From the NCBI GenBank assembly GCA_015061085.1, contig SUXG01000001.1, forward strand, positions 62,001-126,000: DNA of 64,000 nucleotides, read 5' to 3'. Below the pieces are notes generated by a model. That model was given only the letters and a program-made list of their open reading frames with translations, made no database searches and was not told the origin of the DNA. Position 1 is the first letter of the stretch. Every line of letters begins with the position of its first letter. Both the position numbers and the translations under genes were made by a program. Positions 1 to 64,000 of this stretch are shown here, piece by piece. Origin of the DNA: Bacteroidales bacterium. GTDB lineage: Bacteria; Bacteroidota; Bacteroidia; Bacteroidales; Muribaculaceae.

Positions 1-1
1 T

Positions 2-157
2 TTGCTCTTTTCCAAATCGCCGCCTGACTTGGACGTAGTCAGAGTTAAGTAAACGAGTGTAGCATATCGGCGTTGTACTCCTAAGGACGAGAAAGTGCAA
101 TGACATGAACAGCCGGAGAGTTGGGGATCGCCCCGTAGCCCCAACCCAAAGAGACAT
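2..157 (-). other. open frame leaving the window; possible small or partial CDS
   Basis: A frame opening with ATG at 157 on the minus strand reads 52 codons without a stop and leaves the window. I do not recognise the product. It is rich in Arg, Leu and Ser and includes GATGRSPTLRLFMSL. There is a 7-bp hairpin inside it (GTTGGGG 120-126 with CCCCAAC 139-145). The segment is also bracketed by the complementary 7-mers AATCGCC (near 16) and GGCGATT (near 162). Part of it resembles an intergenic stretch at 17064-17125, so the open frame may be a by-product of a dispersed repeat and not a real gene. Confidence 0.2.
51..117 (-). repeat. degenerate dispersed repeat, copy A
   Basis: The reverse complement of this stretch aligns with 17064-17125 at roughly 70% by eye. 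Shared blocks are CGGCT(G/A)TTCAT, TGCACT(T/A)TC, CTTAGGA and GACA/TACAACG, followed by ATGCT. Both copies are outside recognised genes and lie in opposite orientation. It resembles the short intergenic repeats that produce spurious small ORFs in many Bacteroidota genomes, but I cannot assign it to a named family. Confidence 0.4.
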
Positions 158-425
158 GATTGGCGATTGTGAAAAAATATTAAATTTATCTTCATGTGCT
201 TGTTAAAATCGCGATGTCTGTTTCAGATTTGCGGAAATATTCAATTCTCAAAGGCTTAAATTTAGTAGTATTGGATTGTAATGCTCTGCAAATCAGAACA
301 ATATGATATTATTCGATTTGTTGCAAAAAATGATGCTGAAAAATTTTGAAACACTGAGATTTGCTTACCAAGACGTCGTTAAAAAATTTTTGACTACTCT
401 TGCAGTCTGTTCCACGAAAAATTTG

Positions 426-433
426 TATTTTTG
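426..433 (+). promoter_or_regulatory. putative -7 box for ybeY
   Basis: TATTTTTG fits the Bacteroidota -7 consensus TAnnTTTG and lies 25 bases before the ybeY start. The nearest TTG upstream (400-402) is 23 bases away, wider than the usual 19-21, so the -33 element is weak. Confidence 0.4.
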
Positions 434-458
434 TCAGTTAAGTTAATAAGTAAATTCA

Positions 459-896
459 ATGATAGATTTTCAGACACATAATGTTGAGATGCCCGCTGTG
501 GATTTCGATTTGGTCAGACGCTGGATTGTCAAGGTTGCAGAAACTCACGATCGTATTGTCGGCCCGTTGACCTATCTTTTCTGCGACGATCCTCATATCA
601 TAGAAGTCAATCGTCAATTTCTAAACCATGACTTCTTTACCGATATTATCACCTTCGACTATACCCGGCGTCGACGTATATCGGGCGACATGGTGATTTC
701 GCTTGATACAGTAGCTTCAAATGCAGAAATGCTTGGTGTCGAATATATGCGCGAACTCCACCGGGTAATCATACATGGCGTTTTACATCTTTGCGGTATT
801 GACGATAAAGGGGAGGGCGAGCGAGAAATAATGGAGTCGCATGAAAACGATGCTTTGGATTTACTTGACAAAATTAAGGCTAACACAGAACAATAA
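459..896 (+). CDS. ybeY: YbeY, endoribonuclease for rRNA maturation
   Basis: Metal-dependent endoribonuclease family (UPF0054) that acts in 16S rRNA 3'-end maturation and ribosome quality control in the cytoplasm. The 145-residue length is normal. The signature HGVLHLCGIDD (residues 106-116) supplies His106 and His110. The position of the third zinc-binding His of the E. coli enzyme is Asp116 here, a substitution I recall as common in Bacteroidota. The gene is followed after 12 bases by mnmG, so the two are probably co-transcribed from the promoter-like box just upstream. Confidence 0.93.
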   Translation: MIDFQTHNVEMPAVDFDLVRRWIVKVAETHDRIVGPLTYLFCDDPHIIEVNRQFLNHDFFTDIITFDYTRRRRISGDMVISLDTVASNAEMLGVEYMRELHRVIIHGVLHLCGIDDKGEGEREIMESHENDALDLLDKIKANTEQ

Positions 897-908
897 ACAC
901 ATCTTATA

Positions 909-2849
909 ATGAGATTTGACTACGATATAATTGTCATAGGAGCAGGTCATGCCGGTTGCGAAGCGGCAGCAGCTGCTGCGCGTTTGGGTTCATCAACATT
1001 ATTGATAACCGGCGATATGAATCGCATCGCTCAGATGTCGTGCAATCCTGCTGTTGGTGGTATTGCAAAAGGACAAATAGTGCGAGAAATAGATGCTCTG
1101 GGTGGGCAAATGGGTATTGTGACCGACCTTACGGCAGTTCAATTCCGTATGCTTAATCGCTCAAAAGGTCCGGCGATGTGGAGCCCACGAGTGCAGTCAG
1201 ATCGCACTCGTTTTATAGATGAGTGGAGAAAAATTCTTGATTCCACTCCAAATCTGTATCTGTTTCAAGACATGGTTACAGAGCTTATTTTTGACGCATC
1301 AAACGATGGCGATAAACCTTGCATAAAGGGTGTTAAGACGGCTCTTGGAATGACGTTTACGGCTCGCGCTGTCATTCTTACAGCCGGCACTTTCCTTAAC
1401 GGATTGCTGCATTTCGGTGAGACACAAATACCCGGTGGTCGTATTTCAGAACCGGCTTCTTACGGCATAACTGAGCAACTCAAGGAGATAGGTTTTACGG
1501 TTCAACGCATGAAAACCGGTACGCCGGCGCGCATTGACGGTCGTACTGTGGATTATTCTTTGGCGCAGTCGCAGTCAGGCGATGATGTCGTGAAAACAGA
1601 TGAAAACGGAGTTAAAAAGATCGTATCTCGCGATTTTCACAAGTTCTCTTTCTTGCCAAATGTCAAGCGCAAACTCATGCCGAGAGAGTGCTGGATTGTT
1701 CACACAAACCCTGCCGTTCACAAAGAATTGCACGACAATCTTGATCGTTCGCCTTTATATAATGGTCAGATTCAGAGTATCGGACCACGTTATTGTCCGA
1801 GTATTGAGACTAAAATTGTCACATTTGCCGATAAAGAAAGTCATCAATTATTCCTCGAACCGGAGGGTGAAACGACACAGGAATACTACATCAATGGCTT
1901 CTCTTCGTCTTTGCCATGGGATGTGCAAATTGACGCTTTAAAGAAGGTGGAAGCGCTCCGAAATGTCCATTTTTATCGTCCGGGATACGCGATAGAGTAT
2001 GACTATTTCGATCCTACGCAGCTTACTCATGATTTGCACACAAAGCTCGTGGATAATCTATATTTTGCCGGTCAGATCAACGGAACGACGGGTTATGAAG
2101 AGGCGGCAGGTCAAGGTTTGGTGGCAGGTATAAATGCGCATAGGAGAATTAATAATCTTTCGCCATTTATTTTGCGACGTGATGAGGCATATATCGGAGT
2201 GCTTATCGATGACCTTGTGACAAAGGGTGTAGATGAGCCGTATAGAATGTTTACATCTCGCGCCGAGTATCGCATTTTGTTGCGCCAAGATGATGCTGAT
2301 ATGAGATTGACTCCTCGTGGATATGAGATTGGACTTGCTACCGAAGAACGCTATAATTTCATGGTTGAGAAGCGTCGCCAACGCGATGATTTGATACAAT
2401 TCTGTCGCGACTTTTTGATCAAAGCTGATAAGATAAATCCATATTTCGAGCAAATAGGGTGTACGCCTCTAAAGGCTTCTCAGCGTCTGTATGATCTTTT
2501 GTTGCGCCCGCAACTTGATTTCTCAAATCTGGCAGTGGCTATACCGTTGCTTGCCAAGAAGATTTCGCAAATAGAGGAGTCGCGTCGCGATGAGATTGTG
2601 GAATCTGCTGAAATTTTAATAAAATACTCCGGATATATTGAGAGAGAAAAACTCCTTGCAGATAAAATACAGCGTCTCGAAAATGTCGAGCTGGGCAATA
2701 GGATAGACTATTCAAAGGTAATGTCCTTATCGACAGAAGCGCGTCAAAAGCTCGACAAGATTCGTCCTGCTACAATTGCTCAGGCATCGAGAATTCCTGG
2801 TATTTCCCCGGCAGATATTAATATATTGCTTCTAATGCTCAATAGATAA
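909..2849 (+). CDS. mnmG: MnmG (GidA), tRNA uridine-5-carboxymethylaminomethyl modification enzyme
   Basis: FAD-binding subunit that works with MnmE to put the carboxymethylaminomethyl group on U34 of several tRNAs. The N-terminal dinucleotide fold shows GAGHAGCEAA (residues 12-21). Other family landmarks follow: CNPAVGGIAKG near 46, the GTPARID stretch near 204, and a C-terminal helical domain ending in the MnmE-interaction region. Its 646 residues are slightly longer than the usual 620-630. The start is the first Met, 12 bases after ybeY. The gene is often origin-proximal, which fits the parS site 44 bases downstream. Confidence 0.97.
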   Translation: MRFDYDIIVIGAGHAGCEAAAAAARLGSSTLLITGDMNRIAQMSCNPAVGGIAKGQIVREIDALGGQMGIVTDLTAVQFRMLNRSKGPAMWSPRVQSDRTRFIDEWRKILDSTPNLYLFQDMVTELIFDASNDGDKPCIKGVKTALGMTFTARAVILTAGTFLNGLLHFGETQIPGGRISEPASYGITEQLKEIGFTVQRMKTGTPARIDGRTVDYSLAQSQSGDDVVKTDENGVKKIVSRDFHKFSFLPNVKRKLMPRECWIVHTNPAVHKELHDNLDRSPLYNGQIQSIGPRYCPSIETKIVTFADKESHQLFLEPEGETTQEYYINGFSSSLPWDVQIDALKKVEALRNVHFYRPGYAIEYDYFDPTQLTHDLHTKLVDNLYFAGQINGTTGYEEAAGQGLVAGINAHRRINNLSPFILRRDEAYIGVLIDDLVTKGVDEPYRMFTSRAEYRILLRQDDADMRLTPRGYEIGLATEERYNFMVEKRRQRDDLIQFCRDFLIKADKINPYFEQIGCTPLKASQRLYDLLLRPQLDFSNLAVAIPLLAKKISQIEESRRDEIVESAEILIKYSGYIEREKLLADKIQRLENVELGNRIDYSKVMSLSTEARQKLDKIRPATIAQASRIPGISPADINILLLMLNR

Positions 2850-2892
2850 TTCTTTTTGTAAGTACCCAGTATTAAGGGAATTAAGCATGATT

Positions 2893-2908
2893 TGTTCCAC
2901 GTGGAACA
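2893..2908. promoter_or_regulatory. parS-like ParB-binding site
   Basis: TGTTCCACGTGGAACA is a perfect 16-bp palindrome that matches the bacterial centromere consensus tGTTnCACGTGnAACa at every fixed position. It lies in the 104-base gap between mnmG and apt, where ParB would load and spread. parS sites cluster around oriC, so this places the window near the replication origin. No parA/parB gene is in the window. Confidence 0.75.
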
Positions 2909-2953
2909 TTTTGAAACAAAAAAACAGAACTATAAATTTTATATATAAATATT

Positions 2954-3478
2954 ATGGAAATAGAAGTATTGAAATCAAAAATCCGCGACATTATCGATTT
3001 TCCGTCAAAGGGTATTGTCTTTAAGGATTTGACAACTCTTATTAAGGACGGTGAAGCTCTTCGTGAAATGGCTGATGCTATCGCTGAGATGTATAAGGAC
3101 AAGGGTATCACTAAGGTTGTCGGAATCGAATCTCGCGGTTTTATTACAGGTTCGATTCTTGCCTATAAGTTTGGTTGTGGTTTTGTGCCGGCTCGCAAAC
3201 CGGGCAAATTGCCTGCTGTGACTATCAAAAAATCGTATGCGAAAGAATATGGTGTTGATACTATTGAGCTTCATAGTGATGCGATTACTGAAGATGACGT
3301 TGTGCTGATTCATGATGATTTGCTTGCGACAGGTGGAACAATGGCTGCTTGTGCTGATTTGGTGAAAAGTATGAATCCAAAGAAAGTATATGTCAATTTT
3401 GCTGTAGAACTTGAATTTTTGGAAGGTCGCAAAAATATCCCTTCTGATTGCGATGTGACTGCGTTGATGAAATTCTAA
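2954..3478 (+). CDS. apt: adenine phosphoribosyltransferase
   Basis: Purine salvage enzyme that condenses adenine with PRPP to give AMP. The 174-residue length is typical. The PRPP-binding loop is VVLIHDDLLATGGTM (about 116-130), and the upstream ESRGFITG stretch (59-66) and RKPGKLP (81-87) are family-conserved. It is preceded by a 104-base gap carrying the parS palindrome and followed by a weak hairpin, so it may be transcribed separately from mnmG and uvrC. Confidence 0.96.
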   Translation: MEIEVLKSKIRDIIDFPSKGIVFKDLTTLIKDGEALREMADAIAEMYKDKGITKVVGIESRGFITGSILAYKFGCGFVPARKPGKLPAVTIKKSYAKEYGVDTIELHSDAITEDDVVLIHDDLLATGGTMAACADLVKSMNPKKVYVNFAVELEFLEGRKNIPSDCDVTALMKF

Positions 3479-3512
3479 GATTACAAATAGAGTAGCAAGA
3501 TTACTCATGAGA

Positions 3513-3543
3513 TAAAATTTACCGTTTTCAACGGAGATTTTTT
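3513..3543 (+). terminator. weak intrinsic terminator after apt
   Basis: A short stem (CCGTT, loop TTC, AACGG at 3522-3534), extendable by flanking A/T pairs, is followed by a six-base T run. It would separate apt from uvrC. Confidence 0.45.
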
Positions 3544-3627
3544 CTTTAAAATATTACACAGATATATTTTGTATCAAAATAGGGTGGTGGAAAGTGATAT
3601 TTCTATCACTCGCAATTACCGATAAAA

Positions 3628-5592
3628 ATGCTCGATGAATTCAAAGACATATCATCGACAAAAAATGCCGATGAATCCGTTGTTTCACTGTCTTCTCCAC
3701 TAATGGCAGGAGAGATACACAGTCGTGGCGTCTCGTTAGAGGTTGACAATGCTCGCTCTGACGAGGATTTGTGGTGTAACCGACCAAGTTTCGAACTCCG
3801 GGAAAAGATACTCTCTTTGCCTGAAGAGCCGGGTGTGTATATGTATCTTAACAAAAGTGGCAAGGTGATATATGTCGGCAAGGCAAAGCGTTTGAAACGT
3901 CGTGTGTCTTCTTATTTCAACAGACGTCACGATTCGACTAAAACGAATCTTTTGGTGCGCAATATTGCTGACCTTCGTTTTATAGTAGTTGCTACGGAAG
4001 AGGATGCTTTGCACCTTGAAAACGCAATGATAAAAGAGTATCAGCCTCGTTACAATGTTTTGTTAAAGGACGACAAGTCGTATCCATGGATTGTGGTGAC
4101 AAATGAGCCGTATCCGCGTGTGTTTATGACTCGAAACAAAGGTGAGGTCGGAGGTCGCTATTACGGTCCGTATTCCAATGTGCAGTCGGCACGCCTTGTT
4201 TTGGAGCTGATCAGAGAATTGTTTCCTATTAGAAGTTGTCGCCATTTCATCGATGAAAATTCCATTCGTAGAGGTAAAATGCGCCTTTGCTTGGATTATC
4301 ATATAAAGAAATGTGAGGGTGTATGTGTGGGCTATGTTTCGGAGGAAGATTACGCTAAACACATAGTCAATGTACGTCAGATTCTTAATGGAGAAACACG
4401 TCAGTTATCGCAATATTTGCGCGATGAAATGGGACGTTTAAGTGATGCGTGGAAGTTTGAAGAGGCTCAATTGATGAAAGATAAATTGGAATTGCTTGAT
4501 AAATACAATTCGAAGAGCATTATTGGTGGGAATTCAGTGTGTGTTGCAGATGTCTTTTCTTACGATGAAACCGCTGAATCAGGATATATTAATTTTATGC
4601 GTCTTCGTCATGGCGCTGTTGTTCAAAGTATGAATTTGGAATATCGTCGGCGATTATCTGAACCAAAGGAGGAATTGCTCAGTATGGCAATAGGCGAGAT
4701 ACAACGTCGCTTTGAGCGAAAATTTCATGAAGTCATCGTTCCTTTCTTGCCGGATGTTGAGTTTGAGGGTGTAGAATTTGTTGTTCCTCAAAGGGGCGAT
4801 AGAAAAAAATTATTGGACGTCGGAACTAAAAATGTGCGTCAATTTATGTCAGAGCGAGAAAAGCAAGCGGAGAAGCTTGATCCTGAACGTGGAGTCAATC
4901 GATTGATGCAACGTATGAAAGAGGATTTCTGTCTTAGTGTCGAACCTCGTCATATAGAATGTTTTGACAATTCTAATATACAAGGCACTAATCCGGTGTC
5001 GAGTTGTGTCGTGTTTCGCAACGGGAAACCGTCGAAGCGTGATTATCGTCATTTTAATATCAAGACTGTAGTCGGAGCAAATGACTTTGCATCGATGAAA
5101 GAAGTGCTTCATCGACGTTATGCGCGCATGATTTCGGAAGGAGAGGAGTTGCCGCAGTTGGTGGTTGTCGATGGCGGGAAAGGGCAATTGAGTGCTGCTG
5201 TAGAAGCTTTCGACGAATTGGGAATACGAGGGACGGTGGCAGTGGTCGGAATTGCCAAGCGATTGGAGGAAATATACTTTCCTGGCGACAGTTTGCCTCT
5301 CTATATCGACAAAAAGAGCGAGTCTTTGCGAGTTATACAAGCGTTGCGCGACGAGGCACATAGATTTGGCATAACACATCATCGCAATCGTCGTTCAAAA
5401 TCGCAAGTTGTCAGCGAGCTTGATTCGATAAAAGGCATTGGCGAGCAGACATCGCGTGCGTTGTTGAAGCATTTCAAGAGTGTCAAGCGTATTCGAAACG
5501 CTGCTTTTGAAGAAATAGCGCAAGTGGTCGGGGTGGCCAAAGCTCGCATTATAGTCGAAGGTTTGGGCATAAGAGACAACGAGAAGGACTAA
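3628..5592 (+). CDS. uvrC: UvrC, excinuclease ABC subunit C
   Basis: Dual-incision nuclease of nucleotide excision repair, recruited by UvrB at DNA lesions. Visible domains are a GIY-YIG nuclease (residues about 65-145, with GVYMYLNKSGKVIYVGKAK), a UVR motif (about 253-290), an RNase H-like endonuclease half (about 400-560) and C-terminal helix-hairpin-helix repeats (GIGEQTSRALLKHF). The 654-residue length exceeds the usual ~600 because about 60 polar residues precede the GIY-YIG domain. Either the protein has an N-terminal extension or translation starts later, at a non-ATG codon such as the TTG near residue 48. The gene faces recO. Confidence 0.95.
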   Translation: MLDEFKDISSTKNADESVVSLSSPLMAGEIHSRGVSLEVDNARSDEDLWCNRPSFELREKILSLPEEPGVYMYLNKSGKVIYVGKAKRLKRRVSSYFNRRHDSTKTNLLVRNIADLRFIVVATEEDALHLENAMIKEYQPRYNVLLKDDKSYPWIVVTNEPYPRVFMTRNKGEVGGRYYGPYSNVQSARLVLELIRELFPIRSCRHFIDENSIRRGKMRLCLDYHIKKCEGVCVGYVSEEDYAKHIVNVRQILNGETRQLSQYLRDEMGRLSDAWKFEEAQLMKDKLELLDKYNSKSIIGGNSVCVADVFSYDETAESGYINFMRLRHGAVVQSMNLEYRRRLSEPKEELLSMAIGEIQRRFERKFHEVIVPFLPDVEFEGVEFVVPQRGDRKKLLDVGTKNVRQFMSEREKQAEKLDPERGVNRLMQRMKEDFCLSVEPRHIECFDNSNIQGTNPVSSCVVFRNGKPSKRDYRHFNIKTVVGANDFASMKEVLHRRYARMISEGEELPQLVVVDGGKGQLSAAVEAFDELGIRGTVAVVGIAKRLEEIYFPGDSLPLYIDKKSESLRVIQALRDEAHRFGITHHRNRRSKSQVVSELDSIKGIGEQTSRALLKHFKSVKRIRNAAFEEIAQVVGVAKARIIVEGLGIRDNEKD

Positions 5593-5653
5593 AAGACACT
5601 AAGTATTAAAGGGTCTAAAAAGGACGAAAGGCTAAAAAGACTAAAAGGCTCTA
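5581..5653. repeat. imperfect short tandem repeat tract
   Basis: The region between the ends of uvrC and recO repeats GG(A/C/T)CTAAAA(A/G)(G)AC-like units about five times with small changes. It could be a degraded bidirectional terminator region or simple slippage. No T-run terminator is evident here. Confidence 0.35.
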
Positions 5654-5687
5654 ATGTCAATTATAATTATCAGATACCAATAATTAT

Positions 5688-6413
5688 TTAATCAAAAATT
5701 TGTCGTAGCACATCCGGTGAACGCATTTTTGCCATGCCCGGAATATGGATTTCGTAGTAATTTAGAATTCCTTCTATTATGCGATTGCGTTCGTTGCGAG
5801 AGAATTTCCAAAGGTGCATATTAGTGTAGTTCATTCTTTCAAGAATGATTGGTAGCTTTGCATCTTCTCCACCGATGTATGCTTTGTGTACCGGTAATTT
5901 AGATGTGTATGTTCCGGCTTGCATATCGAAAAAATAATTTTCATGGTAGTTGCTTATGTCGGGAGATATTCCGCAGAATGTGGCCATTGAATGGAGAAAT
6001 ACGATATGGAAGTTTGCTATTCCGCTTGGCAGACGGTCGAGCAATTGAAGTGAGTCGGCGATAAAAGTCCACATTTTTCGGTCGGCAATGGTGTCTCGCA
6101 ACAAGCGATTGAGAAATTCAGCAATAAAAATCCCTAATACATTTTTAATAGGGTTGTAGTATAAATCGCGATAGACCACCACCGGTGATACTTGCGTGAA
6201 AGAGTGAAGTTCCTTGCCGTTTTTGATGCGAGCAGTCAATTCTACTATCGACAAGGGTTGCAATCGGGCATTGCGGATGCGTGTCGCTTTGCTCCCTGCT
6301 ACCGAAACGATAAAGGAGATTCTTCCGTGACTCGGAGTATAGACCGACATGATGTTGTGTCGGTCGGAGTGTTTGACTGTATTTAAAACAATGGCTAATA
6401 TTTTTTCTTCCAT
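5688..6413 (-). CDS. recO: RecO, recombination and repair mediator
   Basis: Helps load RecA onto SSB-coated single-stranded DNA in the RecFOR pathway. The protein begins MEEKILAIVLNTVKHSD, a typical RecO N-terminal OB fold with the YTPSHGRISFIV strand pair, followed by an alpha-helical domain. Length is 241 residues. An in-frame Met exists 26 codons upstream (6491), but it overlaps a near-perfect promoter whose transcript should begin at about 6482, so I take 6413 as the start. The four zinc-finger cysteines found in some RecO proteins are absent. Confidence 0.9.
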   Translation of the reverse strand: MEEKILAIVLNTVKHSDRHNIMSVYTPSHGRISFIVSVAGSKATRIRNARLQPLSIVELTARIKNGKELHSFTQVSPVVVYRDLYYNPIKNVLGIFIAEFLNRLLRDTIADRKMWTFIADSLQLLDRLPSGIANFHIVFLHSMATFCGISPDISNYHENYFFDMQAGTYTSKLPVHKAYIGGEDAKLPIILERMNYTNMHLWKFSRNERNRIIEGILNYYEIHIPGMAKMRSPDVLRQIFD

Positions 6414-6488
6414 TTTTTTGACTGCTTTAATGCCATAAGGCAGATGCTTTCTATTGTGTTTGCAAATGTCATGTAAACTCAAGCGATG

Positions 6489-6520
6489 CAAAATTAAGCA
6501 CCAAAAAGAAAATTGCCAAA
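6489..6520 (-). promoter_or_regulatory. promoter for recO
   Basis: Read on the minus strand: TTTG (6517-6520), 20 bases, then TAATTTTG (6489-6496), matching the Bacteroidota primary sigma consensus. The predicted 5' leader of recO is about 70 bases. Confidence 0.65.
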
Positions 6521-6901
6521 TTATTTGACGGATTAATGGAGCAGTAGGTGAATAAAAAAATAAAAAAGAATAGTAATTGTATAAATAAGTGTCAAGATGT
6601 CGATTTATGCAATTTTGAATGGTTGCCGGTTTTATTAAAAAACAGGTTGCGGTGGTGGCAAAAAAACAAAAAAAGCAAAAAAATAATTAAAAATATTTGT
6701 TTGGTATAAAAAAAACACATATATTTGCCACTCGATTTGAGACTTGCAAATGAATTGTGCATGTATTCTATTTTGGATTATTATAGAATATAAAACAAAA
6801 TTAGGATTTTTATGCAGGAATGTTTGCTCTGATATGAAATTTTATAAATAATGCGAAGATTAATAATAATTAATATAATGTTTAACTAAAATCTTTTATT
6901 T
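6521..6901. other. AT-rich intergenic and 5' leader region
   Basis: This divergent gap between recO and the 1200-aa secreted-protein gene is very AT-rich. It holds the rightward promoter at 6696-6727 and a roughly 165-base leader. The leader contains an 8-bp inverted repeat (6764-6771 with 6783-6790). I see no ORF of note and no recognisable riboswitch. Confidence 0.6.
6696..6727 (+). promoter_or_regulatory. promoter for the 1200-aa secreted protein gene
   Basis: TTTG (6696-6699), 20 bases, then TATATTTG (6720-6727). The transcript should begin near 6734, leaving a leader of about 165 bases. The paralogue downstream has the same promoter form but a leader of only about 75 bases. Confidence 0.65.
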
Positions 6902-9900
6902 ATGAGAAAGAAAATTACAGCTTTAGGTCTGCTTCTTCTTTCGATGATAGGTTTCACGGCTAATGCCCAAACCTTTACATGGAGTTTGCAAGAGGGTGCG
7001 ACAGTAGAAAGTTTTTTAAATGCGACACTTACGATTACCGACATTCCGGCTTATTTCGATGGTAACTATGCCGCCACTAATGATTGCGGATTGTACAGAG
7101 CCGATGGTACACAAGTTTCTTCATTCGGTTGGGAATGGTGTCCATACACATTGGAAATCGTTGATGGTAAATTAGAGTTCCTTCTTGAAGTACAGTATGA
7201 TGCTGTGGCACCTGATTATCCGGTTACTACTGCAGGTGATTATTATTTAAGAATCTGTCCGGGATTCTTCCGCTATGGTCCGGATAACAATTCAGAGAAT
7301 GCTATTTCAAGCGAAGAATTGCGTCTTAACTTCAAGATTGAGCCGGTTGCAGGCTATGTTTCTGCTTCTGACATCACTATAACACCTGAAGCAGGCGTTT
7401 TGAAATCTTGTCCTGAACAATGGACTATCACTATCAACAAAGACGACCTTACAAAGACTGAGTTGACAGAAGATGCTCGTTTCGAATTCTATGCCAATTC
7501 TTGGACTGTTTACGAGTTGATCCCTACAATCAGCGAAGATGGAAAGACTATCACTCTTACTCCGGGTGCTGATGAATATGGCAACTTATTGACTGAACGA
7601 TTTGGTGAATTGAATGCCGGTGTTTACAAAGTAATCATCTATAAGAACTCACTCAAATTCAACGATGACGAGTCTAAGACTAACGATTTGATTCAAATCG
7701 AATATGAAATCCCTGAAACATGTCGTTACAACACATCTAAGAATTTTCCACAAGCAGGTAAAGTGTCAAGTCTCAAAGAATTTGAACTTTACTTCTTCGA
7801 ACAAGGTGCGACTGTGGAAATTCCGGCAGAAGCAACTGATAGGAGCAATGTGCCTTACATAGCTTATTATGACTCTCAATCCAATGTGTGGATACCGTTA
7901 GTATTCTTCGATTCTGAAGTTATCCCGTCTGAAAAAGATGAAAATGGCTATTGGACATATCCGGGCGTGAAACTTACAATGAAAGAAGATTATGCTGCAA
8001 TGACATTCCCTGAAGGTGAATACAAACTTGTGGCTCCTTATGGTGCATACATAGTGACTACATTGGAAACAGATTGGGACGAATCTAAAGTAATGGATAC
8101 TCAATACTTTGAAGATACTTATCAACTTGCAGTAGCTCCTGAATTCAGCTCTACACCGGTTTGGGGATTTGAAGATGGTCATGTGTTCGATTCATTCTCT
8201 GAAACAACAGTGACATTTGCAGGTCTTAAGAATGTTGAATTATTCGACAAATACGACCAATCTCTCAGCCCTGAATTGATTCGTGTTAAAGCTGATGGTA
8301 AAGAAGAAGTACTTGGTAATTTAAGCCTTGGCTATTATGATGAATCTTCTTGGTCAGATATCATCGAGCCGGACGAAAATGGTACTATTCGCGTTTATAT
8401 GATGGAAGATCGTTTCGCTCCTTACTATCCTATCGAATCAGATGGCGACTATAAGATTAAGATGAAACGTGGTTTCCTCAAAATGGAAGGCTTCAACGAC
8501 CTTACAAACGAGGCTTCGGAAATCACTTTCAAAGTGCAATCTAACACATTGCTCAAAGAAGTCAATTCTTCTATCGATCCTGCTCCATGCGAAATCACAG
8601 CTTATCCTCAAAGATTGGTAATAACTTTCGATAATGACGAAATTCAAACACTTAAAGTCAACGAACTCGAAGAAAAATACTGGGGTTATGATGAAAATGG
8701 CAATTGGAATGAACTAACACGTACAGTACAAGCCACAGCTGAATTAGTACAGACTTATGAATACTATTCATGGGCATGTGGTCAGTATCTAATTGAAGTA
8801 AATCCTGAAAATCCTAAACAAATCATTCTTACTCCAGACCCATCATCAATCTCTGAAGATGCTGCCCTCCAATATGGTAACTACAAATTCCGTATCAAAG
8901 GTGGCGCATTGACAGCTAACGAAGGTTTGGAAACAGAATGTAAAAACACTATCATGGAATGGGGTCTTTACAGCTATGTTCAACGCTTTAACTCTGAAAT
9001 AGTTCTTCCTCTCCAAAACGGAGAAGTACAAACTGACCTCAAAGACTTCTACGTAAAATATACAGATAATAACGGTAATGATGCTTATGGTACTCCTGAA
9101 GCAGGCGAAGGTATCGCTCAATTGTTCGTTTACGATGAAGTCAAAGCAGATTGGTTAGTATATTCTGATTTGAATTTGAATATCGATAATTCAACAGGTG
9201 TGAACAATTATATCTTCAGTCTTGATTATCCTGTGACTACATCAGGACGTTACAAAGTCGTTATTCCAAGAAATGCAGTAATGTTTAATGACTGGGGTAC
9301 CTTAATCCACACAGAAGCTTGCGAAGCAGAATATGTTGTAGAATCAGAAGAACCAGGTTGGTATGAATATACAACTAACCCTGAAGAAGGCAATGTTCCA
9401 TTTATCGACGACATTGAATTAAGATTCCAAAATCCTATGGGTGTATATGTAGCAAGCGAAGATTGGAGCATGTATGCAGACGATGCAGCAGCTGTCATCA
9501 ACTCTGAAGGCGAAATCGTAGCTTATGGTGACGTTTCTACAGCTTATGAAGTAATCGACGGTGCATGGTTTATGTATCAACTCATCGATTTCGAACCGGT
9601 AGTCAAAGAATTAGGCGATTATCGAGTAGTAGTAGGTCGCAATGTATTTGATACAGACTATGACAACATCGGTGATAGCGATGCCATAGAGTTTAAATAC
9701 ACTGTTGTCGGTGGTGATCCTATTCTTTCTGTTTCTCCTGCTGATGGCTCAGTTCTTGAAACTCTTACAAACTTTACATTCTCTTGGGCAGGTGCTACAG
9801 AAGTGGTTGTCGATCCTACATTAATGGTAGGTGGTGCTAAGCTTTACGCTGAAATCACTGAAGGAACAAAGGAACTTTACTCTGATATTATCTGCTCACC

Positions 9901-10504
9901 GGCCGGTGCGAAGAGCGTAGTTCTCGATATCATGGACTTGTCTAAACCAATGGAAAACGGTAAGTATATCCTTGATGTTCCTGCTGCATTATTTACAGTC
10001 GATGGTAAGGCTAACGATGCTATGTCATTCACTTATACACTCAATGGCCCTACTTACGAAGTTGAAGTATTGGAAGCTCCATTTAATAAGATTCGTTTGA
10101 CAGTCGGTAATGTAAAAGAAATCAAAATCAACGAAGAATGTGCAGACGATGTTACACTTTGGTACACAACAAGTGGCGAAGAACAAGTGGGTAAATACAT
10201 CGCAAGCGAACCTGTAAACAACACTGTTGAATTTACTCTCGAAGACGCTAACGTAGAATTTAAGGATGGCGACTATGTAATTTGGTTACCTGCTGAATAC
10301 TTCTGGGTTGGCAACTATAAGTCAAGAGACGTGAAATTTGCTATCGAAGGCTATGTATCAGTAGAAGAAATAGCTGAAGACACTAACTTCGACGTTTATA
10401 GCGTTAACGGTATGGTTATCAAGCGCAATGCTAACAAAGCAGACGTTAAAGATCTTGATCCGGGCGTTTACGTAATCAACGGTAAGAAGGTGCTTGTGAA
10501 ATAA
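6902..10504 (+). CDS. large secreted Ig-like repeat protein with a T9SS-type tail (1200 aa)
   Basis: Function unknown. A signal peptide occupies residues 1-22 (cleavage after ANA). The rest is a string of roughly 100-130-residue beta-rich modules that open with phrases such as ITPEAGVL or SPADGSVLETL and end in a (D/S)G.Y.(I/V)..P..(L/A) strand, like bacterial Ig-like (SbsA/Big-type) folds. The last ~40 residues (YSVNGMVIKR ... LDPGVYVINGKKVLVK) look like a short sorting tail. There is no enzymatic motif. It shares leader, signal peptide and C-terminal third with the next gene and is therefore its paralogue. Probably a surface or matrix protein; role inferred. Confidence 0.8.
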   Translation: MRKKITALGLLLLSMIGFTANAQTFTWSLQEGATVESFLNATLTITDIPAYFDGNYAATNDCGLYRADGTQVSSFGWEWCPYTLEIVDGKLEFLLEVQYDAVAPDYPVTTAGDYYLRICPGFFRYGPDNNSENAISSEELRLNFKIEPVAGYVSASDITITPEAGVLKSCPEQWTITINKDDLTKTELTEDARFEFYANSWTVYELIPTISEDGKTITLTPGADEYGNLLTERFGELNAGVYKVIIYKNSLKFNDDESKTNDLIQIEYEIPETCRYNTSKNFPQAGKVSSLKEFELYFFEQGATVEIPAEATDRSNVPYIAYYDSQSNVWIPLVFFDSEVIPSEKDENGYWTYPGVKLTMKEDYAAMTFPEGEYKLVAPYGAYIVTTLETDWDESKVMDTQYFEDTYQLAVAPEFSSTPVWGFEDGHVFDSFSETTVTFAGLKNVELFDKYDQSLSPELIRVKADGKEEVLGNLSLGYYDESSWSDIIEPDENGTIRVYMMEDRFAPYYPIESDGDYKIKMKRGFLKMEGFNDLTNEASEITFKVQSNTLLKEVNSSIDPAPCEITAYPQRLVITFDNDEIQTLKVNELEEKYWGYDENGNWNELTRTVQATAELVQTYEYYSWACGQYLIEVNPENPKQIILTPDPSSISEDAALQYGNYKFRIKGGALTANEGLETECKNTIMEWGLYSYVQRFNSEIVLPLQNGEVQTDLKDFYVKYTDNNGNDAYGTPEAGEGIAQLFVYDEVKADWLVYSDLNLNIDNSTGVNNYIFSLDYPVTTSGRYKVVIPRNAVMFNDWGTLIHTEACEAEYVVESEEPGWYEYTTNPEEGNVPFIDDIELRFQNPMGVYVASEDWSMYADDAAAVINSEGEIVAYGDVSTAYEVIDGAWFMYQLIDFEPVVKELGDYRVVVGRNVFDTDYDNIGDSDAIEFKYTVVGGDPILSVSPADGSVLETLTNFTFSWAGATEVVVDPTLMVGGAKLYAEITEGTKELYSDIICSPAGAKSVVLDIMDLSKPMENGKYILDVPAALFTVDGKANDAMSFTYTLNGPTYEVEVLEAPFNKIRLTVGNVKEIKINEECADDVTLWYTTSGEEQVGKYIASEPVNNTVEFTLEDANVEFKDGDYVIWLPAEYFWVGNYKSRDVKFAIEGYVSVEEIAEDTNFDVYSVNGMVIKRNANKADVKDLDPGVYVINGKKVLVK

Positions 10505-10532
10505 TCAAGTCATATCGACCTTGAAATAACTC

Positions 10533-10566
10533 AGTGGGTGGGACATCGTCTCACCCACTTTTTTAT
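10533..10566 (+). terminator. intrinsic terminator after the 1200-aa gene
   Basis: A 12-bp stem (AGTGGGTGGGAC, loop ATC, GTCTCACCCACT) is followed directly by a run of T. It isolates this gene from its paralogue. Confidence 0.85.
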
Positions 10567-10878
10567 CCGGACGCGAGATAGCACCTAAAGATATTAATAG
10601 GAGCTATAGTCTTGTGAGATCATGCGCATAGATATGCATTTTGAAGAGAGGAGGAATACAGATGTTTTTCTTTCCCATTTGCTTGTTTTTATAGGCTTTA
10701 AATTTAAGATATATTAAAAAACGCAGGAAATAAACGCTAAAATTGCAAAAAATTGTGTGGATTTTGTAAAACTCGGTTAAAAGTTGTATATTTGCCCACT
10801 AATCAAATCTACATACCAAAATAAAGCCAAAATAAAAGAATATAAATTATATTATTGTTTAACTAAAATTATCAACTT
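10567..10878. other. intergenic and leader region before the 1938-aa gene
   Basis: No gene is visible. The right half carries the promoter at 10763-10794. Its last ~45 bases (TTGTTTAACTAAAAT onward) are nearly identical to the bases before the 1200-aa gene, marking a duplicated leader. Confidence 0.6.
10763..10794 (+). promoter_or_regulatory. promoter for the 1938-aa secreted protein gene
   Basis: TTTG (10763-10766), 20 bases, then TATATTTG (10787-10794). The expected start of transcription is near 10801, about 78 bases before the ATG. Confidence 0.7.
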
Positions 10879-13800
10879 ATGAGAAAGAAAATTACAGCTT
10901 TATGCTTTCTTCTTGTAGCTATGCTGAGCATGTCTGTGGCGCAAGCTCAGTATACGTCCTATAAGTGGGAAGTGTCGCCCGGTACTGATGCCAACGGTTC
11001 GGACATCTGGGTTGAAGTGACCGATCCATTAGGAACGGGGATAACATTGTCTTCTCTGTCAAAAATGCGTATCACATTTGATGGTGTGTACCAAGTGGCA
11101 GATTATTTTCAAACATACAAATATTTGTATGAGGAAGATTTGGAGACAAAAGTATTTGCGAATGGTATATCTCCATCGGTAAAAACTACAGAAAGCACAG
11201 GATTGAAAACAACACTTGAGTTTAATCCGTTCAGTGCGCATAGGACTCCTGATGTTCCATTTACAAGGGAGGGTACATACTATTTTGTAGTCCCTGAAAA
11301 TAGTTTTAATTTTTATGTTACAGAGGAAGACTATAAGGCAAGTCCGAAAGTCTATTCACGTAACACAGCAGACGTGAGTCTTTGTATCAAAATTGACAAT
11401 GACTATCTTGTCACACAAGATGATGCCACAATCAATCAGCCTGTGACTTGGTATTTCTCATTGCCGACAGAATATACAATCACAATAGATAATGCTGATG
11501 TGACTAAAACAAGCATTGTCGATGCTTCTAAAATCGCATTATTCTCAGGTAAATCAAAAAGCAGTGGTGTGACTTGTGACGCAACAATCAATGCCGATGG
11601 CAAGTCAATCGACATCAAATTGACTAATGCTCCGACGACAGGTTCTACATTATATGTAGCAATTCAGGCAGGAGCTCTCCAATTCAATGATGATGCCACA
11701 AAGAGCAATAATCATATTTATTTCGGTCCATACGTATTGCCTGGCAATCCGAGCTCATCATTTGTACGTGACATAGTGCCTGCAAAGAATAGTAAGATCA
11801 CAACATTAGACAATATCTATTTCTATACAGGAAAGAAGAGTGGTACTTATATCTTTGACGAAACGAAACCGATTTTGTTACAAAGATATGACGAAGGTAC
11901 ATCTGCATGGGTGGATGTATGCGAAATGAAGGGTGTTCAAATCGCAGATCCTAAGGCAGAGATAGGACAAGATTACATGACAGTGAAACTTTCGCCTGCA
12001 TCAACTCCTGCTGAAGGTTTTGCTTATGGCAAATACAGAATCTTCATGCCTGAAAAATCTGTATTCTTCGATGCTTCTGGTTCGATAACATGTGGAAAAG
12101 AATATACAGCAGAATATGACTATGCTGCTAAACCGGAAATAGCACTTAATCCTACATGGTCAATCGAAGATGGTGCTGAATTTAACTCACTTGCAGAAGT
12201 ATATGTGACATTCGCCGGTGCAACTTCTGTGTCAACAGTGTCATCAAAACCGATAGAACTATACAAGAAAATAGGTAGCTATTATAACTATCAAAGCAGT
12301 CTTAAATGCGATCAAGCAGTCTTGGAAGGTGGAAAAATCAAATTATCGTTCCAAGAAGCAGTAGCACAAGAAGGCGAATATAAAATCGAATTGCCTGCCG
12401 GAGCTTTGAATTTCGATGGCTTTGCCGATTTGAGAAATGAAGCTTCAGTGATTACTTTTAAAGTAAACTCAACAGCACTCGTAAGACCAAGCAATGTCGT
12501 GATTACACCGGCATTAGGCGAAATCAGCGAAATACCATCAACATTCACATTGACACTCAACGATGCAAACATTACATCAGTCGAAGTTGGTACAAAAGAG
12601 GTATATGTAGGAATGGACTATGAGACATGGGAGTCTATATATGAAACAGTCCCTGTTACAGCTGCATTCAAGTCAACAGACGCTTACGTTAATCACGAAT
12701 ATGACATCGCCGTAGATCCGACAGATTGTAAGAAAATCACATTTACAAAGAAAGACGGAGGTTATGGTGAATTTGAAGCGACAAAAGAATACTACTTCGA
12801 TCTTCCGACCGGTTCACTCATCATCAATAAAGATGCAGAAACAGGCGAATATCTCACAAACGACGACCTTCAACTCGGCTCTTACTATGCTCCATACGAA
12901 TATGTTTGGGAAGTAAGAACAGGTACAGACGCTAACGGTGCAGACGTTTGGACTAAGGTGGCTAACCCTCTTGAAGAAGGCATCACAGTGTCGGCTCTCG
13001 ATAAGGCTCGCCTCACGGTAGTCGGCGCTCACTCAGTGAAGGCTTCTTGGAATGCTTACTGCTACCTCTACAAGTCAGACCTCGAAACTAAGGTATTCAA
13101 CAATGGTGCGACTAAGACTGTGACCGACAACCAAATCGTATTCGACTTCACAGGCGCTTACTACACTCCTGATAAGCCTTATACTGTAAACGGTGAATAT
13201 TGCGCATTGATCGCTGAAAACCTTATCGAAATCTTCCGCACAGCTGAAGATGTTACTGCTAAGGTATCGACTAAGAACCCTGATTCTCTTGGTTGCTTTA
13301 TCACAATCGAAAATAATAGCCTCATTAGCGCAGAAGACTGCTCTATCGACGTTGCTACAGGCTGGTACAAGTCAATGCCAACTGAATTCAACATCACAAT
13401 CAACAACGATGAAGTCCTTAAGACAGCTATCGCTGATGCATCTAAGGTGGGTCTTTACTCAAGTTCTAATCTTAAATCAGTGTGCGAGGTTGTTATCTCG
13501 GAAGATGGTAAGACACTCAAGCTTACTCCTACGACAGCTATCACATCATCAGGCGATTTCTACCTCTATATCCTTGCAAATACATTGACATTCAATGATG
13601 ACGCAACGTTGACAAACAACCACCTCAAGTTTGGTCCTTACACATTGCCAGGCTCAACATCAATCAACGAGATTGCACCAAAAGCAGGCGGTAAGGTGAC
13701 TAAGTTGGATTCATTCAATGTTAATGTTCGTAAGACAAGCGGTACATTCATCTTTGACGAAGAAAATGTAGCAGTACTCAATAAGTACAACGACGCTACA

Positions 13801-16695
13801 GCAGCATGGGAAAAGGTTTCTGATCTCGTTGCTACTGAAGCTGAAGGCTACAGCTACAAGACTGTCAACTACACATTGCCTGAAGATTTCGAAGGCGAAC
13901 TCGCATTGGGCAAATACCAAGTGTCTATCCCTGAAAAATCATTCTTCCTCGAAACAGTATCTTCAACAAGTACATCAGTAAGCTATAACAAGGCTTATAC
14001 AGCTGAATACGAATTGTGTGAAATGCCTAACGTAGAGTTGCTCCCTGTATGGGATCTCGAAGAAGGTGGTACATATTCATCTTTGGCTGAAACATATGTT
14101 ACATTCGCCGGTGCAACTTCGGCTACTTACAACTCAATGAACGCAGTTCAAGTGTTCAAAAACATTGGTGGTCACTACACATATTTCACTGATGCTAATT
14201 GTGCAGAATATGACTACAGTACTTATAAGTATGTTGTAAATATCGAAGAAGGTGGTCGTGTTAAGGTCACATTCGGCGAAGAATTGAAGGAAGAGGGTGA
14301 ATACAAGATCGTATTCCCGGCAGGTGCATTGTCATTCGAAGGCTTCACCGACGTGATGAACGAAGCATCAGAAATCAGATTCAATATCGAGTCTAATGCT
14401 CCTATCCGTCCAAGCAACGTGACTATCACTCCTGCTGCCGGCGGTATCACAGACTTCCCTACTACATTCGAAATGATTATCGATAACGCTGATATCACTT
14501 CTGTAGAAGTCGGCCAATACCAGGATTACAATGAGTACTGGGATCTCGTATGGATGAACCATAAGGCTCGTTTTGTATCAACTGATAGCTATGTGACTGT
14601 CAGCTACGACATTGCTGTTGATCCTGCTGATTGTAAGAAGGTGACATTCACTATAGATCCTAATAACTACTACCCATTCGATCCAACTAAGCAATACTAC
14701 TTCGAGTTGCCTTCAGGTGCACTCCTTGTCAACAAGGATGTTGAATCAGGCGAATACACTCAGAACGATGCTATCGCATATGGTCTTTATGAGACAGCTG
14801 CAATGAATGTAACTCCTAATGTTGGTAGTGATATTTACTTTGTGAAAGACTTCGTTGTCACTTCTAATGCTTCTCTCACGTTTGCTAACAACGAAGAGTT
14901 GTTGCCTGTGCTCAACTATGAAGATCCTGAGTTTGGTATGATATCTCCACTCCCTGTGACTGTGACTGCAGTAGAAGGCACTGACAATCAATACGTAATC
15001 ACAACAGGCATGGAAGCTAAGACACCGGGAGTCTATACACTACATATCCCTGCCGGTGCATTCCTTTACAATGGTACAAACCCAACAGCTGAAGTTACAA
15101 ATGCCTACAACGTAGTGGTAGAGCCTGCTGTTACAACAGCACCTGAACAAGGCGACATTGACATCAACGCTGTAGGAGGTTCGTTCCGTGCTGTAAATGT
15201 ATTATTCAATGGTTCAGTAGATCCTAATCCGGACTTTGAAGGCGAAATCACATTGGCAATCAATGGTACAATAGTATCTTCAGTGAATAAATACTCTGAG
15301 GGAGAACTTTACAACGAACTTGGTATTCTCTTCCCAGAGAAGTTCATCCTTAATGGTACATACGTTGTGACAGTTCCATGTGGCGCTGCTCTCTACGAAG
15401 ATGGTCGTCTCTCTTCATCTCAAGTGTTCACTTGGAATGTGTCAGGAGGCTTCACTCTTGGCGAAGGTGTGTCAGTAGACCCTGCTGAAGGCCGAGTAAG
15501 TTCTCTCTCTATCGTTAATGTGACATTCAATGAGCACGAAATCGCTTCAAAGAATATCTTCTACAACAATTCAGCTCTTGCTGCTAACGGCAATGTAGTT
15601 CTTCGCGATGCACAAGGCAACATCGTTGCTGAATGTACAACAGGCGATATGGCTAATTCAGAAGCTGGCTTCAATGTAGTAGAAATCAAGCTTTGCGAGC
15701 CGGGTACTTCTACAGTTGTTGAAATCACTGCTCCTGGTGAATACACAATGACTATCCCTGCAGGTATTGTCAACTTCAATAAGAATGGTGCTAACCCATG
15801 TACTTGTGGCGAATGTTATGCTTGCATCTCATCTCGCTCAGGTGTCGGCAATGGCAACTACAACGAAGAGTTGACATTCACTTGGACTATTCCAAATCCT
15901 GCTACTCTCGTAGCTACTCCGGCTGACGGCTCAGTAGTGGAATCACTCGCTAACATCGTTCTCGAATGGCAAGGTGCAGAATTTGTAGAAGTTAATCCTA
16001 ACCAAATGGTAGGTGGTGCTAAGATCTATAGAATCCTCGATAATGAAGAAGAAGAGCTCGTTTCAGATCTCATCTGCTCTCCAATCGGAGAAGGTAGCAA
16101 CACAGCTGTTCTCGACATCATCAATATCCCAACTCAAGATGGCAACTACCATGTGAGAATACCAAAGGGTATGTTCACAGTTGACGGTCAAGTATGGGAA
16201 GGTGTATCACTCTACTATACTATCGAATCTGTAGATGTGGCTCTCGAACAAATCAGCACTGATACATTCATCGAAATGTTGATGACTGTGACTCCATGTG
16301 AATCTATCGAACTCAACCCAGAAGCAATAAGCCAAATAACTCTTGCTTATCTTGATGACAACATTACAGAAGTAGGTTACTACGAAGTAGAAGTTCTCTC
16401 AGGCAACACAGCTAAGTTCACATTGTCAACAAATAGCGAACTCGTGAACGGTGACTATGTAATCTGGATTCCTGACGGTCAATTCCTCTTCGACGGCAAG
16501 CCAAATGCTGACGTGAAGATCTACTACGAAGGTGTTAACATCGTAGGTATCGAAGGCATTGACATGGATGCTAAGAACCTCAACATCTACAGCGTGAACG
16601 GTATGCTCATCAAGCGTAATGGTAGCCTTCGCGACCTTAACGAACTTGAACCGGGTATCTACGTTGTAAATGGTCAAAAAGTGATGGTTAAATAA
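10879..16695 (+). CDS. giant secreted protein with a ~640-residue internal duplication (1938 aa)
   Basis: Function unknown. The signal peptide is residues 1-23. Residues about 27-672 and 673-1306 are tandem copies of one multi-domain block. Matching landmarks are KWEVSPGTDANG/VWEVRTGTDANG, LETKVF.NG, FNDDAT..NNH, YVTFAGATS and YDIAVDP.DCKK. A third part (about 1307-1890) has further Ig-like modules, including SPADGSV-type ones shared with the upstream paralogue, and a CxCxxCxxC cluster at 1641-1649. The protein ends in the same sorting-like tail as its neighbour. The first copy uses many AAA and T-ending codons, the second mostly AAG and C-ending ones. It has its own promoter and terminator. 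Surface structural or adhesive role is inference. Confidence 0.8.
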   Translation: MRKKITALCFLLVAMLSMSVAQAQYTSYKWEVSPGTDANGSDIWVEVTDPLGTGITLSSLSKMRITFDGVYQVADYFQTYKYLYEEDLETKVFANGISPSVKTTESTGLKTTLEFNPFSAHRTPDVPFTREGTYYFVVPENSFNFYVTEEDYKASPKVYSRNTADVSLCIKIDNDYLVTQDDATINQPVTWYFSLPTEYTITIDNADVTKTSIVDASKIALFSGKSKSSGVTCDATINADGKSIDIKLTNAPTTGSTLYVAIQAGALQFNDDATKSNNHIYFGPYVLPGNPSSSFVRDIVPAKNSKITTLDNIYFYTGKKSGTYIFDETKPILLQRYDEGTSAWVDVCEMKGVQIADPKAEIGQDYMTVKLSPASTPAEGFAYGKYRIFMPEKSVFFDASGSITCGKEYTAEYDYAAKPEIALNPTWSIEDGAEFNSLAEVYVTFAGATSVSTVSSKPIELYKKIGSYYNYQSSLKCDQAVLEGGKIKLSFQEAVAQEGEYKIELPAGALNFDGFADLRNEASVITFKVNSTALVRPSNVVITPALGEISEIPSTFTLTLNDANITSVEVGTKEVYVGMDYETWESIYETVPVTAAFKSTDAYVNHEYDIAVDPTDCKKITFTKKDGGYGEFEATKEYYFDLPTGSLIINKDAETGEYLTNDDLQLGSYYAPYEYVWEVRTGTDANGADVWTKVANPLEEGITVSALDKARLTVVGAHSVKASWNAYCYLYKSDLETKVFNNGATKTVTDNQIVFDFTGAYYTPDKPYTVNGEYCALIAENLIEIFRTAEDVTAKVSTKNPDSLGCFITIENNSLISAEDCSIDVATGWYKSMPTEFNITINNDEVLKTAIADASKVGLYSSSNLKSVCEVVISEDGKTLKLTPTTAITSSGDFYLYILANTLTFNDDATLTNNHLKFGPYTLPGSTSINEIAPKAGGKVTKLDSFNVNVRKTSGTFIFDEENVAVLNKYNDATAAWEKVSDLVATEAEGYSYKTVNYTLPEDFEGELALGKYQVSIPEKSFFLETVSSTSTSVSYNKAYTAEYELCEMPNVELLPVWDLEEGGTYSSLAETYVTFAGATSATYNSMNAVQVFKNIGGHYTYFTDANCAEYDYSTYKYVVNIEEGGRVKVTFGEELKEEGEYKIVFPAGALSFEGFTDVMNEASEIRFNIESNAPIRPSNVTITPAAGGITDFPTTFEMIIDNADITSVEVGQYQDYNEYWDLVWMNHKARFVSTDSYVTVSYDIAVDPADCKKVTFTIDPNNYYPFDPTKQYYFELPSGALLVNKDVESGEYTQNDAIAYGLYETAAMNVTPNVGSDIYFVKDFVVTSNASLTFANNEELLPVLNYEDPEFGMISPLPVTVTAVEGTDNQYVITTGMEAKTPGVYTLHIPAGAFLYNGTNPTAEVTNAYNVVVEPAVTTAPEQGDIDINAVGGSFRAVNVLFNGSVDPNPDFEGEITLAINGTIVSSVNKYSEGELYNELGILFPEKFILNGTYVVTVPCGAALYEDGRLSSSQVFTWNVSGGFTLGEGVSVDPAEGRVSSLSIVNVTFNEHEIASKNIFYNNSALAANGNVVLRDAQGNIVAECTTGDMANSEAGFNVVEIKLCEPGTSTVVEITAPGEYTMTIPAGIVNFNKNGANPCTCGECYACISSRSGVGNGNYNEELTFTWTIPNPATLVATPADGSVVESLANIVLEWQGAEFVEVNPNQMVGGAKIYRILDNEEEELVSDLICSPIGEGSNTAVLDIINIPTQDGNYHVRIPKGMFTVDGQVWEGVSLYYTIESVDVALEQISTDTFIEMLMTVTPCESIELNPEAISQITLAYLDDNITEVGYYEVEVLSGNTAKFTLSTNSELVNGDYVIWIPDGQFLFDGKPNADVKIYYEGVNIVGIEGIDMDAKNLNIYSVNGMLIKRNGSLRDLNELEPGIYVVNGQKVMVK

Positions 16696-16717
16696 CTTTT
16701 AGGTAAATAATATTTGG

Positions 16718-16755
16718 AGAATGGGTGGTGCGTGATGCGTCGCCCATTCTTTTTA
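16718..16755 (+). terminator. intrinsic terminator after the 1938-aa gene
   Basis: A long stem starting AGAATGGGTGG and closing with CGCCCATTCT is followed by a T run. Its sequence closely resembles the hairpin at 16994-17020. Confidence 0.85.
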
Positions 16756-16834
16756 TTGTAAGAATGGTGATATTATTGCATGAAACGTTATAAATCAACA
16801 AATTTATGATTTTGTAAAATTTCATTACTATTTT

Positions 16835-16865
16835 TTTGTGTTTTTAAAATTTTATTGTAAATTTG
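16835..16865 (+). promoter_or_regulatory. orphan consensus promoter
   Basis: TTTG (16835-16838), 19 bases, then TAAATTTG (16858-16865). No ORF follows for about 400 bases, so it would produce a non-coding transcript, a very long leader for the LRR gene, or be left over from a deleted gene. Confidence 0.5.
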
Positions 16866-16978
16866 TCTCTCGGATAGGTAAAGCGATAGAGATTGTATTA
16901 AAATATGATTTTTTACCTATTGACTATAAAATGAACTTCTCTCTAATTAGGTAGAAACCTAATTATTAAAAAAAGGTT

Positions 16979-17020
16979 ATGGTTAAAATGGTCGTGGGTG
17001 GCTCGTGATGTGTCGCCCAC
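16979..17020 (+). pseudogene. possible relic of a third paralogue's 3' end
   Basis: ATGGTTAAA followed by the hairpin block GTGGGTGGCTCGTGATG...TGTCGCCCAC mirrors the last codons (ATGGTTAAA) and terminator (ATGGGTGGTGCGTGATG...CGTCGCCCAT) of the 1938-aa gene. The hairpin here lacks the T run. With the orphan promoter just upstream, this fits a paralogue deleted between its promoter and its last codons. Inference from similarity only. Confidence 0.35.
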
Positions 17021-17063
17021 TTCGCTTGTAGGGGGTGCAACTATTCATGGGTAATACTCGCCG

Positions 17064-17125
17064 TACGGCTATTCATATTGCTGTGCACTATCGCTCTTAG
17101 GATGACACGTAGATGCTTAGCTTAG
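17064..17125 (+). repeat. degenerate dispersed repeat, copy B
   Basis: Aligns with the reverse complement of 51-117: CGGCTATTCAT, TGCACTATC, CTTAGGATGACACG and AGATGCT are the shared blocks. The two copies are about 17 kb apart. Confidence 0.4.
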
Positions 17126-17201
17126 CAATGCCAAATCGACGGATAAAGCTAAAAACGAATAGTTTTGTACATCGAGTGACGATAGATTGCAATAAAAGTT
17201 G

Positions 17202-17209
17202 TATATTTG
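17202..17209 (+). promoter_or_regulatory. putative -7 box for the LRR gene
   Basis: TATATTTG fits TAnnTTTG and sits 75 bases before the start. No TTTG is at the right distance upstream, so only half of the promoter is convincing. Confidence 0.35.
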
Positions 17210-17284
17210 CAGATTAATACCGAGGCTTTCAGCCGATTGAATGGCTTGGTCGGACAACCCTTTAAGATATGAAATAAAAAGAGT

Positions 17285-18766
17285 ATGAAGATCAAAATTT
17301 GGTTGATATTATTGATGACAATGGTGTCAACGCATTGGGTCAGTGCGTTGACGATAGAGACATCGTCGGGCAATTTGGCTTCGTTGGTAAGCGAGGAAAT
17401 GCGTTCCGAGCAGTCGCTGACTCTTGTCGGGACAATGGATGCTCGCGATTTTGTCGCTATGCACGATTTTTTCCCTTCGTTGCGCACGCTTGATATTTCG
17501 GCGGTCGTAATAGAGGAGCTTGTCGCTATCGACCGATTGCTTGGAGGAAAGACGTTTTTTGAAGCAGACGCACTACCTCCGCAAGCATTCTTCGGCATGG
17601 GGTTGACATCGGTCGCTTTGCCACAAGGACTAAAAAAAATCAACGAAGGAGCATTTACGGCGGTGCCATTGAAAAAGATTGACATCCCGGTATCTGTCAT
17701 AACGATAGGAGACTACTCGTTCTATGATTGCGATGAGCTTGAAAGTATAACTCTTACATCGGAGATTGAGGAAATTGGCGACTATGTGTTTGCCGGATGC
17801 GATAGATTAGCGACGGTGGATTTGTCGTCGGCTCGATTGGATAGTGTCAGCGAAGCTGCGTTTGCTAATTGTGTGTCGCTTAAGGAAGTTAAATTCTCAA
17901 CTGCTACGACAGCAATCTGCGACATGACATTTATGAATTGTGTCGCTTTGGAAAGCATTGCATTGCCGTCGGAATTGCGACGCATAGGAGAGAGGGCATT
18001 CTATGGTTGCGGATTGACATATATTGAATTGCCGACTTTGGTGGAGACAGTAGGAGAGTTTGCTTTTGCGGCATCTCCTAAATTGGAAAAGGTCTTCATT
18101 AAAGGAAAGGCGACACAATTGTGTGATGGCGCTTTTTTCTACTGTCCGAGGTTGGCAAGCATCGATGCGCAAATCAGTAATGTTGCCGACTATCTTTTTT
18201 GTGGAGATGAGTCTCTCAGATTTGAATCAGAAGATTTTGTCAACGTAGAAGAGATAGGCGATTATGCGCTATATAACAACAAGTCGCAAAAGATTATCAT
18301 CGGTCCGTCGATGTCATCATTAGGCGATAAAGCGATGGCAGGTATGAATCGATTGACATTGATTGACGTTTCAGCATTGGAAGAACGTGTGCCTCAACTT
18401 GGCGAGAGTGTTTTTGAATGGGTGTCGCAACCGGAGGTGACTTTGAGGGTTGCCGACGGAACGGAACAAGCATGGAGATCGTCGTCGCAATGGAACGAAT
18501 TTAAGATTGTGGACTATTCATCTGTTGTTAAAATCGATAAGGAGAAGAATGACATCAAAGCATGGTTTGGCGAAGGCGTACTCAATATTCAATCGACAGA
18601 CGTAATTCGTAGAGTCAGCATATACGCATTGCAAGGCATACACATGGCAACATTGCATCCAAATCAGACATCGACAGAGTGTCAAATGAATGAACTAACA
18701 GAAAAGATATATATCGTAGTAGTGACCACCGACAATCAAGTCGCTACGTTTAAATTGATAAGATAA
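17285..18766 (+). CDS. BspA-type leucine-rich-repeat (LRR_5) secreted protein
   Basis: A signal peptide (about 1-20) precedes a run of LRR_5-like repeats (residues about 95-375). These have the form '(L/I)..I.LP..(L/V)..IG..AF.GC..L', for example IPVSVITIGDYSFYDCDEL and LPSELRRIGERAFYGCGL. Such BspA-like proteins are surface-exposed in oral and gut Bacteroidales and some bind host matrix. The C-terminal ~80 residues (VSIYALQGIHMATL ... VATFKLIR) resemble a T9SS-type sorting tail. trmB begins 9 bases after the stop, so the two are probably co-transcribed. Binding partner cannot be told from sequence. Confidence 0.82.
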   Translation: MKIKIWLILLMTMVSTHWVSALTIETSSGNLASLVSEEMRSEQSLTLVGTMDARDFVAMHDFFPSLRTLDISAVVIEELVAIDRLLGGKTFFEADALPPQAFFGMGLTSVALPQGLKKINEGAFTAVPLKKIDIPVSVITIGDYSFYDCDELESITLTSEIEEIGDYVFAGCDRLATVDLSSARLDSVSEAAFANCVSLKEVKFSTATTAICDMTFMNCVALESIALPSELRRIGERAFYGCGLTYIELPTLVETVGEFAFAASPKLEKVFIKGKATQLCDGAFFYCPRLASIDAQISNVADYLFCGDESLRFESEDFVNVEEIGDYALYNNKSQKIIIGPSMSSLGDKAMAGMNRLTLIDVSALEERVPQLGESVFEWVSQPEVTLRVADGTEQAWRSSSQWNEFKIVDYSSVVKIDKEKNDIKAWFGEGVLNIQSTDVIRRVSIYALQGIHMATLHPNQTSTECQMNELTEKIYIVVVTTDNQVATFKLIR

Positions 18767-18775
18767 ACATAAGAA

Positions 18776-19540
18776 ATGGGCAAAAATAAATTGAAAAAAT
18801 TTGCAGAAATGGAGTCTTTCTCTTGTGTGTTCCAATACCCATGGGCAGTACTTGAGAGAGATGGCTTTCCTTTTATAGGCAAATGGGGTGCAGAATATTT
18901 CGGCAACGACAATCCTATCGTACTTGAATTGGGTTGTGGCAAGGGCGAATACACAGTAGGCCTTGCACGCAAATACCCCGAAAAAAACTTTATCGGCATC
19001 GATATTAAGGGTGCACGCATCTGGACAGGTGCAAAAGCAGCAGAGACTGAAGGGTTGAAAAATGTGGCATTCCTTCGTACAGATATCGAGATGATCGATC
19101 GTTTCTTTGCCACCGATGAGGTGTCGGAGATATGGATTACATTTCCCGACCCACAGATGCAAAAGACACGTCGTCGCTTGACATCGACTCGTTTCTTGGA
19201 GCTATATCGCAAGATACTTCGTGCTAATGGTCTGATTCACCTCAAGACCGACTCTCCATTCCTTTACACCTATACCTCTCGCTTGGTGAAACTAAATAAT
19301 TTTCCGACTGAGGCCGACACCGACGACCTTTATGGTAGCGGTATGGCCGATCCGGTGCTCTCTATCAAGACTTTCTACGAGCAACAATGGCTTTCGCGAG
19401 GTAAGACTATCAAGTTCATCTCGTTCAACCCTCTGCGCGATACGACTCTCCAAGAGCCAGTGGAGGACGACATCGAGCGCGACGACTATCACTCCTACCC
19501 TCGTGGCATTGTGCAAGGCATGAACCCCGCGACCGACTAA
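18776..19540 (+). CDS. trmB: TrmB, tRNA (guanine-N7-)-methyltransferase
   Basis: SAM-dependent enzyme that makes m7G46 in tRNA variable loops. The SAM motif is LELGCGKGEYT (50-60), IGIDIKGARIW follows (73-83), and the family signature FPDPQMQKTRRRL is present near 124-136. The 254-residue length is within the family range. It begins 9 bases after the LRR gene, an unexpected operon partner; the short gap is the only sign of coupling. Confidence 0.93.
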   Translation: MGKNKLKKFAEMESFSCVFQYPWAVLERDGFPFIGKWGAEYFGNDNPIVLELGCGKGEYTVGLARKYPEKNFIGIDIKGARIWTGAKAAETEGLKNVAFLRTDIEMIDRFFATDEVSEIWITFPDPQMQKTRRRLTSTRFLELYRKILRANGLIHLKTDSPFLYTYTSRLVKLNNFPTEADTDDLYGSGMADPVLSIKTFYEQQWLSRGKTIKFISFNPLRDTTLQEPVEDDIERDDYHSYPRGIVQGMNPATD

Positions 19541-19656
19541 GAACCGAAATCGAGGTTTCGATGTTTAATACTAACGGCGTCAGCTGTTAAATTTATGAAA
19601 TTCTCGAATTTATAGACATAAAAACTATTGTAAAATTATTAAATTATAACAAAATA

Positions 19657-20796
19657 ATGACACACGATCCTATATATCCGGCGCTTATCATTGAAGCGCT
19701 AAAAACTGTCCGTTATCCGGGCAATGGAAAAGACCTTGTAGAAAACGACATGATCGAAGACGACATCCGTATCGACGGACGCAAGGTGACTTTTTCTCTT
19801 ATTTTTGATAAACCGACCGACCCATTCATCAAAAGTGTGGTCAGAGCTGCTGAAACAGCTATCCTCACCTACGTCGGCGCTGATGTCGAAATCAAAGGCA
19901 ACATCGCTGCCAAGGCTCGTCGTCCACTCCCTGAAAAGCCGGCTAATCCGCTTCCGGGCGTTAAAAACATCATCGGCGTATCATCGGGCAAGGGTGGCGT
20001 AGGAAAATCTACAGTCGCTTCCAACCTCGCTGTCGCTCTCGCGGCTAAGGGCTACAAGGTCGGACTTCTCGATGCCGACATCTTTGGTCCTTCAGTGCCT
20101 AAAATGTTTGGCGTCGAAGACGAGCAACTCTACATGGAGGAGGTCGATGGCGTCAACAAGATTGTGCCTATGGAGAAATATGGTGTCAAGTTGCTCTCCA
20201 TCGGTTTTGTAGTCGACAAGAATAGTGCAGTGCTTTGGCGTGGCGGTATGGCAAGCAACGCATTGCGTCAGCTCATTACCGATGCCAATTGGGGTGAACT
20301 CGATTACTTCATCATCGATATGCCTCCGGGCACATCTGACATCCACCTCACTCTCGTTCAGACACTCCCGATCACAGGCGTCGTAGTGGTCAGCACTCCA
20401 CAGGAAGTGGCTCTTGCCGATGCTCGTAAGGGTATTGCAATGTTCACAGGCGATAAAGTCAATGTGCCTATCTTGGGCCTTGTCGAAAATATGGCCTGGT
20501 TCACTCCTCTTCAGCATCCTGAAGAAAAATACTTCATTTTTGGCAATGGCGGTGGCGTGCGCTTGGCAGAAGAGATGGGCGTTGACCTTTTGGCACAAGT
20601 GCCATTGGTGGCTGACATCTGTGGCAATGGCGATGCCGGCACTCCGGCTGCTCTCGGATTGACAGCCGACGGTCAACCTGCCGGTCCGACTCCACAAGTT
20701 GACGCTTTCTGGAATCTCGCTGACAACGTAGTCAAAGCCATCGACCGTCGCAACGACACCCTGCCTCCGACAAGCGTAGTCAAAATGAATAGCTAA
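19657..20796 (+). CDS. Mrp/ApbC-type P-loop ATPase, Fe-S cluster carrier
   Basis: MRP/NBP35-family ATPase thought to carry and deliver Fe-S clusters. An N-terminal MIP18/DUF59-like domain (about 5-80) precedes the ATPase with deviant Walker A SSGKGGVGKST (109-119) and DMPPGTSDIHLT (about 226-237). The CxxC pair that usually follows the ENM motif and bridges the cluster between subunits is missing. Here the segment reads ENMAWFTPLQHPEEKYFIFG. I recall the same in Bacteroides homologues. The gene has a 116-base AT-rich leader and is followed by a hairpin, so it looks monocistronic. Confidence 0.88.
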   Translation: MTHDPIYPALIIEALKTVRYPGNGKDLVENDMIEDDIRIDGRKVTFSLIFDKPTDPFIKSVVRAAETAILTYVGADVEIKGNIAAKARRPLPEKPANPLPGVKNIIGVSSGKGGVGKSTVASNLAVALAAKGYKVGLLDADIFGPSVPKMFGVEDEQLYMEEVDGVNKIVPMEKYGVKLLSIGFVVDKNSAVLWRGGMASNALRQLITDANWGELDYFIIDMPPGTSDIHLTLVQTLPITGVVVVSTPQEVALADARKGIAMFTGDKVNVPILGLVENMAWFTPLQHPEEKYFIFGNGGGVRLAEEMGVDLLAQVPLVADICGNGDAGTPAALGLTADGQPAGPTPQVDAFWNLADNVVKAIDRRNDTLPPTSVVKMNS

Positions 20797-20815
20797 CGTA
20801 AACCATTAAAATTAA

Positions 20816-20853
20816 TGAAATCTCGGAAATTTCTACAAATTCCCGAGATTTCA
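20816..20853 (+). terminator. hairpin after the Mrp-type gene
   Basis: TGAAATCTCGG (20816-20826) and CCGAGATTTCA (20843-20853) form a perfect 11-bp stem with a 16-base loop. No T run follows. It lies before the GH85-like gene and covers an in-frame upstream ATG (20815), arguing against that ATG being used. Confidence 0.6.
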
Positions 20854-20883
20854 CCAATAATAATATATCCATCTAAAACCATT

Positions 20884-23800
20884 ATGAAAAAGTTTCTTCT
20901 TGTATCATTCATCTCGCTTGGGACATCGCTTGCGACAAGTGCTCAATATCTTCGTCCCGGGCAAATTGACCAAAGTCCAAGTGGAACAGAGTTTCGCATC
21001 GCTGATTGGCAGAAAGGCACTCCACTATCAAATGACGATAATTTCTTCATTTCACGTGTTAAACCGAAAGCGAGATTTGTCAACTCTGCGACTCAGATTA
21101 ACACTAAACTCATTCCTTGGTGGGAATGGGACACTAATAGCATCTATAGTGAACATAAGGACTATTCTCACTATAGCAAGAAGATACTGAATTGGTTTCC
21201 ATACGGATTTAGCTATAGCTACTCTACTAAGTCGCCGTTTGAAATTTTGCCCAATGGCTTGTTCAATAGCGAAGTATTCTCGATGTGGCAATACATCTCT
21301 ACTTGGGGTGCATGGAGCGATCGGTTCATGCGCTTGCCGGGTAATTTTGCCGATGTGGCACATAAAAATGGTGTCGCTGTAGCTACTCAGTCAACACCTG
21401 CTTTTGGTGCGGACATGGCAAGCAATGGTTGGGGCGATCTTTACATTGAACTTGGAGCTACCGAAGAGAGCCGCAATAAGGTCATCGAATACCTTGACTA
21501 TTATGGTATCGATGGCATCGGTTACAACTCGGAATATGTCGGTGGCTACAATGCTCATGGTATCCCTGAGGTCGTAAAGCTCAACAAAGCCATTACTCAG
21601 CATTTCGAGCGTAAGTACACAGGCGATATGAAGTCGTTTTCTGCTGAGAATATATGGTATGACGGAGAGACGCTGACTGCCGGACCGACATTCGACAATG
21701 GCATCACCCCAAAGACAGAAATCTTCTTCGGTGATGCCGACAACAAGACTGCGTCATACTTCCTCAATTACAACTGGAACGCCAACTTCAATAACGGAAA
21801 TGTAGAATACCTTCCGGCGTCTATCGAGTACACTGCCAACACTCTGAAACGCAATCCGTTTGATGTCTATGCGACGTTTGACCTCCAAGGCGGCTATCCT
21901 GTTTTGACCGGCAACGGCGAGCAGAATGGACGTTGGCAATATCTCTACGACAAAGCAGTCTCTATCGGTATGTGGTCGGGCCACGATTCCAACACATTCT
22001 GGGAACGCCGATTTGCTTACGGCTCTCAACCTCTCGAAGTGCAGCACACCTATCAGCGATTGCTTGAACGTTGGTACACCAATAGTCGCTTCAATCCTAT
22101 CCACGCTCTCGATGTCTCACTCGAAGTCAACGAGAACATTGACAACTCACTTGATACCGAGTTCTTCGGTCTCTCTAAAATGGTAGCGGCGCAAAGCACT
22201 CTTTGCTGGAATCTCGACGAAGAGCCGTTCTATAGTGCATTCAATCTTGGCAATGGTCAGTATTTCAATTGGCAAGGCATCCGTCAGCACTCCAATGAGT
22301 GGACTAATATCGGTATTCAAGACTATCTGCCGACATGGCGTTGGTGGTGGGCTGCATCACCTCTCGGCAGAGACTACTCATCTGCTCCGGTGGGACTTTG
22401 TGCAGAGTTTGATTGGAACGACGCATGGATGGGTGGCTCGTCTCTTCGCATTCGTGGCACAGAGTCGCAAAGCGCCGTATTGCACTTGTTTAAGACTCGT
22501 TTTGACCTCCAAACCGGCGACATCGTCACTGTGCGTTACAAACTTGCAAATGGATCTGCTGACATTGCATTGATGCTCGGCTATGGCGAAGATTGCTCGC
22601 AATGGACATCTGCTCAGGACCTCATTGTGCTATCAGCCGATCAAACAGCCGCGCCTGAGTGGATCGAAAAGAGTTTTACAATCTCGGAGGCTAAACAATT
22701 GGCACTAATCGCATTGCAATTTGACAATGCATCAGAACTCGACATCAATATCGGCGAGGTTTCTGTTCGTAGAGCAGAATACACAGCACCTGATACCCCT
22801 ATAGTGACATCAGCCACTCTTCTCGCTGCTCATAAAGATGGTCTCGACGCGAAGGTGATATTCGACCTCAATCTTGCAGAGGGCAACCGTCAAGGTCACT
22901 ACAACATCGACCACAACGCTTCACTCTATAAAATCTACGCTCGCATTAATTATGCCGAGTCGGAAGAAACTACACTTATGGGTGCTACCACATCGTGGGC
23001 TGCACTATTCTTCTCTGCACCTTACGACCCTGTAAAGGCGAAAGCTGAGGGCGCTACGCTTTCTGTCGGCGTTTCTGCTGTCAGTCTCGACATGCAGAGC
23101 GAATCGGCTATCGCATGGAGCGAACCGATGACTATCGAATTCGGCGCAGAGACATATATAACTAACGACGACATCGAAGTTTCCGACTCATTCATCACTG
23201 ATAAAGAGCAGTTCAGTATTGGTTACAAAGACCCACTCCATGCTCCGGCAGAGAGTTGGAAACTCATCGGTCCATACAACAACGCATCATTTGAAACACC
23301 GATCGAACTCGCTATCGGTGGCAGCCACAACTTCAATGCCACAGCCGACATCGATGCCGATGCCGTCAGTCTCGAAGCGCTTCCTTATGGCACATACGAC
23401 ATCGAAGCATACGACGCTCAAGGTAACGTGCGCCGCCTCCATTCGGCTATCCATATCTATAACGATGTGTCTGTAACAGAGCCTATTATATCATCGTTCC
23501 ATCCAGTTGACACCAACGGTGATGGTGACGCTATCTCTGAAGTGACTGAAGAGATGACTACTGCCACTCTCGACGAAAACGCCGACTACTTGATGGTCAA
23601 CAACGACGGCACACTATCTGATCTCAAGACTACTCACACCACATTGCCGGGCACCGGAATGAAACTTCGTCCTTCCGACACATTGACAATGCAATACACT
23701 GCTGAATCGGGTGCTGTAGGCTCTGTTTCTCGCGGCGTCAATCTTCGTGGATACTCACTCGGTATTCCTGCCGGACAAGCAGGTGTGCAAGCCGACGTTG

Positions 23801-25077
23801 AGACCATTGAAGATGGTGAAGGTTGGGAAAAGGTCACTGTTGATGAATCCAACCTCAAATTCAGCGTCGCATTCTGGGTGAAATTCACTGACCTCTCAGA
23901 CCCTACATGGCTGCTCAACATACGCAACCCTAAAGACGCGTGGCCGTACTCCGACTGGGGTTGGCTTTGGGGAACTATCTCCGACGACGGCTATCTCAAC
24001 AATATCTCTATCCGTAGCCACCACAACAATACATTCGTTTACGACTTCACCGACGACAATGGAAAGGGCAAAGTGAAGTTTGAAGAAAATGCGTGGTATC
24101 ATGTCGCATACGTTTTTGATGAGTACAAGATTACCGAATCAAGCTACTACGGCATATTCACCGATTCCGAACGCAACTTCTCGCTCTACATCAATGGTCA
24201 ACTAATCACCCCAAAGTCTGTCACCGAGCCAAAGGACAAGGCATGGAAAGACTTCGACCCTAATGCTATCATAGCTGTCGGGGGTACAGCAGGTGTCGGC
24301 AGTTTTGCCGGCTACGATGCAGTGATCGACAACCTACAATTCTATAACGTGGCTCTTGATGCCGATGCCATTGCATCGACTATGGGAGACATTGACGCTG
24401 CCAATCCTCCTGCAGGCATGACAGCCCTTTGGGACTTCGAAGGCGACGACATCTATCGCAACACTCTCTCGACCTATCCGGAAGCAGTGCTCAACCATGC
24501 TTTCAGCACACATTCGACTTCTATGGACGAGATAGTCACCGCAGGCTATCCGGCGTTGCGTGGCTCTAAAGCCCAACCGACAACGCTTATCCCTACACTC
24601 ACTGCGGCTGACGCATACGCAACAACATCCGACATCACTATCGACGAACAAGGCGTAGCCCACGGCTCAGCTGAACTTCGTTTCCCAAGCCTCGAAAACG
24701 GCACATATCGCATCTACACGCCTCAACTCAACCTCGACAACAGCATCGGTAACGACAAGGCAGAATATGCCTACATCTATGTCGTCAACCTTGATGGAAA
24801 AATAAATTCAGGCATCGTCGGCACAACAATCGACGGTATCGACTTCAAACCTTATCCATCGCCATTCAGCGATACTCTCAACGCCACAGTTCAAACTGAT
24901 GGTGACTACACTCTCCACCTTGTCGATCTTTGTGGTAACATAGTGGCACAGACCGATGCATCATTGACTGCAGGTCAGTCGATTACACTTCGCACTAATG
25001 TTCAGTCAGGCATCTATATCGCCGTGCTCCTACGCGAAAATCGCATCATCGGCTCTGCCAAAGTAGTCAAACTATAA
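20884..25077 (+). CDS. secreted GH85-like endo-beta-N-acetylglucosaminidase with LamG and T9SS tail
   Basis: GH85 enzymes cut the chitobiose core of N-glycans, releasing them from glycoproteins. A signal peptide (MKKFLLVSFISLGTSLATSA) is followed by the catalytic TIM barrel (about 50-480). Family landmarks are FSMWQYISTWGAWSD, the VAHKNGVAVATQ strand and YYGIDGIGYNSEY, where Asn215 and Glu217 give the N-x-E pair of substrate-assisted catalysis. Beta-sandwich modules follow, then a LamG/concanavalin-like domain (about 985-1170) and a T9SS type A-like tail (about 1320-1397). I chose the second Met because the first (20815) lies in a hairpin and gives no signal peptide. Family call is by motif; substrate is inferred. 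Confidence 0.82.
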   Translation: MKKFLLVSFISLGTSLATSAQYLRPGQIDQSPSGTEFRIADWQKGTPLSNDDNFFISRVKPKARFVNSATQINTKLIPWWEWDTNSIYSEHKDYSHYSKKILNWFPYGFSYSYSTKSPFEILPNGLFNSEVFSMWQYISTWGAWSDRFMRLPGNFADVAHKNGVAVATQSTPAFGADMASNGWGDLYIELGATEESRNKVIEYLDYYGIDGIGYNSEYVGGYNAHGIPEVVKLNKAITQHFERKYTGDMKSFSAENIWYDGETLTAGPTFDNGITPKTEIFFGDADNKTASYFLNYNWNANFNNGNVEYLPASIEYTANTLKRNPFDVYATFDLQGGYPVLTGNGEQNGRWQYLYDKAVSIGMWSGHDSNTFWERRFAYGSQPLEVQHTYQRLLERWYTNSRFNPIHALDVSLEVNENIDNSLDTEFFGLSKMVAAQSTLCWNLDEEPFYSAFNLGNGQYFNWQGIRQHSNEWTNIGIQDYLPTWRWWWAASPLGRDYSSAPVGLCAEFDWNDAWMGGSSLRIRGTESQSAVLHLFKTRFDLQTGDIVTVRYKLANGSADIALMLGYGEDCSQWTSAQDLIVLSADQTAAPEWIEKSFTISEAKQLALIALQFDNASELDINIGEVSVRRAEYTAPDTPIVTSATLLAAHKDGLDAKVIFDLNLAEGNRQGHYNIDHNASLYKIYARINYAESEETTLMGATTSWAALFFSAPYDPVKAKAEGATLSVGVSAVSLDMQSESAIAWSEPMTIEFGAETYITNDDIEVSDSFITDKEQFSIGYKDPLHAPAESWKLIGPYNNASFETPIELAIGGSHNFNATADIDADAVSLEALPYGTYDIEAYDAQGNVRRLHSAIHIYNDVSVTEPIISSFHPVDTNGDGDAISEVTEEMTTATLDENADYLMVNNDGTLSDLKTTHTTLPGTGMKLRPSDTLTMQYTAESGAVGSVSRGVNLRGYSLGIPAGQAGVQADVETIEDGEGWEKVTVDESNLKFSVAFWVKFTDLSDPTWLLNIRNPKDAWPYSDWGWLWGTISDDGYLNNISIRSHHNNTFVYDFTDDNGKGKVKFEENAWYHVAYVFDEYKITESSYYGIFTDSERNFSLYINGQLITPKSVTEPKDKAWKDFDPNAIIAVGGTAGVGSFAGYDAVIDNLQFYNVALDADAIASTMGDIDAANPPAGMTALWDFEGDDIYRNTLSTYPEAVLNHAFSTHSTSMDEIVTAGYPALRGSKAQPTTLIPTLTAADAYATTSDITIDEQGVAHGSAELRFPSLENGTYRIYTPQLNLDNSIGNDKAEYAYIYVVNLDGKINSGIVGTTIDGIDFKPYPSPFSDTLNATVQTDGDYTLHLVDLCGNIVAQTDASLTAGQSITLRTNVQSGIYIAVLLRENRIIGSAKVVKL

Positions 25078-25090
25078 TTCTCGCGACTCA

Positions 25091-25126
25091 CTCTCCTCGG
25101 TCATAACAAATAGCGACCGAGGAGAG
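25091..25126 (+). terminator. strong hairpin after the GH85-like gene
   Basis: CTCTCCTCGGTC (25091-25102) and GACCGAGGAGAG (25115-25126) form a perfect 12-bp stem with a 12-base loop. It is followed by A residues, not T, so its termination activity is inferred from its position. Confidence 0.6.
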
Positions 25127-25187
25127 AAAAATCAAGTGATAGCATCGTGCTCGTTTAATCTGCGGAGCGTTGATCAATAGACTTAAA

Positions 25188-25219
25188 TTTGGAGAATTGG
25201 CATGGTTTTAGTATATTTG
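25188..25219 (+). promoter_or_regulatory. promoter for the psd-pssA operon
   Basis: TTTG (25188-25191), 20 bases, then TATATTTG (25212-25219). The transcript should begin near 25226, 25 bases before the GTG start of psd. Confidence 0.75.
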
Positions 25220-25250
25220 CAGATTATTTAACAGATTTATAACAAAGATA

Positions 25251-25919
25251 GTGAAAATACATAGAGAAGGGACAAATATATTAATTCTATTGTTTATCGT
25301 ATTGGCAGCGCTGAATGTTCCGGTGTGGTTGTTTTTACCACCGGTCGTATTGCCATGTATTTTCTCAGGATTGTCGCTGATGTTCTATCTTTTTGTATTC
25401 AATTTCTTTCGTTCGCCACGTCGCTATTATAAGGGAGAGAGAGAGGATATGATCGTATCGTCGGTTGATGGCACAGTGGTAGCTCTTGAAGAAGTGATAG
25501 AGCCGGAATACATCAAGGGTCCGGCCATCCAATTGTCGGTCTTTATGACTCCGATGAATGTACATGCCAATTGGTTTCCTGTTGACGGTCAGGTGGATTA
25601 TGTTCGTCATCACAAAGGACGTTTCCTTTCGGCTTATCTTCCAAAGTCGAGTACAGAAAACGAGCGTAGCACAATAGGCATCGTATGTCGCAATGGAGAG
25701 CGCATTACTGCTCGCCAGATAGCCGGCGCAATGGCTCGTCGTATTGTGACATACGCCGAAGAAGGCGATGAAGCAAATATTGATAATCACATGGGATTCA
25801 TCAAATTTGGTTCGCGTGTCGATTTGTTTTTGCCGTTGAATGCAGAGGTTTTTGTGAAGCTTGGCGATAAAACTTGGGGAGGACTGACGCCATTGGCAAA
25901 ACTAAAAGGGAAAGTGTAA
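25251..25919 (+). CDS. psd: phosphatidylserine decarboxylase proenzyme
   Basis: Makes phosphatidylethanolamine from phosphatidylserine at the inner membrane. Short (PSD-B type 2) form, 222 residues. Two N-terminal membrane segments (about 9-51) precede the soluble part. The self-cleavage site that creates the pyruvoyl group is Gly187-Ser188 in GFIKFGSRVDLF; FMTPMNVHANW (98-108) is also conserved. It starts with GTG at 25251; there is no ATG nearby and the spacing from the promoter fits. It leads an operon with pssA 46 bases downstream. Confidence 0.94.
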   Translation: MKIHREGTNILILLFIVLAALNVPVWLFLPPVVLPCIFSGLSLMFYLFVFNFFRSPRRYYKGEREDMIVSSVDGTVVALEEVIEPEYIKGPAIQLSVFMTPMNVHANWFPVDGQVDYVRHHKGRFLSAYLPKSSTENERSTIGIVCRNGERITARQIAGAMARRIVTYAEEGDEANIDNHMGFIKFGSRVDLFLPLNAEVFVKLGDKTWGGLTPLAKLKGKV

Positions 25920-25965
25920 TAAACCATAGAGGGAAAATGTAGTCTCATCAAAAACGTAAATCAGT

Positions 25966-26682
25966 ATGAGCATATTAAAGCAAATAAGATATAACATACC
26001 AAATGCCATAACATGTATAAATCTTATCGCCGGTACAGTAGCTATTATTTTGGCATCAAAGGGCGATGAGCCGATCTGTGGGTTGGTAGCATATCAGTGG
26101 GCATTTATTTTTATAGGCATAGCTGCAGTCGCAGACTTTCTCGACGGCTTTATGGCACGACTGCTAAAGGCATATTCAGAAGTGGGTAAAGAGCTTGATT
26201 CTCTTTGCGATTTAGTGAGCTTCGGTGTCGCTCCGGCGGTGATCCTATATAACGCTGTCGTCGCTTGTGGTGGTGCAGAATGGGTGGCATGGTGCAGCCT
26301 TTTGATTCCGGCGGCCGGAGCAATGCGTTTGGCAAAATTTAATGTTGATACGCGTCAAGAAAGCAATTTCATAGGTCTCCCGATTCCGGCAAATGCAATC
26401 TTTTGGATTGGTTTTGTTGCTTTCTATTATGAAATTGGAGGCATACTTAATTGGTTGACTTTAACAGCTATAATAGTGATGAGTTGGCTGATGCTTTCGT
26501 CAATTCGTATCTACTCATTGAAATTCAAAAACTATTCGTTTAAAGAAAATTCTCATCGATATATTCTGGTGATTGCAGCTATCGTTTTTGTAGCTATCGG
26601 AGGATTAATGGGGATGGCGATTACTATTTTATACTATGTTCTCTCGGCTGTCGCTATGCGTTTCAGAGCCGGGCTAAAATAA
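25966..26682 (+). CDS. pssA: CDP-diacylglycerol-serine O-phosphatidyltransferase
   Basis: Joins CDP-diacylglycerol and serine to make phosphatidylserine, the substrate of the Psd encoded just upstream. The CDP-alcohol phosphatidyltransferase motif DGxxAR(8x)Gx3Dx3D is complete: D60, G61, A64, R65, G74, D78 and D82. About eight hydrophobic membrane segments over 238 residues are typical. Being next to psd, it gives the cell the two-step route to phosphatidylethanolamine from one transcript. Confidence 0.95.
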   Translation: MSILKQIRYNIPNAITCINLIAGTVAIILASKGDEPICGLVAYQWAFIFIGIAAVADFLDGFMARLLKAYSEVGKELDSLCDLVSFGVAPAVILYNAVVACGGAEWVAWCSLLIPAAGAMRLAKFNVDTRQESNFIGLPIPANAIFWIGFVAFYYEIGGILNWLTLTAIIVMSWLMLSSIRIYSLKFKNYSFKENSHRYILVIAAIVFVAIGGLMGMAITILYYVLSAVAMRFRAGLK

Positions 26683-26707
26683 TTATTGACTTATATCAGT
26701 AGAAATA

Positions 26708-27067
26708 ATGGGCTTATTAGGATTAATATTCACAGGTTTCATACTTTGGTTGCTTTTTGTCGTAGCGCGAATAGGTTGGCGCATTTATCACACTTATCGC
26801 AGCATGAACAAAGCCTTCCGTCAGTCGCCTTTTGGCGCTCAGACGCAAGAGCAGTCGGACAGAAATGGTTCATCATGGTTCACGTGGGGCAAAAGGCAGA
26901 GTGCTTCTCGTCGTCGAAACAAAAAGATTATCCCTGAGGATTATGGCGAATATGTAGATTTCACAGAGACAAAAGAGCCTTCTGATACTCATCCGCAAGG
27001 CGAGAGACCATCGGATAATTATCGCGAGAATCAGGTGGAAGATGCCGAGTGGGAAGACATTAAATAA
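26708..27067 (+). CDS. DUF4834 family small membrane protein
   Basis: A 119-residue protein with one N-terminal membrane helix (about 4-22), then a basic, polar, probably disordered tail ending in acidic residues. It matches the Bacteroidota DUF4834 pattern as I remember it, a family often found next to pssA. It lies 25 bases after pssA and four bases before the HAD gene, so it belongs to the same transcript. Function unknown; an accessory role in envelope or lipid synthesis is a guess from position. Confidence 0.7.
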   Translation: MGLLGLIFTGFILWLLFVVARIGWRIYHTYRSMNKAFRQSPFGAQTQEQSDRNGSSWFTWGKRQSASRRRNKKIIPEDYGEYVDFTETKEPSDTHPQGERPSDNYRENQVEDAEWEDIK

Positions 27068-27071
27068 GGGG

Positions 27072-27920
27072 ATGAAACGACCGAAAACGTTATATGTAAG
27101 CGATCTTGACGGCACTCTTTTAGGAGCTGCTTCAGAACTTAGTGATGCTTCGGCACAAATGCTCAATCAAGCCATTTGCTTGGGTGCCGATTTTACAATA
27201 GCCACAGCACGTACGCCTGCCACGGTTTCTCGTTTGCTGAAGAAGGTTGACATGAAATTGCCTGCTATTGCAATGACCGGAGCCGTAAGATGGGATTTCA
27301 ACACACACGATTACTCAAAACCGAAATTTATCGATACAACGCAGGCTGAAAAATTATTGGCGATCTATCGTCGTCATAATTTGCCGGTGTTTCATTACTC
27401 GTTGGGCGAGAATGCTGTTGAGGTTAGACATTGCGGCGATCTTAGCGACTTAGAGCGCAAATTTGCCGACGAGCGTTCAGGATCAGCCTTCAAACGATTC
27501 ATGCTTAGCGACGACATATCGTCGGCGTCGTTGGAGCGTACGCTTTTGTTCTACTCGATGCAACCGACGGCACAAGTAGAGCGATTATATCGTGAAATTT
27601 CAGAGATGGAGGGCATAAATCCGGTGTTTTATCATGACATATTCGGCCCTGATGTGGCGCTTCTTGAGGTGTTCTCTCAGGAAGCATCAAAGGCATCGGC
27701 AGTCCAAAGTATTGCCGAAGAGGTAGGAGCCGAGAGGGTAGTGGTCTTTGGCGATAATGTCAACGATATTCCGATGATGCAGGCAGCCACACATGCCGTC
27801 GCTGTCGAAAATGCTATTGATAGGGTTCGTGAAATGGCAGATGAAGTGATCGGTTGCAATACTTCGGATTGTGTGGCAAGGTGGATTCTCAATGACATTT
27901 CCGACACAATAAACCATTAA
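27072..27920 (+). CDS. Cof-type HAD hydrolase
   Basis: Haloacid dehalogenase-superfamily phosphatase of the Cof/IIB type, 282 residues. Motif I is SDLDGTLLG near the N-terminus (nucleophile and acid Asp). Motif IV is FGDNVNDIPMM near residue 232. The large cap domain between them suggests a small phosphorylated metabolite as substrate. I chose the ATG at 27072, four bases after the DUF4834 stop, over an in-frame one at 27042 that overlaps that gene. Substrate is unknown; position in a phospholipid operon may hint at a glycerol- or sugar-phosphate. Confidence 0.85.
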   Translation: MKRPKTLYVSDLDGTLLGAASELSDASAQMLNQAICLGADFTIATARTPATVSRLLKKVDMKLPAIAMTGAVRWDFNTHDYSKPKFIDTTQAEKLLAIYRRHNLPVFHYSLGENAVEVRHCGDLSDLERKFADERSGSAFKRFMLSDDISSASLERTLLFYSMQPTAQVERLYREISEMEGINPVFYHDIFGPDVALLEVFSQEASKASAVQSIAEEVGAERVVVFGDNVNDIPMMQAATHAVAVENAIDRVREMADEVIGCNTSDCVARWILNDISDTINH

Positions 27921-27941
27921 TCATCTGCGTTTTTAATTCAA

Positions 27942-29135
27942 ATGGCTAATATCTACGAATCACAACGTGCCGGCAAGGTTATATTTTTGGCTATTTCTGC
28001 CATAACCATTGTGGTCTTTCTCGTCGTCTCAAACAATCTGATAAAAGAATTGTCCGAACAAGAAAGAATCAGAATGGAGATATGGGCTGATGCCACAAAA
28101 CGCCTCGCTAATGCAGATGAAAACACTGACTTTGATTATCTCTTGTCGATTATACAACGCAACACGTCGATACCGGTACTCGTCGAAGACGGCGAAGGAA
28201 ATATCCTTAATCATCGAAACTTCGATCTTCCCGTTAAGGATGAGGGGGAACTATTGCTTTTCTCAGAGATGTCACCACAAAATCAGGAATATCTCAATAA
28301 GAAATTAGCCAAACTTCGTCGAGGTTCAAACAAAATCATTATCGATATAGATGCCGATACGCGTCAGTATATCTATTACGAAGATTCAGTCGTTTTGACG
28401 CGTCTGAGCTATTATCCCTACATCCAACTCGGGGTGATGATTGTCATTGCATTAATAGTCTTTTCAGCCATAATTTACACAAAGCGTGCAGAGCAAAATC
28501 GTGTCTGGGTAGGGCTCTCTAAAGAAACAGCTCATCAGCTTGGCACGCCTATATCTTCGCTTATGGCTTGGACTCAATTGCTGGAATCGTATGGAATAGA
28601 TGCTGATGTCGTCAGCGAGATTGACAAGGATGTCAACCGTCTGTCGGTCATTGCCGATCGTTTTTCAAAAATCGGTTCTAAGCCGGAACTTAAACTTGAA
28701 TATCTTAACGATACAGTCAGCCGTTCGCTCGATTATATGAAGTCCAGAGTGTCGGGCAAAGTGAATATTGTCATGAATCTTTCCGACGACGACCATGGCG
28801 TGATGCTCTCGGTGGCTCTTTTTGAGTGGGTTATGGAAAATCTTACCAAGAATGCTGTGGATGCAATGGACGGCGCCGGAACAATCACAATCACAACCAT
28901 TGGCGAAAAAGAGCGTGTGGCAATAGAAATCAACGACACAGGGAAGGGTATCTCTCGTAAAAACTTCAAAAACGTGTTTAATCCCGGTTATACGACAAAG
29001 AAACGTGGTTGGGGGCTTGGCTTGACTCTTGTAAAACGCATTATTGAAGAGTATCATGGCGGAAAAATATTTGTCAAAGACTCTGAAATCGGACGTGGCA
29101 CGACATTTCGCATCGAATTGCCCTCGCCAAAATAA
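27942..29135 (+). CDS. orphan membrane sensor histidine kinase
   Basis: Two membrane helices (about 13-32 and 160-180) enclose a periplasmic sensor domain of about 130 residues. The kinase core has the H-box ETAHQLGTPISSL with His198 as the likely phosphorylation site. It also has the N-box ENLTKNAVDAMD and the G-boxes NDTGKGIS and GWGLGLTLVKR. The H-box reads HQLGTP and not the usual HELRTP, a variant seen in a Bacteroidota kinase group. No response regulator is nearby. It starts 21 bases after the HAD gene, so it is at the end of the phospholipid operon and might sense the membrane state. Confidence 0.88.
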   Translation: MANIYESQRAGKVIFLAISAITIVVFLVVSNNLIKELSEQERIRMEIWADATKRLANADENTDFDYLLSIIQRNTSIPVLVEDGEGNILNHRNFDLPVKDEGELLLFSEMSPQNQEYLNKKLAKLRRGSNKIIIDIDADTRQYIYYEDSVVLTRLSYYPYIQLGVMIVIALIVFSAIIYTKRAEQNRVWVGLSKETAHQLGTPISSLMAWTQLLESYGIDADVVSEIDKDVNRLSVIADRFSKIGSKPELKLEYLNDTVSRSLDYMKSRVSGKVNIVMNLSDDDHGVMLSVALFEWVMENLTKNAVDAMDGAGTITITTIGEKERVAIEINDTGKGISRKNFKNVFNPGYTTKKRGWGLGLTLVKRIIEEYHGGKIFVKDSEIGRGTTFRIELPSPK

Positions 29136-29227
29136 TACGCATTTATGTGCTTAACGAAAGTGTTGATACATAGAACAACACACGCCCATTTTCATCTTAT
29201 CCCCCAATACAAAATCAGAAAATCAGT

Positions 29228-29575
29228 ATGACTGACAATTGCGACATTCGCAAACGAGTAATGCAGGCTACCGATATTACGGAGTTTCAGCGACGTGTCT
29301 ATCTGGAGTTGCTTTGCATCCCTTCAGGCGCGACTATCACATACGCTGAATTGGCACATCGCATCGGTTGTCGCAGTGCGCAGGCTGTCGGTCAGGCATT
29401 GCGTCGCAATCCATTTGCTCCTGAAGTCCCATGCCATAGAGTCGTTGCTTCCGACGGTACGCCGGGTGGATATTTTGGCAAAACTTCAGGTGAGATGATT
29501 GCGCGTAAAACCCGTCTGCTGGAAGAAGAAAGATTGCAAAAGACAGAAGCTCGAAGGTGTGATGAAAATGCGTGA
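29228..29575 (+). CDS. MGMT-like DNA alkyltransferase (C-terminal domain only)
   Basis: Methylated-DNA-protein-cysteine methyltransferase family, 115 residues. It carries only the active-site domain: a helix-turn-helix-like segment (SAQAVGQALRRNP), then VPCHRVV with catalytic Cys69, followed by GGYFG. The N-terminal RNase H-like half of Ogt/Ada is absent. Because the Cys is present it is not an alkyltransferase-like (ATL) protein with PWHR. It lies 92 bases after the histidine kinase gene and may have its own promoter. Confidence 0.85.
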   Translation: MTDNCDIRKRVMQATDITEFQRRVYLELLCIPSGATITYAELAHRIGCRSAQAVGQALRRNPFAPEVPCHRVVASDGTPGGYFGKTSGEMIARKTRLLEEERLQKTEARRCDENA

Positions 29576-29635
29576 CGCTGATACGCGTTCCACATGCTAT
29601 TCCTCATTTTCCATGAGAATCCTTCTCGTCGTCAC

Positions 29636-29682
29636 CATAAAAAAGAATGTCGCTCCACCACATCGGCGCAGCAACATTCTTT
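29636..29682 (-). terminator. terminator for the lipoprotein gene
   Basis: AAAGAATGT (29642-29650) and ACATTCTTT (29674-29682) form a 9-bp stem. On the minus strand the stem is followed by a T run, so it mainly ends the leftward lipoprotein transcript; it may also stop the rightward MGMT-like transcript. Confidence 0.65.
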
Positions 29683-29700
29683 ATGCTTAGAAGGCAGAAA

Positions 29701-30096
29701 TTATTGTTTCTCCCAAATTTCTACTTCATCACTAAAATTGTAAACGATTATTCGTGTATTTGAAATTTTTTCATACGATATATTTTCATAATCGCCATCC
29801 CAAAAGATTTTGATTCTTTGCTCTATTGGATAATGTATATACGTGAATGTATCATCTTGGTCTATGTAGCCACCATCTTTTTCGAAAACTGTCCCTGTGC
29901 CATTTTCATTGAAAGTATAATATACAAAACCATCATCATAAAATTGATACTTCCATGTGCCAACTAAAAAATCTTTCTTTCCTGTCTCTGGTTCCGGTTC
30001 ATCATTGCTACAAGCAGTGAAAGTAAAACTAATTAAGGAGCAAAGCAAAACGAGAACAAAAGTATGAGCATACTTTAAGTTTAAAAATTTTTTCAT
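29701..30096 (-). CDS. small lipoprotein, lipocalin-like
   Basis: 131 residues. A signal peptide ends in lipobox FTAC (Cys29), followed by SNDEPEPETG, an acidic stretch that in Bacteroidota can act as a surface-export signal. The rest reads LVGTWKYQF...YYTFNENGTGTV, like the short beta-barrel of lipocalin-like proteins (W-K/Y and E/N-GTGT phrases). Function unknown. The upstream region contains a 13-unit AT dinucleotide repeat that could affect expression. Confidence 0.72.
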   Translation of the reverse strand: MKKFLNLKYAHTFVLVLLCSLISFTFTACSNDEPEPETGKKDFLVGTWKYQFYDDGFVYYTFNENGTGTVFEKDGGYIDQDDTFTYIHYPIEQRIKIFWDGDYENISYEKISNTRIIVYNFSDEVEIWEKQ

Positions 30097-30132
30097 ATAG
30101 TAATAAGTGTTAAAAAGTTAAAAATAACGCGA

Positions 30133-30158
30133 ATATATATATATATATATATATATAT
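30133..30158. repeat. (AT)13 dinucleotide microsatellite
   Basis: Thirteen uninterrupted AT units lie 37-62 bases upstream of the lipoprotein start, within its promoter or leader. Such repeats can change length by slippage. Confidence 0.9.
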
Positions 30159-30227
30159 GCAAATATTTGAATATATTTTTTAATACAAAACATCGATTAG
30201 TCCAAAAATGTGCCTTTTGCACCAAAT

Positions 30228-30359
30228 TTAAACTATGTCTCTACGAATATAAAATAATCGTTCTTGTATAGTTTCTGTTTTTATTAGAATTTCATAATGA
30301 TGCGAGAATCCAATACTTAAAAACCATTCAATTTCTTGCTTTGAAAAATCATCCAACAT
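30228..30359 (-). CDS. small ORF (43 aa) of unknown function
   Basis: A 43-codon frame from ATG at 30359 to TAA at 30228 encodes an Ile- and Glu-rich peptide (begins MLDDFSKQEIEWFL, ends YIRRDIV). It sits between the terminator of the dehydrogenase gene and the AT repeat. The frame stays open for at least 11 codons above the ATG, so it may instead be the 3' stub of a decayed longer gene. I do not recognise it. Its amino-acid make-up is protein-like. Confidence 0.35.
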   Translation of the reverse strand: MLDDFSKQEIEWFLSIGFSHHYEILIKTETIQERLFYIRRDIV

Positions 30360-30380
30360 TATAGGACGATTTTGAATTGA

Positions 30381-30415
30381 TAAAAAAGAGGGTGTCTCGC
30401 GTCGGAGATACCCTC
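30381..30415 (-). terminator. intrinsic terminator after the carboxynorspermidine dehydrogenase gene
   Basis: On the minus strand GAGGGTATCTC, a six-base loop and GAGACACCCTC form the stem, followed by six T. Confidence 0.85.
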
Positions 30416-30449
30416 AATTGTCTTTATTGTCGTTGTTTACGATTATCGT

Positions 30450-31652
30450 TTAGTCGCGGAATTCAAGGTCTTGGTCAACGATTACGTGCCAAGGCAGACC
30501 TGAATTAGCCAATTTTTCGAGGAATGGGTCCGGATCGAATTCTTCTACATTGTGAACGCCCGGCATTACCCATTGTCCGGTCATGAACATGTATGCGCCG
30601 ACCATTGCCGGAACACCGGTTGTGTAGCTGACTGCTTGTGCACCTGTTTCTTTGTAGGCTGCTTCGTGTGAGCAGTTGTTGTAGATGTAGTAAGTAGATT
30701 CTTTTCCTTCTTTGTTAAGACCTTTGATGCGACAACCGATTGAAGTCTCGCCGGTGTAGTTTTCTCCGAGTGAACCCGGGTCTGGAAGCACTGCTTTGAG
30801 GAATTGGATAGGCACGATTTCCTGACCATTGTACATCACAGGGTCGATGCGAGCCATACCGATGTTTTCGATTACGCGAAGGTGAGTTAGATATTCTTGA
30901 CCGAAAGTCATCCAGAAACGAGCACGCTTGATAGTCGGGAAGTTGATAACGAGCGATTCAAGCTCTTCGTGATAGAGAAGATATGATTCGCGTTCGCCGA
31001 TGCCCGGATAGTTTAGAGGCAAGTGGATTTCGAGGTTTTCTGTTTCCACCCATTTGCCGTCTTGCCAATAGCGACCTTTCTGAGTGATTTCGCGGATGTT
31101 GATTTCCGGGTTGAAGTTTGTAGCAAAAGCTTTACCATGATTTCCGGCGTTGCAATCGACGATGTCGAGGTAGTGCATTTCCGAGAAATGGTGCTTAGCA
31201 GCGTAAGCTGTAAATATAGCCGATACGCCCGGGTCGAAGCCACAACCGAGGATAGCAGTCAAGCCTGCTTTTTCGAAACGTTCGCGATAAGCCCATTGCC
31301 ATGAGTATTCGAAGTGAGCTTCGTCCTTTGGCTCATAATTGGCTGTATCGAGGTAGTTGACGCCACACTGAAGGCAAGCCTCCATGATTGTGAGGTCTTG
31401 ATAAGGGAGAGCCACATTGATTACGAGCTCCGGTTTATGACGGTTCATCAGCTCAACAAGTTGCTCCACAGAGTCCGCATCGACCTGGTCGGTCACGATG
31501 TTTTTAGCACCGATTTTCTCAGCGAGACGGTCACATTTCTCTTTTGTGCGAGAAGCGATGACGATTTCGGAGAATACCTCCGGATTTTGTGCGCATTTGT
31601 GGGCTACTACTGTTCCTACCCCACCGGCGCCGATAATAAGTACCTTTCCCAT
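30450..31652 (-). CDS. saccharopine dehydrogenase family; likely carboxynorspermidine dehydrogenase
   Basis: 400 residues. An N-terminal Rossmann fold (VLIIGAGGVGTVVAHKC, 4-20) is followed by DTANYEPKDEAHFEY, GCGFDPGVSAIFTAYAAKH and HHFSEMHYLDIVDCNAG. These match the NADPH enzyme that reductively condenses putrescine or diaminopropane with aspartate semialdehyde (carboxyspermidine route). It feeds the alternative spermidine route of gut Bacteroidota. The partner decarboxylase gene is not in the window. A TATCTTTG -7-like box lies at 31691-31698 on the minus strand. The general saccharopine dehydrogenase call is sure; the substrate is from family memory. Confidence 0.85.
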   Translation of the reverse strand: MGKVLIIGAGGVGTVVAHKCAQNPEVFSEIVIASRTKEKCDRLAEKIGAKNIVTDQVDADSVEQLVELMNRHKPELVINVALPYQDLTIMEACLQCGVNYLDTANYEPKDEAHFEYSWQWAYRERFEKAGLTAILGCGFDPGVSAIFTAYAAKHHFSEMHYLDIVDCNAGNHGKAFATNFNPEINIREITQKGRYWQDGKWVETENLEIHLPLNYPGIGERESYLLYHEELESLVINFPTIKRARFWMTFGQEYLTHLRVIENIGMARIDPVMYNGQEIVPIQFLKAVLPDPGSLGENYTGETSIGCRIKGLNKEGKESTYYIYNNCSHEAAYKETGAQAVSYTTGVPAMVGAYMFMTGQWVMPGVHNVEEFDPDPFLEKLANSGLPWHVIVDQDLEFRD

Positions 31653-31762
31653 TTTCTTCGGTTAAGATTTTAAAATTTTACAATTGACTACAAAGATAAC
31701 TATTTTATATTATTATCCGTATATATTATCGAGGTAAATTCCCGAAATTTTTGAAAAAGACG

Positions 31763-33130
31763 TTAGATGTTAGGTATTACGCCAAGCAACCATGTTGATA
31801 TGAAGACATAAATCAACAAGCCGACTACGTCGTTGGTGATTTGTATAAACGGTCCTGTCGCAAGTGCCGGGTCGATTTTGAGTTTTTCAAGCATCAAAGG
31901 CACAAAGGTGCCAAACACTGATGCGAATATCACCACTAAGAACAACGAGACTGCCACCGAGATAGTCACTGCGAAGTCGTCCGGCATGACGATAAGGTTG
32001 TAGGCAAAGACTCCAACAGATATGATAGTGGCATTCAGCAACGAAATCAATAATTCTTTCACTATTTGGTTGCCGGCATTTTTGATGTCGAGCGAGCCGT
32101 TGGCAAGACCTTGAACGACGATAGCTGATGCTTGCACTCCGACGTTACCCCCTGTCCCCATAATCAATGGGATAAATAGAGCGAGGGCTGTCACTTGTGC
32201 CAATTGAGCTTCAAAACCGCCCAAGATTAAGGAGCTGACAATTCCTCCGACCACTCCGATGAGAAGCCATGGGATGCGTGCCTTGGTTTGTGCCAATACA
32301 GAGTCTTCTGCATCGACGTCAGAAGAGATACCCGAAGCCAACTGGTAGTCGCGTTCCGACTGCTCGCGCACTTCGTCCATGACGTCGTCGAAGGTGATGC
32401 GTCCCATCAATCGTCCGATGCTATCGACCACTGCTACTGCTGCAAGGTTATATTTTTCGAAGTCGAGTACAACTTCTTCTTTGGGTGTGTCGGTGCGAAC
32501 AACGTGAGGCTCTGTCTCCATTACGTGCTTGATTTTCGAAGCTGAAGGGTGGGTGATCATCTTCTTCAGCGGCAACACTCCACGCAGACGATTATCGTTA
32601 TCTACGACATATATGTTATAGACTTCGTCCATGTCTTCGGCTTGAATACGCATCTCTTTCAGGCATTCAGGCATCGACCAATTCTCGTTGACTACAATCA
32701 TTTCTGTGCCCATCATACCACCGGCTGTGTCCTCATCATACTGCAAAAGATCAACAATGTCGCCGGCTTGTTCAACGTCTTCGATAAGAGAGATGACCTC
32801 TTCGCGTTCTTCTTCGTCGAGTTCCTTGATGAGTTCGACAGCGTCGTCAGTGTCAAGTTCTTCGACAGCATCAGCGATTTCTTCGCTATTCATGCCCTCA
32901 AGAAGTTTGCCACGTTCTTCCTCATCAAGCTCCATAAGCACATCACCCTTCAACTCATTGTCTTCAATGAGGTCGAAGAGCCACTCTGCTTCTTTCTTAT
33001 TGAGCGACTGAATTATTTCAGCGATATCAGCAGGGTGAAGATTAAGAATTTCTTCTCGTGCTTGCGTTTCATTCTTTTCTTCAACAAGGATGCTGATACG
33101 TTCTATGTCTTGGTCTGTAAAATCTTTCAT
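31763..33130 (-). CDS. mgtE: MgtE-type magnesium transporter
   Basis: 455 residues in MgtE order: an acidic N domain of helical repeats (about 1-125, with HPADIAEIIQSL), a CBS pair (about 130-250) that senses Mg2+ in the cytoplasm, then five membrane helices including the pore-helix region GTGGNVGVQAS and GPFIQITNDVVGLLIY near the C-terminus. Convergent to nothing; a 110-base gap separates its end from the dehydrogenase gene. A TAATTTTG box lies at 33168-33175 on the minus strand, about 40 bases above the start. Confidence 0.95.
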   Translation of the reverse strand: MKDFTDQDIERISILVEEKNETQAREEILNLHPADIAEIIQSLNKKEAEWLFDLIEDNELKGDVLMELDEEERGKLLEGMNSEEIADAVEELDTDDAVELIKELDEEEREEVISLIEDVEQAGDIVDLLQYDEDTAGGMMGTEMIVVNENWSMPECLKEMRIQAEDMDEVYNIYVVDNDNRLRGVLPLKKMITHPSASKIKHVMETEPHVVRTDTPKEEVVLDFEKYNLAAVAVVDSIGRLMGRITFDDVMDEVREQSERDYQLASGISSDVDAEDSVLAQTKARIPWLLIGVVGGIVSSLILGGFEAQLAQVTALALFIPLIMGTGGNVGVQASAIVVQGLANGSLDIKNAGNQIVKELLISLLNATIISVGVFAYNLIVMPDDFAVTISVAVSLFLVVIFASVFGTFVPLMLEKLKIDPALATGPFIQITNDVVGLLIYVFISTWLLGVIPNI

Positions 33131-33175
33131 CGTCTTATAAGAAGTGGCTTTTATGCCATTATTAATGCAAAATTA

Positions 33176-33523
33176 GCAAACTCATCTGAAAATGCCACAT
33201 TTTTAATTGATTTTTTTATAATCTTGTCGAAACACTGCTCTGTATCGACGAGATAGAAGTTGTCGGACAGATAGTTTTACCACATATTCTCAGCAGATTT
33301 ATTGCCAACCATGTGTGAGAGCAGTGAGAGTGCGATGATGCCGAATGGGCGAAAATTGTATAAAAAAGTTTTGTAAGAATGATAAAAAACAGTTAATTTA
33401 GCGTTCTATATATAGAACTGGGGATTTTTCAGCGAAAACCGACATAAAAACCGACAATTTCTATAGAAGGAAAGACGAGAGATTTATAGACGTTTTCCAC
33501 AAATCTATGAAACGCAATTAATT
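33176..33523. other. divergent intergenic region between mgtE and rnr
   Basis: No gene visible. It holds the rightward rnr promoter candidate and a leader of about 115 bases containing TTCTATATATAGAA, a short palindrome at about 33404-33417 right at the predicted transcription start. Confidence 0.5.
33370..33401 (+). promoter_or_regulatory. probable rnr promoter
   Basis: TTTG (33370-33373), 20 bases, then TAATTTAG (33394-33401), one mismatch from TAnnTTTG. Confidence 0.45.
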
Positions 33524-35812
33524 ATGAGTAAAAGTAAAAAAAAGAAAGAAGATCAACCTGTAAGACTGAAGAAAAGCGTAATTGCCGATCGTATTCTCCT
33601 TTTTATGCAGAAGGAGAACACGCAAGCGTTTAATTATAAGCAGATAGCTCACGCAATCGATGCCAATCACCCCTCAAATCGGATGGATATAATAAATATT
33701 CTTGAAGATTTGGCATTGGCAGATATTCTGACTGAAGTGAGTCTCGGACGATATAAGATCAAGGGCAATCGTGGCACTGAGAATGAGGGCTATTTTATGC
33801 GTCGTTCCAATGGCAAGAATGCTGTGGTCATAGACGATGAGCAGATATTTGTTGCCGAGCGCAATTCGATGCATGCTCTCAATGGCGACAAAGTGAGGGT
33901 AGTGGTCTCTGCGAGCCGTCGCGGGGCAGAGCCTGAAGCCAAAGTGGTGGAAATTATTGAAGCCAAAGAGCAGGTGTTTATCGGCACTTTGCGTATTGAG
34001 AACAATTATTGCGCACTGATCACCGATTCTAAATATCTTGCTGCCGACATCATCATCCCTCGTGGCAAACTCAAAGGAGGGAAGGATGGCGACAAGGCTA
34101 TCGCTCGAATCACCCATTGGCGTGACGACGAGATGAATCCACGTGGTGAGGTGGTCGATATTTTAGGCAAGAAAGGAGAAAATACTGCCGAGATGCACGC
34201 TATTCTCGCCGAATTCGGGTTGCCATACAAATATCCGGAGTCGGTCGAAAAAGCCGCCAATAAAATCGATGCCGGTATCACGCCTGAAGAAATTGCTCGT
34301 CGCGAAGATTTTCGTGACGTGACCACATTCACTATCGACCCACGCGATGCTAAAGACTTCGACGATGCCATCTCATTGCGTCGTCTGCCTAACGGACATT
34401 GGGAGGCCGGAGTCCATATTGCCGATGTGACCCACTATGTCACTCCGGGCACAATCATCGACCGTGAAGCGCAAAATCGTGCAACAAGCGTCTATCTTGT
34501 GGATCGCACTATCCCGATGCTTCCGGAGCATCTCTCAAATGGAATTTGCTCGTTGCGCCCTGATGAAGAAAAACTTACTTTTTCTGTTGTCTTCGAACTT
34601 GATGACAATGCTAACGTCATTAATTATCGTATCGGTCGCACCATAATACGTAGCGATCGCCGATTCTCCTACGAAGAGGCACAAGAAATCATCGAGGCAG
34701 GCGAAGGTGATTATGCAGAAGAAATGTTGCAGCTCAACCATTTTGCACAAGAATTGCGCAAGCAGCGATTTGACAACGGTGCGCTTGACTTCGATCGCGT
34801 AGAAGTGAGATTTGAAATCGATGATAACGGAAAGCCGTTAAGCGTCTATTTCAAGCAATCAAAGGAAGCCAACAAGCTCATTGAAGAGTTTATGCTACTT
34901 GCCAACCGCACTGTGGCAGAATTTATAGGCAAACAGCCTTCCGGCAAAAAAGCAAAGACGTTTGTCTATCGCATACATGACAATCCCGACCCTGAGAAAC
35001 TTGCCAACATGTCGCTCATTGCTCATCGTTTCGGCTACAAAGTGAAATCCGACGGCCGACGCAAGGAGATGAACAGTTCGCTTAATCGTATGCTTCGCGA
35101 TGTCAAAGGAAAGGGAGAGGAAAATTTATTGTCAATTCTTGCTTTGCGTTCGATGTCGAAAGCTGTATATACAACAGAAAATATCGGACACTACGGTTTG
35201 GCTTTTGACTATTACACTCATTTCACTTCGCCGATCCGTCGTTATCCCGACATGATGGTGCATCGTCTGCTTCAGCGTTATCTCGACAAGGGTCGCAGTG
35301 CCGACAAGATGCGCACAGAGGACTTTTGCAAACATTCTTCCGATATGGAGCAACTCGCTGCTAATGCCGAACGTGCCAGCATAAAATATAAGCAAGTCGA
35401 ATTCCTTAAGGACCACATCGGTGAAGTCTATGAAGGCACAGTCTCCGGTGTCACCGAATGGGGTATCTACGTGGAATTGAAAGAAAACATGTGTGAAGGG
35501 CTTGTGCCGGTTCGCGACTTGCCCGATGACTTTTTCGATTTCGATGAGAAAAACTATACGCTTATCGGACGTCGCACTCATGTGAAATACACTCTTGGCG
35601 ACCAAGTCAAGGTCGTGGTTGCTCGCGCCGATTTGGATAAGAAACTGCTTGACTTCGCGCTTGCCGACAAAGAAGGCAATCCGATTCTTTCGCAACGCTC
35701 ATCATCGACACCTCGCGGTCGTGACACAATAGCCGATGCGAAGCGTCGCAAAAAAGAGTCTTCTCGCAAAGATAAAACTAAGTCAAAAGGCAAATCAAAA
35801 CGTCGTCGTTGA
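33524..35812 (+). CDS. rnr: ribonuclease R
   Basis: 3'-5' exoribonuclease that degrades structured RNA. Domain order over 762 residues: an N-terminal helix-turn-helix-like region, cold-shock OB domains (about 70-240), the RNB catalytic domain with DPRDAKDFDDAISL (about 270-283; Mg-binding Asp residues), HFTSPIRRYPD (about 565-575), an S1 domain (about 630-715) with GTVSGVTEWGIYVEL, and a Lys/Arg/Ser-rich tail. All expected parts are present. It is monocistronic, with a hairpin terminator immediately after. Confidence 0.96.
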   Translation: MSKSKKKKEDQPVRLKKSVIADRILLFMQKENTQAFNYKQIAHAIDANHPSNRMDIINILEDLALADILTEVSLGRYKIKGNRGTENEGYFMRRSNGKNAVVIDDEQIFVAERNSMHALNGDKVRVVVSASRRGAEPEAKVVEIIEAKEQVFIGTLRIENNYCALITDSKYLAADIIIPRGKLKGGKDGDKAIARITHWRDDEMNPRGEVVDILGKKGENTAEMHAILAEFGLPYKYPESVEKAANKIDAGITPEEIARREDFRDVTTFTIDPRDAKDFDDAISLRRLPNGHWEAGVHIADVTHYVTPGTIIDREAQNRATSVYLVDRTIPMLPEHLSNGICSLRPDEEKLTFSVVFELDDNANVINYRIGRTIIRSDRRFSYEEAQEIIEAGEGDYAEEMLQLNHFAQELRKQRFDNGALDFDRVEVRFEIDDNGKPLSVYFKQSKEANKLIEEFMLLANRTVAEFIGKQPSGKKAKTFVYRIHDNPDPEKLANMSLIAHRFGYKVKSDGRRKEMNSSLNRMLRDVKGKGEENLLSILALRSMSKAVYTTENIGHYGLAFDYYTHFTSPIRRYPDMMVHRLLQRYLDKGRSADKMRTEDFCKHSSDMEQLAANAERASIKYKQVEFLKDHIGEVYEGTVSGVTEWGIYVELKENMCEGLVPVRDLPDDFFDFDEKNYTLIGRRTHVKYTLGDQVKVVVARADLDKKLLDFALADKEGNPILSQRSSSTPRGRDTIADAKRRKKESSRKDKTKSKGKSKRRR

Positions 35813-35832
35813 GACAACGACGATATAGCTAA

Positions 35833-35873
35833 TCGGTCGAGATTGCATTAAGCATTCTCGACCGAAATTTTAT
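35833..35873 (+). terminator. terminator after rnr
   Basis: TCGGTCGAGA (35833-35842) pairs with TCTCGACCGA (35856-35865) and is followed by AAATTTTAT. Confidence 0.7.
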
Positions 35874-35929
35874 CAACTGATTGAATGAATTTGTCGGTTA
35901 ATGAGCCGCCGAATGTGATGATTTGCTAC

Positions 35930-37384
35930 CTATACGTCTGATTGTTTGCTTAATGAAAAATCAAATCGAAGACCGCCTTCCGGACGATTGCTGACACTTA
36001 TCGTGCCTCCATGAAACAACACAGCGTGTTTGACAATTGCCAGCCCGAGGCCTGTACCACCCATTCGTCGAGAGCGTCCTTTATCCACACGATAAAATCT
36101 TTCGAACAATCTTGACAATTGACTTTCTTCCACACCACAACCATCATCTTCAAAACGAATAAGACATTCCGAATCGGTGTTTTTTAGCAGACTGATATAG
36201 ATGTTATTTCCTTCAGAGTAGGCAATTGCGTTCTCTGTAAGATTGCGAAATATGGAGCCAATTAACGATGTGTTTCCATCTACGACCACTTGCTCGTTAA
36301 AGTCTGTGTGCAAGGTTAAGCGCTCTTCGTCAGGCATTATTTCCAATTCTTGTGCAATTTCGGTTAGGATGTCATTAATCACGACAGGCTCTTTTTCAAT
36401 CAGAGAGCTGCCGTCTTCCATACGTGTTATCAGTGATACATCGAGCAACAATCGTCGCAAACGCTCATTGTTGGCGTAGCATCGTTCTATAAGTTCCTGG
36501 CGTTTGTCTTCACTCAAATCTATGCCTGAGAGGAGTGTCTCAAGACACACCTGTATGGATGCGACAGGCGTTTTAAGCTCGTGGTTAATATTGTTGGTCA
36601 ATTGTCGTTTGATGCGTATTTTTTCTTGCTCCTCACGCATTGCGACTTCGTGTGCTTTGTCTCTGTCTTTTATGGTTTGTTGCCATTGGGCATAGAGTTG
36701 AACAATATGATTTGAAATGGAGCCGAGCTCATCATTTGGGAATGGTTCGTCTTCATTAAAAAATTCGCCTTTTTTTGCTTTTTGAGCAAAGCGATCAAGA
36801 CGCTTGATAGTCTTGCCGAGGCGTTGAGTGGTGTGATAGGCAAAAATACTCATTGCTATACTAATAACTATCAACACACCGGCAAACAACCAGTCAGGAC
36901 CTAATTGTTGAAGCAGAGTTTCGGAATAGGGGATAGCTGAGCGAACGATAACATCTTTGCCACGTGTCGCCGAATAAAAGTATTCGCGACCATCACTTGC
37001 CGACTGTCGAGTGATGTAATGTCCGTATCCGGTCAACATTGTATTTACTATTTCGGTGCGTCGGCTATGATTGTCAAGTGAATCCGGTGCTATCATATTG
37101 TCATATAGAACGACTCCGGAATGATCGATTATCGTGATACGCAAGTCCTCAAATGGCTTTTTGCGGGTCGATTCAAAATCATCGATGGATTGATTGCTTT
37201 CGATGACTTCAAGCAATGATTGATTGTAAGTCTGAAGTTGCAGATTTAACAATTCAGACTTGTGCTGTTTTTCGCGAACATATTGAAAGCCGATGAAGCA
37301 TAGGACTATCATCCACGAATAGACAAACAGCGTCAGAAACAATCGCTGATGATATGACAGTTTAATCGCGGAAGCCATAGCCAA
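35930..37384 (-). CDS. sensor histidine kinase of a two-component pair
   Basis: 484 residues. TM1 (about 14-33) and TM2 (about 166-184) flank a periplasmic domain of about 130 residues; then come a HAMP-like linker (185-240), HisKA with NNINHELKTPVASI (His268) and HATPase with FRNLTENAIAYS, DDGCGV and GGTGLGLAIVKH. The start overlaps the end of the response-regulator gene by 23 bases, so the two are translationally coupled. The architecture resembles RprX and PhoR kinases; which stimulus it senses cannot be told. Confidence 0.92.
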   Translation of the reverse strand: MAMASAIKLSYHQRLFLTLFVYSWMIVLCFIGFQYVREKQHKSELLNLQLQTYNQSLLEVIESNQSIDDFESTRKKPFEDLRITIIDHSGVVLYDNMIAPDSLDNHSRRTEIVNTMLTGYGHYITRQSASDGREYFYSATRGKDVIVRSAIPYSETLLQQLGPDWLFAGVLIVISIAMSIFAYHTTQRLGKTIKRLDRFAQKAKKGEFFNEDEPFPNDELGSISNHIVQLYAQWQQTIKDRDKAHEVAMREEQEKIRIKRQLTNNINHELKTPVASIQVCLETLLSGIDLSEDKRQELIERCYANNERLRRLLLDVSLITRMEDGSSLIEKEPVVINDILTEIAQELEIMPDEERLTLHTDFNEQVVVDGNTSLIGSIFRNLTENAIAYSEGNNIYISLLKNTDSECLIRFEDDGCGVEESQLSRLFERFYRVDKGRSRRMGGTGLGLAIVKHAVLFHGGTISVSNRPEGGLRFDFSLSKQSDV

Positions 37385-38057
37385 AACCTGAACGTGTCAC
37401 AATATACGAGCCATAAATACCTATTTTTGAGCGCAGACGAGTGATGTTTACATCAATCGTACGGTCGAGGACGACGACCTCATCGCTCCAAATACGACTT
37501 AGAATTTGCTCGCGCGAACAAATCTTCCCTCGATGTGAAATCAGATAAGCCAATAGTTCGAACTCTTTACGCGCAAGTTTGATTTCTTCTCCGTCGATTA
37601 AACAACGTTTGAACTCCAAATCCAGATGCAATCCATCGACTTTCAAAACGTTTGGCTTTTCCTCCTTCGAATGATTTTTGTGTCCCGATGTGCGGCGGAG
37701 AACACTCTTCACGCGTGCGATTACATTACGGATAGTGTACGGTTTCATTATGTAGTCGTCGGCACCGATGTTTAGCCCCATAATCATATCATCTTCCGAA
37801 TCTCGTGCAGTACAAAATATGATAGGTATCTCGGCTGTCGTTACGTCTGACTTCATCATTCTCGCCATTTTGATGCCACTGATTTCGCCCATCATAATGT
37901 CAAGCAGCACTAATGAGTAAGACTTGAGATCGTAGGTCAATGCCTGCTCTGCACTGAAGGCTATATCGACATCGTAGCCCTCGTTTTCGAGATTTAGCTT
38001 CAAAACTTCACACAATGTCTCTTCGTCGTCCACTATCAATATGCGTTCTGTAGTCAT
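37362..38057 (-). CDS. OmpR/PhoB-family response regulator
   Basis: 231 residues: a receiver with acidic pocket D10/D11 (IVDDEE), phospho-acceptor Asp53 (LLDIMMGEISG), Thr83 and Lys105, and a C-terminal winged-helix DNA-binding domain (about 133-231) with RGKICSREQIL and VVLDRTIDVNITRLRSKIG. First gene of the pair; the kinase gene overlaps its 3' end. A TATTTTTG box lies at 38080-38087 (minus), with CAAA 18 bases further, consistent with its own promoter. It resembles Bacteroides RprY. The divergent neighbour encodes an outer-membrane barrel and is a plausible target. Confidence 0.93.
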   Translation of the reverse strand: MTTERILIVDDEETLCEVLKLNLENEGYDVDIAFSAEQALTYDLKSYSLVLLDIMMGEISGIKMARMMKSDVTTAEIPIIFCTARDSEDDMIMGLNIGADDYIMKPYTIRNVIARVKSVLRRTSGHKNHSKEEKPNVLKVDGLHLDLEFKRCLIDGEEIKLARKEFELLAYLISHRGKICSREQILSRIWSDEVVVLDRTIDVNITRLRSKIGIYGSYIVTRSGFGYGFRD

Positions 38058-38252
38058 AATGTGTATAGATTATTTTGTGCAAAAATACAGCAAAAAAACG
38101 AATGACAAAACATGCAGCGCAAGATTTAACGAAATTGTAATATTTTATTCATAATTTTGTGTTTATGGTCTTGGTCCTGATATTGATATAAAATATTCTA
38201 ACTATCTTTGCAGTGTCAATGAAAAGTAATGAGAATTTAAAAAAACGACATA

Positions 38253-39236
38253 ATGAAATTATCAAACATTATCGCAATAGCACTTATCGTCTGCTCAAAC
38301 TTAATATCACATGCCCAAGAAGTTAAATCCGATGCTCCAAAGGGCAAAGCCATAGTGCAAGTGTTTACAAATTTCCATGCCGGCTTCGGTGAGGACAATG
38401 ACAATATAGGTTTCGAATTAGACCGTAGCTATCTCGGCTATGAATACAATTTTGGTAAAGGACTTTCGGTAAAAGCAGTGATGGACATCGGCATGTCATC
38501 GGATGTCGATGACTATCATCGCATCGTATATATTAAAAATGCCATGGTGTCATGGACGACAGGCTCTCTTACACTCAACGGAGGTCTTATCTCGACCACG
38601 CAATTTAACTTCCAAGAAAAATTTTGGGGTTATCGCTATGTCATGAAATCATTTCAAGACAAATATAAATTCGGTAGCAGTGCCGACTTAGGTCTTTCGG
38701 CAAGCTACAAATTTACTGATTGGATCTCTGCCGATGCTATCGTAGTCAACGGCGAAGGCTATAAAAAAATACAAATCAATGAGGGACTGAACTATGGTCT
38801 TGGGGTAACATTGACTCCGATTAAAGGTTTTCAAGTGAGAGTCTATGGCGGTTTAAATCAAAGTGGTGTTGACGGAATGGCTGACATGGTCAACATTGCA
38901 GGATTTGCAGGCTATAAAAACAATAGATTTTCCGTCGGCGCAGAGTATAACTACATTATGAATTCGTCATACACAAAAGATGAGGATCAAAGTGGCTACT
39001 CGGTGTTTGCATCAGTTAATCTCCCCAAAAAGATCTCTTTGTATGCTCGATATGACGATATCTATTCACGAAACGATTGGAATATCGCAAAGGATGAAGC
39101 ATCTGCAATTCTTGGTGCTGAATTTAAACTCGGTAAATATGTAAAACTCTCGCCAAACTTCAGAATGACTATGCCTAAAGCCGATGGCGCCACAAATCAA
39201 TATTCGGCATACGTCAACTGCTACTTCGGCTTTTAA
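38253..39236 (+). CDS. outer-membrane beta-barrel protein, porin-like
   Basis: 327 residues: signal peptide (1-21, ISHAQ), then alternating amphipathic strands rich in Tyr, Gly and Phe throughout, ending in AYVNCYFGF with the C-terminal Phe typical of outer-membrane barrels. It resembles phosphate-selective-type porins of Bacteroidota in general texture, without a diagnostic motif. A TATCTTTG box (38203-38210) lies 42 bases upstream. It is divergent from the two-component operon and upstream of a Na/Pi cotransporter, so phosphate or anion uptake is a reasonable guess. Confidence 0.75.
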   Translation: MKLSNIIAIALIVCSNLISHAQEVKSDAPKGKAIVQVFTNFHAGFGEDNDNIGFELDRSYLGYEYNFGKGLSVKAVMDIGMSSDVDDYHRIVYIKNAMVSWTTGSLTLNGGLISTTQFNFQEKFWGYRYVMKSFQDKYKFGSSADLGLSASYKFTDWISADAIVVNGEGYKKIQINEGLNYGLGVTLTPIKGFQVRVYGGLNQSGVDGMADMVNIAGFAGYKNNRFSVGAEYNYIMNSSYTKDEDQSGYSVFASVNLPKKISLYARYDDIYSRNDWNIAKDEASAILGAEFKLGKYVKLSPNFRMTMPKADGATNQYSAYVNCYFGF

Positions 39237-39455
39237 TTGATTGAGGAACGCCTAAATATCTGTGTATTTGAGGATAAGAAGTCTTTAGATGCACAATTCT
39301 TGTTTGTCGGGGAAAGTGTTGCCTGAATTCGGTTTAATAATAGTTTAACATTTTTGATATATTTAAGAAATCTACTGATTGTAATTTTGCAATGTCAAAA
39401 AAGGGAATAGAAATATTGAATATAGAAATTAAAAACTACAGCAAAAAAGAAATTT

Positions 39456-39926
39456 ATGATTAAACGATTAACAATTGCACTTGTGGCACATGATGCTATG
39501 AAACATGACCTCGCTGAATGGGTCGCATGGAATTGGGAAAAACTATTGTCTCATCGCTTGATATGCACCGGGACTACAGGACGCATTGTGACCGAAACAA
39601 TTATGAGCAGCAAAAAAGCAGAAATGTCAAATACGAGATTTGATATCACTATGCTCAAATCCGGACCATTGGGTGGAGACCAACAACTCGGAGCTATGAT
39701 AGCCAACGAAGAAATCGATATGCTAATCTTCTTTTGGGATCCGATGTCAGCCCAACCACATGATGTCGATGTGAAAGCACTTCTGCGACTGGCAACTCTT
39801 TACAATGTGCCGACAGCTATCAATCGCTCAACTGCTGATTTTATGATTTCTTCCGCTCTTTTGGCTTCAGCCGATTATAAGCCGGTCATAAAGGATTACA
39901 CTTCCTACATAAAAAGAATCGTCTGA
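39456..39926 (+). CDS. mgsA: methylglyoxal synthase
   Basis: Converts dihydroxyacetone phosphate to methylglyoxal and inorganic phosphate, a bypass of lower glycolysis used when phosphate is short. The 156 residues match the family: ALVAHDAMKHDLAEW, TGTTGRIV, LKSGPLGGDQQLGAMI and FFWDPMSAQPHDVDVKALLR. Product release and allosteric control by phosphate are family knowledge. A TAATTTTG box (39382-39389) lies 66 bases upstream and a terminator overlaps the stop. Confidence 0.94.
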   Translation: MIKRLTIALVAHDAMKHDLAEWVAWNWEKLLSHRLICTGTTGRIVTETIMSSKKAEMSNTRFDITMLKSGPLGGDQQLGAMIANEEIDMLIFFWDPMSAQPHDVDVKALLRLATLYNVPTAINRSTADFMISSALLASADYKPVIKDYTSYIKRIV

Positions 39927-39957
39927 CGATAGCACTTTATCGTGAAGACGATTTTTT
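39917..39957 (+). terminator. terminator overlapping the mgsA stop codon
   Basis: AATCGTCT (39917-39924) pairs with AGACGATT (39946-39953), followed by more T. The stem begins inside the last codons of mgsA. Confidence 0.8.
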
Positions 39958-40105
39958 GCTTTCGTGTCGCAACAATGGGATTGCTTGCGTTGTTAAAATA
40001 TTAAAATTTTAATATAATAAGTTTTTAATACAAATATTTTCGTATTGTAACATTTTTGAAACATAATTATAGTTACTTTGCACCCGGAAACATAATTTAT
40101 TTTTT

Positions 40106-41842
40106 ATGGGTATATTACAAATATTCACGCTATTAGGAGCGTTAGGCATGTTCCTCATTGGGATGAACATGATGAGTTCGGGCCTGCAGAAAGCGGCAGG
40201 TGAGAAATTACGCGGATTTTTGTCGGCAATGACATCTAATCCGTTTAAGGGAGTTTTGACGGGTTTGGGTATAACATCAGTTATACAGTCTTCGTCAGCA
40301 ACAACCGTAATGGTCGTTAGTTTCGTAAACGCAGGATTGCTCACATTGACACAGGCAATCGGTGTTATCATGGGTGCAAATATCGGTACGACAGTCACCG
40401 CATGGATGGTGGCATGGTTGGGCTTCAAAGCCGACATCTCGATTCTTGCTGTCCCGATGATGCTCTTCGGTTTCCTTTTCTCTAACTCTAAAAAAGATCA
40501 ACGCAAAAATATCGGTGAACTAATCATCGGTTTCTCACTTCTCTTCCTTGGTCTTTCATTCATGAAAGAGTCTGTTCCTGATCTTCGTCAGACACCGGAA
40601 GTGCTTCAGTTTGTGACAACCTGGTCGTCTTATGGCTTTGGTTCAGTGCTTTTGTTCCTTGTGTTTGGTACAGTGCTCACACTCGTGTTGCAGTCATCAT
40701 CAGCGACAATGGCCATCACTCTCATCATGCTGAGCATGGGTTGGATCCCATTCAACATGGCTTGCGCAATGGTGCTTGGTGAAAACATCGGTACGACTAT
40801 CACAGCCAATATCGCAGCATCTGTCGGAAACACACAAGCCAAACGCGCAGCGATGTCGCATACGATATTTAATGTCACAGGTGTTGTTTGGGCGTTAATC
40901 CTCTTCAATCCATTCCTTAAATTGGTCGGTTTTGTTACTGAAAATTTGTTTGGTTTGCCAAATCCTGCTGCTGAAGGATTTGCAGTCACAGAAGCCGGAA
41001 CGGCATCTTCTACAGCGGCACTATACGGACTTTCAATGCTTCACACGCTTTTCAATACTATTAATATGTTGTTATTGATATGGTTTACGGGAGCAATTGC
41101 AAAAGCTGTCAGTTGGATTGTCAAAGCGCCGAAGAATCAAGAGAGCGATGCTTTCCGTCTTAAATATATCTCAGCCGGACCTCTTGCCACTCCGGAACTA
41201 TCTGTGGAACAAGCATTTGAAGAAATTATTCACTTTGCAAACATATCAAAGAACGGAGCAGAATATATTAAGTCGGCAATTAATGAGTCAGACAACGATA
41301 AGTTTGAAGAATTGCGTCAGAAACTTGTGAAATATGAAGAGATTTCCGATCGCATAGAATTTGAAATTGCAACATTCCTTAACGAAGTTTCTTCAGAGGA
41401 AATCAGCGAAAGCACTTCGATTAAGATTAAAGCGATGTATAAGATCATCGGTGAGCTTGAGTCTTTGGGCGACTCGGGTGAAGCTATCAGTCGAATACTT
41501 TCAAGAAAGAATATTAACAAAAAGAAATTTGACAACAATTCCATTAAGAATCTTAACGCCATGGCAGATGCTGTCGAACAAGCATATAACGCAATGATCG
41601 AAAACCTTACGCTTGCTCACAAAGGCGAACTTGTCAATATCTTAAATGCAAATAATGCTGAAGATCGTCTGAATACACTTCGCAACAATCTCAGAGATGA
41701 GATGATAGAAAACATCGACAATGACGGAAAGAACTATCATACAGGCGTTTACTACATCGACATCGTAAATACTTACGAGCGTATGGGCGACTTCATGATA
41801 AATATCTCACAAGACCTCGAAAGAGCGTTCATTCGCAAGTAA
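40106..41842 (+). CDS. Na/Pi cotransporter family protein with PhoU-like C-terminus (copy 1)
   Basis: 578 residues. Two inverted PNaS repeats form the membrane part (about 1-335), each with the QSS(S/A) signature: QSSSATTVMVVSFVNAGL and QSSSATMAITLIMLSMGW. A cytoplasmic PhoU-like helical domain follows (about 370-575). The family imports or exports phosphate in exchange with Na+. A paralogue lies 20 kb downstream (60189). A single-gene transcript is suggested by the terminators on both sides. Direction of transport cannot be decided. Confidence 0.9.
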   Translation: MGILQIFTLLGALGMFLIGMNMMSSGLQKAAGEKLRGFLSAMTSNPFKGVLTGLGITSVIQSSSATTVMVVSFVNAGLLTLTQAIGVIMGANIGTTVTAWMVAWLGFKADISILAVPMMLFGFLFSNSKKDQRKNIGELIIGFSLLFLGLSFMKESVPDLRQTPEVLQFVTTWSSYGFGSVLLFLVFGTVLTLVLQSSSATMAITLIMLSMGWIPFNMACAMVLGENIGTTITANIAASVGNTQAKRAAMSHTIFNVTGVVWALILFNPFLKLVGFVTENLFGLPNPAAEGFAVTEAGTASSTAALYGLSMLHTLFNTINMLLLIWFTGAIAKAVSWIVKAPKNQESDAFRLKYISAGPLATPELSVEQAFEEIIHFANISKNGAEYIKSAINESDNDKFEELRQKLVKYEEISDRIEFEIATFLNEVSSEEISESTSIKIKAMYKIIGELESLGDSGEAISRILSRKNINKKKFDNNSIKNLNAMADAVEQAYNAMIENLTLAHKGELVNILNANNAEDRLNTLRNNLRDEMIENIDNDGKNYHTGVYYIDIVNTYERMGDFMINISQDLERAFIRK

Positions 41843-41889
41843 TAGCTCTTTCTTGAAAATTGAGCTACAGATTTATATTAGTAAAAATA

Positions 41890-41932
41890 AAAAAATGCAC
41901 ACAATGGGATTAGTCCTGTTGTGTGTTTTTTT
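41890..41932. terminator. bidirectional terminator between convergent genes
   Basis: CACACAATGGGA and TCCTGTTGTGTG pair over 12 positions (41898-41925, some G-T). A T run follows on the plus strand, and an A run precedes it, giving a T run for the leftward EamA gene as well. Confidence 0.8.
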
Positions 41933-41948
41933 ATGAGCATGATTGAAG

Positions 41949-42848
41949 TTATCGTTTTGTAGTGATAATCATGAAAGTGATTGCACCCATTGCCAACAGT
42001 ATGCCGACGATGATATTTGTCGTCAATGCTTCGTTGAACACTATTGTGCCGACAAGGATTGCAGTAATTGGCTCAAACACCCCCAATACAGATGCTTTCG
42101 TCGCTCCGATATTGCGTGTTGCTAATGCCAATGTCGCAGTAGAAATAATAGTCGGCAATATGGCAAGTCCAACGAGATTTAACCAATCGTTTGCGCAGTC
42201 GATACCGGCTGTTGCTTCAGCTCCGGAATGAATTATCGTCCCCATAAAAATGACTGCACCGACCGACAGCGAATAGAATGTCAATAACGAGCTGGAAATA
42301 TTGGCTATAGTCTTGTTGCGATTGATAATGACGATGAATATGGCATAGACAGTTGCCGATCCTAACGACAAAAGGACTCCTATCGGGTCGATTGTCTGAG
42401 AAGAATCACTTTGAGTCATTATAATCACCCCGACAAAGGTCACAACGATGCTCAGCCACACTTGCCATGAAGGAATGACACGAAGAAAGACCATGATGAT
42501 TGCGACCACGACAGGATAAAGGAAAATTAAAGTCGTGGCAAGTCCGGAAGCGATATAGTTATAGGCTTCAAACAGAAAAACACTGCTCGCAGTGTAGAGA
42601 CACCCCAAAATCAACATTATTCCGGCTTGTTTCCACGAGAGTCGGAAACTTTGTTTTTGCAAAATCAAGAACAAACCCAAAAGAGCGACGGCTATCCCAT
42701 AGCGAAAAAACAAAATAGACTCAATCGATACGCCTTTGCTCATCAAAGGCATTCCGAAAAGCGGATTTAATCCGTAGGTTATCCCTGTGATGATTCCTGC
42801 CGGATAACCGATAATAGCATTACGACTTAACTTTCCCATTCCTCGCAA
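41949..42848 (-). CDS. EamA (DMT superfamily) transporter
   Basis: 299 residues with ten predicted membrane helices in two EamA repeats. Typical phrases are YGLNPLFGMPLMSKGVSIESILFFRYG in the first half and FEPITAILVGTIVFNE in the second. The family exports metabolites such as amino acids or nucleosides; the substrate is not readable. Start could be the first Met or the one three codons later. A TAACTTTG box lies at 42914-42921 (minus). Confidence 0.88.
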   Translation of the reverse strand: MRGMGKLSRNAIIGYPAGIITGITYGLNPLFGMPLMSKGVSIESILFFRYGIAVALLGLFLILQKQSFRLSWKQAGIMLILGCLYTASSVFLFEAYNYIASGLATTLIFLYPVVVAIIMVFLRVIPSWQVWLSIVVTFVGVIIMTQSDSSQTIDPIGVLLSLGSATVYAIFIVIINRNKTIANISSSLLTFYSLSVGAVIFMGTIIHSGAEATAGIDCANDWLNLVGLAILPTIISTATLALATRNIGATKASVLGVFEPITAILVGTIVFNEALTTNIIVGILLAMGAITFMIITTKR

Positions 42849-42927
42849 CGTTTTACACTTTACAATTTAGAGAAGCTCCCTTGATATTTTTCTATAAAGA
42901 TTAAATTTGGCGACAAAGTTAGCAATT

Positions 42928-42961
42928 TTTGTTCGAAATAGAATGATTTTTATTAACTTTG
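42928..42961 (+). promoter_or_regulatory. promoter for the 878-aa secreted protein
   Basis: TTTG (42928-42931), 22 bases, then TAACTTTG (42954-42961); spacing slightly long. The leader would be about 125 bases. Confidence 0.45.
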
Positions 42962-43092
42962 CATCAGATAATTAAAAACAGAGTGCGAAACATAATTATT
43001 ATTCAATTTGTTAAAGATTGAGATAATTGTGTTGAATAGTTGTATAGTATATTTAACAACAAAATAAATTATTAACTAAAAACAATTCAAAC

Positions 43093-45729
43093 ATGAAGAA
43101 ATTTTTACTTTCATTGGCTATGGTGCTTGGCCTTGTCAGCTATGCAACAGCCGGAACAATTTCCTTCACAATGGATCAGGTGACACTGAAAACTACAGGT
43201 GTGACAGACAATTATGGAAACCCTGAAATCGATGGTTTTACATACGACATCATTGATGCAGTCGTATCGAAACAATCTGGCTCGTCTGTGCCAAGTTACA
43301 ACAATTCCAACTCTGATCTACGCATTTATGCAAATGGCACAATGACATTAACTACAACAGATGGCACAAACTTCGAAAACATTGTCTTTACAATTCCTTC
43401 GAGTGGTAATGGTCAGACTCGTATGGCTGCTATCACAGCATCTACAGGTGATATAACTTTTGATAATTCAGCTTGGACATTGACTTGGACAGGTAGCGCA
43501 TCAGAAGTAACTTTCACTGTGGGAGCAAAAGCTGAATGGGGTACTGAAACAACAAAAGCCGGTCGTTTCGTAATTTCTGCTATGGAAGTGACTACAGGCG
43601 GTGCCGGCATCGAACGTAGCGAAACTCCTGTCATCTCTCCTGAAGAAACTACATTTAGCGATGAAGGCGTGGCTGTGACTATCTCTGCTGCTACAGGCGC
43701 AAGCATCTACTACACTCTCGACGGCACTACTCCTACTGAAGAGTCTGATCTCTATGTTGCTCCTATCGCATTGACAGAAACAACTACAGTTAAGGCTATC
43801 GCAATCGAAGAAGGTAAATCTGCTTCGGCTGTTGCAGAAAAGACCTACACTTATCGCAGTGGTTCATTCCAAATGACAAGCGTTCTTGGTTCGGCTGCTT
43901 TAGGCGAAACCTATAACGTAGGTGGCGTAGTGACTGCTATTTGTACTCGTGGTATCGTTGTGACCGACAATAGCGGCTCTCTCTTTGTTTACAGCTCTTC
44001 ATTCCCTTACAAGGACTACGCAATCGGTGATCAAGTATCTTTCACAGGCACTGTAGGCGAATACGGCACAGGCCTTCAGTTTGACGGCAATGCTGTGACT
44101 ATCGAAAAGTGGGGCAACCAAGCGTACTCTTACCCTGCTCCTACAACAATCGATTGGGCATCAGCCGTAGCTCGTTCTGCTTCTGAACAAGCTTATTACA
44201 CAACAATGGAAGGTACACTTGCCATCTCAGGTAACTTCTACAACGTCGAGCTTGGCATTGAAAACGTACAAGGTTCTATCTATTATGCAACTGACGAAGT
44301 AAAAGCTAAAATGGCTAATGGTCAGGATGTGAAACTCAAAGGTTACTTCATCTCAGTATCAAAAAAGGAAAGCACTAAATTTGCAAATCTTTTGGTGACA
44401 GAAGTTGTCGCAGAAGGTGATGAAAAACCGGTAGAAGTAGAAAAAGTGGCTAATATCGCTGAATTTATCGAAAAGGGTCTTGCTGACGAAAGCACTATCT
44501 TCGAAATCACAGGCGAAGTGGCTGTGACATACCAAAACGGTCAAAACCTCTACGTAAAAGATGAGACAGGTCAAATCCTTGTGTATGGTTCTCTTGAAAA
44601 CCAATACAACAATGGCGACCGCCTCACAGGCATACAAGGCTCGTTCAAAAACTACTACAGCACATACGAAATGGTCGCAAACTCTAAATCTTTCGGTGCT
44701 GCAACTGCCGGTGCTGCCATAGAGCCAACTCCTACATATATCGAAAATATCGTTCCTGAAATCCAAAACCACTACATCCTTCTCGAAAACGTGACTCTCG
44801 ACACTGAAAACAGCAAATTTATCGACGTTATCGATGCCGACATCACATACTACAACAAGTTTGCTATCGAACTCCCTGAACCGGGCGAATACAACGTGAT
44901 AGCAGTGGTTAACTACTATCAAGCTAAGGGTGCAGAATATCCTGAACTCCAAGTTTATCCTATTGAATTTGTAGGTCAAGTGACACCTCCTGTCGAAGCT
45001 ACAGCTGCAACTCTCGCAGAAGCTCTCGAAATGGGTGCTAACGGCGAAACAGGCGAAATCAAGTTTACAGGCGATGTGATTGTAGTTTACAAAAACAATC
45101 GCAACATCTACGTTAAGGATGACACAGCTTGGACACTCCTCTACAACAAGAATGACGTGGAAATGCCGGCATACAAGAATGGCGACGTAATCACAGGCTT
45201 CAAAGCAATCTATGCTCTTAACGATAATCATCCTCAATTCATCCCGGTTGCTGATTTTGCAGCAGCTACAGCAAACGCTCCGGTAGCTCCTGTTTCAATC
45301 ACAACAACAGGTGTGGCAGAAGAAAACTACCACAAATATGTGAGCCTCGAAGCAGACTTTAAGGCAAATGACGATAAGAATGGTACTGCTACCGACAATG
45401 CCGGCACAGCGACTATCTATGCACAATGGAACAACACATATTCAGATCCTATCGTTGCTCTTGCGGCTGACGGCGAATACGTAATTCGTGGTTTCGTAAG
45501 CTCATACAAGGGTGCTTATCAACTTCTTGTAAGCGAATTTGTCAGCGTTCAATCAGTTGAAGGTGTAGTTCTTGATCAACCAATCGCAATCGTTGGCAAT
45601 AATATCATCGCTCCGGAAGGTGCAGATATTTACACAATCGGTGGTGTTCGCGTAAACGGCGAAAACCTTGCTTCAGGCGTATATGTAGTGCGCGTGGCAG
45701 GCAAATCGTTCAAAGTAATCGTGAAGTAA
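43093..45729 (+). CDS. secreted protein with chitobiase-C-like and three OB-like repeats, T9SS-type tail (878 aa)
   Basis: Signal peptide 1-20. An N-terminal beta domain (20-170) is followed by a chitobiase/beta-hexosaminidase C-terminal-like domain (about 176-253; IYYTLDGTTPTEESDLY). Three similar OB-like modules come next (about 258-450, 455-600, 635-820). They carry the shared phrase (I/V/F)(T/G)G.V...Y.N(G/N)(Q/R)N(L/I)YVKD(E/D)T and a 'NGD.(L/I)TG' turn, resembling DUF6359/YhcR-type OB folds. The end (IYTIGGVRVNG ... SGVYVVRVAGKSFKVIVK) is a sorting-like tail. No catalytic motif seen. It may bind carbohydrates or nucleic acid outside the cell; this is inference. Confidence 0.78.
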   Translation: MKKFLLSLAMVLGLVSYATAGTISFTMDQVTLKTTGVTDNYGNPEIDGFTYDIIDAVVSKQSGSSVPSYNNSNSDLRIYANGTMTLTTTDGTNFENIVFTIPSSGNGQTRMAAITASTGDITFDNSAWTLTWTGSASEVTFTVGAKAEWGTETTKAGRFVISAMEVTTGGAGIERSETPVISPEETTFSDEGVAVTISAATGASIYYTLDGTTPTEESDLYVAPIALTETTTVKAIAIEEGKSASAVAEKTYTYRSGSFQMTSVLGSAALGETYNVGGVVTAICTRGIVVTDNSGSLFVYSSSFPYKDYAIGDQVSFTGTVGEYGTGLQFDGNAVTIEKWGNQAYSYPAPTTIDWASAVARSASEQAYYTTMEGTLAISGNFYNVELGIENVQGSIYYATDEVKAKMANGQDVKLKGYFISVSKKESTKFANLLVTEVVAEGDEKPVEVEKVANIAEFIEKGLADESTIFEITGEVAVTYQNGQNLYVKDETGQILVYGSLENQYNNGDRLTGIQGSFKNYYSTYEMVANSKSFGAATAGAAIEPTPTYIENIVPEIQNHYILLENVTLDTENSKFIDVIDADITYYNKFAIELPEPGEYNVIAVVNYYQAKGAEYPELQVYPIEFVGQVTPPVEATAATLAEALEMGANGETGEIKFTGDVIVVYKNNRNIYVKDDTAWTLLYNKNDVEMPAYKNGDVITGFKAIYALNDNHPQFIPVADFAAATANAPVAPVSITTTGVAEENYHKYVSLEADFKANDDKNGTATDNAGTATIYAQWNNTYSDPIVALAADGEYVIRGFVSSYKGAYQLLVSEFVSVQSVEGVVLDQPIAIVGNNIIAPEGADIYTIGGVRVNGENLASGVYVVRVAGKSFKVIVK

Positions 45730-45755
45730 AAAATCTCTCATGTTATAAATATTCC

Positions 45756-45792
45756 GGAAGAGGGTGCATATCGCATCCTCTTTCGTTTTTTA
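45756..45792 (+). terminator. terminator after the 878-aa gene
   Basis: GGAAGAGGGTGC pairs with GCATCCTCTTTC over 12 positions (two or three G-T), followed by a T run. Confidence 0.85.
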
Positions 45793-45945
45793 TGATCTGA
45801 TTGTTGTGTCGGCAGGTTTTAGCGATAGTCATTTTCTACAAATTTTCTGGCCGGGTTAAGTTGGTTTTGTGGATTTTGTAATTGCTGTCAGAGTCTGTGG
45901 TCAATCTTTTGTGGTTTATTTTCAACTACATTGACGTGAGGCTAT

Positions 45946-45977
45946 TTTGAGTTTTAAGGAAAAATAATTAACTTTGC
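45946..45977 (+). promoter_or_regulatory. lysS promoter
   Basis: TTTG (45946-45949), 20 bases, TAACTTTG (45970-45977); leader about 20 bases. Confidence 0.75.
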
Positions 45978-46004
45978 GCATTAATAATAAAATACATAAC
46001 AGTT

Positions 46005-47552
46005 ATGAGTATTCATGAATTGAGCGAACAAGAAGTAGTAAGACGTAATTCACTTGCTTTATTACGCGAAAGAGGCATAGAGCCATATCCGGCAGCCGAA
46101 TATCCTGTTGACGCTCATACAGTCGAAATAAAAGAGAATTTCAGTGATGATGCAGAGCGTCGTCAAGTGTGCATAGCAGGTCGCATCATGAGCCGTCGCA
46201 TCATGGGAAAGGCTTCATTTATGGAGTTGCAAGATAGCGAAGGTCGAATCCAAGTCTATGTCAGCCGTGACGATCTTTGTCCGGGTGAAGACAAAGATAT
46301 GTATAACGTGGTGTTTAAAAAACTTCTTGACATCGGCGACTTCATCGGCGTTAAAGGTTATGTGTTCCGTACTCAAATGGGTGAAATCACAGTTCATGCA
46401 GAAGAAATAACTATTCTCAGCAAGAGTCTTCGCCCTCTTCCTATCGTTAAGATGAAAGACGGAAAGGCTTACGATGCATTCACCGACCCTGAACAACGCT
46501 ATCGTCAACGCTATGTTGACCTCGTTGTAAACCAAGGAGTGAAAGACATCTTCCTCAAACGTACAAAGATGTTTAACTCAATGCGCGAGTTCTTCAATGC
46601 TCATGGCTATGTTGAGGTAGATACTCCTATTTTGCAATCGATTGCCGGAGGTGCAGCAGCACGTCCGTTTATTACTCACCACAACACGCTTGACATCCCA
46701 TTGTATCTCCGTATCGCCAACGAGTTGTATCTCAAACGTTTGATTGTAGGTGGTTTTGAAGGAGTCTATGAGTTTTCTCGCAACTTCCGCAACGAGGGTA
46801 TGGATCGCACTCACAATCCTGAGTTTACATGTATGGAAATCTATGTGAGCTATAAGGACTACAACTGGATGATGAATTTTACAGAGCAAATGCTCGAAAA
46901 GATATGTCTCGATGTCAATGGTACTACTGAAGTGAAAGTAGGCGACAATGTCATCAGCTTCAAAGCTCCATACAAGCGTGTCACAATGGCAGAAGCCATC
47001 AAAGAATTTACAGGCTACGACATTACAGGCAAAAGCGAAGACGAATTGCGCCAAATCTGTAAGGAACTTCACATTGAAGTTGACGATTCTATGGGTAAGG
47101 GTAAACTTATCGATGAAATCTTCGGCGAAAAGTGTGAAGGCAACTACATTCAGCCGACATTCATCATCGACTATCCTATCGAAATGTCGCCACTCACCAA
47201 GCGCCATCGCAATAATCCGGAGCTTACAGAGCGCTTCGAACTTATGGTCAACGGTAAGGAACTCGCAAATGCTTACTCAGAGCTTAACGACCCTATCGAC
47301 CAATACGAACGCTTTGTTGAGCAAATGCGCTTAAGCGAAAAGGGTGATGACGAAGCGATGATTATCGACAAGGACTTCATTCGCGCACTCGAATACGGTA
47401 TGCCTCCGACATCGGGTATGGGTATCGGTATGGACCGTCTCGCAATGTTATTGACCGGTCAGACGACAATCCAAGAAGTTCTTCTTTTCCCTCAGATGCG
47501 TCCTGAAAAGGTGAAAAAAGCTGCTGAAAACGAAGAAGAGGCAGAAGAATAA
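46005..47552 (+). CDS. lysS: lysyl-tRNA synthetase, class II
   Basis: Charges tRNA-Lys. 515 residues: N-terminal anticodon-binding OB domain (about 60-160, [22 protein letters not shown]) and a class II catalytic core with RYRQRYVDL, motif 2 [18 protein letters not shown], the substrate-binding [10 protein letters not shown] and motif 3 [14 protein letters not shown] near the end. A Glu-rich tail finishes the protein. It is monocistronic, with its own consensus promoter and a perfect terminator. Confidence 0.97.
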
Positions 47553-47589
47553 TCAGAAGCACAATAAGTCGGAAATTATCAACCATAGA

Positions 47590-47619
47590 GGCACGTTGTT
47601 GAAAAACAACGTGCCTTTT
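47590..47619 (+). terminator. terminator after lysS
   Basis: GGCACGTTGTT and AACAACGTGCC make a perfect 11-bp stem with a four-base loop, then TTTT. Confidence 0.9.
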
Positions 47620-47684
47620 CTGTAAAAGTGTTTAAAGAATTTTAGATTTAATGGGATTAAAATTGATGTAATCGATTCTAAAAT

Positions 47685-47715
47685 TTGTCATTATCGGTCA
47701 TTCTTTGTATATTTG
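47685..47715 (+). promoter_or_regulatory. distal promoter of the rluA-like operon
   Basis: TTTG (47685-47688), 19 bases, TATATTTG (47708-47715). Confidence 0.6.
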
Positions 47716-47770
47716 CGAATAAATAGCAAAGATTTACGGCATGTCGAAAAAATGCGACAAGCGGTATCAG

Positions 47771-47801
47771 TTGTTTTTGCACATGATTTGTTGTATCTTT
47801 G
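47771..47801 (+). promoter_or_regulatory. proximal promoter of the rluA-like operon
   Basis: TTG (47771-47773), 20 bases, TATCTTTG (47794-47801). It lies within an in-frame extension upstream of the chosen start and predicts a leader of only about 13 bases before the ATG at 47821. Confidence 0.6.
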
Positions 47802-47820
47802 CAAATCGAAACGTATAAAA

Positions 47821-48768
47821 ATGAGAGGAAAAGAACGACAGACCCAACGAGGCGGTTGGAAGGAAGACTATATAAAGGCCAAGCAAAACACCGGCGAAAC
47901 GGCTGTAGGTCTAATGGAGTTTATGCAAGGCATGGCAGGCGATGTCAAGCGAAATCAGTTGAAGACTTGGCTGAAGTATAATCAGGTTATGATTAATGGC
48001 ATTGTCACACGTCAATTTGATGCTCCGGTGGAACCGGGACAATGGGTTGAAATCAATTTTACGCGTCCGTTTGTGGTGTTTTCGCATCATCGCATGAGCA
48101 TAGTCTATGAAGACGATCATATTATTGTTGTCAACAAAGGATATGGCCTTTTGTCAATGGGTACCGACTCGGTGCGCAAAGACGAAACAGCATACGCTAT
48201 TCTTAAGGAATATGTCAAGAAGAAGCATCCGATGAATAAGATATTCATCATTCATCGTCTTGATCGCGACACATCGGGATTGATGATGTTTGCCAAGAGC
48301 ATGGAGGCAAAAGAAGCCATGCAGCATAATTGGAACAATATGGTGATCAGTCGCAACTATGTCGCTGTGGTCGAAGGAGTCGTTGAGCAAAAGAGCGGAG
48401 TGATACGCAGTTGGCTTAACGAGACGTCGCAATATGAAGTTTATTCCACACAAGAGGAAGGCAATGGACAGCTGGCAATCACTCGCTACAATGTGCTTGA
48501 TGCAGGTCATGGCTATTCACTTGTGGAATTTTCGTTGGATACAGGACGTAAAAATCAGATTAGAGTCCATGCTGCACAAGAGATGAAGCACCCAATCGTT
48601 GGCGATCGTAAATATGGTGCGGCATCAAGTCCTATTCATCGTTTGGCGCTACACGCTCGCACTTTGCGCTTTGCTCACCCTATTACTCGTGAAGATATGA
48701 ATTTCGAGCTTCCTATTCCTTCTCGCTTTGCCGGACTTGTAAAATACGGAACAAACAAAAATAAATAA
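47821..48768 (+). CDS. RluA-family pseudouridine synthase
   Basis: Converts specific uridines in rRNA or tRNA to pseudouridine. An S4-like RNA-binding region (about 35-90) precedes the catalytic domain with HRLDRDTSG (catalytic Asp148) and DTGRKNQIRVHAAQ. 315 residues from the ATG at 47821. An in-frame start at 47713 is rejected because a consensus promoter lies between. The next gene begins two bases after the stop. Which site it modifies cannot be told from the sequence. Confidence 0.92.
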   Translation: MRGKERQTQRGGWKEDYIKAKQNTGETAVGLMEFMQGMAGDVKRNQLKTWLKYNQVMINGIVTRQFDAPVEPGQWVEINFTRPFVVFSHHRMSIVYEDDHIIVVNKGYGLLSMGTDSVRKDETAYAILKEYVKKKHPMNKIFIIHRLDRDTSGLMMFAKSMEAKEAMQHNWNNMVISRNYVAVVEGVVEQKSGVIRSWLNETSQYEVYSTQEEGNGQLAITRYNVLDAGHGYSLVEFSLDTGRKNQIRVHAAQEMKHPIVGDRKYGAASSPIHRLALHARTLRFAHPITREDMNFELPIPSRFAGLVKYGTNKNK

Positions 48769-48769
48769 A

Positions 48770-49456
48770 ATGGATGTAAAAAACGAGGTTGATACAACGT
48801 TATCGGAATTAGACCTTAAGACAAAAGACCCTATCGGGATGATTGCTGCAATCATCTCTTGGATAGCGGCTCCGTTGATGATACCGGTTTACGGAATGAT
48901 ATTGATTTTTTCTCTATCGATAATGATGTTTACTCCTTTGGAGTCGAAATTATTGGTTGTCGGCATCGTGTTCGGTGTAAATGCGATATTGCCGGTGTTG
49001 CTTTTCTGTATGCTTAAGTTTTTTGGTATCATCGAAGACGTTGCGCTTAATAGACAGAATGAGCGAGCTATCCCTTACGTCATCATGATTATTTGCTATT
49101 TGGCGACAGCATTTTTTCTTTATACACGCCATGCACCATTCTGGGTGGTAATGTTTTTTGCCGGAGGTTCGGTTGCCGGTATTGTCAATCTTATAGTCAA
49201 CAAATGGTGGAAAATCAGTGCGCATGCGGCAGCCGCGGCAGGATTGGTGGCAATGCTTGTGCGTATGGATGCCGTAGGACTTCCTCAGACTGATGTCATC
49301 CCATGGATTGTGAGTGCAATCATTTTTGCCGGATTGTTGTGTTCAAGCAGAGTCTATCTGCGACGTCACACATTAGGGCAAGTGTTAGCAGGCTCTGCAG
49401 TGGGCTATTGCGGTGTGTATTGCTGCATGTTGGTGCAACCCGAACTTTTTATTTAG
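48770..49456 (+). CDS. PAP2-like integral membrane protein
   Basis: 228 residues with six or so membrane helices. The second half has KWWKISAHAAAAAGL and SSRVYLRRHTLGQVLAGSAVGY, reminiscent of the second and third phosphatase motifs of PAP2/lipid phosphatases (SGHA and SRxxxxxHxxxD). The first motif (KxxxxxxRP) is not evident and the final Asp is Gln, so it may be an inactive or divergent member. It is tightly linked to the rluA-like gene (one-base gap) and followed 23 bases later by purE. Confidence 0.75.
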   Translation: MDVKNEVDTTLSELDLKTKDPIGMIAAIISWIAAPLMIPVYGMILIFSLSIMMFTPLESKLLVVGIVFGVNAILPVLLFCMLKFFGIIEDVALNRQNERAIPYVIMIICYLATAFFLYTRHAPFWVVMFFAGGSVAGIVNLIVNKWWKISAHAAAAAGLVAMLVRMDAVGLPQTDVIPWIVSAIIFAGLLCSSRVYLRRHTLGQVLAGSAVGYCGVYCCMLVQPELFI

Positions 49457-49479
49457 AAACATATAAAATCACAATAGTT

Positions 49480-49986
49480 ATGAAACCTATCGTCAGTATA
49501 ATAATGGGAAGTACTTCTGACCTTCCTGTAATGGAGAAAGCAGCTGCTTTCTTCGACCAAATGGAAATACCGTTCGAAATGCTTGCTCTATCGGCACATC
49601 GCACTCCTCGCGAAGTAGAAGAGTTTGCTTCAAAAGCCAAAGATCGAGGCATTAAAGTGATAATAGCTGCTGCCGGTATGGCTGCTCACCTTGGTGGCGT
49701 AATTGCTTCATTGACATCGTTGCCTGTGATCGGAGTGCCTATCCGCTCGTCATTCGACGGTCTTGACTCGTTGCTTGCCATTGTGCAAATGCCTCCGGGT
49801 ATTCCTGTGGCTACTGTCGGGGTCAACGGTTCGTTAAACGCAGCGATCCTCGCATCTCAGATTTTGGCTACCGGCAACGATCAGATAGCATCTAAAATAG
49901 AAGCATATAAAAGCTCTTTGACCGACAAAATTGTCAAAGCAAACGAAGAGCTTGCCAAGATTGAATACAAATTCAAAACCAACTAA
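49480..49986 (+). CDS. purE: PurE, N5-carboxyaminoimidazole ribonucleotide mutase
   Basis: Purine synthesis step that moves the carboxyl of N5-CAIR to give CAIR. 168 residues with the class I signature: IMGSTSDLP, LSAHRTPREV and AAAGMAAHLGGVIAS. I chose the ATG at 49480, as the in-frame region above it overlaps the membrane-protein gene and is not PurE-like. No purK in the window. It precedes ispG by 11 bases, so they share a transcript. Confidence 0.96.
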   Translation: MKPIVSIIMGSTSDLPVMEKAAAFFDQMEIPFEMLALSAHRTPREVEEFASKAKDRGIKVIIAAAGMAAHLGGVIASLTSLPVIGVPIRSSFDGLDSLLAIVQMPPGIPVATVGVNGSLNAAILASQILATGNDQIASKIEAYKSSLTDKIVKANEELAKIEYKFKTN

Positions 49987-49997
49987 TAAATGACGAT

Positions 49998-51632
49998 ATG
50001 AGCATCTACAACTATAAGCGTCGCGAAAGTCGCGAGGTAATGGTTGGTAATGTCGGCATCGGTGGCGACAATCCGATACGCTTGCAATCGATGACCAACG
50101 TTTCAACCAATGATGTCGAATCATGTGTCAGCCAATCGATGCGTATTGCTGCGCGAGGGGGCGAAATTGTTCGTTTAACAACTCAAGGCGTGCGTGAGGC
50201 GACTGCCATCGGCGAGGTCAGGAAAGGATTGCGACAAGCCGGTTGCGACATCCCTATCGTTGCAGATGTTCACTTTAATCCTAAGGCAGCTTATGTTGCT
50301 GCTGAAAACACTGATAAGGTGCGAATTAATCCCGGAAACTTCGTCGATGTGGCGCGCACATTCCAGAAGCTTGAATTTACAGATGAGGAATATGCCGCTG
50401 AAATCGAAAAAATCCGTCAGGCATTGGTGCCTTTCCTCAGCCTTTGCAAAACCAACAAAACAGCAGTCAGACTCGGAGTAAATCATGGCTCGCTTTCTGA
50501 TCGCATAATGAGCAGATATGGCGACACTCCTGCGGGAATGGTGGAGTCGGTCATGGAGTTTTTGCGTATTTGTCGAGATGAAGATTTCAACGACATTGTA
50601 ATATCGATAAAGGCATCAAATACCGTAGTGATGGTCGAAACGGTGCGCTTGCTTGTCGCTGAAATGCAGCGTGAGGACATGGACTATCCGTTGCACCTCG
50701 GTGTGACCGAAGCCGGAGATGGCGAAGACGGTCGCATAAAAAGCGCTGTCGGCATCGGTGCGTTGCTGGCTGAAGGCATTGGCGATACGATTCGCGTATC
50801 GCTTAGCGAAGAGCCAGAAGAAGAAATCCCGGTGGCAAAATTCCTTGCCGAATATATCTCTCGCCGTAATGGACATAGCGCTATTGCTGAGCCGAAGCCT
50901 ATTGATGCTCAGTCGTTCAAAAGATCTCTCATTCCGGGGTTGGAGAGTGTTAAGCATCCGATTGTGGTGGGTCTTGACATTGGGCAAGCTCCGGATTCGT
51001 GGGTGGAATGTCGTGCTGATATGCCGATAGAAAACATCATTGATTCTCGACCGTTAATCGTCAGCTCAAATCATCAGAATTTTGTCGGCGAACTGCAAGC
51101 CTTCATGGCTAATCTGATAAATGCCGGCAAGTCAAATCCTGTCGTCATAAAGATAAGCTACAATACCGAATCTATCGAAGAACTGCAGATTATGGCTGCT
51201 GCCGATTTCGGCGCAATGCTTCTTAACGGATTTGGCTCGGGTATATGGATTGATGCGCCAAATGTTGACATGGAAGTACGCAATCGTATAGCACTCGGTA
51301 TCCTTCAGGCTGCACGCCTCAGAATTTCACGCACTGAGTATATCTCTTGTCCCGGTTGTGGAAGAACGCTTTTCGACTTGCAAACCACTATCCGACAGAT
51401 AAAAAGCGCTACAAGTCACCTCGTAGGGCTTAAAATAGGCATCATGGGATGTATTGTCAATGGCCCCGGTGAAATGGCTGATGCCGACTATGGATATGTC
51501 GGTGCGGCCGCCGGTCATGTGAGTCTATACAAAAACAAGACTTGCGTCGAAAAAAACATCCCGCAAGAAAACGCTATTGAGCGCCTTATTGCCTTGATAA
51601 AGGAAAACGGCGACTGGAAGGACCCCCAGTAA
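49998..51632 (+). CDS. ispG: IspG (GcpE), MEP-pathway 4Fe-4S enzyme
   Basis: Reduces methylerythritol cyclodiphosphate to HMBPP in isoprenoid synthesis. N-terminal TIM barrel (about 1-270; IRLQSMTN, IVADVHFNPKAAY, VRINPGN) and C-terminal reductase-like domain with cluster ligands SCPGCGRTLFD and MGCIVNGPGE. At 544 residues it is longer than the ~370-residue E. coli form because of an insert domain (about 275-430), as in plants, Chlamydiae and other Bacteroidota. The start sits 11 bases after purE. Confidence 0.96.
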   Translation: MSIYNYKRRESREVMVGNVGIGGDNPIRLQSMTNVSTNDVESCVSQSMRIAARGGEIVRLTTQGVREATAIGEVRKGLRQAGCDIPIVADVHFNPKAAYVAAENTDKVRINPGNFVDVARTFQKLEFTDEEYAAEIEKIRQALVPFLSLCKTNKTAVRLGVNHGSLSDRIMSRYGDTPAGMVESVMEFLRICRDEDFNDIVISIKASNTVVMVETVRLLVAEMQREDMDYPLHLGVTEAGDGEDGRIKSAVGIGALLAEGIGDTIRVSLSEEPEEEIPVAKFLAEYISRRNGHSAIAEPKPIDAQSFKRSLIPGLESVKHPIVVGLDIGQAPDSWVECRADMPIENIIDSRPLIVSSNHQNFVGELQAFMANLINAGKSNPVVIKISYNTESIEELQIMAAADFGAMLLNGFGSGIWIDAPNVDMEVRNRIALGILQAARLRISRTEYISCPGCGRTLFDLQTTIRQIKSATSHLVGLKIGIMGCIVNGPGEMADADYGYVGAAAGHVSLYKNKTCVEKNIPQENAIERLIALIKENGDWKDPQ

Positions 51633-51665
51633 CCGGAATTATACAATCATAAACATCAGATAATC

Positions 51666-52085
51666 ATGGAATTAAAAATTCAAAATATTGAACAGTTACC
51701 GGAAGTCGTTGGCAAATTCATCGAAACAATGGACGACCGAACAGTTTACGCCTTTCGTGGCGAAATGGGTGCTGGTAAGACCACATTCATCACCGAATTA
51801 TGTCGCCAACTCGGCGTCGATGATGCTGCAAACTCTCCATCGTTTTCTATCGTAAATGAATATCGCTCGGATACGACTGCCGAGCTCATCTACCATTTCG
51901 ACTTCTATCGCCTTGACAACATCGAAGAAGCACTCGAAATCGGTACTGAAGACTATTTCGACTCTGGAGCATTATGCCTTATCGAATGGCCTGAAAGGGT
52001 AGAGGACTTACTGCCGGGCGACACCGTTGATGTCTATATCAAAGTTGACGAAAACGATAATTCACGAATAATATCATTTGAATAA
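51666..52085 (+). CDS. tsaE: TsaE, tRNA t6A biosynthesis ATPase
   Basis: P-loop ATPase that resets the TsaBD complex in making threonylcarbamoyl-adenosine-37 of ANN-decoding tRNAs. P-loop GEMGAGKTT (32-40); NSPSFSIVNEY and HFDFYRLDN are conserved. 139 residues is normal. Its TAA stop overlaps the ATG of the next gene (TAATG), indicating translational coupling. Confidence 0.95.
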   Translation: MELKIQNIEQLPEVVGKFIETMDDRTVYAFRGEMGAGKTTFITELCRQLGVDDAANSPSFSIVNEYRSDTTAELIYHFDFYRLDNIEEALEIGTEDYFDSGALCLIEWPERVEDLLPGDTVDVYIKVDENDNSRIISFE

Positions 52086-52930
52086 TGGTAAGCATCTTGC
52101 GCCTCGAAGAAGTTGACTCTACCAATACATACGTGGCTAAAAACGTCGCAGATTTAGAGTCGGCTACGATAGTCACTACCGACCATCAGACAGCAGGTCG
52201 TGGCCAGCGTGGAAACTCATGGGAATCCGAACCGGGCATGAACCTGACATTCACAATGCTCATGCGTCCGGAGAAATTTGCGGCGATAAGACAATTCTCT
52301 TTGAGCGAGGCTGTCGCTGTCGCAATCGTCGATGTGATAGGCGAAGAACTCGAAATTTTTACCGAAATAAAATGGCCTAACGACATCTATTGGCGCGACA
52401 ATAAATTAGCAGGAATTCTCATCGAACACGCCGTAATGGGTAGCGAAATCATGCACACGATAATCGGAGTGGGGCTGAATGTCAATCAAACAAAATTCCT
52501 GAGCGACGCTCCGAATCCGATTTCATTGCGTCAGATACTGATTAATCGTGGAGAAAAAGGCGACACAATCATCGATAGAGACATTCTACTTGAAAAAATC
52601 GGAACACGCATCAAAGAAAACATCCTTCGCCTGACAGATGAAAAAGCATTGGAAAGAATACACGACAAATACATGCGACGTCTGTGGCGCAACAATCATC
52701 AGGTCTATAAATTTCGTGACGTAGAATCGGGAAGAATTTATCCCGGAATAGTCGGTGAAATAGAGACGACCGGTCATCTCTGCATCTATGAGCCCAAAGC
52801 TGGAAACATCGCTAAACGGGCTATCGCAAACGATGATACAGACTCTAACGTCACGACTCCCAATAAAATGACAGATAAAGACTGCATCTGCCATCGCTAT
52901 GCATTCAAAGAGGTGGAATGGATAATCTGA
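52085..52930 (+). CDS. birA: biotin--[acetyl-CoA-carboxylase] ligase
   Basis: Attaches biotin to carboxyl-carrier proteins via biotinyl-AMP. 281 residues. The biotin-binding loop GRGQRGNSW is near 38-46, IKWPNDIYWRDNKLAGILIE follows near 98-117, and a small SH3-like C-terminal domain is present. There is no N-terminal DNA-binding domain, so it is the monofunctional type without repressor activity. A Cys-containing tail of about 30 residues extends past the usual end. Start overlaps the tsaE stop by one base. Confidence 0.93.
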   Translation: MVSILRLEEVDSTNTYVAKNVADLESATIVTTDHQTAGRGQRGNSWESEPGMNLTFTMLMRPEKFAAIRQFSLSEAVAVAIVDVIGEELEIFTEIKWPNDIYWRDNKLAGILIEHAVMGSEIMHTIIGVGLNVNQTKFLSDAPNPISLRQILINRGEKGDTIIDRDILLEKIGTRIKENILRLTDEKALERIHDKYMRRLWRNNHQVYKFRDVESGRIYPGIVGEIETTGHLCIYEPKAGNIAKRAIANDDTDSNVTTPNKMTDKDCICHRYAFKEVEWII

Positions 52931-53041
52931 CCCCCCTTAAAAATTGCCCTACGCACTAAAAAATTCTATAGACATATTAGTTGTATTTTACAATGGATTT
53001 GAAAGTTACTTCCCAATATTCGAAAGCAAATAAATAATGTT

Positions 53042-53049
53042 TACCTTTG
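53042..53049 (+). promoter_or_regulatory. putative -7 box for the nuclease-like gene
   Basis: TACCTTTG fits TAnnTTTG and lies 30 bases before the start; no TTTG at the expected distance. Confidence 0.35.
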
Positions 53050-53079
53050 TGAAAGAAAAAACTCATAAAACCTAATGAT

Positions 53080-54066
53080 ATGGAACGTATTCTTAGTGGC
53101 GATGATATTTATTATTTGAAAGAATATCAATTAGAAAAAGATTTTGAGCAGGATGTAGTCAAAAATTACCGACATATATTCGGCAATGATACTATTTATA
53201 TTGACATCAAGAAGAAGATTGGTGATAATATTGTAACCATTCCAGATGGTTACTTGCTTGATTTCACCTTTCCCAACAACCCACGCTTATATATCATTGA
53301 GAATGAATTGAGCGTTCATGATGCCTACAAACACATCGGTACACAACTCTTGAAATTTGCCGTATCATACAAACAAAGCCGTCTAAAAATCAAACACTAT
53401 ATCCTTGATTATCTATCTAAAACGCCTAATGATATGACCTTCATTGAGAAGAAAGCGTCAGAAATGCGCTACCGTAATATTGACGCGATGCTTGAGACTA
53501 TGATTTATAGAGATACTGTAGATGCTATTGTTATTATCGACAATAGTTCGGTGGAACTTGAGAATGTTTTGAGCCATCTTTCAATGAAAATTGACATTAT
53601 AGAGTTTAGGGCATACGAGAACAGAACAGGAAATAGGATCTATAAATTTATTCCATTTAACAACGAGGTTAAGGAGTTTGTCGCATCAAGAGGAGACACA
53701 AAGAATGTTTCACCGGAAGAAATTGATACTATTGTAGTTCCTGCACAAGAAGATGGTTTTCAATCAGCTTTTATAGAGAGTAACGCGTGGTGGCAGATCC
53801 GTATATCTGTATCTATGCTTGACAAGATTAAGTATATTGCAGCCTATCGTACGGCTCCGATATCAGCAATTACCCATATTGCTGAGGTTGATCACATAGA
53901 AAAGTACAAGGATACTAATAAATATATCCTATATTTTAAGGAGCATGCAAAAGAGATTCCACATATTGAGTTAGATAAAGATAAAAAAGGCGTTGCGCCA
54001 CAAGCATCTCGCTACACTACATATGTGAGATTGATGTCAGCAACGAAATTGTCAGAGGTCTTTTAG
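53080..54066 (+). CDS. PD-(D/E)XK-like nuclease with a PUA/EVE-like C-terminal domain (undescribed)
   Basis: 328 residues, not recognised as a named protein. The N-terminal part looks like a PD-(D/E)XK fold: a Glu-bearing helix (EKDFEQDVVKNYRHIFG, 19-35), PDG with Asp56, then a strand LYIIENEL giving Glu74-x-Glu76 and a following helix with Gln89. ExE replaces ExK, as in BamHI. A second alpha/beta segment (about 145-200, DAIVIIDNSS) links to a C-terminal ~85-residue domain. That domain (WWQIRISVSMLDKIKYIAAYRTAPISAITHIAEV ... SRYTTYVRL) is split here: it starts near WWQIRISV, continues with KIKYIAAYRTAPISAITHIA and ends in SRYTTYVRL, resembling PUA/EVE-type modified-base readers. It is a single gene, more AT-rich and Lys-rich than its neighbours. 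A modification-dependent restriction enzyme is a plausible but unproven role. Confidence 0.55.
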   Translation: MERILSGDDIYYLKEYQLEKDFEQDVVKNYRHIFGNDTIYIDIKKKIGDNIVTIPDGYLLDFTFPNNPRLYIIENELSVHDAYKHIGTQLLKFAVSYKQSRLKIKHYILDYLSKTPNDMTFIEKKASEMRYRNIDAMLETMIYRDTVDAIVIIDNSSVELENVLSHLSMKIDIIEFRAYENRTGNRIYKFIPFNNEVKEFVASRGDTKNVSPEEIDTIVVPAQEDGFQSAFIESNAWWQIRISVSMLDKIKYIAAYRTAPISAITHIAEVDHIEKYKDTNKYILYFKEHAKEIPHIELDKDKKGVAPQASRYTTYVRLMSATKLSEVF

Positions 54067-54156
54067 CATATATCATTAACCAAGCAAAGGCAACACAACA
54101 ATTTTGTGCTGTCTGCATTATTATGTATAAAACAGAGAGTTTGGGGTATCGGTTAA

Positions 54157-55119
54157 TTAGAAGCCGAAGGCGATGTTATCGATGTATAGCGTAAGCCCTT
54201 CTGTGCCGATGTATGGCGTGCCACTTGCAGAACTTGCCATTACCATGACATGAGTAGGAGTGGAGTCTGCCGGATCCCAACCGATTTCCTGTACCGGCAC
54301 AAGTTTTCCTTTAGAATTACGGGCGTATGTCGCTTTATCTCCTTGGAGAAGCCCCATCCAAGACTTATAGAATGATTGCTTAGTGATGTCGCCATAGTGT
54401 ATCTTCATCTGATGACCGTTTTTCCATCCCGTAGAGTTGTAATAGCGCTCTCTGCCTGTTCCGACGCGATGTGCATAGATATTTCCCTTGGCGTCTTCCC
54501 AACGGCGTTGTAAAAAGCAATAAACCTCGGCGCAGTCACGACCATTGAGAATTTTTTGTGGGCTAAGACCGGTCGCTTTAATGCGAGTGTTGGTGTTAGG
54601 CATATCCACCTTATAGTCAAACACAAGAGCCGTAGGACGCTTCGTGTAAGGCACTCCCATCTCCATTTTCGAATACGGACCGTTTGGCGATGTGATAGGC
54701 TCATAGATGCGTCCCAAGAAGATTGTCCCTGCCACCATCACGTCCATATTGATGATGCCAAGCACCTTTACTTCCTCCATCAATGCCGACATTTTCACGC
54801 ACTTGTTGCCACCACCGCGATCGTATGGCGTCACAGTATTGGAGGCTTTCACGATGCCTGCCACCTTTGCATAAACGTTGCTTGTCGCCCATGGAGATCC
54901 ACCGAGATTAGCATACGCTTTATTGCCGGCAATCGACTGAGTAGGTCCGATTTCATAGACCGTCTTTGTCTTCCCGCCGAGCACCTTCGACTCTGTGATC
55001 GAGCGTGAGATCCATTGGCTGAAATCACTATATTTGATTTTTTCCAATCGCAAAGCATGCGTTGGAAGTATTGTTGCTGCAAGAATGATTGCAATTGTTA
55101 TATGTCTTAAAATGTTCAT
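54157..55119 (-). CDS. secreted PCMD-domain-like protein
   Basis: 320 residues: signal peptide (1-22, cleaved after THA), then a single beta-sandwich-like domain. Phrases such as YTKRPTALVFDYKVDM, GLSPQKILNGRDCAEVYCFLQ, QRRWEDAKGNIYAHRVGTG and HVMVMASSASGTPYIGTEG match my memory of the PCMD ('putative carbohydrate metabolism') family of Bacteroidota. It ends LYIDNIAFGF, as these domains usually do. It lacks a lipobox. A TAATTTTG box at 55184-55191 (minus) lies 65 bases above the start. A carbohydrate-binding role on the cell surface is inferred. Confidence 0.72.
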   Translation of the reverse strand: MNILRHITIAIILAATILPTHALRLEKIKYSDFSQWISRSITESKVLGGKTKTVYEIGPTQSIAGNKAYANLGGSPWATSNVYAKVAGIVKASNTVTPYDRGGGNKCVKMSALMEEVKVLGIINMDVMVAGTIFLGRIYEPITSPNGPYSKMEMGVPYTKRPTALVFDYKVDMPNTNTRIKATGLSPQKILNGRDCAEVYCFLQRRWEDAKGNIYAHRVGTGRERYYNSTGWKNGHQMKIHYGDITKQSFYKSWMGLLQGDKATYARNSKGKLVPVQEIGWDPADSTPTHVMVMASSASGTPYIGTEGLTLYIDNIAFGF

Positions 55120-55290
55120 GATAGAAGAATTATGGCTTGTATATTTTCTTATAAAGAAAGTGTTTTTGTTTTATTATAACATGCAAAATTACGAAAAATA
55201 TTTCATCTGAATTGGTTAGATTGGCTCAGAGTTTGTTCTAAATCGGAACAAATCGAATTATATATTATATAATTGTAATAGTTTCAGAGC

Positions 55291-55327
55291 AAAATAAAGA
55301 AGAGACCCCGTTGTTCGGAGCCCCTTC
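55291..55327 (-). terminator. terminator after the 1520-aa adhesin-like gene
   Basis: On the minus strand GAAGGGGCTCCG, a five-base loop and CGGGGTCTCTTC pair over 12 positions (several G-T), followed by TTTATTTT. Confidence 0.8.
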
Positions 55328-55356
55328 AGAAAAATTATTTATTTATGAGAAGTAGG

Positions 55357-58300
55357 TTATTTCACAATGAGTTTTGCTGTAGAGCGTCCTGCTTTGACGA
55401 TATAGATGCCCGGTTCGACTTCCGCTTTTGTGCAATCACTTTCAGAAATGAATGTTGAGACGATTTTGCCGTCGAGAGTCGAGATGCTGACTTTTTCGCC
55501 AAAGTGGTTTTTGATGATAATCAAACCCTTTGAAGCATATATCGCGGAGTTGAAGATTGAGCTATCGATTCCTGCAGGCGAAACAATTGCGTCGTTTGAT
55601 TTGACTCCACGAGTGCCATTATTGAGTACAGGTACTACATTGTATTTGTAGATTGCTTCGCGATCGGTGATAGTATTATCGGTGTAAGTATTGCCGACAA
55701 AATTTTCTTTGATAGTGATGTCGTCACGAAGGATGTCGTAGCCGATTACTTCAAGGCCGTCGTTGACAGATGAGAATTGAATATCGTCGATAATAATACC
55801 CATGATGTCTTTAGAGACATAGCGAATAGCGAAATAGCGAGCGTCGGCAGGTAGGGTCGCACGACATTCTTCCCATTCGATCATATCGTCCGATTTTGAG
55901 GGATCGCCAACTTTGAAAGATGACACAAGCGTGAATGCTTCAATGTTGTCGGTAGTCGATGAAGCAAGGATTTCAATAGTCTCAGCACCATATACGTTTG
56001 TAATCGGTTGAGCTTGGAAAGATACTTCAGTGCCACCTTTTATTTCTTCTGATATTAACCAGTCGTCGGCAGTCGGAGCAGCGCCTAAAGCCATATCCCA
56101 CATTGGAGACATAGCGATCAAGAAGTTGTCGCCGTCGTAAGCAGCAAATTCGCCAATCACGCCGTAAGAAGCCATGATAGCATTCACTTGTGTAGCGTTC
56201 CAAACCACCCAACCTGCAGGTTCGCCTTGGTTAGGACAAACCCAATTGCTGAAGTAATTGAGAGCAGCACCATCGCCGTCAATGTTTCTGAACGGAATTA
56301 AAGTCGGAGTGATTTCAAATGGAGTGTTATCCTCGAAACTGCCGTCGCCGAAATTGAGTTGAATCTCACTCCATTCCAAACTGATAGAAGTGTCGGTGGA
56401 GTCAGTAGCACGAAGGTCGCTGACTGCGATTGTGCTATTATTGTTTTTGACCTCAGTTAATGTGCTTGCCGAATTGTTGGCATTGTTCATATCTTGTGCG
56501 TCAAGTTTGTAAACGACTTCAAGTTTGCCGATATGGTTGACTGTAGGTTCGAGTTCAAACTCTATAGTTGTCTTTTCTCCCGGCTCAATAGTAATTTCAG
56601 ATAAAACAGGAGACTCTTCTTGGATGAGACGACCATTGTTATAGACTTCCCATTTACCGTAAGGAGTGCCTGCAGTTTCAAAACCGGCATTTTCGATGGT
56701 TGCCACGTATTTAGCTTTTTGGTCGATAGATATCAATGACGGACCTGTAACGCTTGTCACAGCCAAATCGTTAGCGACCATGTTGCGAATTTCATATTGA
56801 CCTACGATTACAAATGTGTATGCCACAGGATAAGTCGCATCAAAATATAGTTCGACCCATTTCTTGTTATGGAATTCTTCAGGAAGAGTTATTGACATTG
56901 TTCCCCAGCCATTTGTCTCTGTATCGTCGGCAGTAGTGCCGATTTTTACCGGTTGACTCATGCCATATGTGTATGCGAGGATGTCGGAGTCAATGCCTCG
57001 GAAGTAATAATCGAAAGTAAAGACAGGATTTGTCGCTCCTTCTGTTGAGAATTTAGCAAGGCTCAGACGGCCTTTGCTTTGTGCTGATTTACCATAACCA
57101 ACGATAGCACTGCCTTTGTCGTAAGCTGCATTAGGAGCATATTTGCCCGGATCATCGACAAACCATGCTTGATCGTTGTAATCATCAGTAGGAGTCCATG
57201 AAAGCATTGGGTTGCAACTTGCCATTCCGTTAGGGAATGTTTCTACCATAGGAAGTGGATATGGCTCGCCGGCAACAACGTAGATAGAACTTACTGCAGG
57301 GCAACGGCCTGCTTCGTTGACTGCTACAATACCGATGTTATAGGCTCCTAACGATTCACCTTTATCAATTGTATAGTCAAATGAATTAGTTGTAATAGGA
57401 TCGATAGAAGTATCCACTATCCAACCCATATAGTCGGTATAATAGCAAATGCGATAGGTCAATTCATCAGGACGGATATATCCACCGTTGAAACCTTGAG
57501 TCGGAGCATCCCATGTCAAATAGATTGTCATGTTGTCTTCGCTGACAGATGATTTTATGCCTGTGACGATATCGGGAGTGTCAACACCAGTATAGACTAC
57601 GCTTTCGGTTATGCGTCCTGCTCCATAGCTGTTTTCTGCATATATTTTAATGATGTTGTTGCCTTGTTCGGTTTCAACTTGTTTGCGAAGTTTCGCACCC
57701 GGTTTGCCACTGATAGTCACTGTTTCGACAGGACTGATAATTGTAGCGGTAAGCTCGGTGTCTTTGTCTAAAGCGTTGCCTTTCATATCTGTTTCAGGCA
57801 AATTGAAAAAGACAGTGGTGTTCAGACCACCTTCAGAGGCAACCTTATGTGTGATGTTAGTCACAATGTTTGGCACGTTTGTAGTACGATCGCTTTGGCT
57901 GATACGAAGGTTATTAATCATCAACATGTATTGTGCTGCTTTAGAAGTTGCGCGAATACCGATGTAATATACGCCTGCTGCATCGATTGTGAAAATGTCT
58001 GAGTATGTCTTGAAATATGAGTGATTAATATCATCTTTGCCGAAAATTTTGACCATGCTTTCCGGAGATGCTGTAGCACCGATATATACTTCGAATGCTT
58101 CTGTGTATTGTCCGGCTGATGCAGCAGCGTCAAGGCTGATCTCGTATATGCTGTTTGTGTCTGTGAATTTGATTGGAGGAGTAATCAACCAATCATTTGC
58201 ATCATTATACAGATTAAAATAGTTATAGAAGCAAGGAGTTGTATTGTCGAATTTCCAAGTGGTGCCGTCTTCGTTTGCATCGACATAATTGAATAACAAC

Positions 58301-59919
58301 GATTCTTGTTGAGTCGGAGTGAATGAAGCAGGCAATGTGTAAGGATCTCCATGAATTACAGTGTTTGAAACACCCGGTTCCGACTGAAGTCCTGCGTGGA
58401 TGGCATAGACTTTTGCTGTGTAGGCAGAGATCGTTTTGCCTTTTTCAAATTCGTAGGCATAAATCGGATATTTAGAAGAACCGACTTTTTCGTCATTAAC
58501 GTAGACATCGTAAGTAATGGCAGATGTGTTGATATATCCATTGTTGATGCCTTGAGTGACAGCATCCCATCGAATACCATCGTTGCCGAGTTTGACATTT
58601 GTAGGAGCTAAAGGAATGTCATTGCCTATATAAATTTCTTTGATGATTTCTTGGCTCTTTTTCCCGTTGAGAGTGCAATAGCATTTGATAGATTGGTAGC
58701 CGTTTGTAAGGTCGAGATTGATGGTGACTGTCTCTCCTGCACTTGCTGTGCCGGAATTCATTTCGACATCGTTGACCAAAACGTTATAGCCTATTGCTTC
58801 TGTTATGGTTTGACCATTATGTGTTGTTGTCGGCATGATGTAGCTTACGCTACCTGATGTCGATCCTTGAGCAAAATCGATACTCTTAAGCGTAGGGTTG
58901 CCAGGGGCATCGCCTTCAATGGCAGGGTCGTTGCATGCAAAGAACGAGTAGCGTTCTTCTTCTACCCAATCTTCAATTTTTGTGCAACTTTTGTTTTTGA
59001 TATCGATAGAGTAGAATGCTGCGATGCCACTTGTGTAATTGACATTCCACAATATAGTTTTGTCTGCAGGACTGTAAATCATTGCAGTCGGATTGCTGTC
59101 GATGGAAATCTTAGTATCAAAAATTTCAGTTATAGCGCCGTTTTCAGCGTTTACTTTGACAAATTTTCCTCCTGTAGTAACACCATATAAAGTACGATCG
59201 ATAGGGTTGTATGCTAAAGAAAGGCAAATCTCGTTGTAGCTGACTTGGTCGTTGATTGTCGTCATATTCGACATATCATCTGACGATGCTGTGCGCAACA
59301 TGTAGCCGTTACCATTACGATTGTAGGTGTAGGCATAGAATGTGTCGGAATCAGAATCGTATGCACCACAGATAACAGTGTTGCTGAAGTTTCTATGATC
59401 GGTCTGTTTGAATTCAAGTTGTTCTCCTGTGTTGATGTCCCAAACACCATAATATGTGGCATAGACAGAATAAGCGTCAGAATCGTGACCATAAGCATAA
59501 AGTTTGCCATCGCGCACAAAACCTAACGACAAATACTTTGGACTGTCCCACAAAGAAGTGGAGCCCGTGCCATCTGTCATGATTTCGCGAAATTCGTAAG
59601 TGTATTCTGTTTTGCCATAAAAATCAATATCCCAAGCCAAAAAGCCATAAACGGTGGCACCTGAAGGACTGATTCTTGAAGGCGAATTGAATTTGTCTTC
59701 GCGATTGCTGTTGAAAAATGCTGTTGTCGGATTTGCACTGAGAATATTGCTTTTAAGGTTACGAGGCTTAATCTCAGCTGTGATTTTTTGATTTTTACCT
59801 GATTCGTATGAAGATTTCTTTTGAATCAGAGCTTTCTGGTTATACTCGCCGGCAATGGCAAAACCACCAATGGCGATGCATAATAAAGAAAATAACGATA
59901 CTAAAAATTTGTGTTTCAT
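55357..59919 (-). CDS. large adhesin-like T9SS cargo (choice-of-anchor J, FN3 and CARDB-like modules; 1520 aa)
   Basis: Signal peptide from Met at 59919 (MKHKFLVSLFSLLCIAIGG). Order: a beta-propeller-like region (about 80-340, repeated Tyr-Gly-Val phrases), FN3-like modules (from about 440), a first cleaved-adhesin/choice-of-anchor J domain (about 545-670, NDWLITPPIKF), more FN3 (to about 880), a second anchor-J domain (about 890-1080), a CARDB-like domain (about 1090-1200), a third anchor-J domain (about 1220-1400, DDWLISEEIKG) and a type A-like sorting tail (IYASKGLIIIKNHFGEKVSI ... VKLIVK region; EPGIYIVKAG). Related to gingipain adhesin domains. The upstream Met at 59943 is not preferred because it delays the signal peptide. 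Host or matrix binding is inferred. Confidence 0.82.
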   Translation of the reverse strand: MKHKFLVSLFSLLCIAIGGFAIAGEYNQKALIQKKSSYESGKNQKITAEIKPRNLKSNILSANPTTAFFNSNREDKFNSPSRISPSGATVYGFLAWDIDFYGKTEYTYEFREIMTDGTGSTSLWDSPKYLSLGFVRDGKLYAYGHDSDAYSVYATYYGVWDINTGEQLEFKQTDHRNFSNTVICGAYDSDSDTFYAYTYNRNGNGYMLRTASSDDMSNMTTINDQVSYNEICLSLAYNPIDRTLYGVTTGGKFVKVNAENGAITEIFDTKISIDSNPTAMIYSPADKTILWNVNYTSGIAAFYSIDIKNKSCTKIEDWVEEERYSFFACNDPAIEGDAPGNPTLKSIDFAQGSTSGSVSYIMPTTTHNGQTITEAIGYNVLVNDVEMNSGTASAGETVTINLDLTNGYQSIKCYCTLNGKKSQEIIKEIYIGNDIPLAPTNVKLGNDGIRWDAVTQGINNGYINTSAITYDVYVNDEKVGSSKYPIYAYEFEKGKTISAYTAKVYAIHAGLQSEPGVSNTVIHGDPYTLPASFTPTQQESLLFNYVDANEDGTTWKFDNTTPCFYNYFNLYNDANDWLITPPIKFTDTNSIYEISLDAAASAGQYTEAFEVYIGATASPESMVKIFGKDDINHSYFKTYSDIFTIDAAGVYYIGIRATSKAAQYMLMINNLRISQSDRTTNVPNIVTNITHKVASEGGLNTTVFFNLPETDMKGNALDKDTELTATIISPVETVTISGKPGAKLRKQVETEQGNNIIKIYAENSYGAGRITESVVYTGVDTPDIVTGIKSSVSEDNMTIYLTWDAPTQGFNGGYIRPDELTYRICYYTDYMGWIVDTSIDPITTNSFDYTIDKGESLGAYNIGIVAVNEAGRCPAVSSIYVVAGEPYPLPMVETFPNGMASCNPMLSWTPTDDYNDQAWFVDDPGKYAPNAAYDKGSAIVGYGKSAQSKGRLSLAKFSTEGATNPVFTFDYYFRGIDSDILAYTYGMSQPVKIGTTADDTETNGWGTMSITLPEEFHNKKWVELYFDATYPVAYTFVIVGQYEIRNMVANDLAVTSVTGPSLISIDQKAKYVATIENAGFETAGTPYGKWEVYNNGRLIQEESPVLSEITIEPGEKTTIEFELEPTVNHIGKLEVVYKLDAQDMNNANNSASTLTEVKNNNSTIAVSDLRATDSTDTSISLEWSEIQLNFGDGSFEDNTPFEITPTLIPFRNIDGDGAALNYFSNWVCPNQGEPAGWVVWNATQVNAIMASYGVIGEFAAYDGDNFLIAMSPMWDMALGAAPTADDWLISEEIKGGTEVSFQAQPITNVYGAETIEILASSTTDNIEAFTLVSSFKVGDPSKSDDMIEWEECRATLPADARYFAIRYVSKDIMGIIIDDIQFSSVNDGLEVIGYDILRDDITIKENFVGNTYTDNTITDREAIYKYNVVPVLNNGTRGVKSNDAIVSPAGIDSSIFNSAIYASKGLIIIKNHFGEKVSISTLDGKIVSTFISESDCTKAEVEPGIYIVKAGRSTAKLIVK

Positions 59920-59954
59920 TTTATATAAAAGTTTTGTTGTCAATAAAATAATTG

Positions 59955-59962
59955 CAAATGTA
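59955..59962 (-). promoter_or_regulatory. putative -7 box of the adhesin-like gene
   Basis: TACATTTG on the minus strand, 36 bases above the start; no clear -33 element. Confidence 0.35.
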
Positions 59963-60188
59963 ATAATTCATTTTTGAAAACTAAAATTAGCCGTTGTTTT
60001 TGTGACATAGAGCACTATTTATCATATTTACGTATGAGTTTTTCGGATACAATTATAGGGATAAGATTAAAAAATGTAAAATTTTTTGTAAATTTGTCGA
60101 AAATTATGATTATGCGATATGAATTTTTAATAATATCTATAGCGTAATAATCATAAAATAAGCATGGTAACCATATAATAATTGCATA

Positions 60189-61916
60189 ATGAATTATTCG
60201 ATTGTTGATTTTCTCAGTCTTCTCGGAGCTGTGTGTCTCTTCCTATATGGGATGAAGATTATGAGTGAGGGCTTGCAAAAAGTGGCAGGCGATCGTTTGC
60301 GCAATATCCTTGGCGCAATGACCAAAAACCGTGTAATGGGCGTAATTACCGGTGTAGTAATCACGGCACTTATTCAGAGCTCTAGCGCATCGACCACAAT
60401 GGTTGTAAGCTTTGTGAATGCCGGATTGATGACATTGCAGCAATCTATGGCTGTGATTTTTGGGGCTAATGTCGGCACAACATTTACGACATGGATTATT
60501 TCGGCATTCAGTTTTGAAGTCAGCATTTCCGACTATGCCATTGCATTGCTCGCATTGGCTGTGCCTATGATTTTTATGAAGCGCAGCGCATGGAAATATA
60601 CAGGTGAATTTTTGATTGGTTTCTGCTTGCTCTTTATGGGTCTCGATCTTATCAGCAAGTTTGTGCCAAACCTCAAAGACAACCCTGAAATGCTGCAATT
60701 CCTCAGCGAATACACATCAATGGGATTTGGCTCAGTGGTATTGTTCTCTTTGATCGGAGCAATATTGACGATGGTCATACAATCATCGGCGGCAACATTT
60801 GCCATTACATTAGTGATGTGTTCCCAAGGATGGATTTCGTTTGAATTGGGATGTGCGATAGTGCTTGGTGGAAATATCGGAACAACAATTACTCCGGTAC
60901 TCGCTTCGTTGAGTGGTAATTTGGCGGCAAAGCGAACAGCCATGGGACACGTGCTTTTTAATACGTTGGGTTCACTCGTTGCCTTGATAGTGTGGTATCC
61001 GTTTATAAATCTTGTGGCTGAGGTGACAGAATTTTTCGGTGGCAAGGATCCATTGGCTGTCGGTGCGACATCTGCGACAGTCGCATTGGGATTGGCTATT
61101 TTCCCAACGGTTTTCAATACGATTAACTTGTTTATCATGATATGGTTTACAAAGTTGTATGTAAAAATTGTGTGTACAGTCATGCCATCTCATCACAAGG
61201 ATTCGGAAGAAGAATTCACCCTCAAATACATCGGACGAGGTCTGCTCTCTGCTTCTGAACTTAATATTGCCCAAGCACAAAAAGAGATTGTCGTATATGG
61301 CGAAAGGGTGCAAAGAATGTTGGGTATGGCACAACGCTTGCTCCACCTTGACGAAAAGAGTGAAGAATACACAAAAGTGTATAATCGCCTTGAAAAATAT
61401 GAAGAAATCGCCGACCGAATGGAAATTGAAATTGGCAACTATCTCAATCATGTGGCAGAAGGAAAGTTGAGCCCGGAAGGCAAAATGAAAATTGCCGGCA
61501 TGTTGCGCATGATTTCAGAGATAGAATCAATCGCCGACGGATGCTACAATGTCGGTAAAACTCTCAATCGAAAAAATCAAAATCATGTAAAATTCAACGA
61601 TAGCACAATGAAAGAAATCGACACAATTTACAAGATGGTCGATGACGCTATGGTCAACATGATGGAAATCCTTCGCGAAATGGAGACACCGGAAGAGAAT
61701 AAAATCATCGCCTCCTACAATCGCGAGCGTGAAATCAACAACTATCGCAACAAACTTCGTGACGCAAACATCTACAATATCAATAATCGCGAATATGATT
61801 ATCAAGAAGGTATTTTTTACATGGATATTGTGGGCGAAGCTGAAAAACTCGGTGACTATGTATTGAACGTAGTCGAAGGCGTTAAGCATCAATTCCGTGC
61901 CGACAGCGATGATTAA
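60189..61916 (+). CDS. Na/Pi cotransporter family protein with PhoU-like C-terminus (copy 2)
   Basis: 575 residues, same plan as the 40106 gene: PNaS repeats with QSSSASTTMVVSFVNAGLM and QSSAATFAITLVMCSQGW, and a PhoU-like helical domain (about 370-570). Identity with copy 1 is moderate, not that of a recent duplication. A TAAATTTG box (60089-60096) lies 93 bases above the start and is the only promoter hint. The second gene of this kind in 20 kb suggests different roles, for example uptake versus export. Confidence 0.9.
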   Translation: MNYSIVDFLSLLGAVCLFLYGMKIMSEGLQKVAGDRLRNILGAMTKNRVMGVITGVVITALIQSSSASTTMVVSFVNAGLMTLQQSMAVIFGANVGTTFTTWIISAFSFEVSISDYAIALLALAVPMIFMKRSAWKYTGEFLIGFCLLFMGLDLISKFVPNLKDNPEMLQFLSEYTSMGFGSVVLFSLIGAILTMVIQSSAATFAITLVMCSQGWISFELGCAIVLGGNIGTTITPVLASLSGNLAAKRTAMGHVLFNTLGSLVALIVWYPFINLVAEVTEFFGGKDPLAVGATSATVALGLAIFPTVFNTINLFIMIWFTKLYVKIVCTVMPSHHKDSEEEFTLKYIGRGLLSASELNIAQAQKEIVVYGERVQRMLGMAQRLLHLDEKSEEYTKVYNRLEKYEEIADRMEIEIGNYLNHVAEGKLSPEGKMKIAGMLRMISEIESIADGCYNVGKTLNRKNQNHVKFNDSTMKEIDTIYKMVDDAMVNMMEILREMETPEENKIIASYNREREINNYRNKLRDANIYNINNREYDYQEGIFYMDIVGEAEKLGDYVLNVVEGVKHQFRADSDD

Positions 61917-62031
61917 TCGTTGAGGCTCAAACAAAAGTTTGTAGAGATTTGTTTATCAGAAAAAGAAATTAAGGAAGCATTCAAAAGCTAAAGTATTAAC
62001 TTAATCCGGAAATTTTTAGAAGTATCTTTAA

Positions 62032-63117
62032 ATGAGACAACATAGATATTGTGTTATCATGTGTGGCGGTGTGGGGTCAAGATTTTGGCCTTTCAGCCGC
62101 ACTAATGTGCCAAAACAATTCCTTGACTTCTTCGGGACAGGGAAAAGCTTGTTGCAGATGACAGTGGAACGCGTCAGTACGCTTGTCGATAAAGATCGCA
62201 TAGTGCTCGTGACCAACGAGTCGTATGCTGATATGATACGTCAGCAACTACCTGAAATTAAAGAAAGCAACATACTGTTAGAGCCGGCACGTCGCAACAC
62301 GGCACCATGTATCTGCTGGGCTGCTCACCACATCTTCGCTCAAGACCCTGAGGCATCGATAATGACGTTGCCGAGCGACCATCTGATACTTAAAGAAATG
62401 GCGTTCATCAAAGCGATGGATGAGGGTATGACTTTTGTTGAAAACAACGACGGCTTGCTGACTCTTGGCATCAAACCGACATCGCCGGAAACCGGCTATG
62501 GCTATATCCAAAAAGGAATGCAAGTCATAGGCTCTGACGACACAATGAAAGTCAAATCATTTACCGAAAAGCCAAATCTTGAAATGGCTAAAATGCTGAT
62601 TGCGACAGGTGAATTTTTCTGGAACTCCGGTATTTTCCTTTGGAGAGCCAAAACTATCCTCGAGGCTTTCAAAAAGTATGCTCCGGAGATTGCTGCTCAT
62701 TTCGATATGGGGCTGCCTTACTATGGTACGGAAAAAGAGCAAAATTTCATCAACGATGAATTTGTCAATTCTCCAAGCATTTCAGTCGATTACGCAATAA
62801 TGGAAAAGGCTGAAAACGTCTATGTCAAAACTGTCGATCTCGGATGGAGTGATCTCGGCACGTGGAAGGCTCTTTACGAGACATCTCCAAAAAACATAGA
62901 AGGCAATGTCACCCAAAATTGCAAATTGATAAGCAACGATTGCAGTGGCACTGTTTTCGCTATTAAAGGCGATAAAGTGATTGTCGCAGTGGGCCTTAAA
63001 GACTATATTGTGGCTGAAAATGGCAATGCTTTGCTGATTTGCCCTATGTCGGAAGAACAGAAAGTTCGACAAATGGTCAACGATGTAAAATCCAGATTTG
63101 GAGAAGATTACATATAA
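62032..63117 (+). CDS. manC: mannose-1-phosphate guanylyltransferase
   Basis: Makes GDP-mannose from GTP and mannose-1-phosphate, the donor for surface polysaccharide and for GDP-fucose. The N-terminal pyrophosphorylase signature MCGGVGSRFWPFSR...PKQFLDF is at 7-30, with FTEKP near 184 and EFFWNSGIFLW near 200. At 361 residues it is the monofunctional form without the C-terminal phosphomannose isomerase cupin of long ManC proteins. It lies 115 bases after the cotransporter gene. A terminator follows. Confidence 0.93.
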   Translation: MRQHRYCVIMCGGVGSRFWPFSRTNVPKQFLDFFGTGKSLLQMTVERVSTLVDKDRIVLVTNESYADMIRQQLPEIKESNILLEPARRNTAPCICWAAHHIFAQDPEASIMTLPSDHLILKEMAFIKAMDEGMTFVENNDGLLTLGIKPTSPETGYGYIQKGMQVIGSDDTMKVKSFTEKPNLEMAKMLIATGEFFWNSGIFLWRAKTILEAFKKYAPEIAAHFDMGLPYYGTEKEQNFINDEFVNSPSISVDYAIMEKAENVYVKTVDLGWSDLGTWKALYETSPKNIEGNVTQNCKLISNDCSGTVFAIKGDKVIVAVGLKDYIVAENGNALLICPMSEEQKVRQMVNDVKSRFGEDYI

Positions 63118-63195
63118 CAATTGATAGACGGCAAAGACCGCAGAAAAATATTTTTCGTGATTAACACGTGGGATTTAAATCCCCGTAATCCTATA

Positions 63196-63237
63196 ACGAG
63201 CAGAAGGCATCATCGCTTTCTGTTCGTCGTTTTTTTA
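63196..63237 (+). terminator. terminator after the guanylyltransferase gene
   Basis: ACGAGCAGAA pairs with TTCTGTTCGT (one G-T), followed by CG and a run of seven T. Confidence 0.85.
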
Positions 63238-63280
63238 GAAAAATAATAAATTCAAAGGAAGAAGGATTATTGGCTATAAA

Positions 63281-63312
63281 TTTGGAAAAATAGAACAATT
63301 GCGTTAATTTTG
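63281..63312 (+). promoter_or_regulatory. promoter of the PAP2 phosphatase gene
   Basis: TTTG (63281-63284), 20 bases, TAATTTTG (63305-63312). Confidence 0.75.
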
Positions 63313-63374
63313 TCGATGAAGAATAAATTGATACGGTTAATCATAGAATATTCGGATAATACGGATTTGAGAAA

Positions 63375-64000
63375 ATGGTGTTTTTGCAGTGGCTTATAGA
63401 AATAGATGAGCAATTATTGCTTGCCATAAACGGATGTCACAATGAGTATTTCGACCATTTTATGTACCTGTTTAGCGATAGGTGGATATGGGTGCCGATG
63501 TATGTTGCGATATTATATGTGATGGTGATAAATCTTTCTTTGCGAAAGATGATTGTCTGTTTGATAGCGATTACTTTGACAATAACAATCGCCGATCAGG
63601 TTGGCGCAAGTCTTATCCGTCCGATAGTTGAGCGAATGCGTCTTTCAAACCCCGACAATCCTATATCGGATTTGGTGCATATCGTCAATAATTATCGCAG
63701 TGGCAGATATGGTTTCCCGTCATGCCATGCGGCAAACACGTTTGGACTCGCATTCTTTGTTTGTTTTTTGTTTCGTCAGCGTTGGCTCACAGTGTTTTTG
63801 ATGTTTTGGGCTGTGGTGACATGTTATTCGAGGGTGTATTTAGGACTGCATTATCTCGGAGATTTGTTTTTTGGTATGATTCTCGGATTTCTATCGGCAG
63901 CCGTGGTCTATTTTGTAATGCGAAAGCTAATTGGCGAGCATTGCGAATGTAGGCTTAAGCACGTCAATACTCCGATCTATGTGGGAGCATTGACGATAGT
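63375..64000 (+). CDS. PAP2-family phosphatase (partial, runs off the window)
   Basis: The ATG at 63375 opens a frame of at least 208 codons without a stop at the window end. It encodes a multi-helix membrane protein with PAP2 motifs: IRPIVERMR (first motif RP), PSCHAANTFG (second motif; PSCH in place of PSGH) and SRVYLGLHYLGDLF (third motif with catalytic His and Asp). The family removes phosphate from lipids such as undecaprenyl pyrophosphate or phosphatidic acid on the periplasmic side. The 3' end is outside the window. Confidence 0.88.
   Translation, partial: MVFLQWLIEIDEQLLLAINGCHNEYFDHFMYLFSDRWIWVPMYVAILYVMVINLSLRKMIVCLIAITLTITIADQVGASLIRPIVERMRLSNPDNPISDLVHIVNNYRSGRYGFPSCHAANTFGLAFFVCFLFRQRWLTVFLMFWAVVTCYSRVYLGLHYLGDLFFGMILGFLSAAVVYFVMRKLIGEHCECRLKHVNTPIYVGALTI

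Follow-up and report, generated by a model that had tools for sequence, protein, structure and literature searches.

Previously described modification-dependent nucleases

Single-chain type IV restriction enzymes usually consist of a nuclease joined to a PUA-type reader domain. Most PD-(D/E)XK nucleases carry a Lys at the third position of the motif, which is usual and not universal. The active site of BamHI is ExE instead of ExK, as in the protein described here, and BamHI is not known to have a reader domain. EndoMS/NucS, in contrast, is a mismatch repair enzyme with an ExK active site and another second domain. A 2020 paper named fusions of EVE domains to PD(D/E)XK, HNH and GIY-YIG nucleases among the putative type IV enzymes (PMC7641849). 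The known type IV enzyme VcaM4I has an N-terminal reader and an HNH nuclease, and acts on 5mC and 5hmC, either of which it flips into a pocket to stack against aromatic residues (PMC7897488). CMoRE, or PD-T4-3, is a GIY-YIG enzyme that cuts 5hmC DNA; it is a single chain with the nuclease first and the modification sensor last, and its authors found no homologue of the sensor domain (PMC12923530).

The present protein shares this order of domains with CMoRE, though it has a PD-(D/E)XE core where CMoRE has an N-terminal GIY-YIG domain, and it differs from VcaM4I in its C-terminal reader and its PD-(D/E)XE nuclease. The EVE fusions of PMC7641849 are likewise single chains that combine a PUA-superfamily reader with the same nuclease superfamilies, but the reader found here does not match the Pfam EVE profile (E 10) and is equally near to ASCH and YTH domains. 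An earlier note, made from the sequence, had called the protein a candidate undescribed modification-dependent nuclease. Since EVE-PD(D/E)XK and EVE-GIY-YIG fusions are reported in PMC7641849, the nuclease-reader design is already known. The word "undescribed" applies to the family, within the libraries searched, and not to the design; the census in that paper may already count proteins of this type. Notable here are the absence of a family name from the libraries searched, the acidic residue at the third position and a two-way exchange of domains.

Gene and genomic context

The window, which is the whole stretch of 64,000 nucleotides analysed, contains the following features:

53080..54066, + strand: whole nuclease-reader gene, an ORF with an ATG start encoding a single chain of 328 aa; full-length relatives exist
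53080..53676, + strand: N-terminal nuclease region, residues 1-199, with a PD-(D/E)XK-type core at about residues 17-180
53713..54045, + strand: reader domain of the PUA superfamily at the C-terminus, approximately residues 212-322
53042..53056, + strand: candidate promoter element TACCTTTGTGAAAGA of the Bacteroidota TAnnTTTG type, inside the transferred cassette
53032..54072, + strand: transferred unit, as delimited by blastn similarity to the Alistipes copy L001

The genes for GcpE, TsaE and BirA lie upstream, and two large, exported-looking proteins of 320 and 1528 aa are encoded downstream on the opposite strand. There is no methylase gene beside the nuclease-reader gene in the window, in agreement with the earlier note, which had also described the gene as more AT- and Lys-rich than its neighbours. 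This was borne out by a GC content of 35.7% against 42.5% for the window and a Lys content of 8.8% against 2.9-7.5% for the products of four neighbouring genes. The Bacteroidota promoter consensus is TAnnTTTG, and TACCTTTGTGAAAGA is the sole exact consensus match in the window, where four matches with at most one mismatch were found against 0.76 expected. Its TAnnTTTGT core is present upstream of the Alistipes copies L001 and L002 and not of L003. A terminator-like hairpin was seen by eye 3' of L001 and L002 and is not clear in the window, and no Rfam families were found in 52500-54500. Comparison with L001 gave dN 0.045 and dS 0.91, and the low dN/dS ratios of approximately 0.05 (L001) and 0.09 (L002) show that the gene is under purifying selection.

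The 328-aa protein has no meaningful match to a Pfam, NCBIfam or PADLOC family. Weak matches to HTH_45 (Pfam, E 1.1) and IF-6 (NCBIfam, E 0.031), and PDB profile matches to tau (E 6.4e-4), an NRas fusion and RbcX, were judged to be due to chance on the grounds of no domain coverage, repeats or a wrong fold. Homologues are numerous: 1928 proteins were found at E 1e-3, with all 120 listed at least 90% identical, and a search from the distant full-length relative L039 returned 2435 at E 1e-3 among the best 8000 candidates scored, the source labels of the 120 listed including Acidobacteria, Terriglobia and Propionibacteriaceae. A third seed gave 1884 proteins at E 1e-3; the three counts may overlap, and some proteins may share only one domain. 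No family name was found in the literature titles and abstract openings searched, a scope that leaves out most subscription papers.

The nuclease domain

The structure model of the protein (pLDDT 88.8, pTM 0.86) predicts both domains with high confidence and contains the restriction-endonuclease core and the PUA-superfamily C-terminal domain that had been expected from the sequence. The core at about residues 17-180 has a PD-(D/E)XK-type alpha/beta fold by predicted structure and fold search. The top fold matches among those listed are EndoMS/NucS, HamA and FokI, with PaqCI also among the near DNA enzymes. D56 lies within IPDGYLLDF, E74-N75-E76 on the predicted strand 69-76 and Q89 in the helix 82-99, positions that match the earlier reading of an Asp in a PDG turn, a Glu-x-Glu strand and a Gln-bearing helix after it. 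The description "BamHI-like" is correct for the ExE motif and not for the fold: BamHI was absent from the listed fold matches, EndoMS/NucS, HamA and FokI ranking first, and the kinship was dropped.

In a 75-row alignment E74, E76, H80, H85 and Q89 are present in every row (75/75) and D56 in 74/75, which is conservation far beyond chance. The catalytic Asp and (Asp/Glu) of PD-(D/E)XK enzymes are therefore represented by D56 and E74, while the usual third-position Lys is missing; its fold alone places the domain in the superfamily, where it counts as an ExE variant. In the more distant relatives L015 and L018 position 76 is occupied by Asp. With Glu throughout the alignment and an acidic residue in the distant relatives except L011, the acidic third position is a trait of the family.

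Two copies depart from this pattern. In the Alistipes copy at L003:1732-2724, Gly replaces the catalytic Asp56 in an otherwise intact frame, possibly reflecting an inactive protein or a sequencing error. The DUF5655-type relative at L011:952-2433 has no D56, E76, H80, H85 or Q89 and, judged by these residues, is perhaps a non-catalytic version of the nuclease domain.

The reader domain

Residues 212-322, approximately, form a PUA beta pseudo-barrel whose nearest listed folds are ASCH, YTH and EVE domains, including that of VcaM4I and the ZmASCH and YTH m6A-RNA readers. The best listed match is ASCH, within a tie. The A254-A255-Y256-R257, I264-T265-H266 and S310-R311-Y312 pattern, on which the domain was first recognized, falls entirely within this C-terminal part. 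A separate domain is thus present, but the start given previously, residue 235, is too late. Of the proposed PUA/EVE-like identity, the PUA superfamily stands, and a preference for EVE over ASCH or YTH does not, the three being equally near by fold. By hmmscan neither the EVE nor the ASCH Pfam profile matched the query at E 10 or any of ten relatives at E 1. Judged by conservation alone, W237, Y256, T265, H266, K281, R311 and Y312 are candidates for residues of a pocket or wedge.

A weak PHROGs match was obtained between residues 258-309 and phrog_9479, of unknown function (E 6.7e-4), and the model also fold-matches a 130-aa protein of Aeromonas phage phiAS5 (E 4.3e-4). Phages may therefore carry a stand-alone domain of the reader fold. 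A tblastn search of phage records gave no match for the whole protein or the C-terminal domain, and sequence searches of the phiAS5 record gave no hit, an empty result that carries no information by itself.

Exchange of domains

The same reader is also joined to an intact GIY-YIG nuclease (profile match E 5.3e-66), in which residues G57, Y59, Y74, G76, R84, H88, E117 and N134 are each conserved in 62/62 rows. Conservation reaches 97% or more at 18 reader positions in each of the two fusion families (75 and 62 rows). When the GIY-YIG fusion was modelled, the aligned part was the reader in 49 of 50 listed rows, to PUA-superfamily chains. On a Tolypothrix plasmid that carries the GIY-YIG fusion, a second ORF, of 99 aa (L006:1125-1421), lies approximately 2.1 kb away from the fusion and resembles the first part of the reader domain (hmmsearch, 7.9e-17).

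In the other direction, the nuclease domain is also found on RAMA (Restriction Enzyme Adenine Methylase Associated, according to Pfam), on DUF5655 and on two further tails, and its active-site residues recur across these architectures, L011 excepted. The tails of the nuclease relatives L028, L036 and L037 were placed in no family. No mention of DUF5655 was found in the full-text literature searched, and tblastn of plasmids gave no match for the N-terminal domain. The CMoRE structure 9u75 was a weak Foldseek match of both models (E 0.023 and 0.19). It was not among the listed rows of a second fold search with either model, nor among the matches of the PDB sequence searches, whose copy of the PDB may lack this entry.

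A tentative, and as a whole rather doubtful, reading of these exchanges is that a separate PUA branch devoted to modified phage DNA is carried by two unrelated nucleases and the nuclease half by at least five different tails, this reader among them, the whole being a combinatorial set of one-gene type IV enzymes for which the catalogues searched have no family name. Under the same reading the modification recognized by the reader, in gut Bacteroidales phages, may be neither 5mC nor 5hmC, and the CMoRE sensor, an orphan, may be a distant relative of the reader. The natural swaps, one reader with two nucleases and one nuclease with several tails, would allow reader specificity to be separated from cleavage.

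Distribution and horizontal transfer

Five of 200 relatives, the own genome included, match the protein; outside the own genome the four matches are confined to residues 5-196. Among 395 genomes of the phylum the C-terminal domain was matched in 9, the N-terminal domain in 17 and both in 6 (the own genome, G280, G418, G428, G442 and G495, with G428 and G442 in the same genus). Broken copies are frequent among dispensable genes, and three were found here, internally shortened in G433, reduced to a C-terminal fragment in G243, and an N-terminal stretch with three stops in G508:

L019:1471-1830: broken copy, shortened
L020:1441-1629: broken copy, C-terminal fragment
L035:1381-1674: broken copy, N-terminal with stops

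BirA is present in 52 of 61 genomes of the genus. The BirA loci of 29 relatives, taken with approximately 1.5 kb on each side (some shorter), have TsaE beside BirA in 28 cases and the nuclease-reader gene in none.

The copies L001, L002 and L003, from three Alistipes MAGs, share 91, 80 and 67% identity with the window protein, whereas for GcpE, the sole housekeeping protein compared, identity with these three genomes is 52-58%. DNA similarity to L001 is 85.5% over 1044 columns and includes no flanking gene (blastn of window positions 45000-64000 against L001-L004). The gene has moved between lineages, in one direction or the other, as a cassette of approximately 1.04 kb that includes the candidate promoter, and the transfer that its composition had suggested is upheld by the 91% identity to an Alistipes copy without shared flanks.

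Proposed function

The gene probably encodes a one-gene enzyme that cuts DNA with modified bases, putatively in phage defence. This reading draws on the computed folds of the two domains, the conserved active-site residues, the re-use of domains, the transfer of the gene and the restriction-modification (R-M) neighbours of some relatives, from which we infer a target of DNA and not RNA. The C-terminal PUA-superfamily domain would bind DNA containing a modified base, which would probably be flipped into the reader pocket, as by EVE, SRA and YTH domains. The PD-(D/E)XE nuclease, probably dimeric and with D56, E74 and E76 holding metal ions, would then cut the DNA. By analogy with VcaM4I and CMoRE, the reader would dock on modified phage DNA and the core would cut nearby. 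Unmodified host DNA would be spared, so no partner methylase would be needed and the gene could move alone as a promoter-carrying cassette. If this is right, the homologues represent a large set of one-gene modification-dependent DNA cutters without a named family in the libraries used, and readers of new DNA modifications would be useful for mapping modified bases.

An RNA-directed nuclease, with modified RNA (tRNA, rRNA or phage RNA) bound by the PUA-like domain and cleaved by the PD-(D/E)XE core for abortive defence or a toxin-like effect, is unlikely. The first link made for the PUA superfamily was to RNA, and ZmASCH and the YTH m6A-RNA readers are among the nearest reader folds, but the nearest nuclease folds include the DNA enzymes EndoMS, FokI and PaqCI, and the RAMA swaps and R-M neighbours point to DNA.

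It is more improbable that the protein is a sequence-specific restriction enzyme or accessory nuclease of an ordinary R-M system, with a PUA-like domain that binds DNA and host methylation that blocks the enzyme. Methylase-bearing enzymes do adjoin relatives: in L040 the gene is followed immediately by an MmeI-type IIG enzyme (10897 to 10903), a C5 methylase starts 0.65 kb downstream in L044, and in L039 an Eco57I-type IIG enzyme is two ORFs downstream. However, the window gene has no methylase nearby, none of five singly scanned neighbours of L001, L002 and L003 matches a methylase model (E 1e-10), the type of R-M gene varies by locus, and the gene travels alone. An EndoMS/NucS-like repair nuclease for mismatches or damaged bases is very improbable: the sporadic presence (both domains together in 6/395 genomes), the transfer between lineages, the broken copies (G433, G243, G508) and the exchange of the second domain are all atypical of a repair enzyme.

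For the favoured enzyme cutting modified-base DNA, the adjoining methylases suggest that the reader does not respond to the marks of these host enzymes, if both genes are active.

Neighbourhoods of relatives

Eleven loci of the nuclease-reader architecture could be examined with their flanks: the window, L001-L004 and L039-L044, of which L042 and L043 are sister loci. Four of the 11, namely L039, L040, L043 and L044, have an identified R-M gene in the vicinity; that of L043 encodes a type III Res protein and lies three genes upstream. The PADLOC candidate protein PDC-M43B is encoded immediately upstream in L001, an RmuC-type match lies nearby in L003, and a Fic protein in L041. The homologues are thus sporadic, transferred and in part near R-M genes, and not tied to the housekeeping context that the earlier note had named as the alternative.

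A pooled scan covered 73 of 134 listed neighbour proteins, from 14 loci, three of which (L038, L045 and L057) are not of the full architecture; the remaining 61 proteins adjoin N-domain genes with other tails and were left out. The 73 matched 206 families in PADLOC and 61 in Pfam. The pooled matches include ThsB TIR, AbiEii, Fic and a LlaJI restriction enzyme, the last without an assigned locus. As a control, 61 proteins from six 12-kb stretches (contig 1 of six of the same genomes) matched 47 PADLOC families, a count that is not readable as a ratio to that of the neighbours since a single methylase matches many models. The 25 control families listed contain DpdF-, PsyrT- and mads-type models and neither a restriction enzyme nor a methylase. 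In L043 a HipA-like kinase is encoded by the second gene downstream (L043:11160-11972, Pfam HipA_2), and the same ORF layout is seen in L042, of the same genus, at L042:5085-5897.
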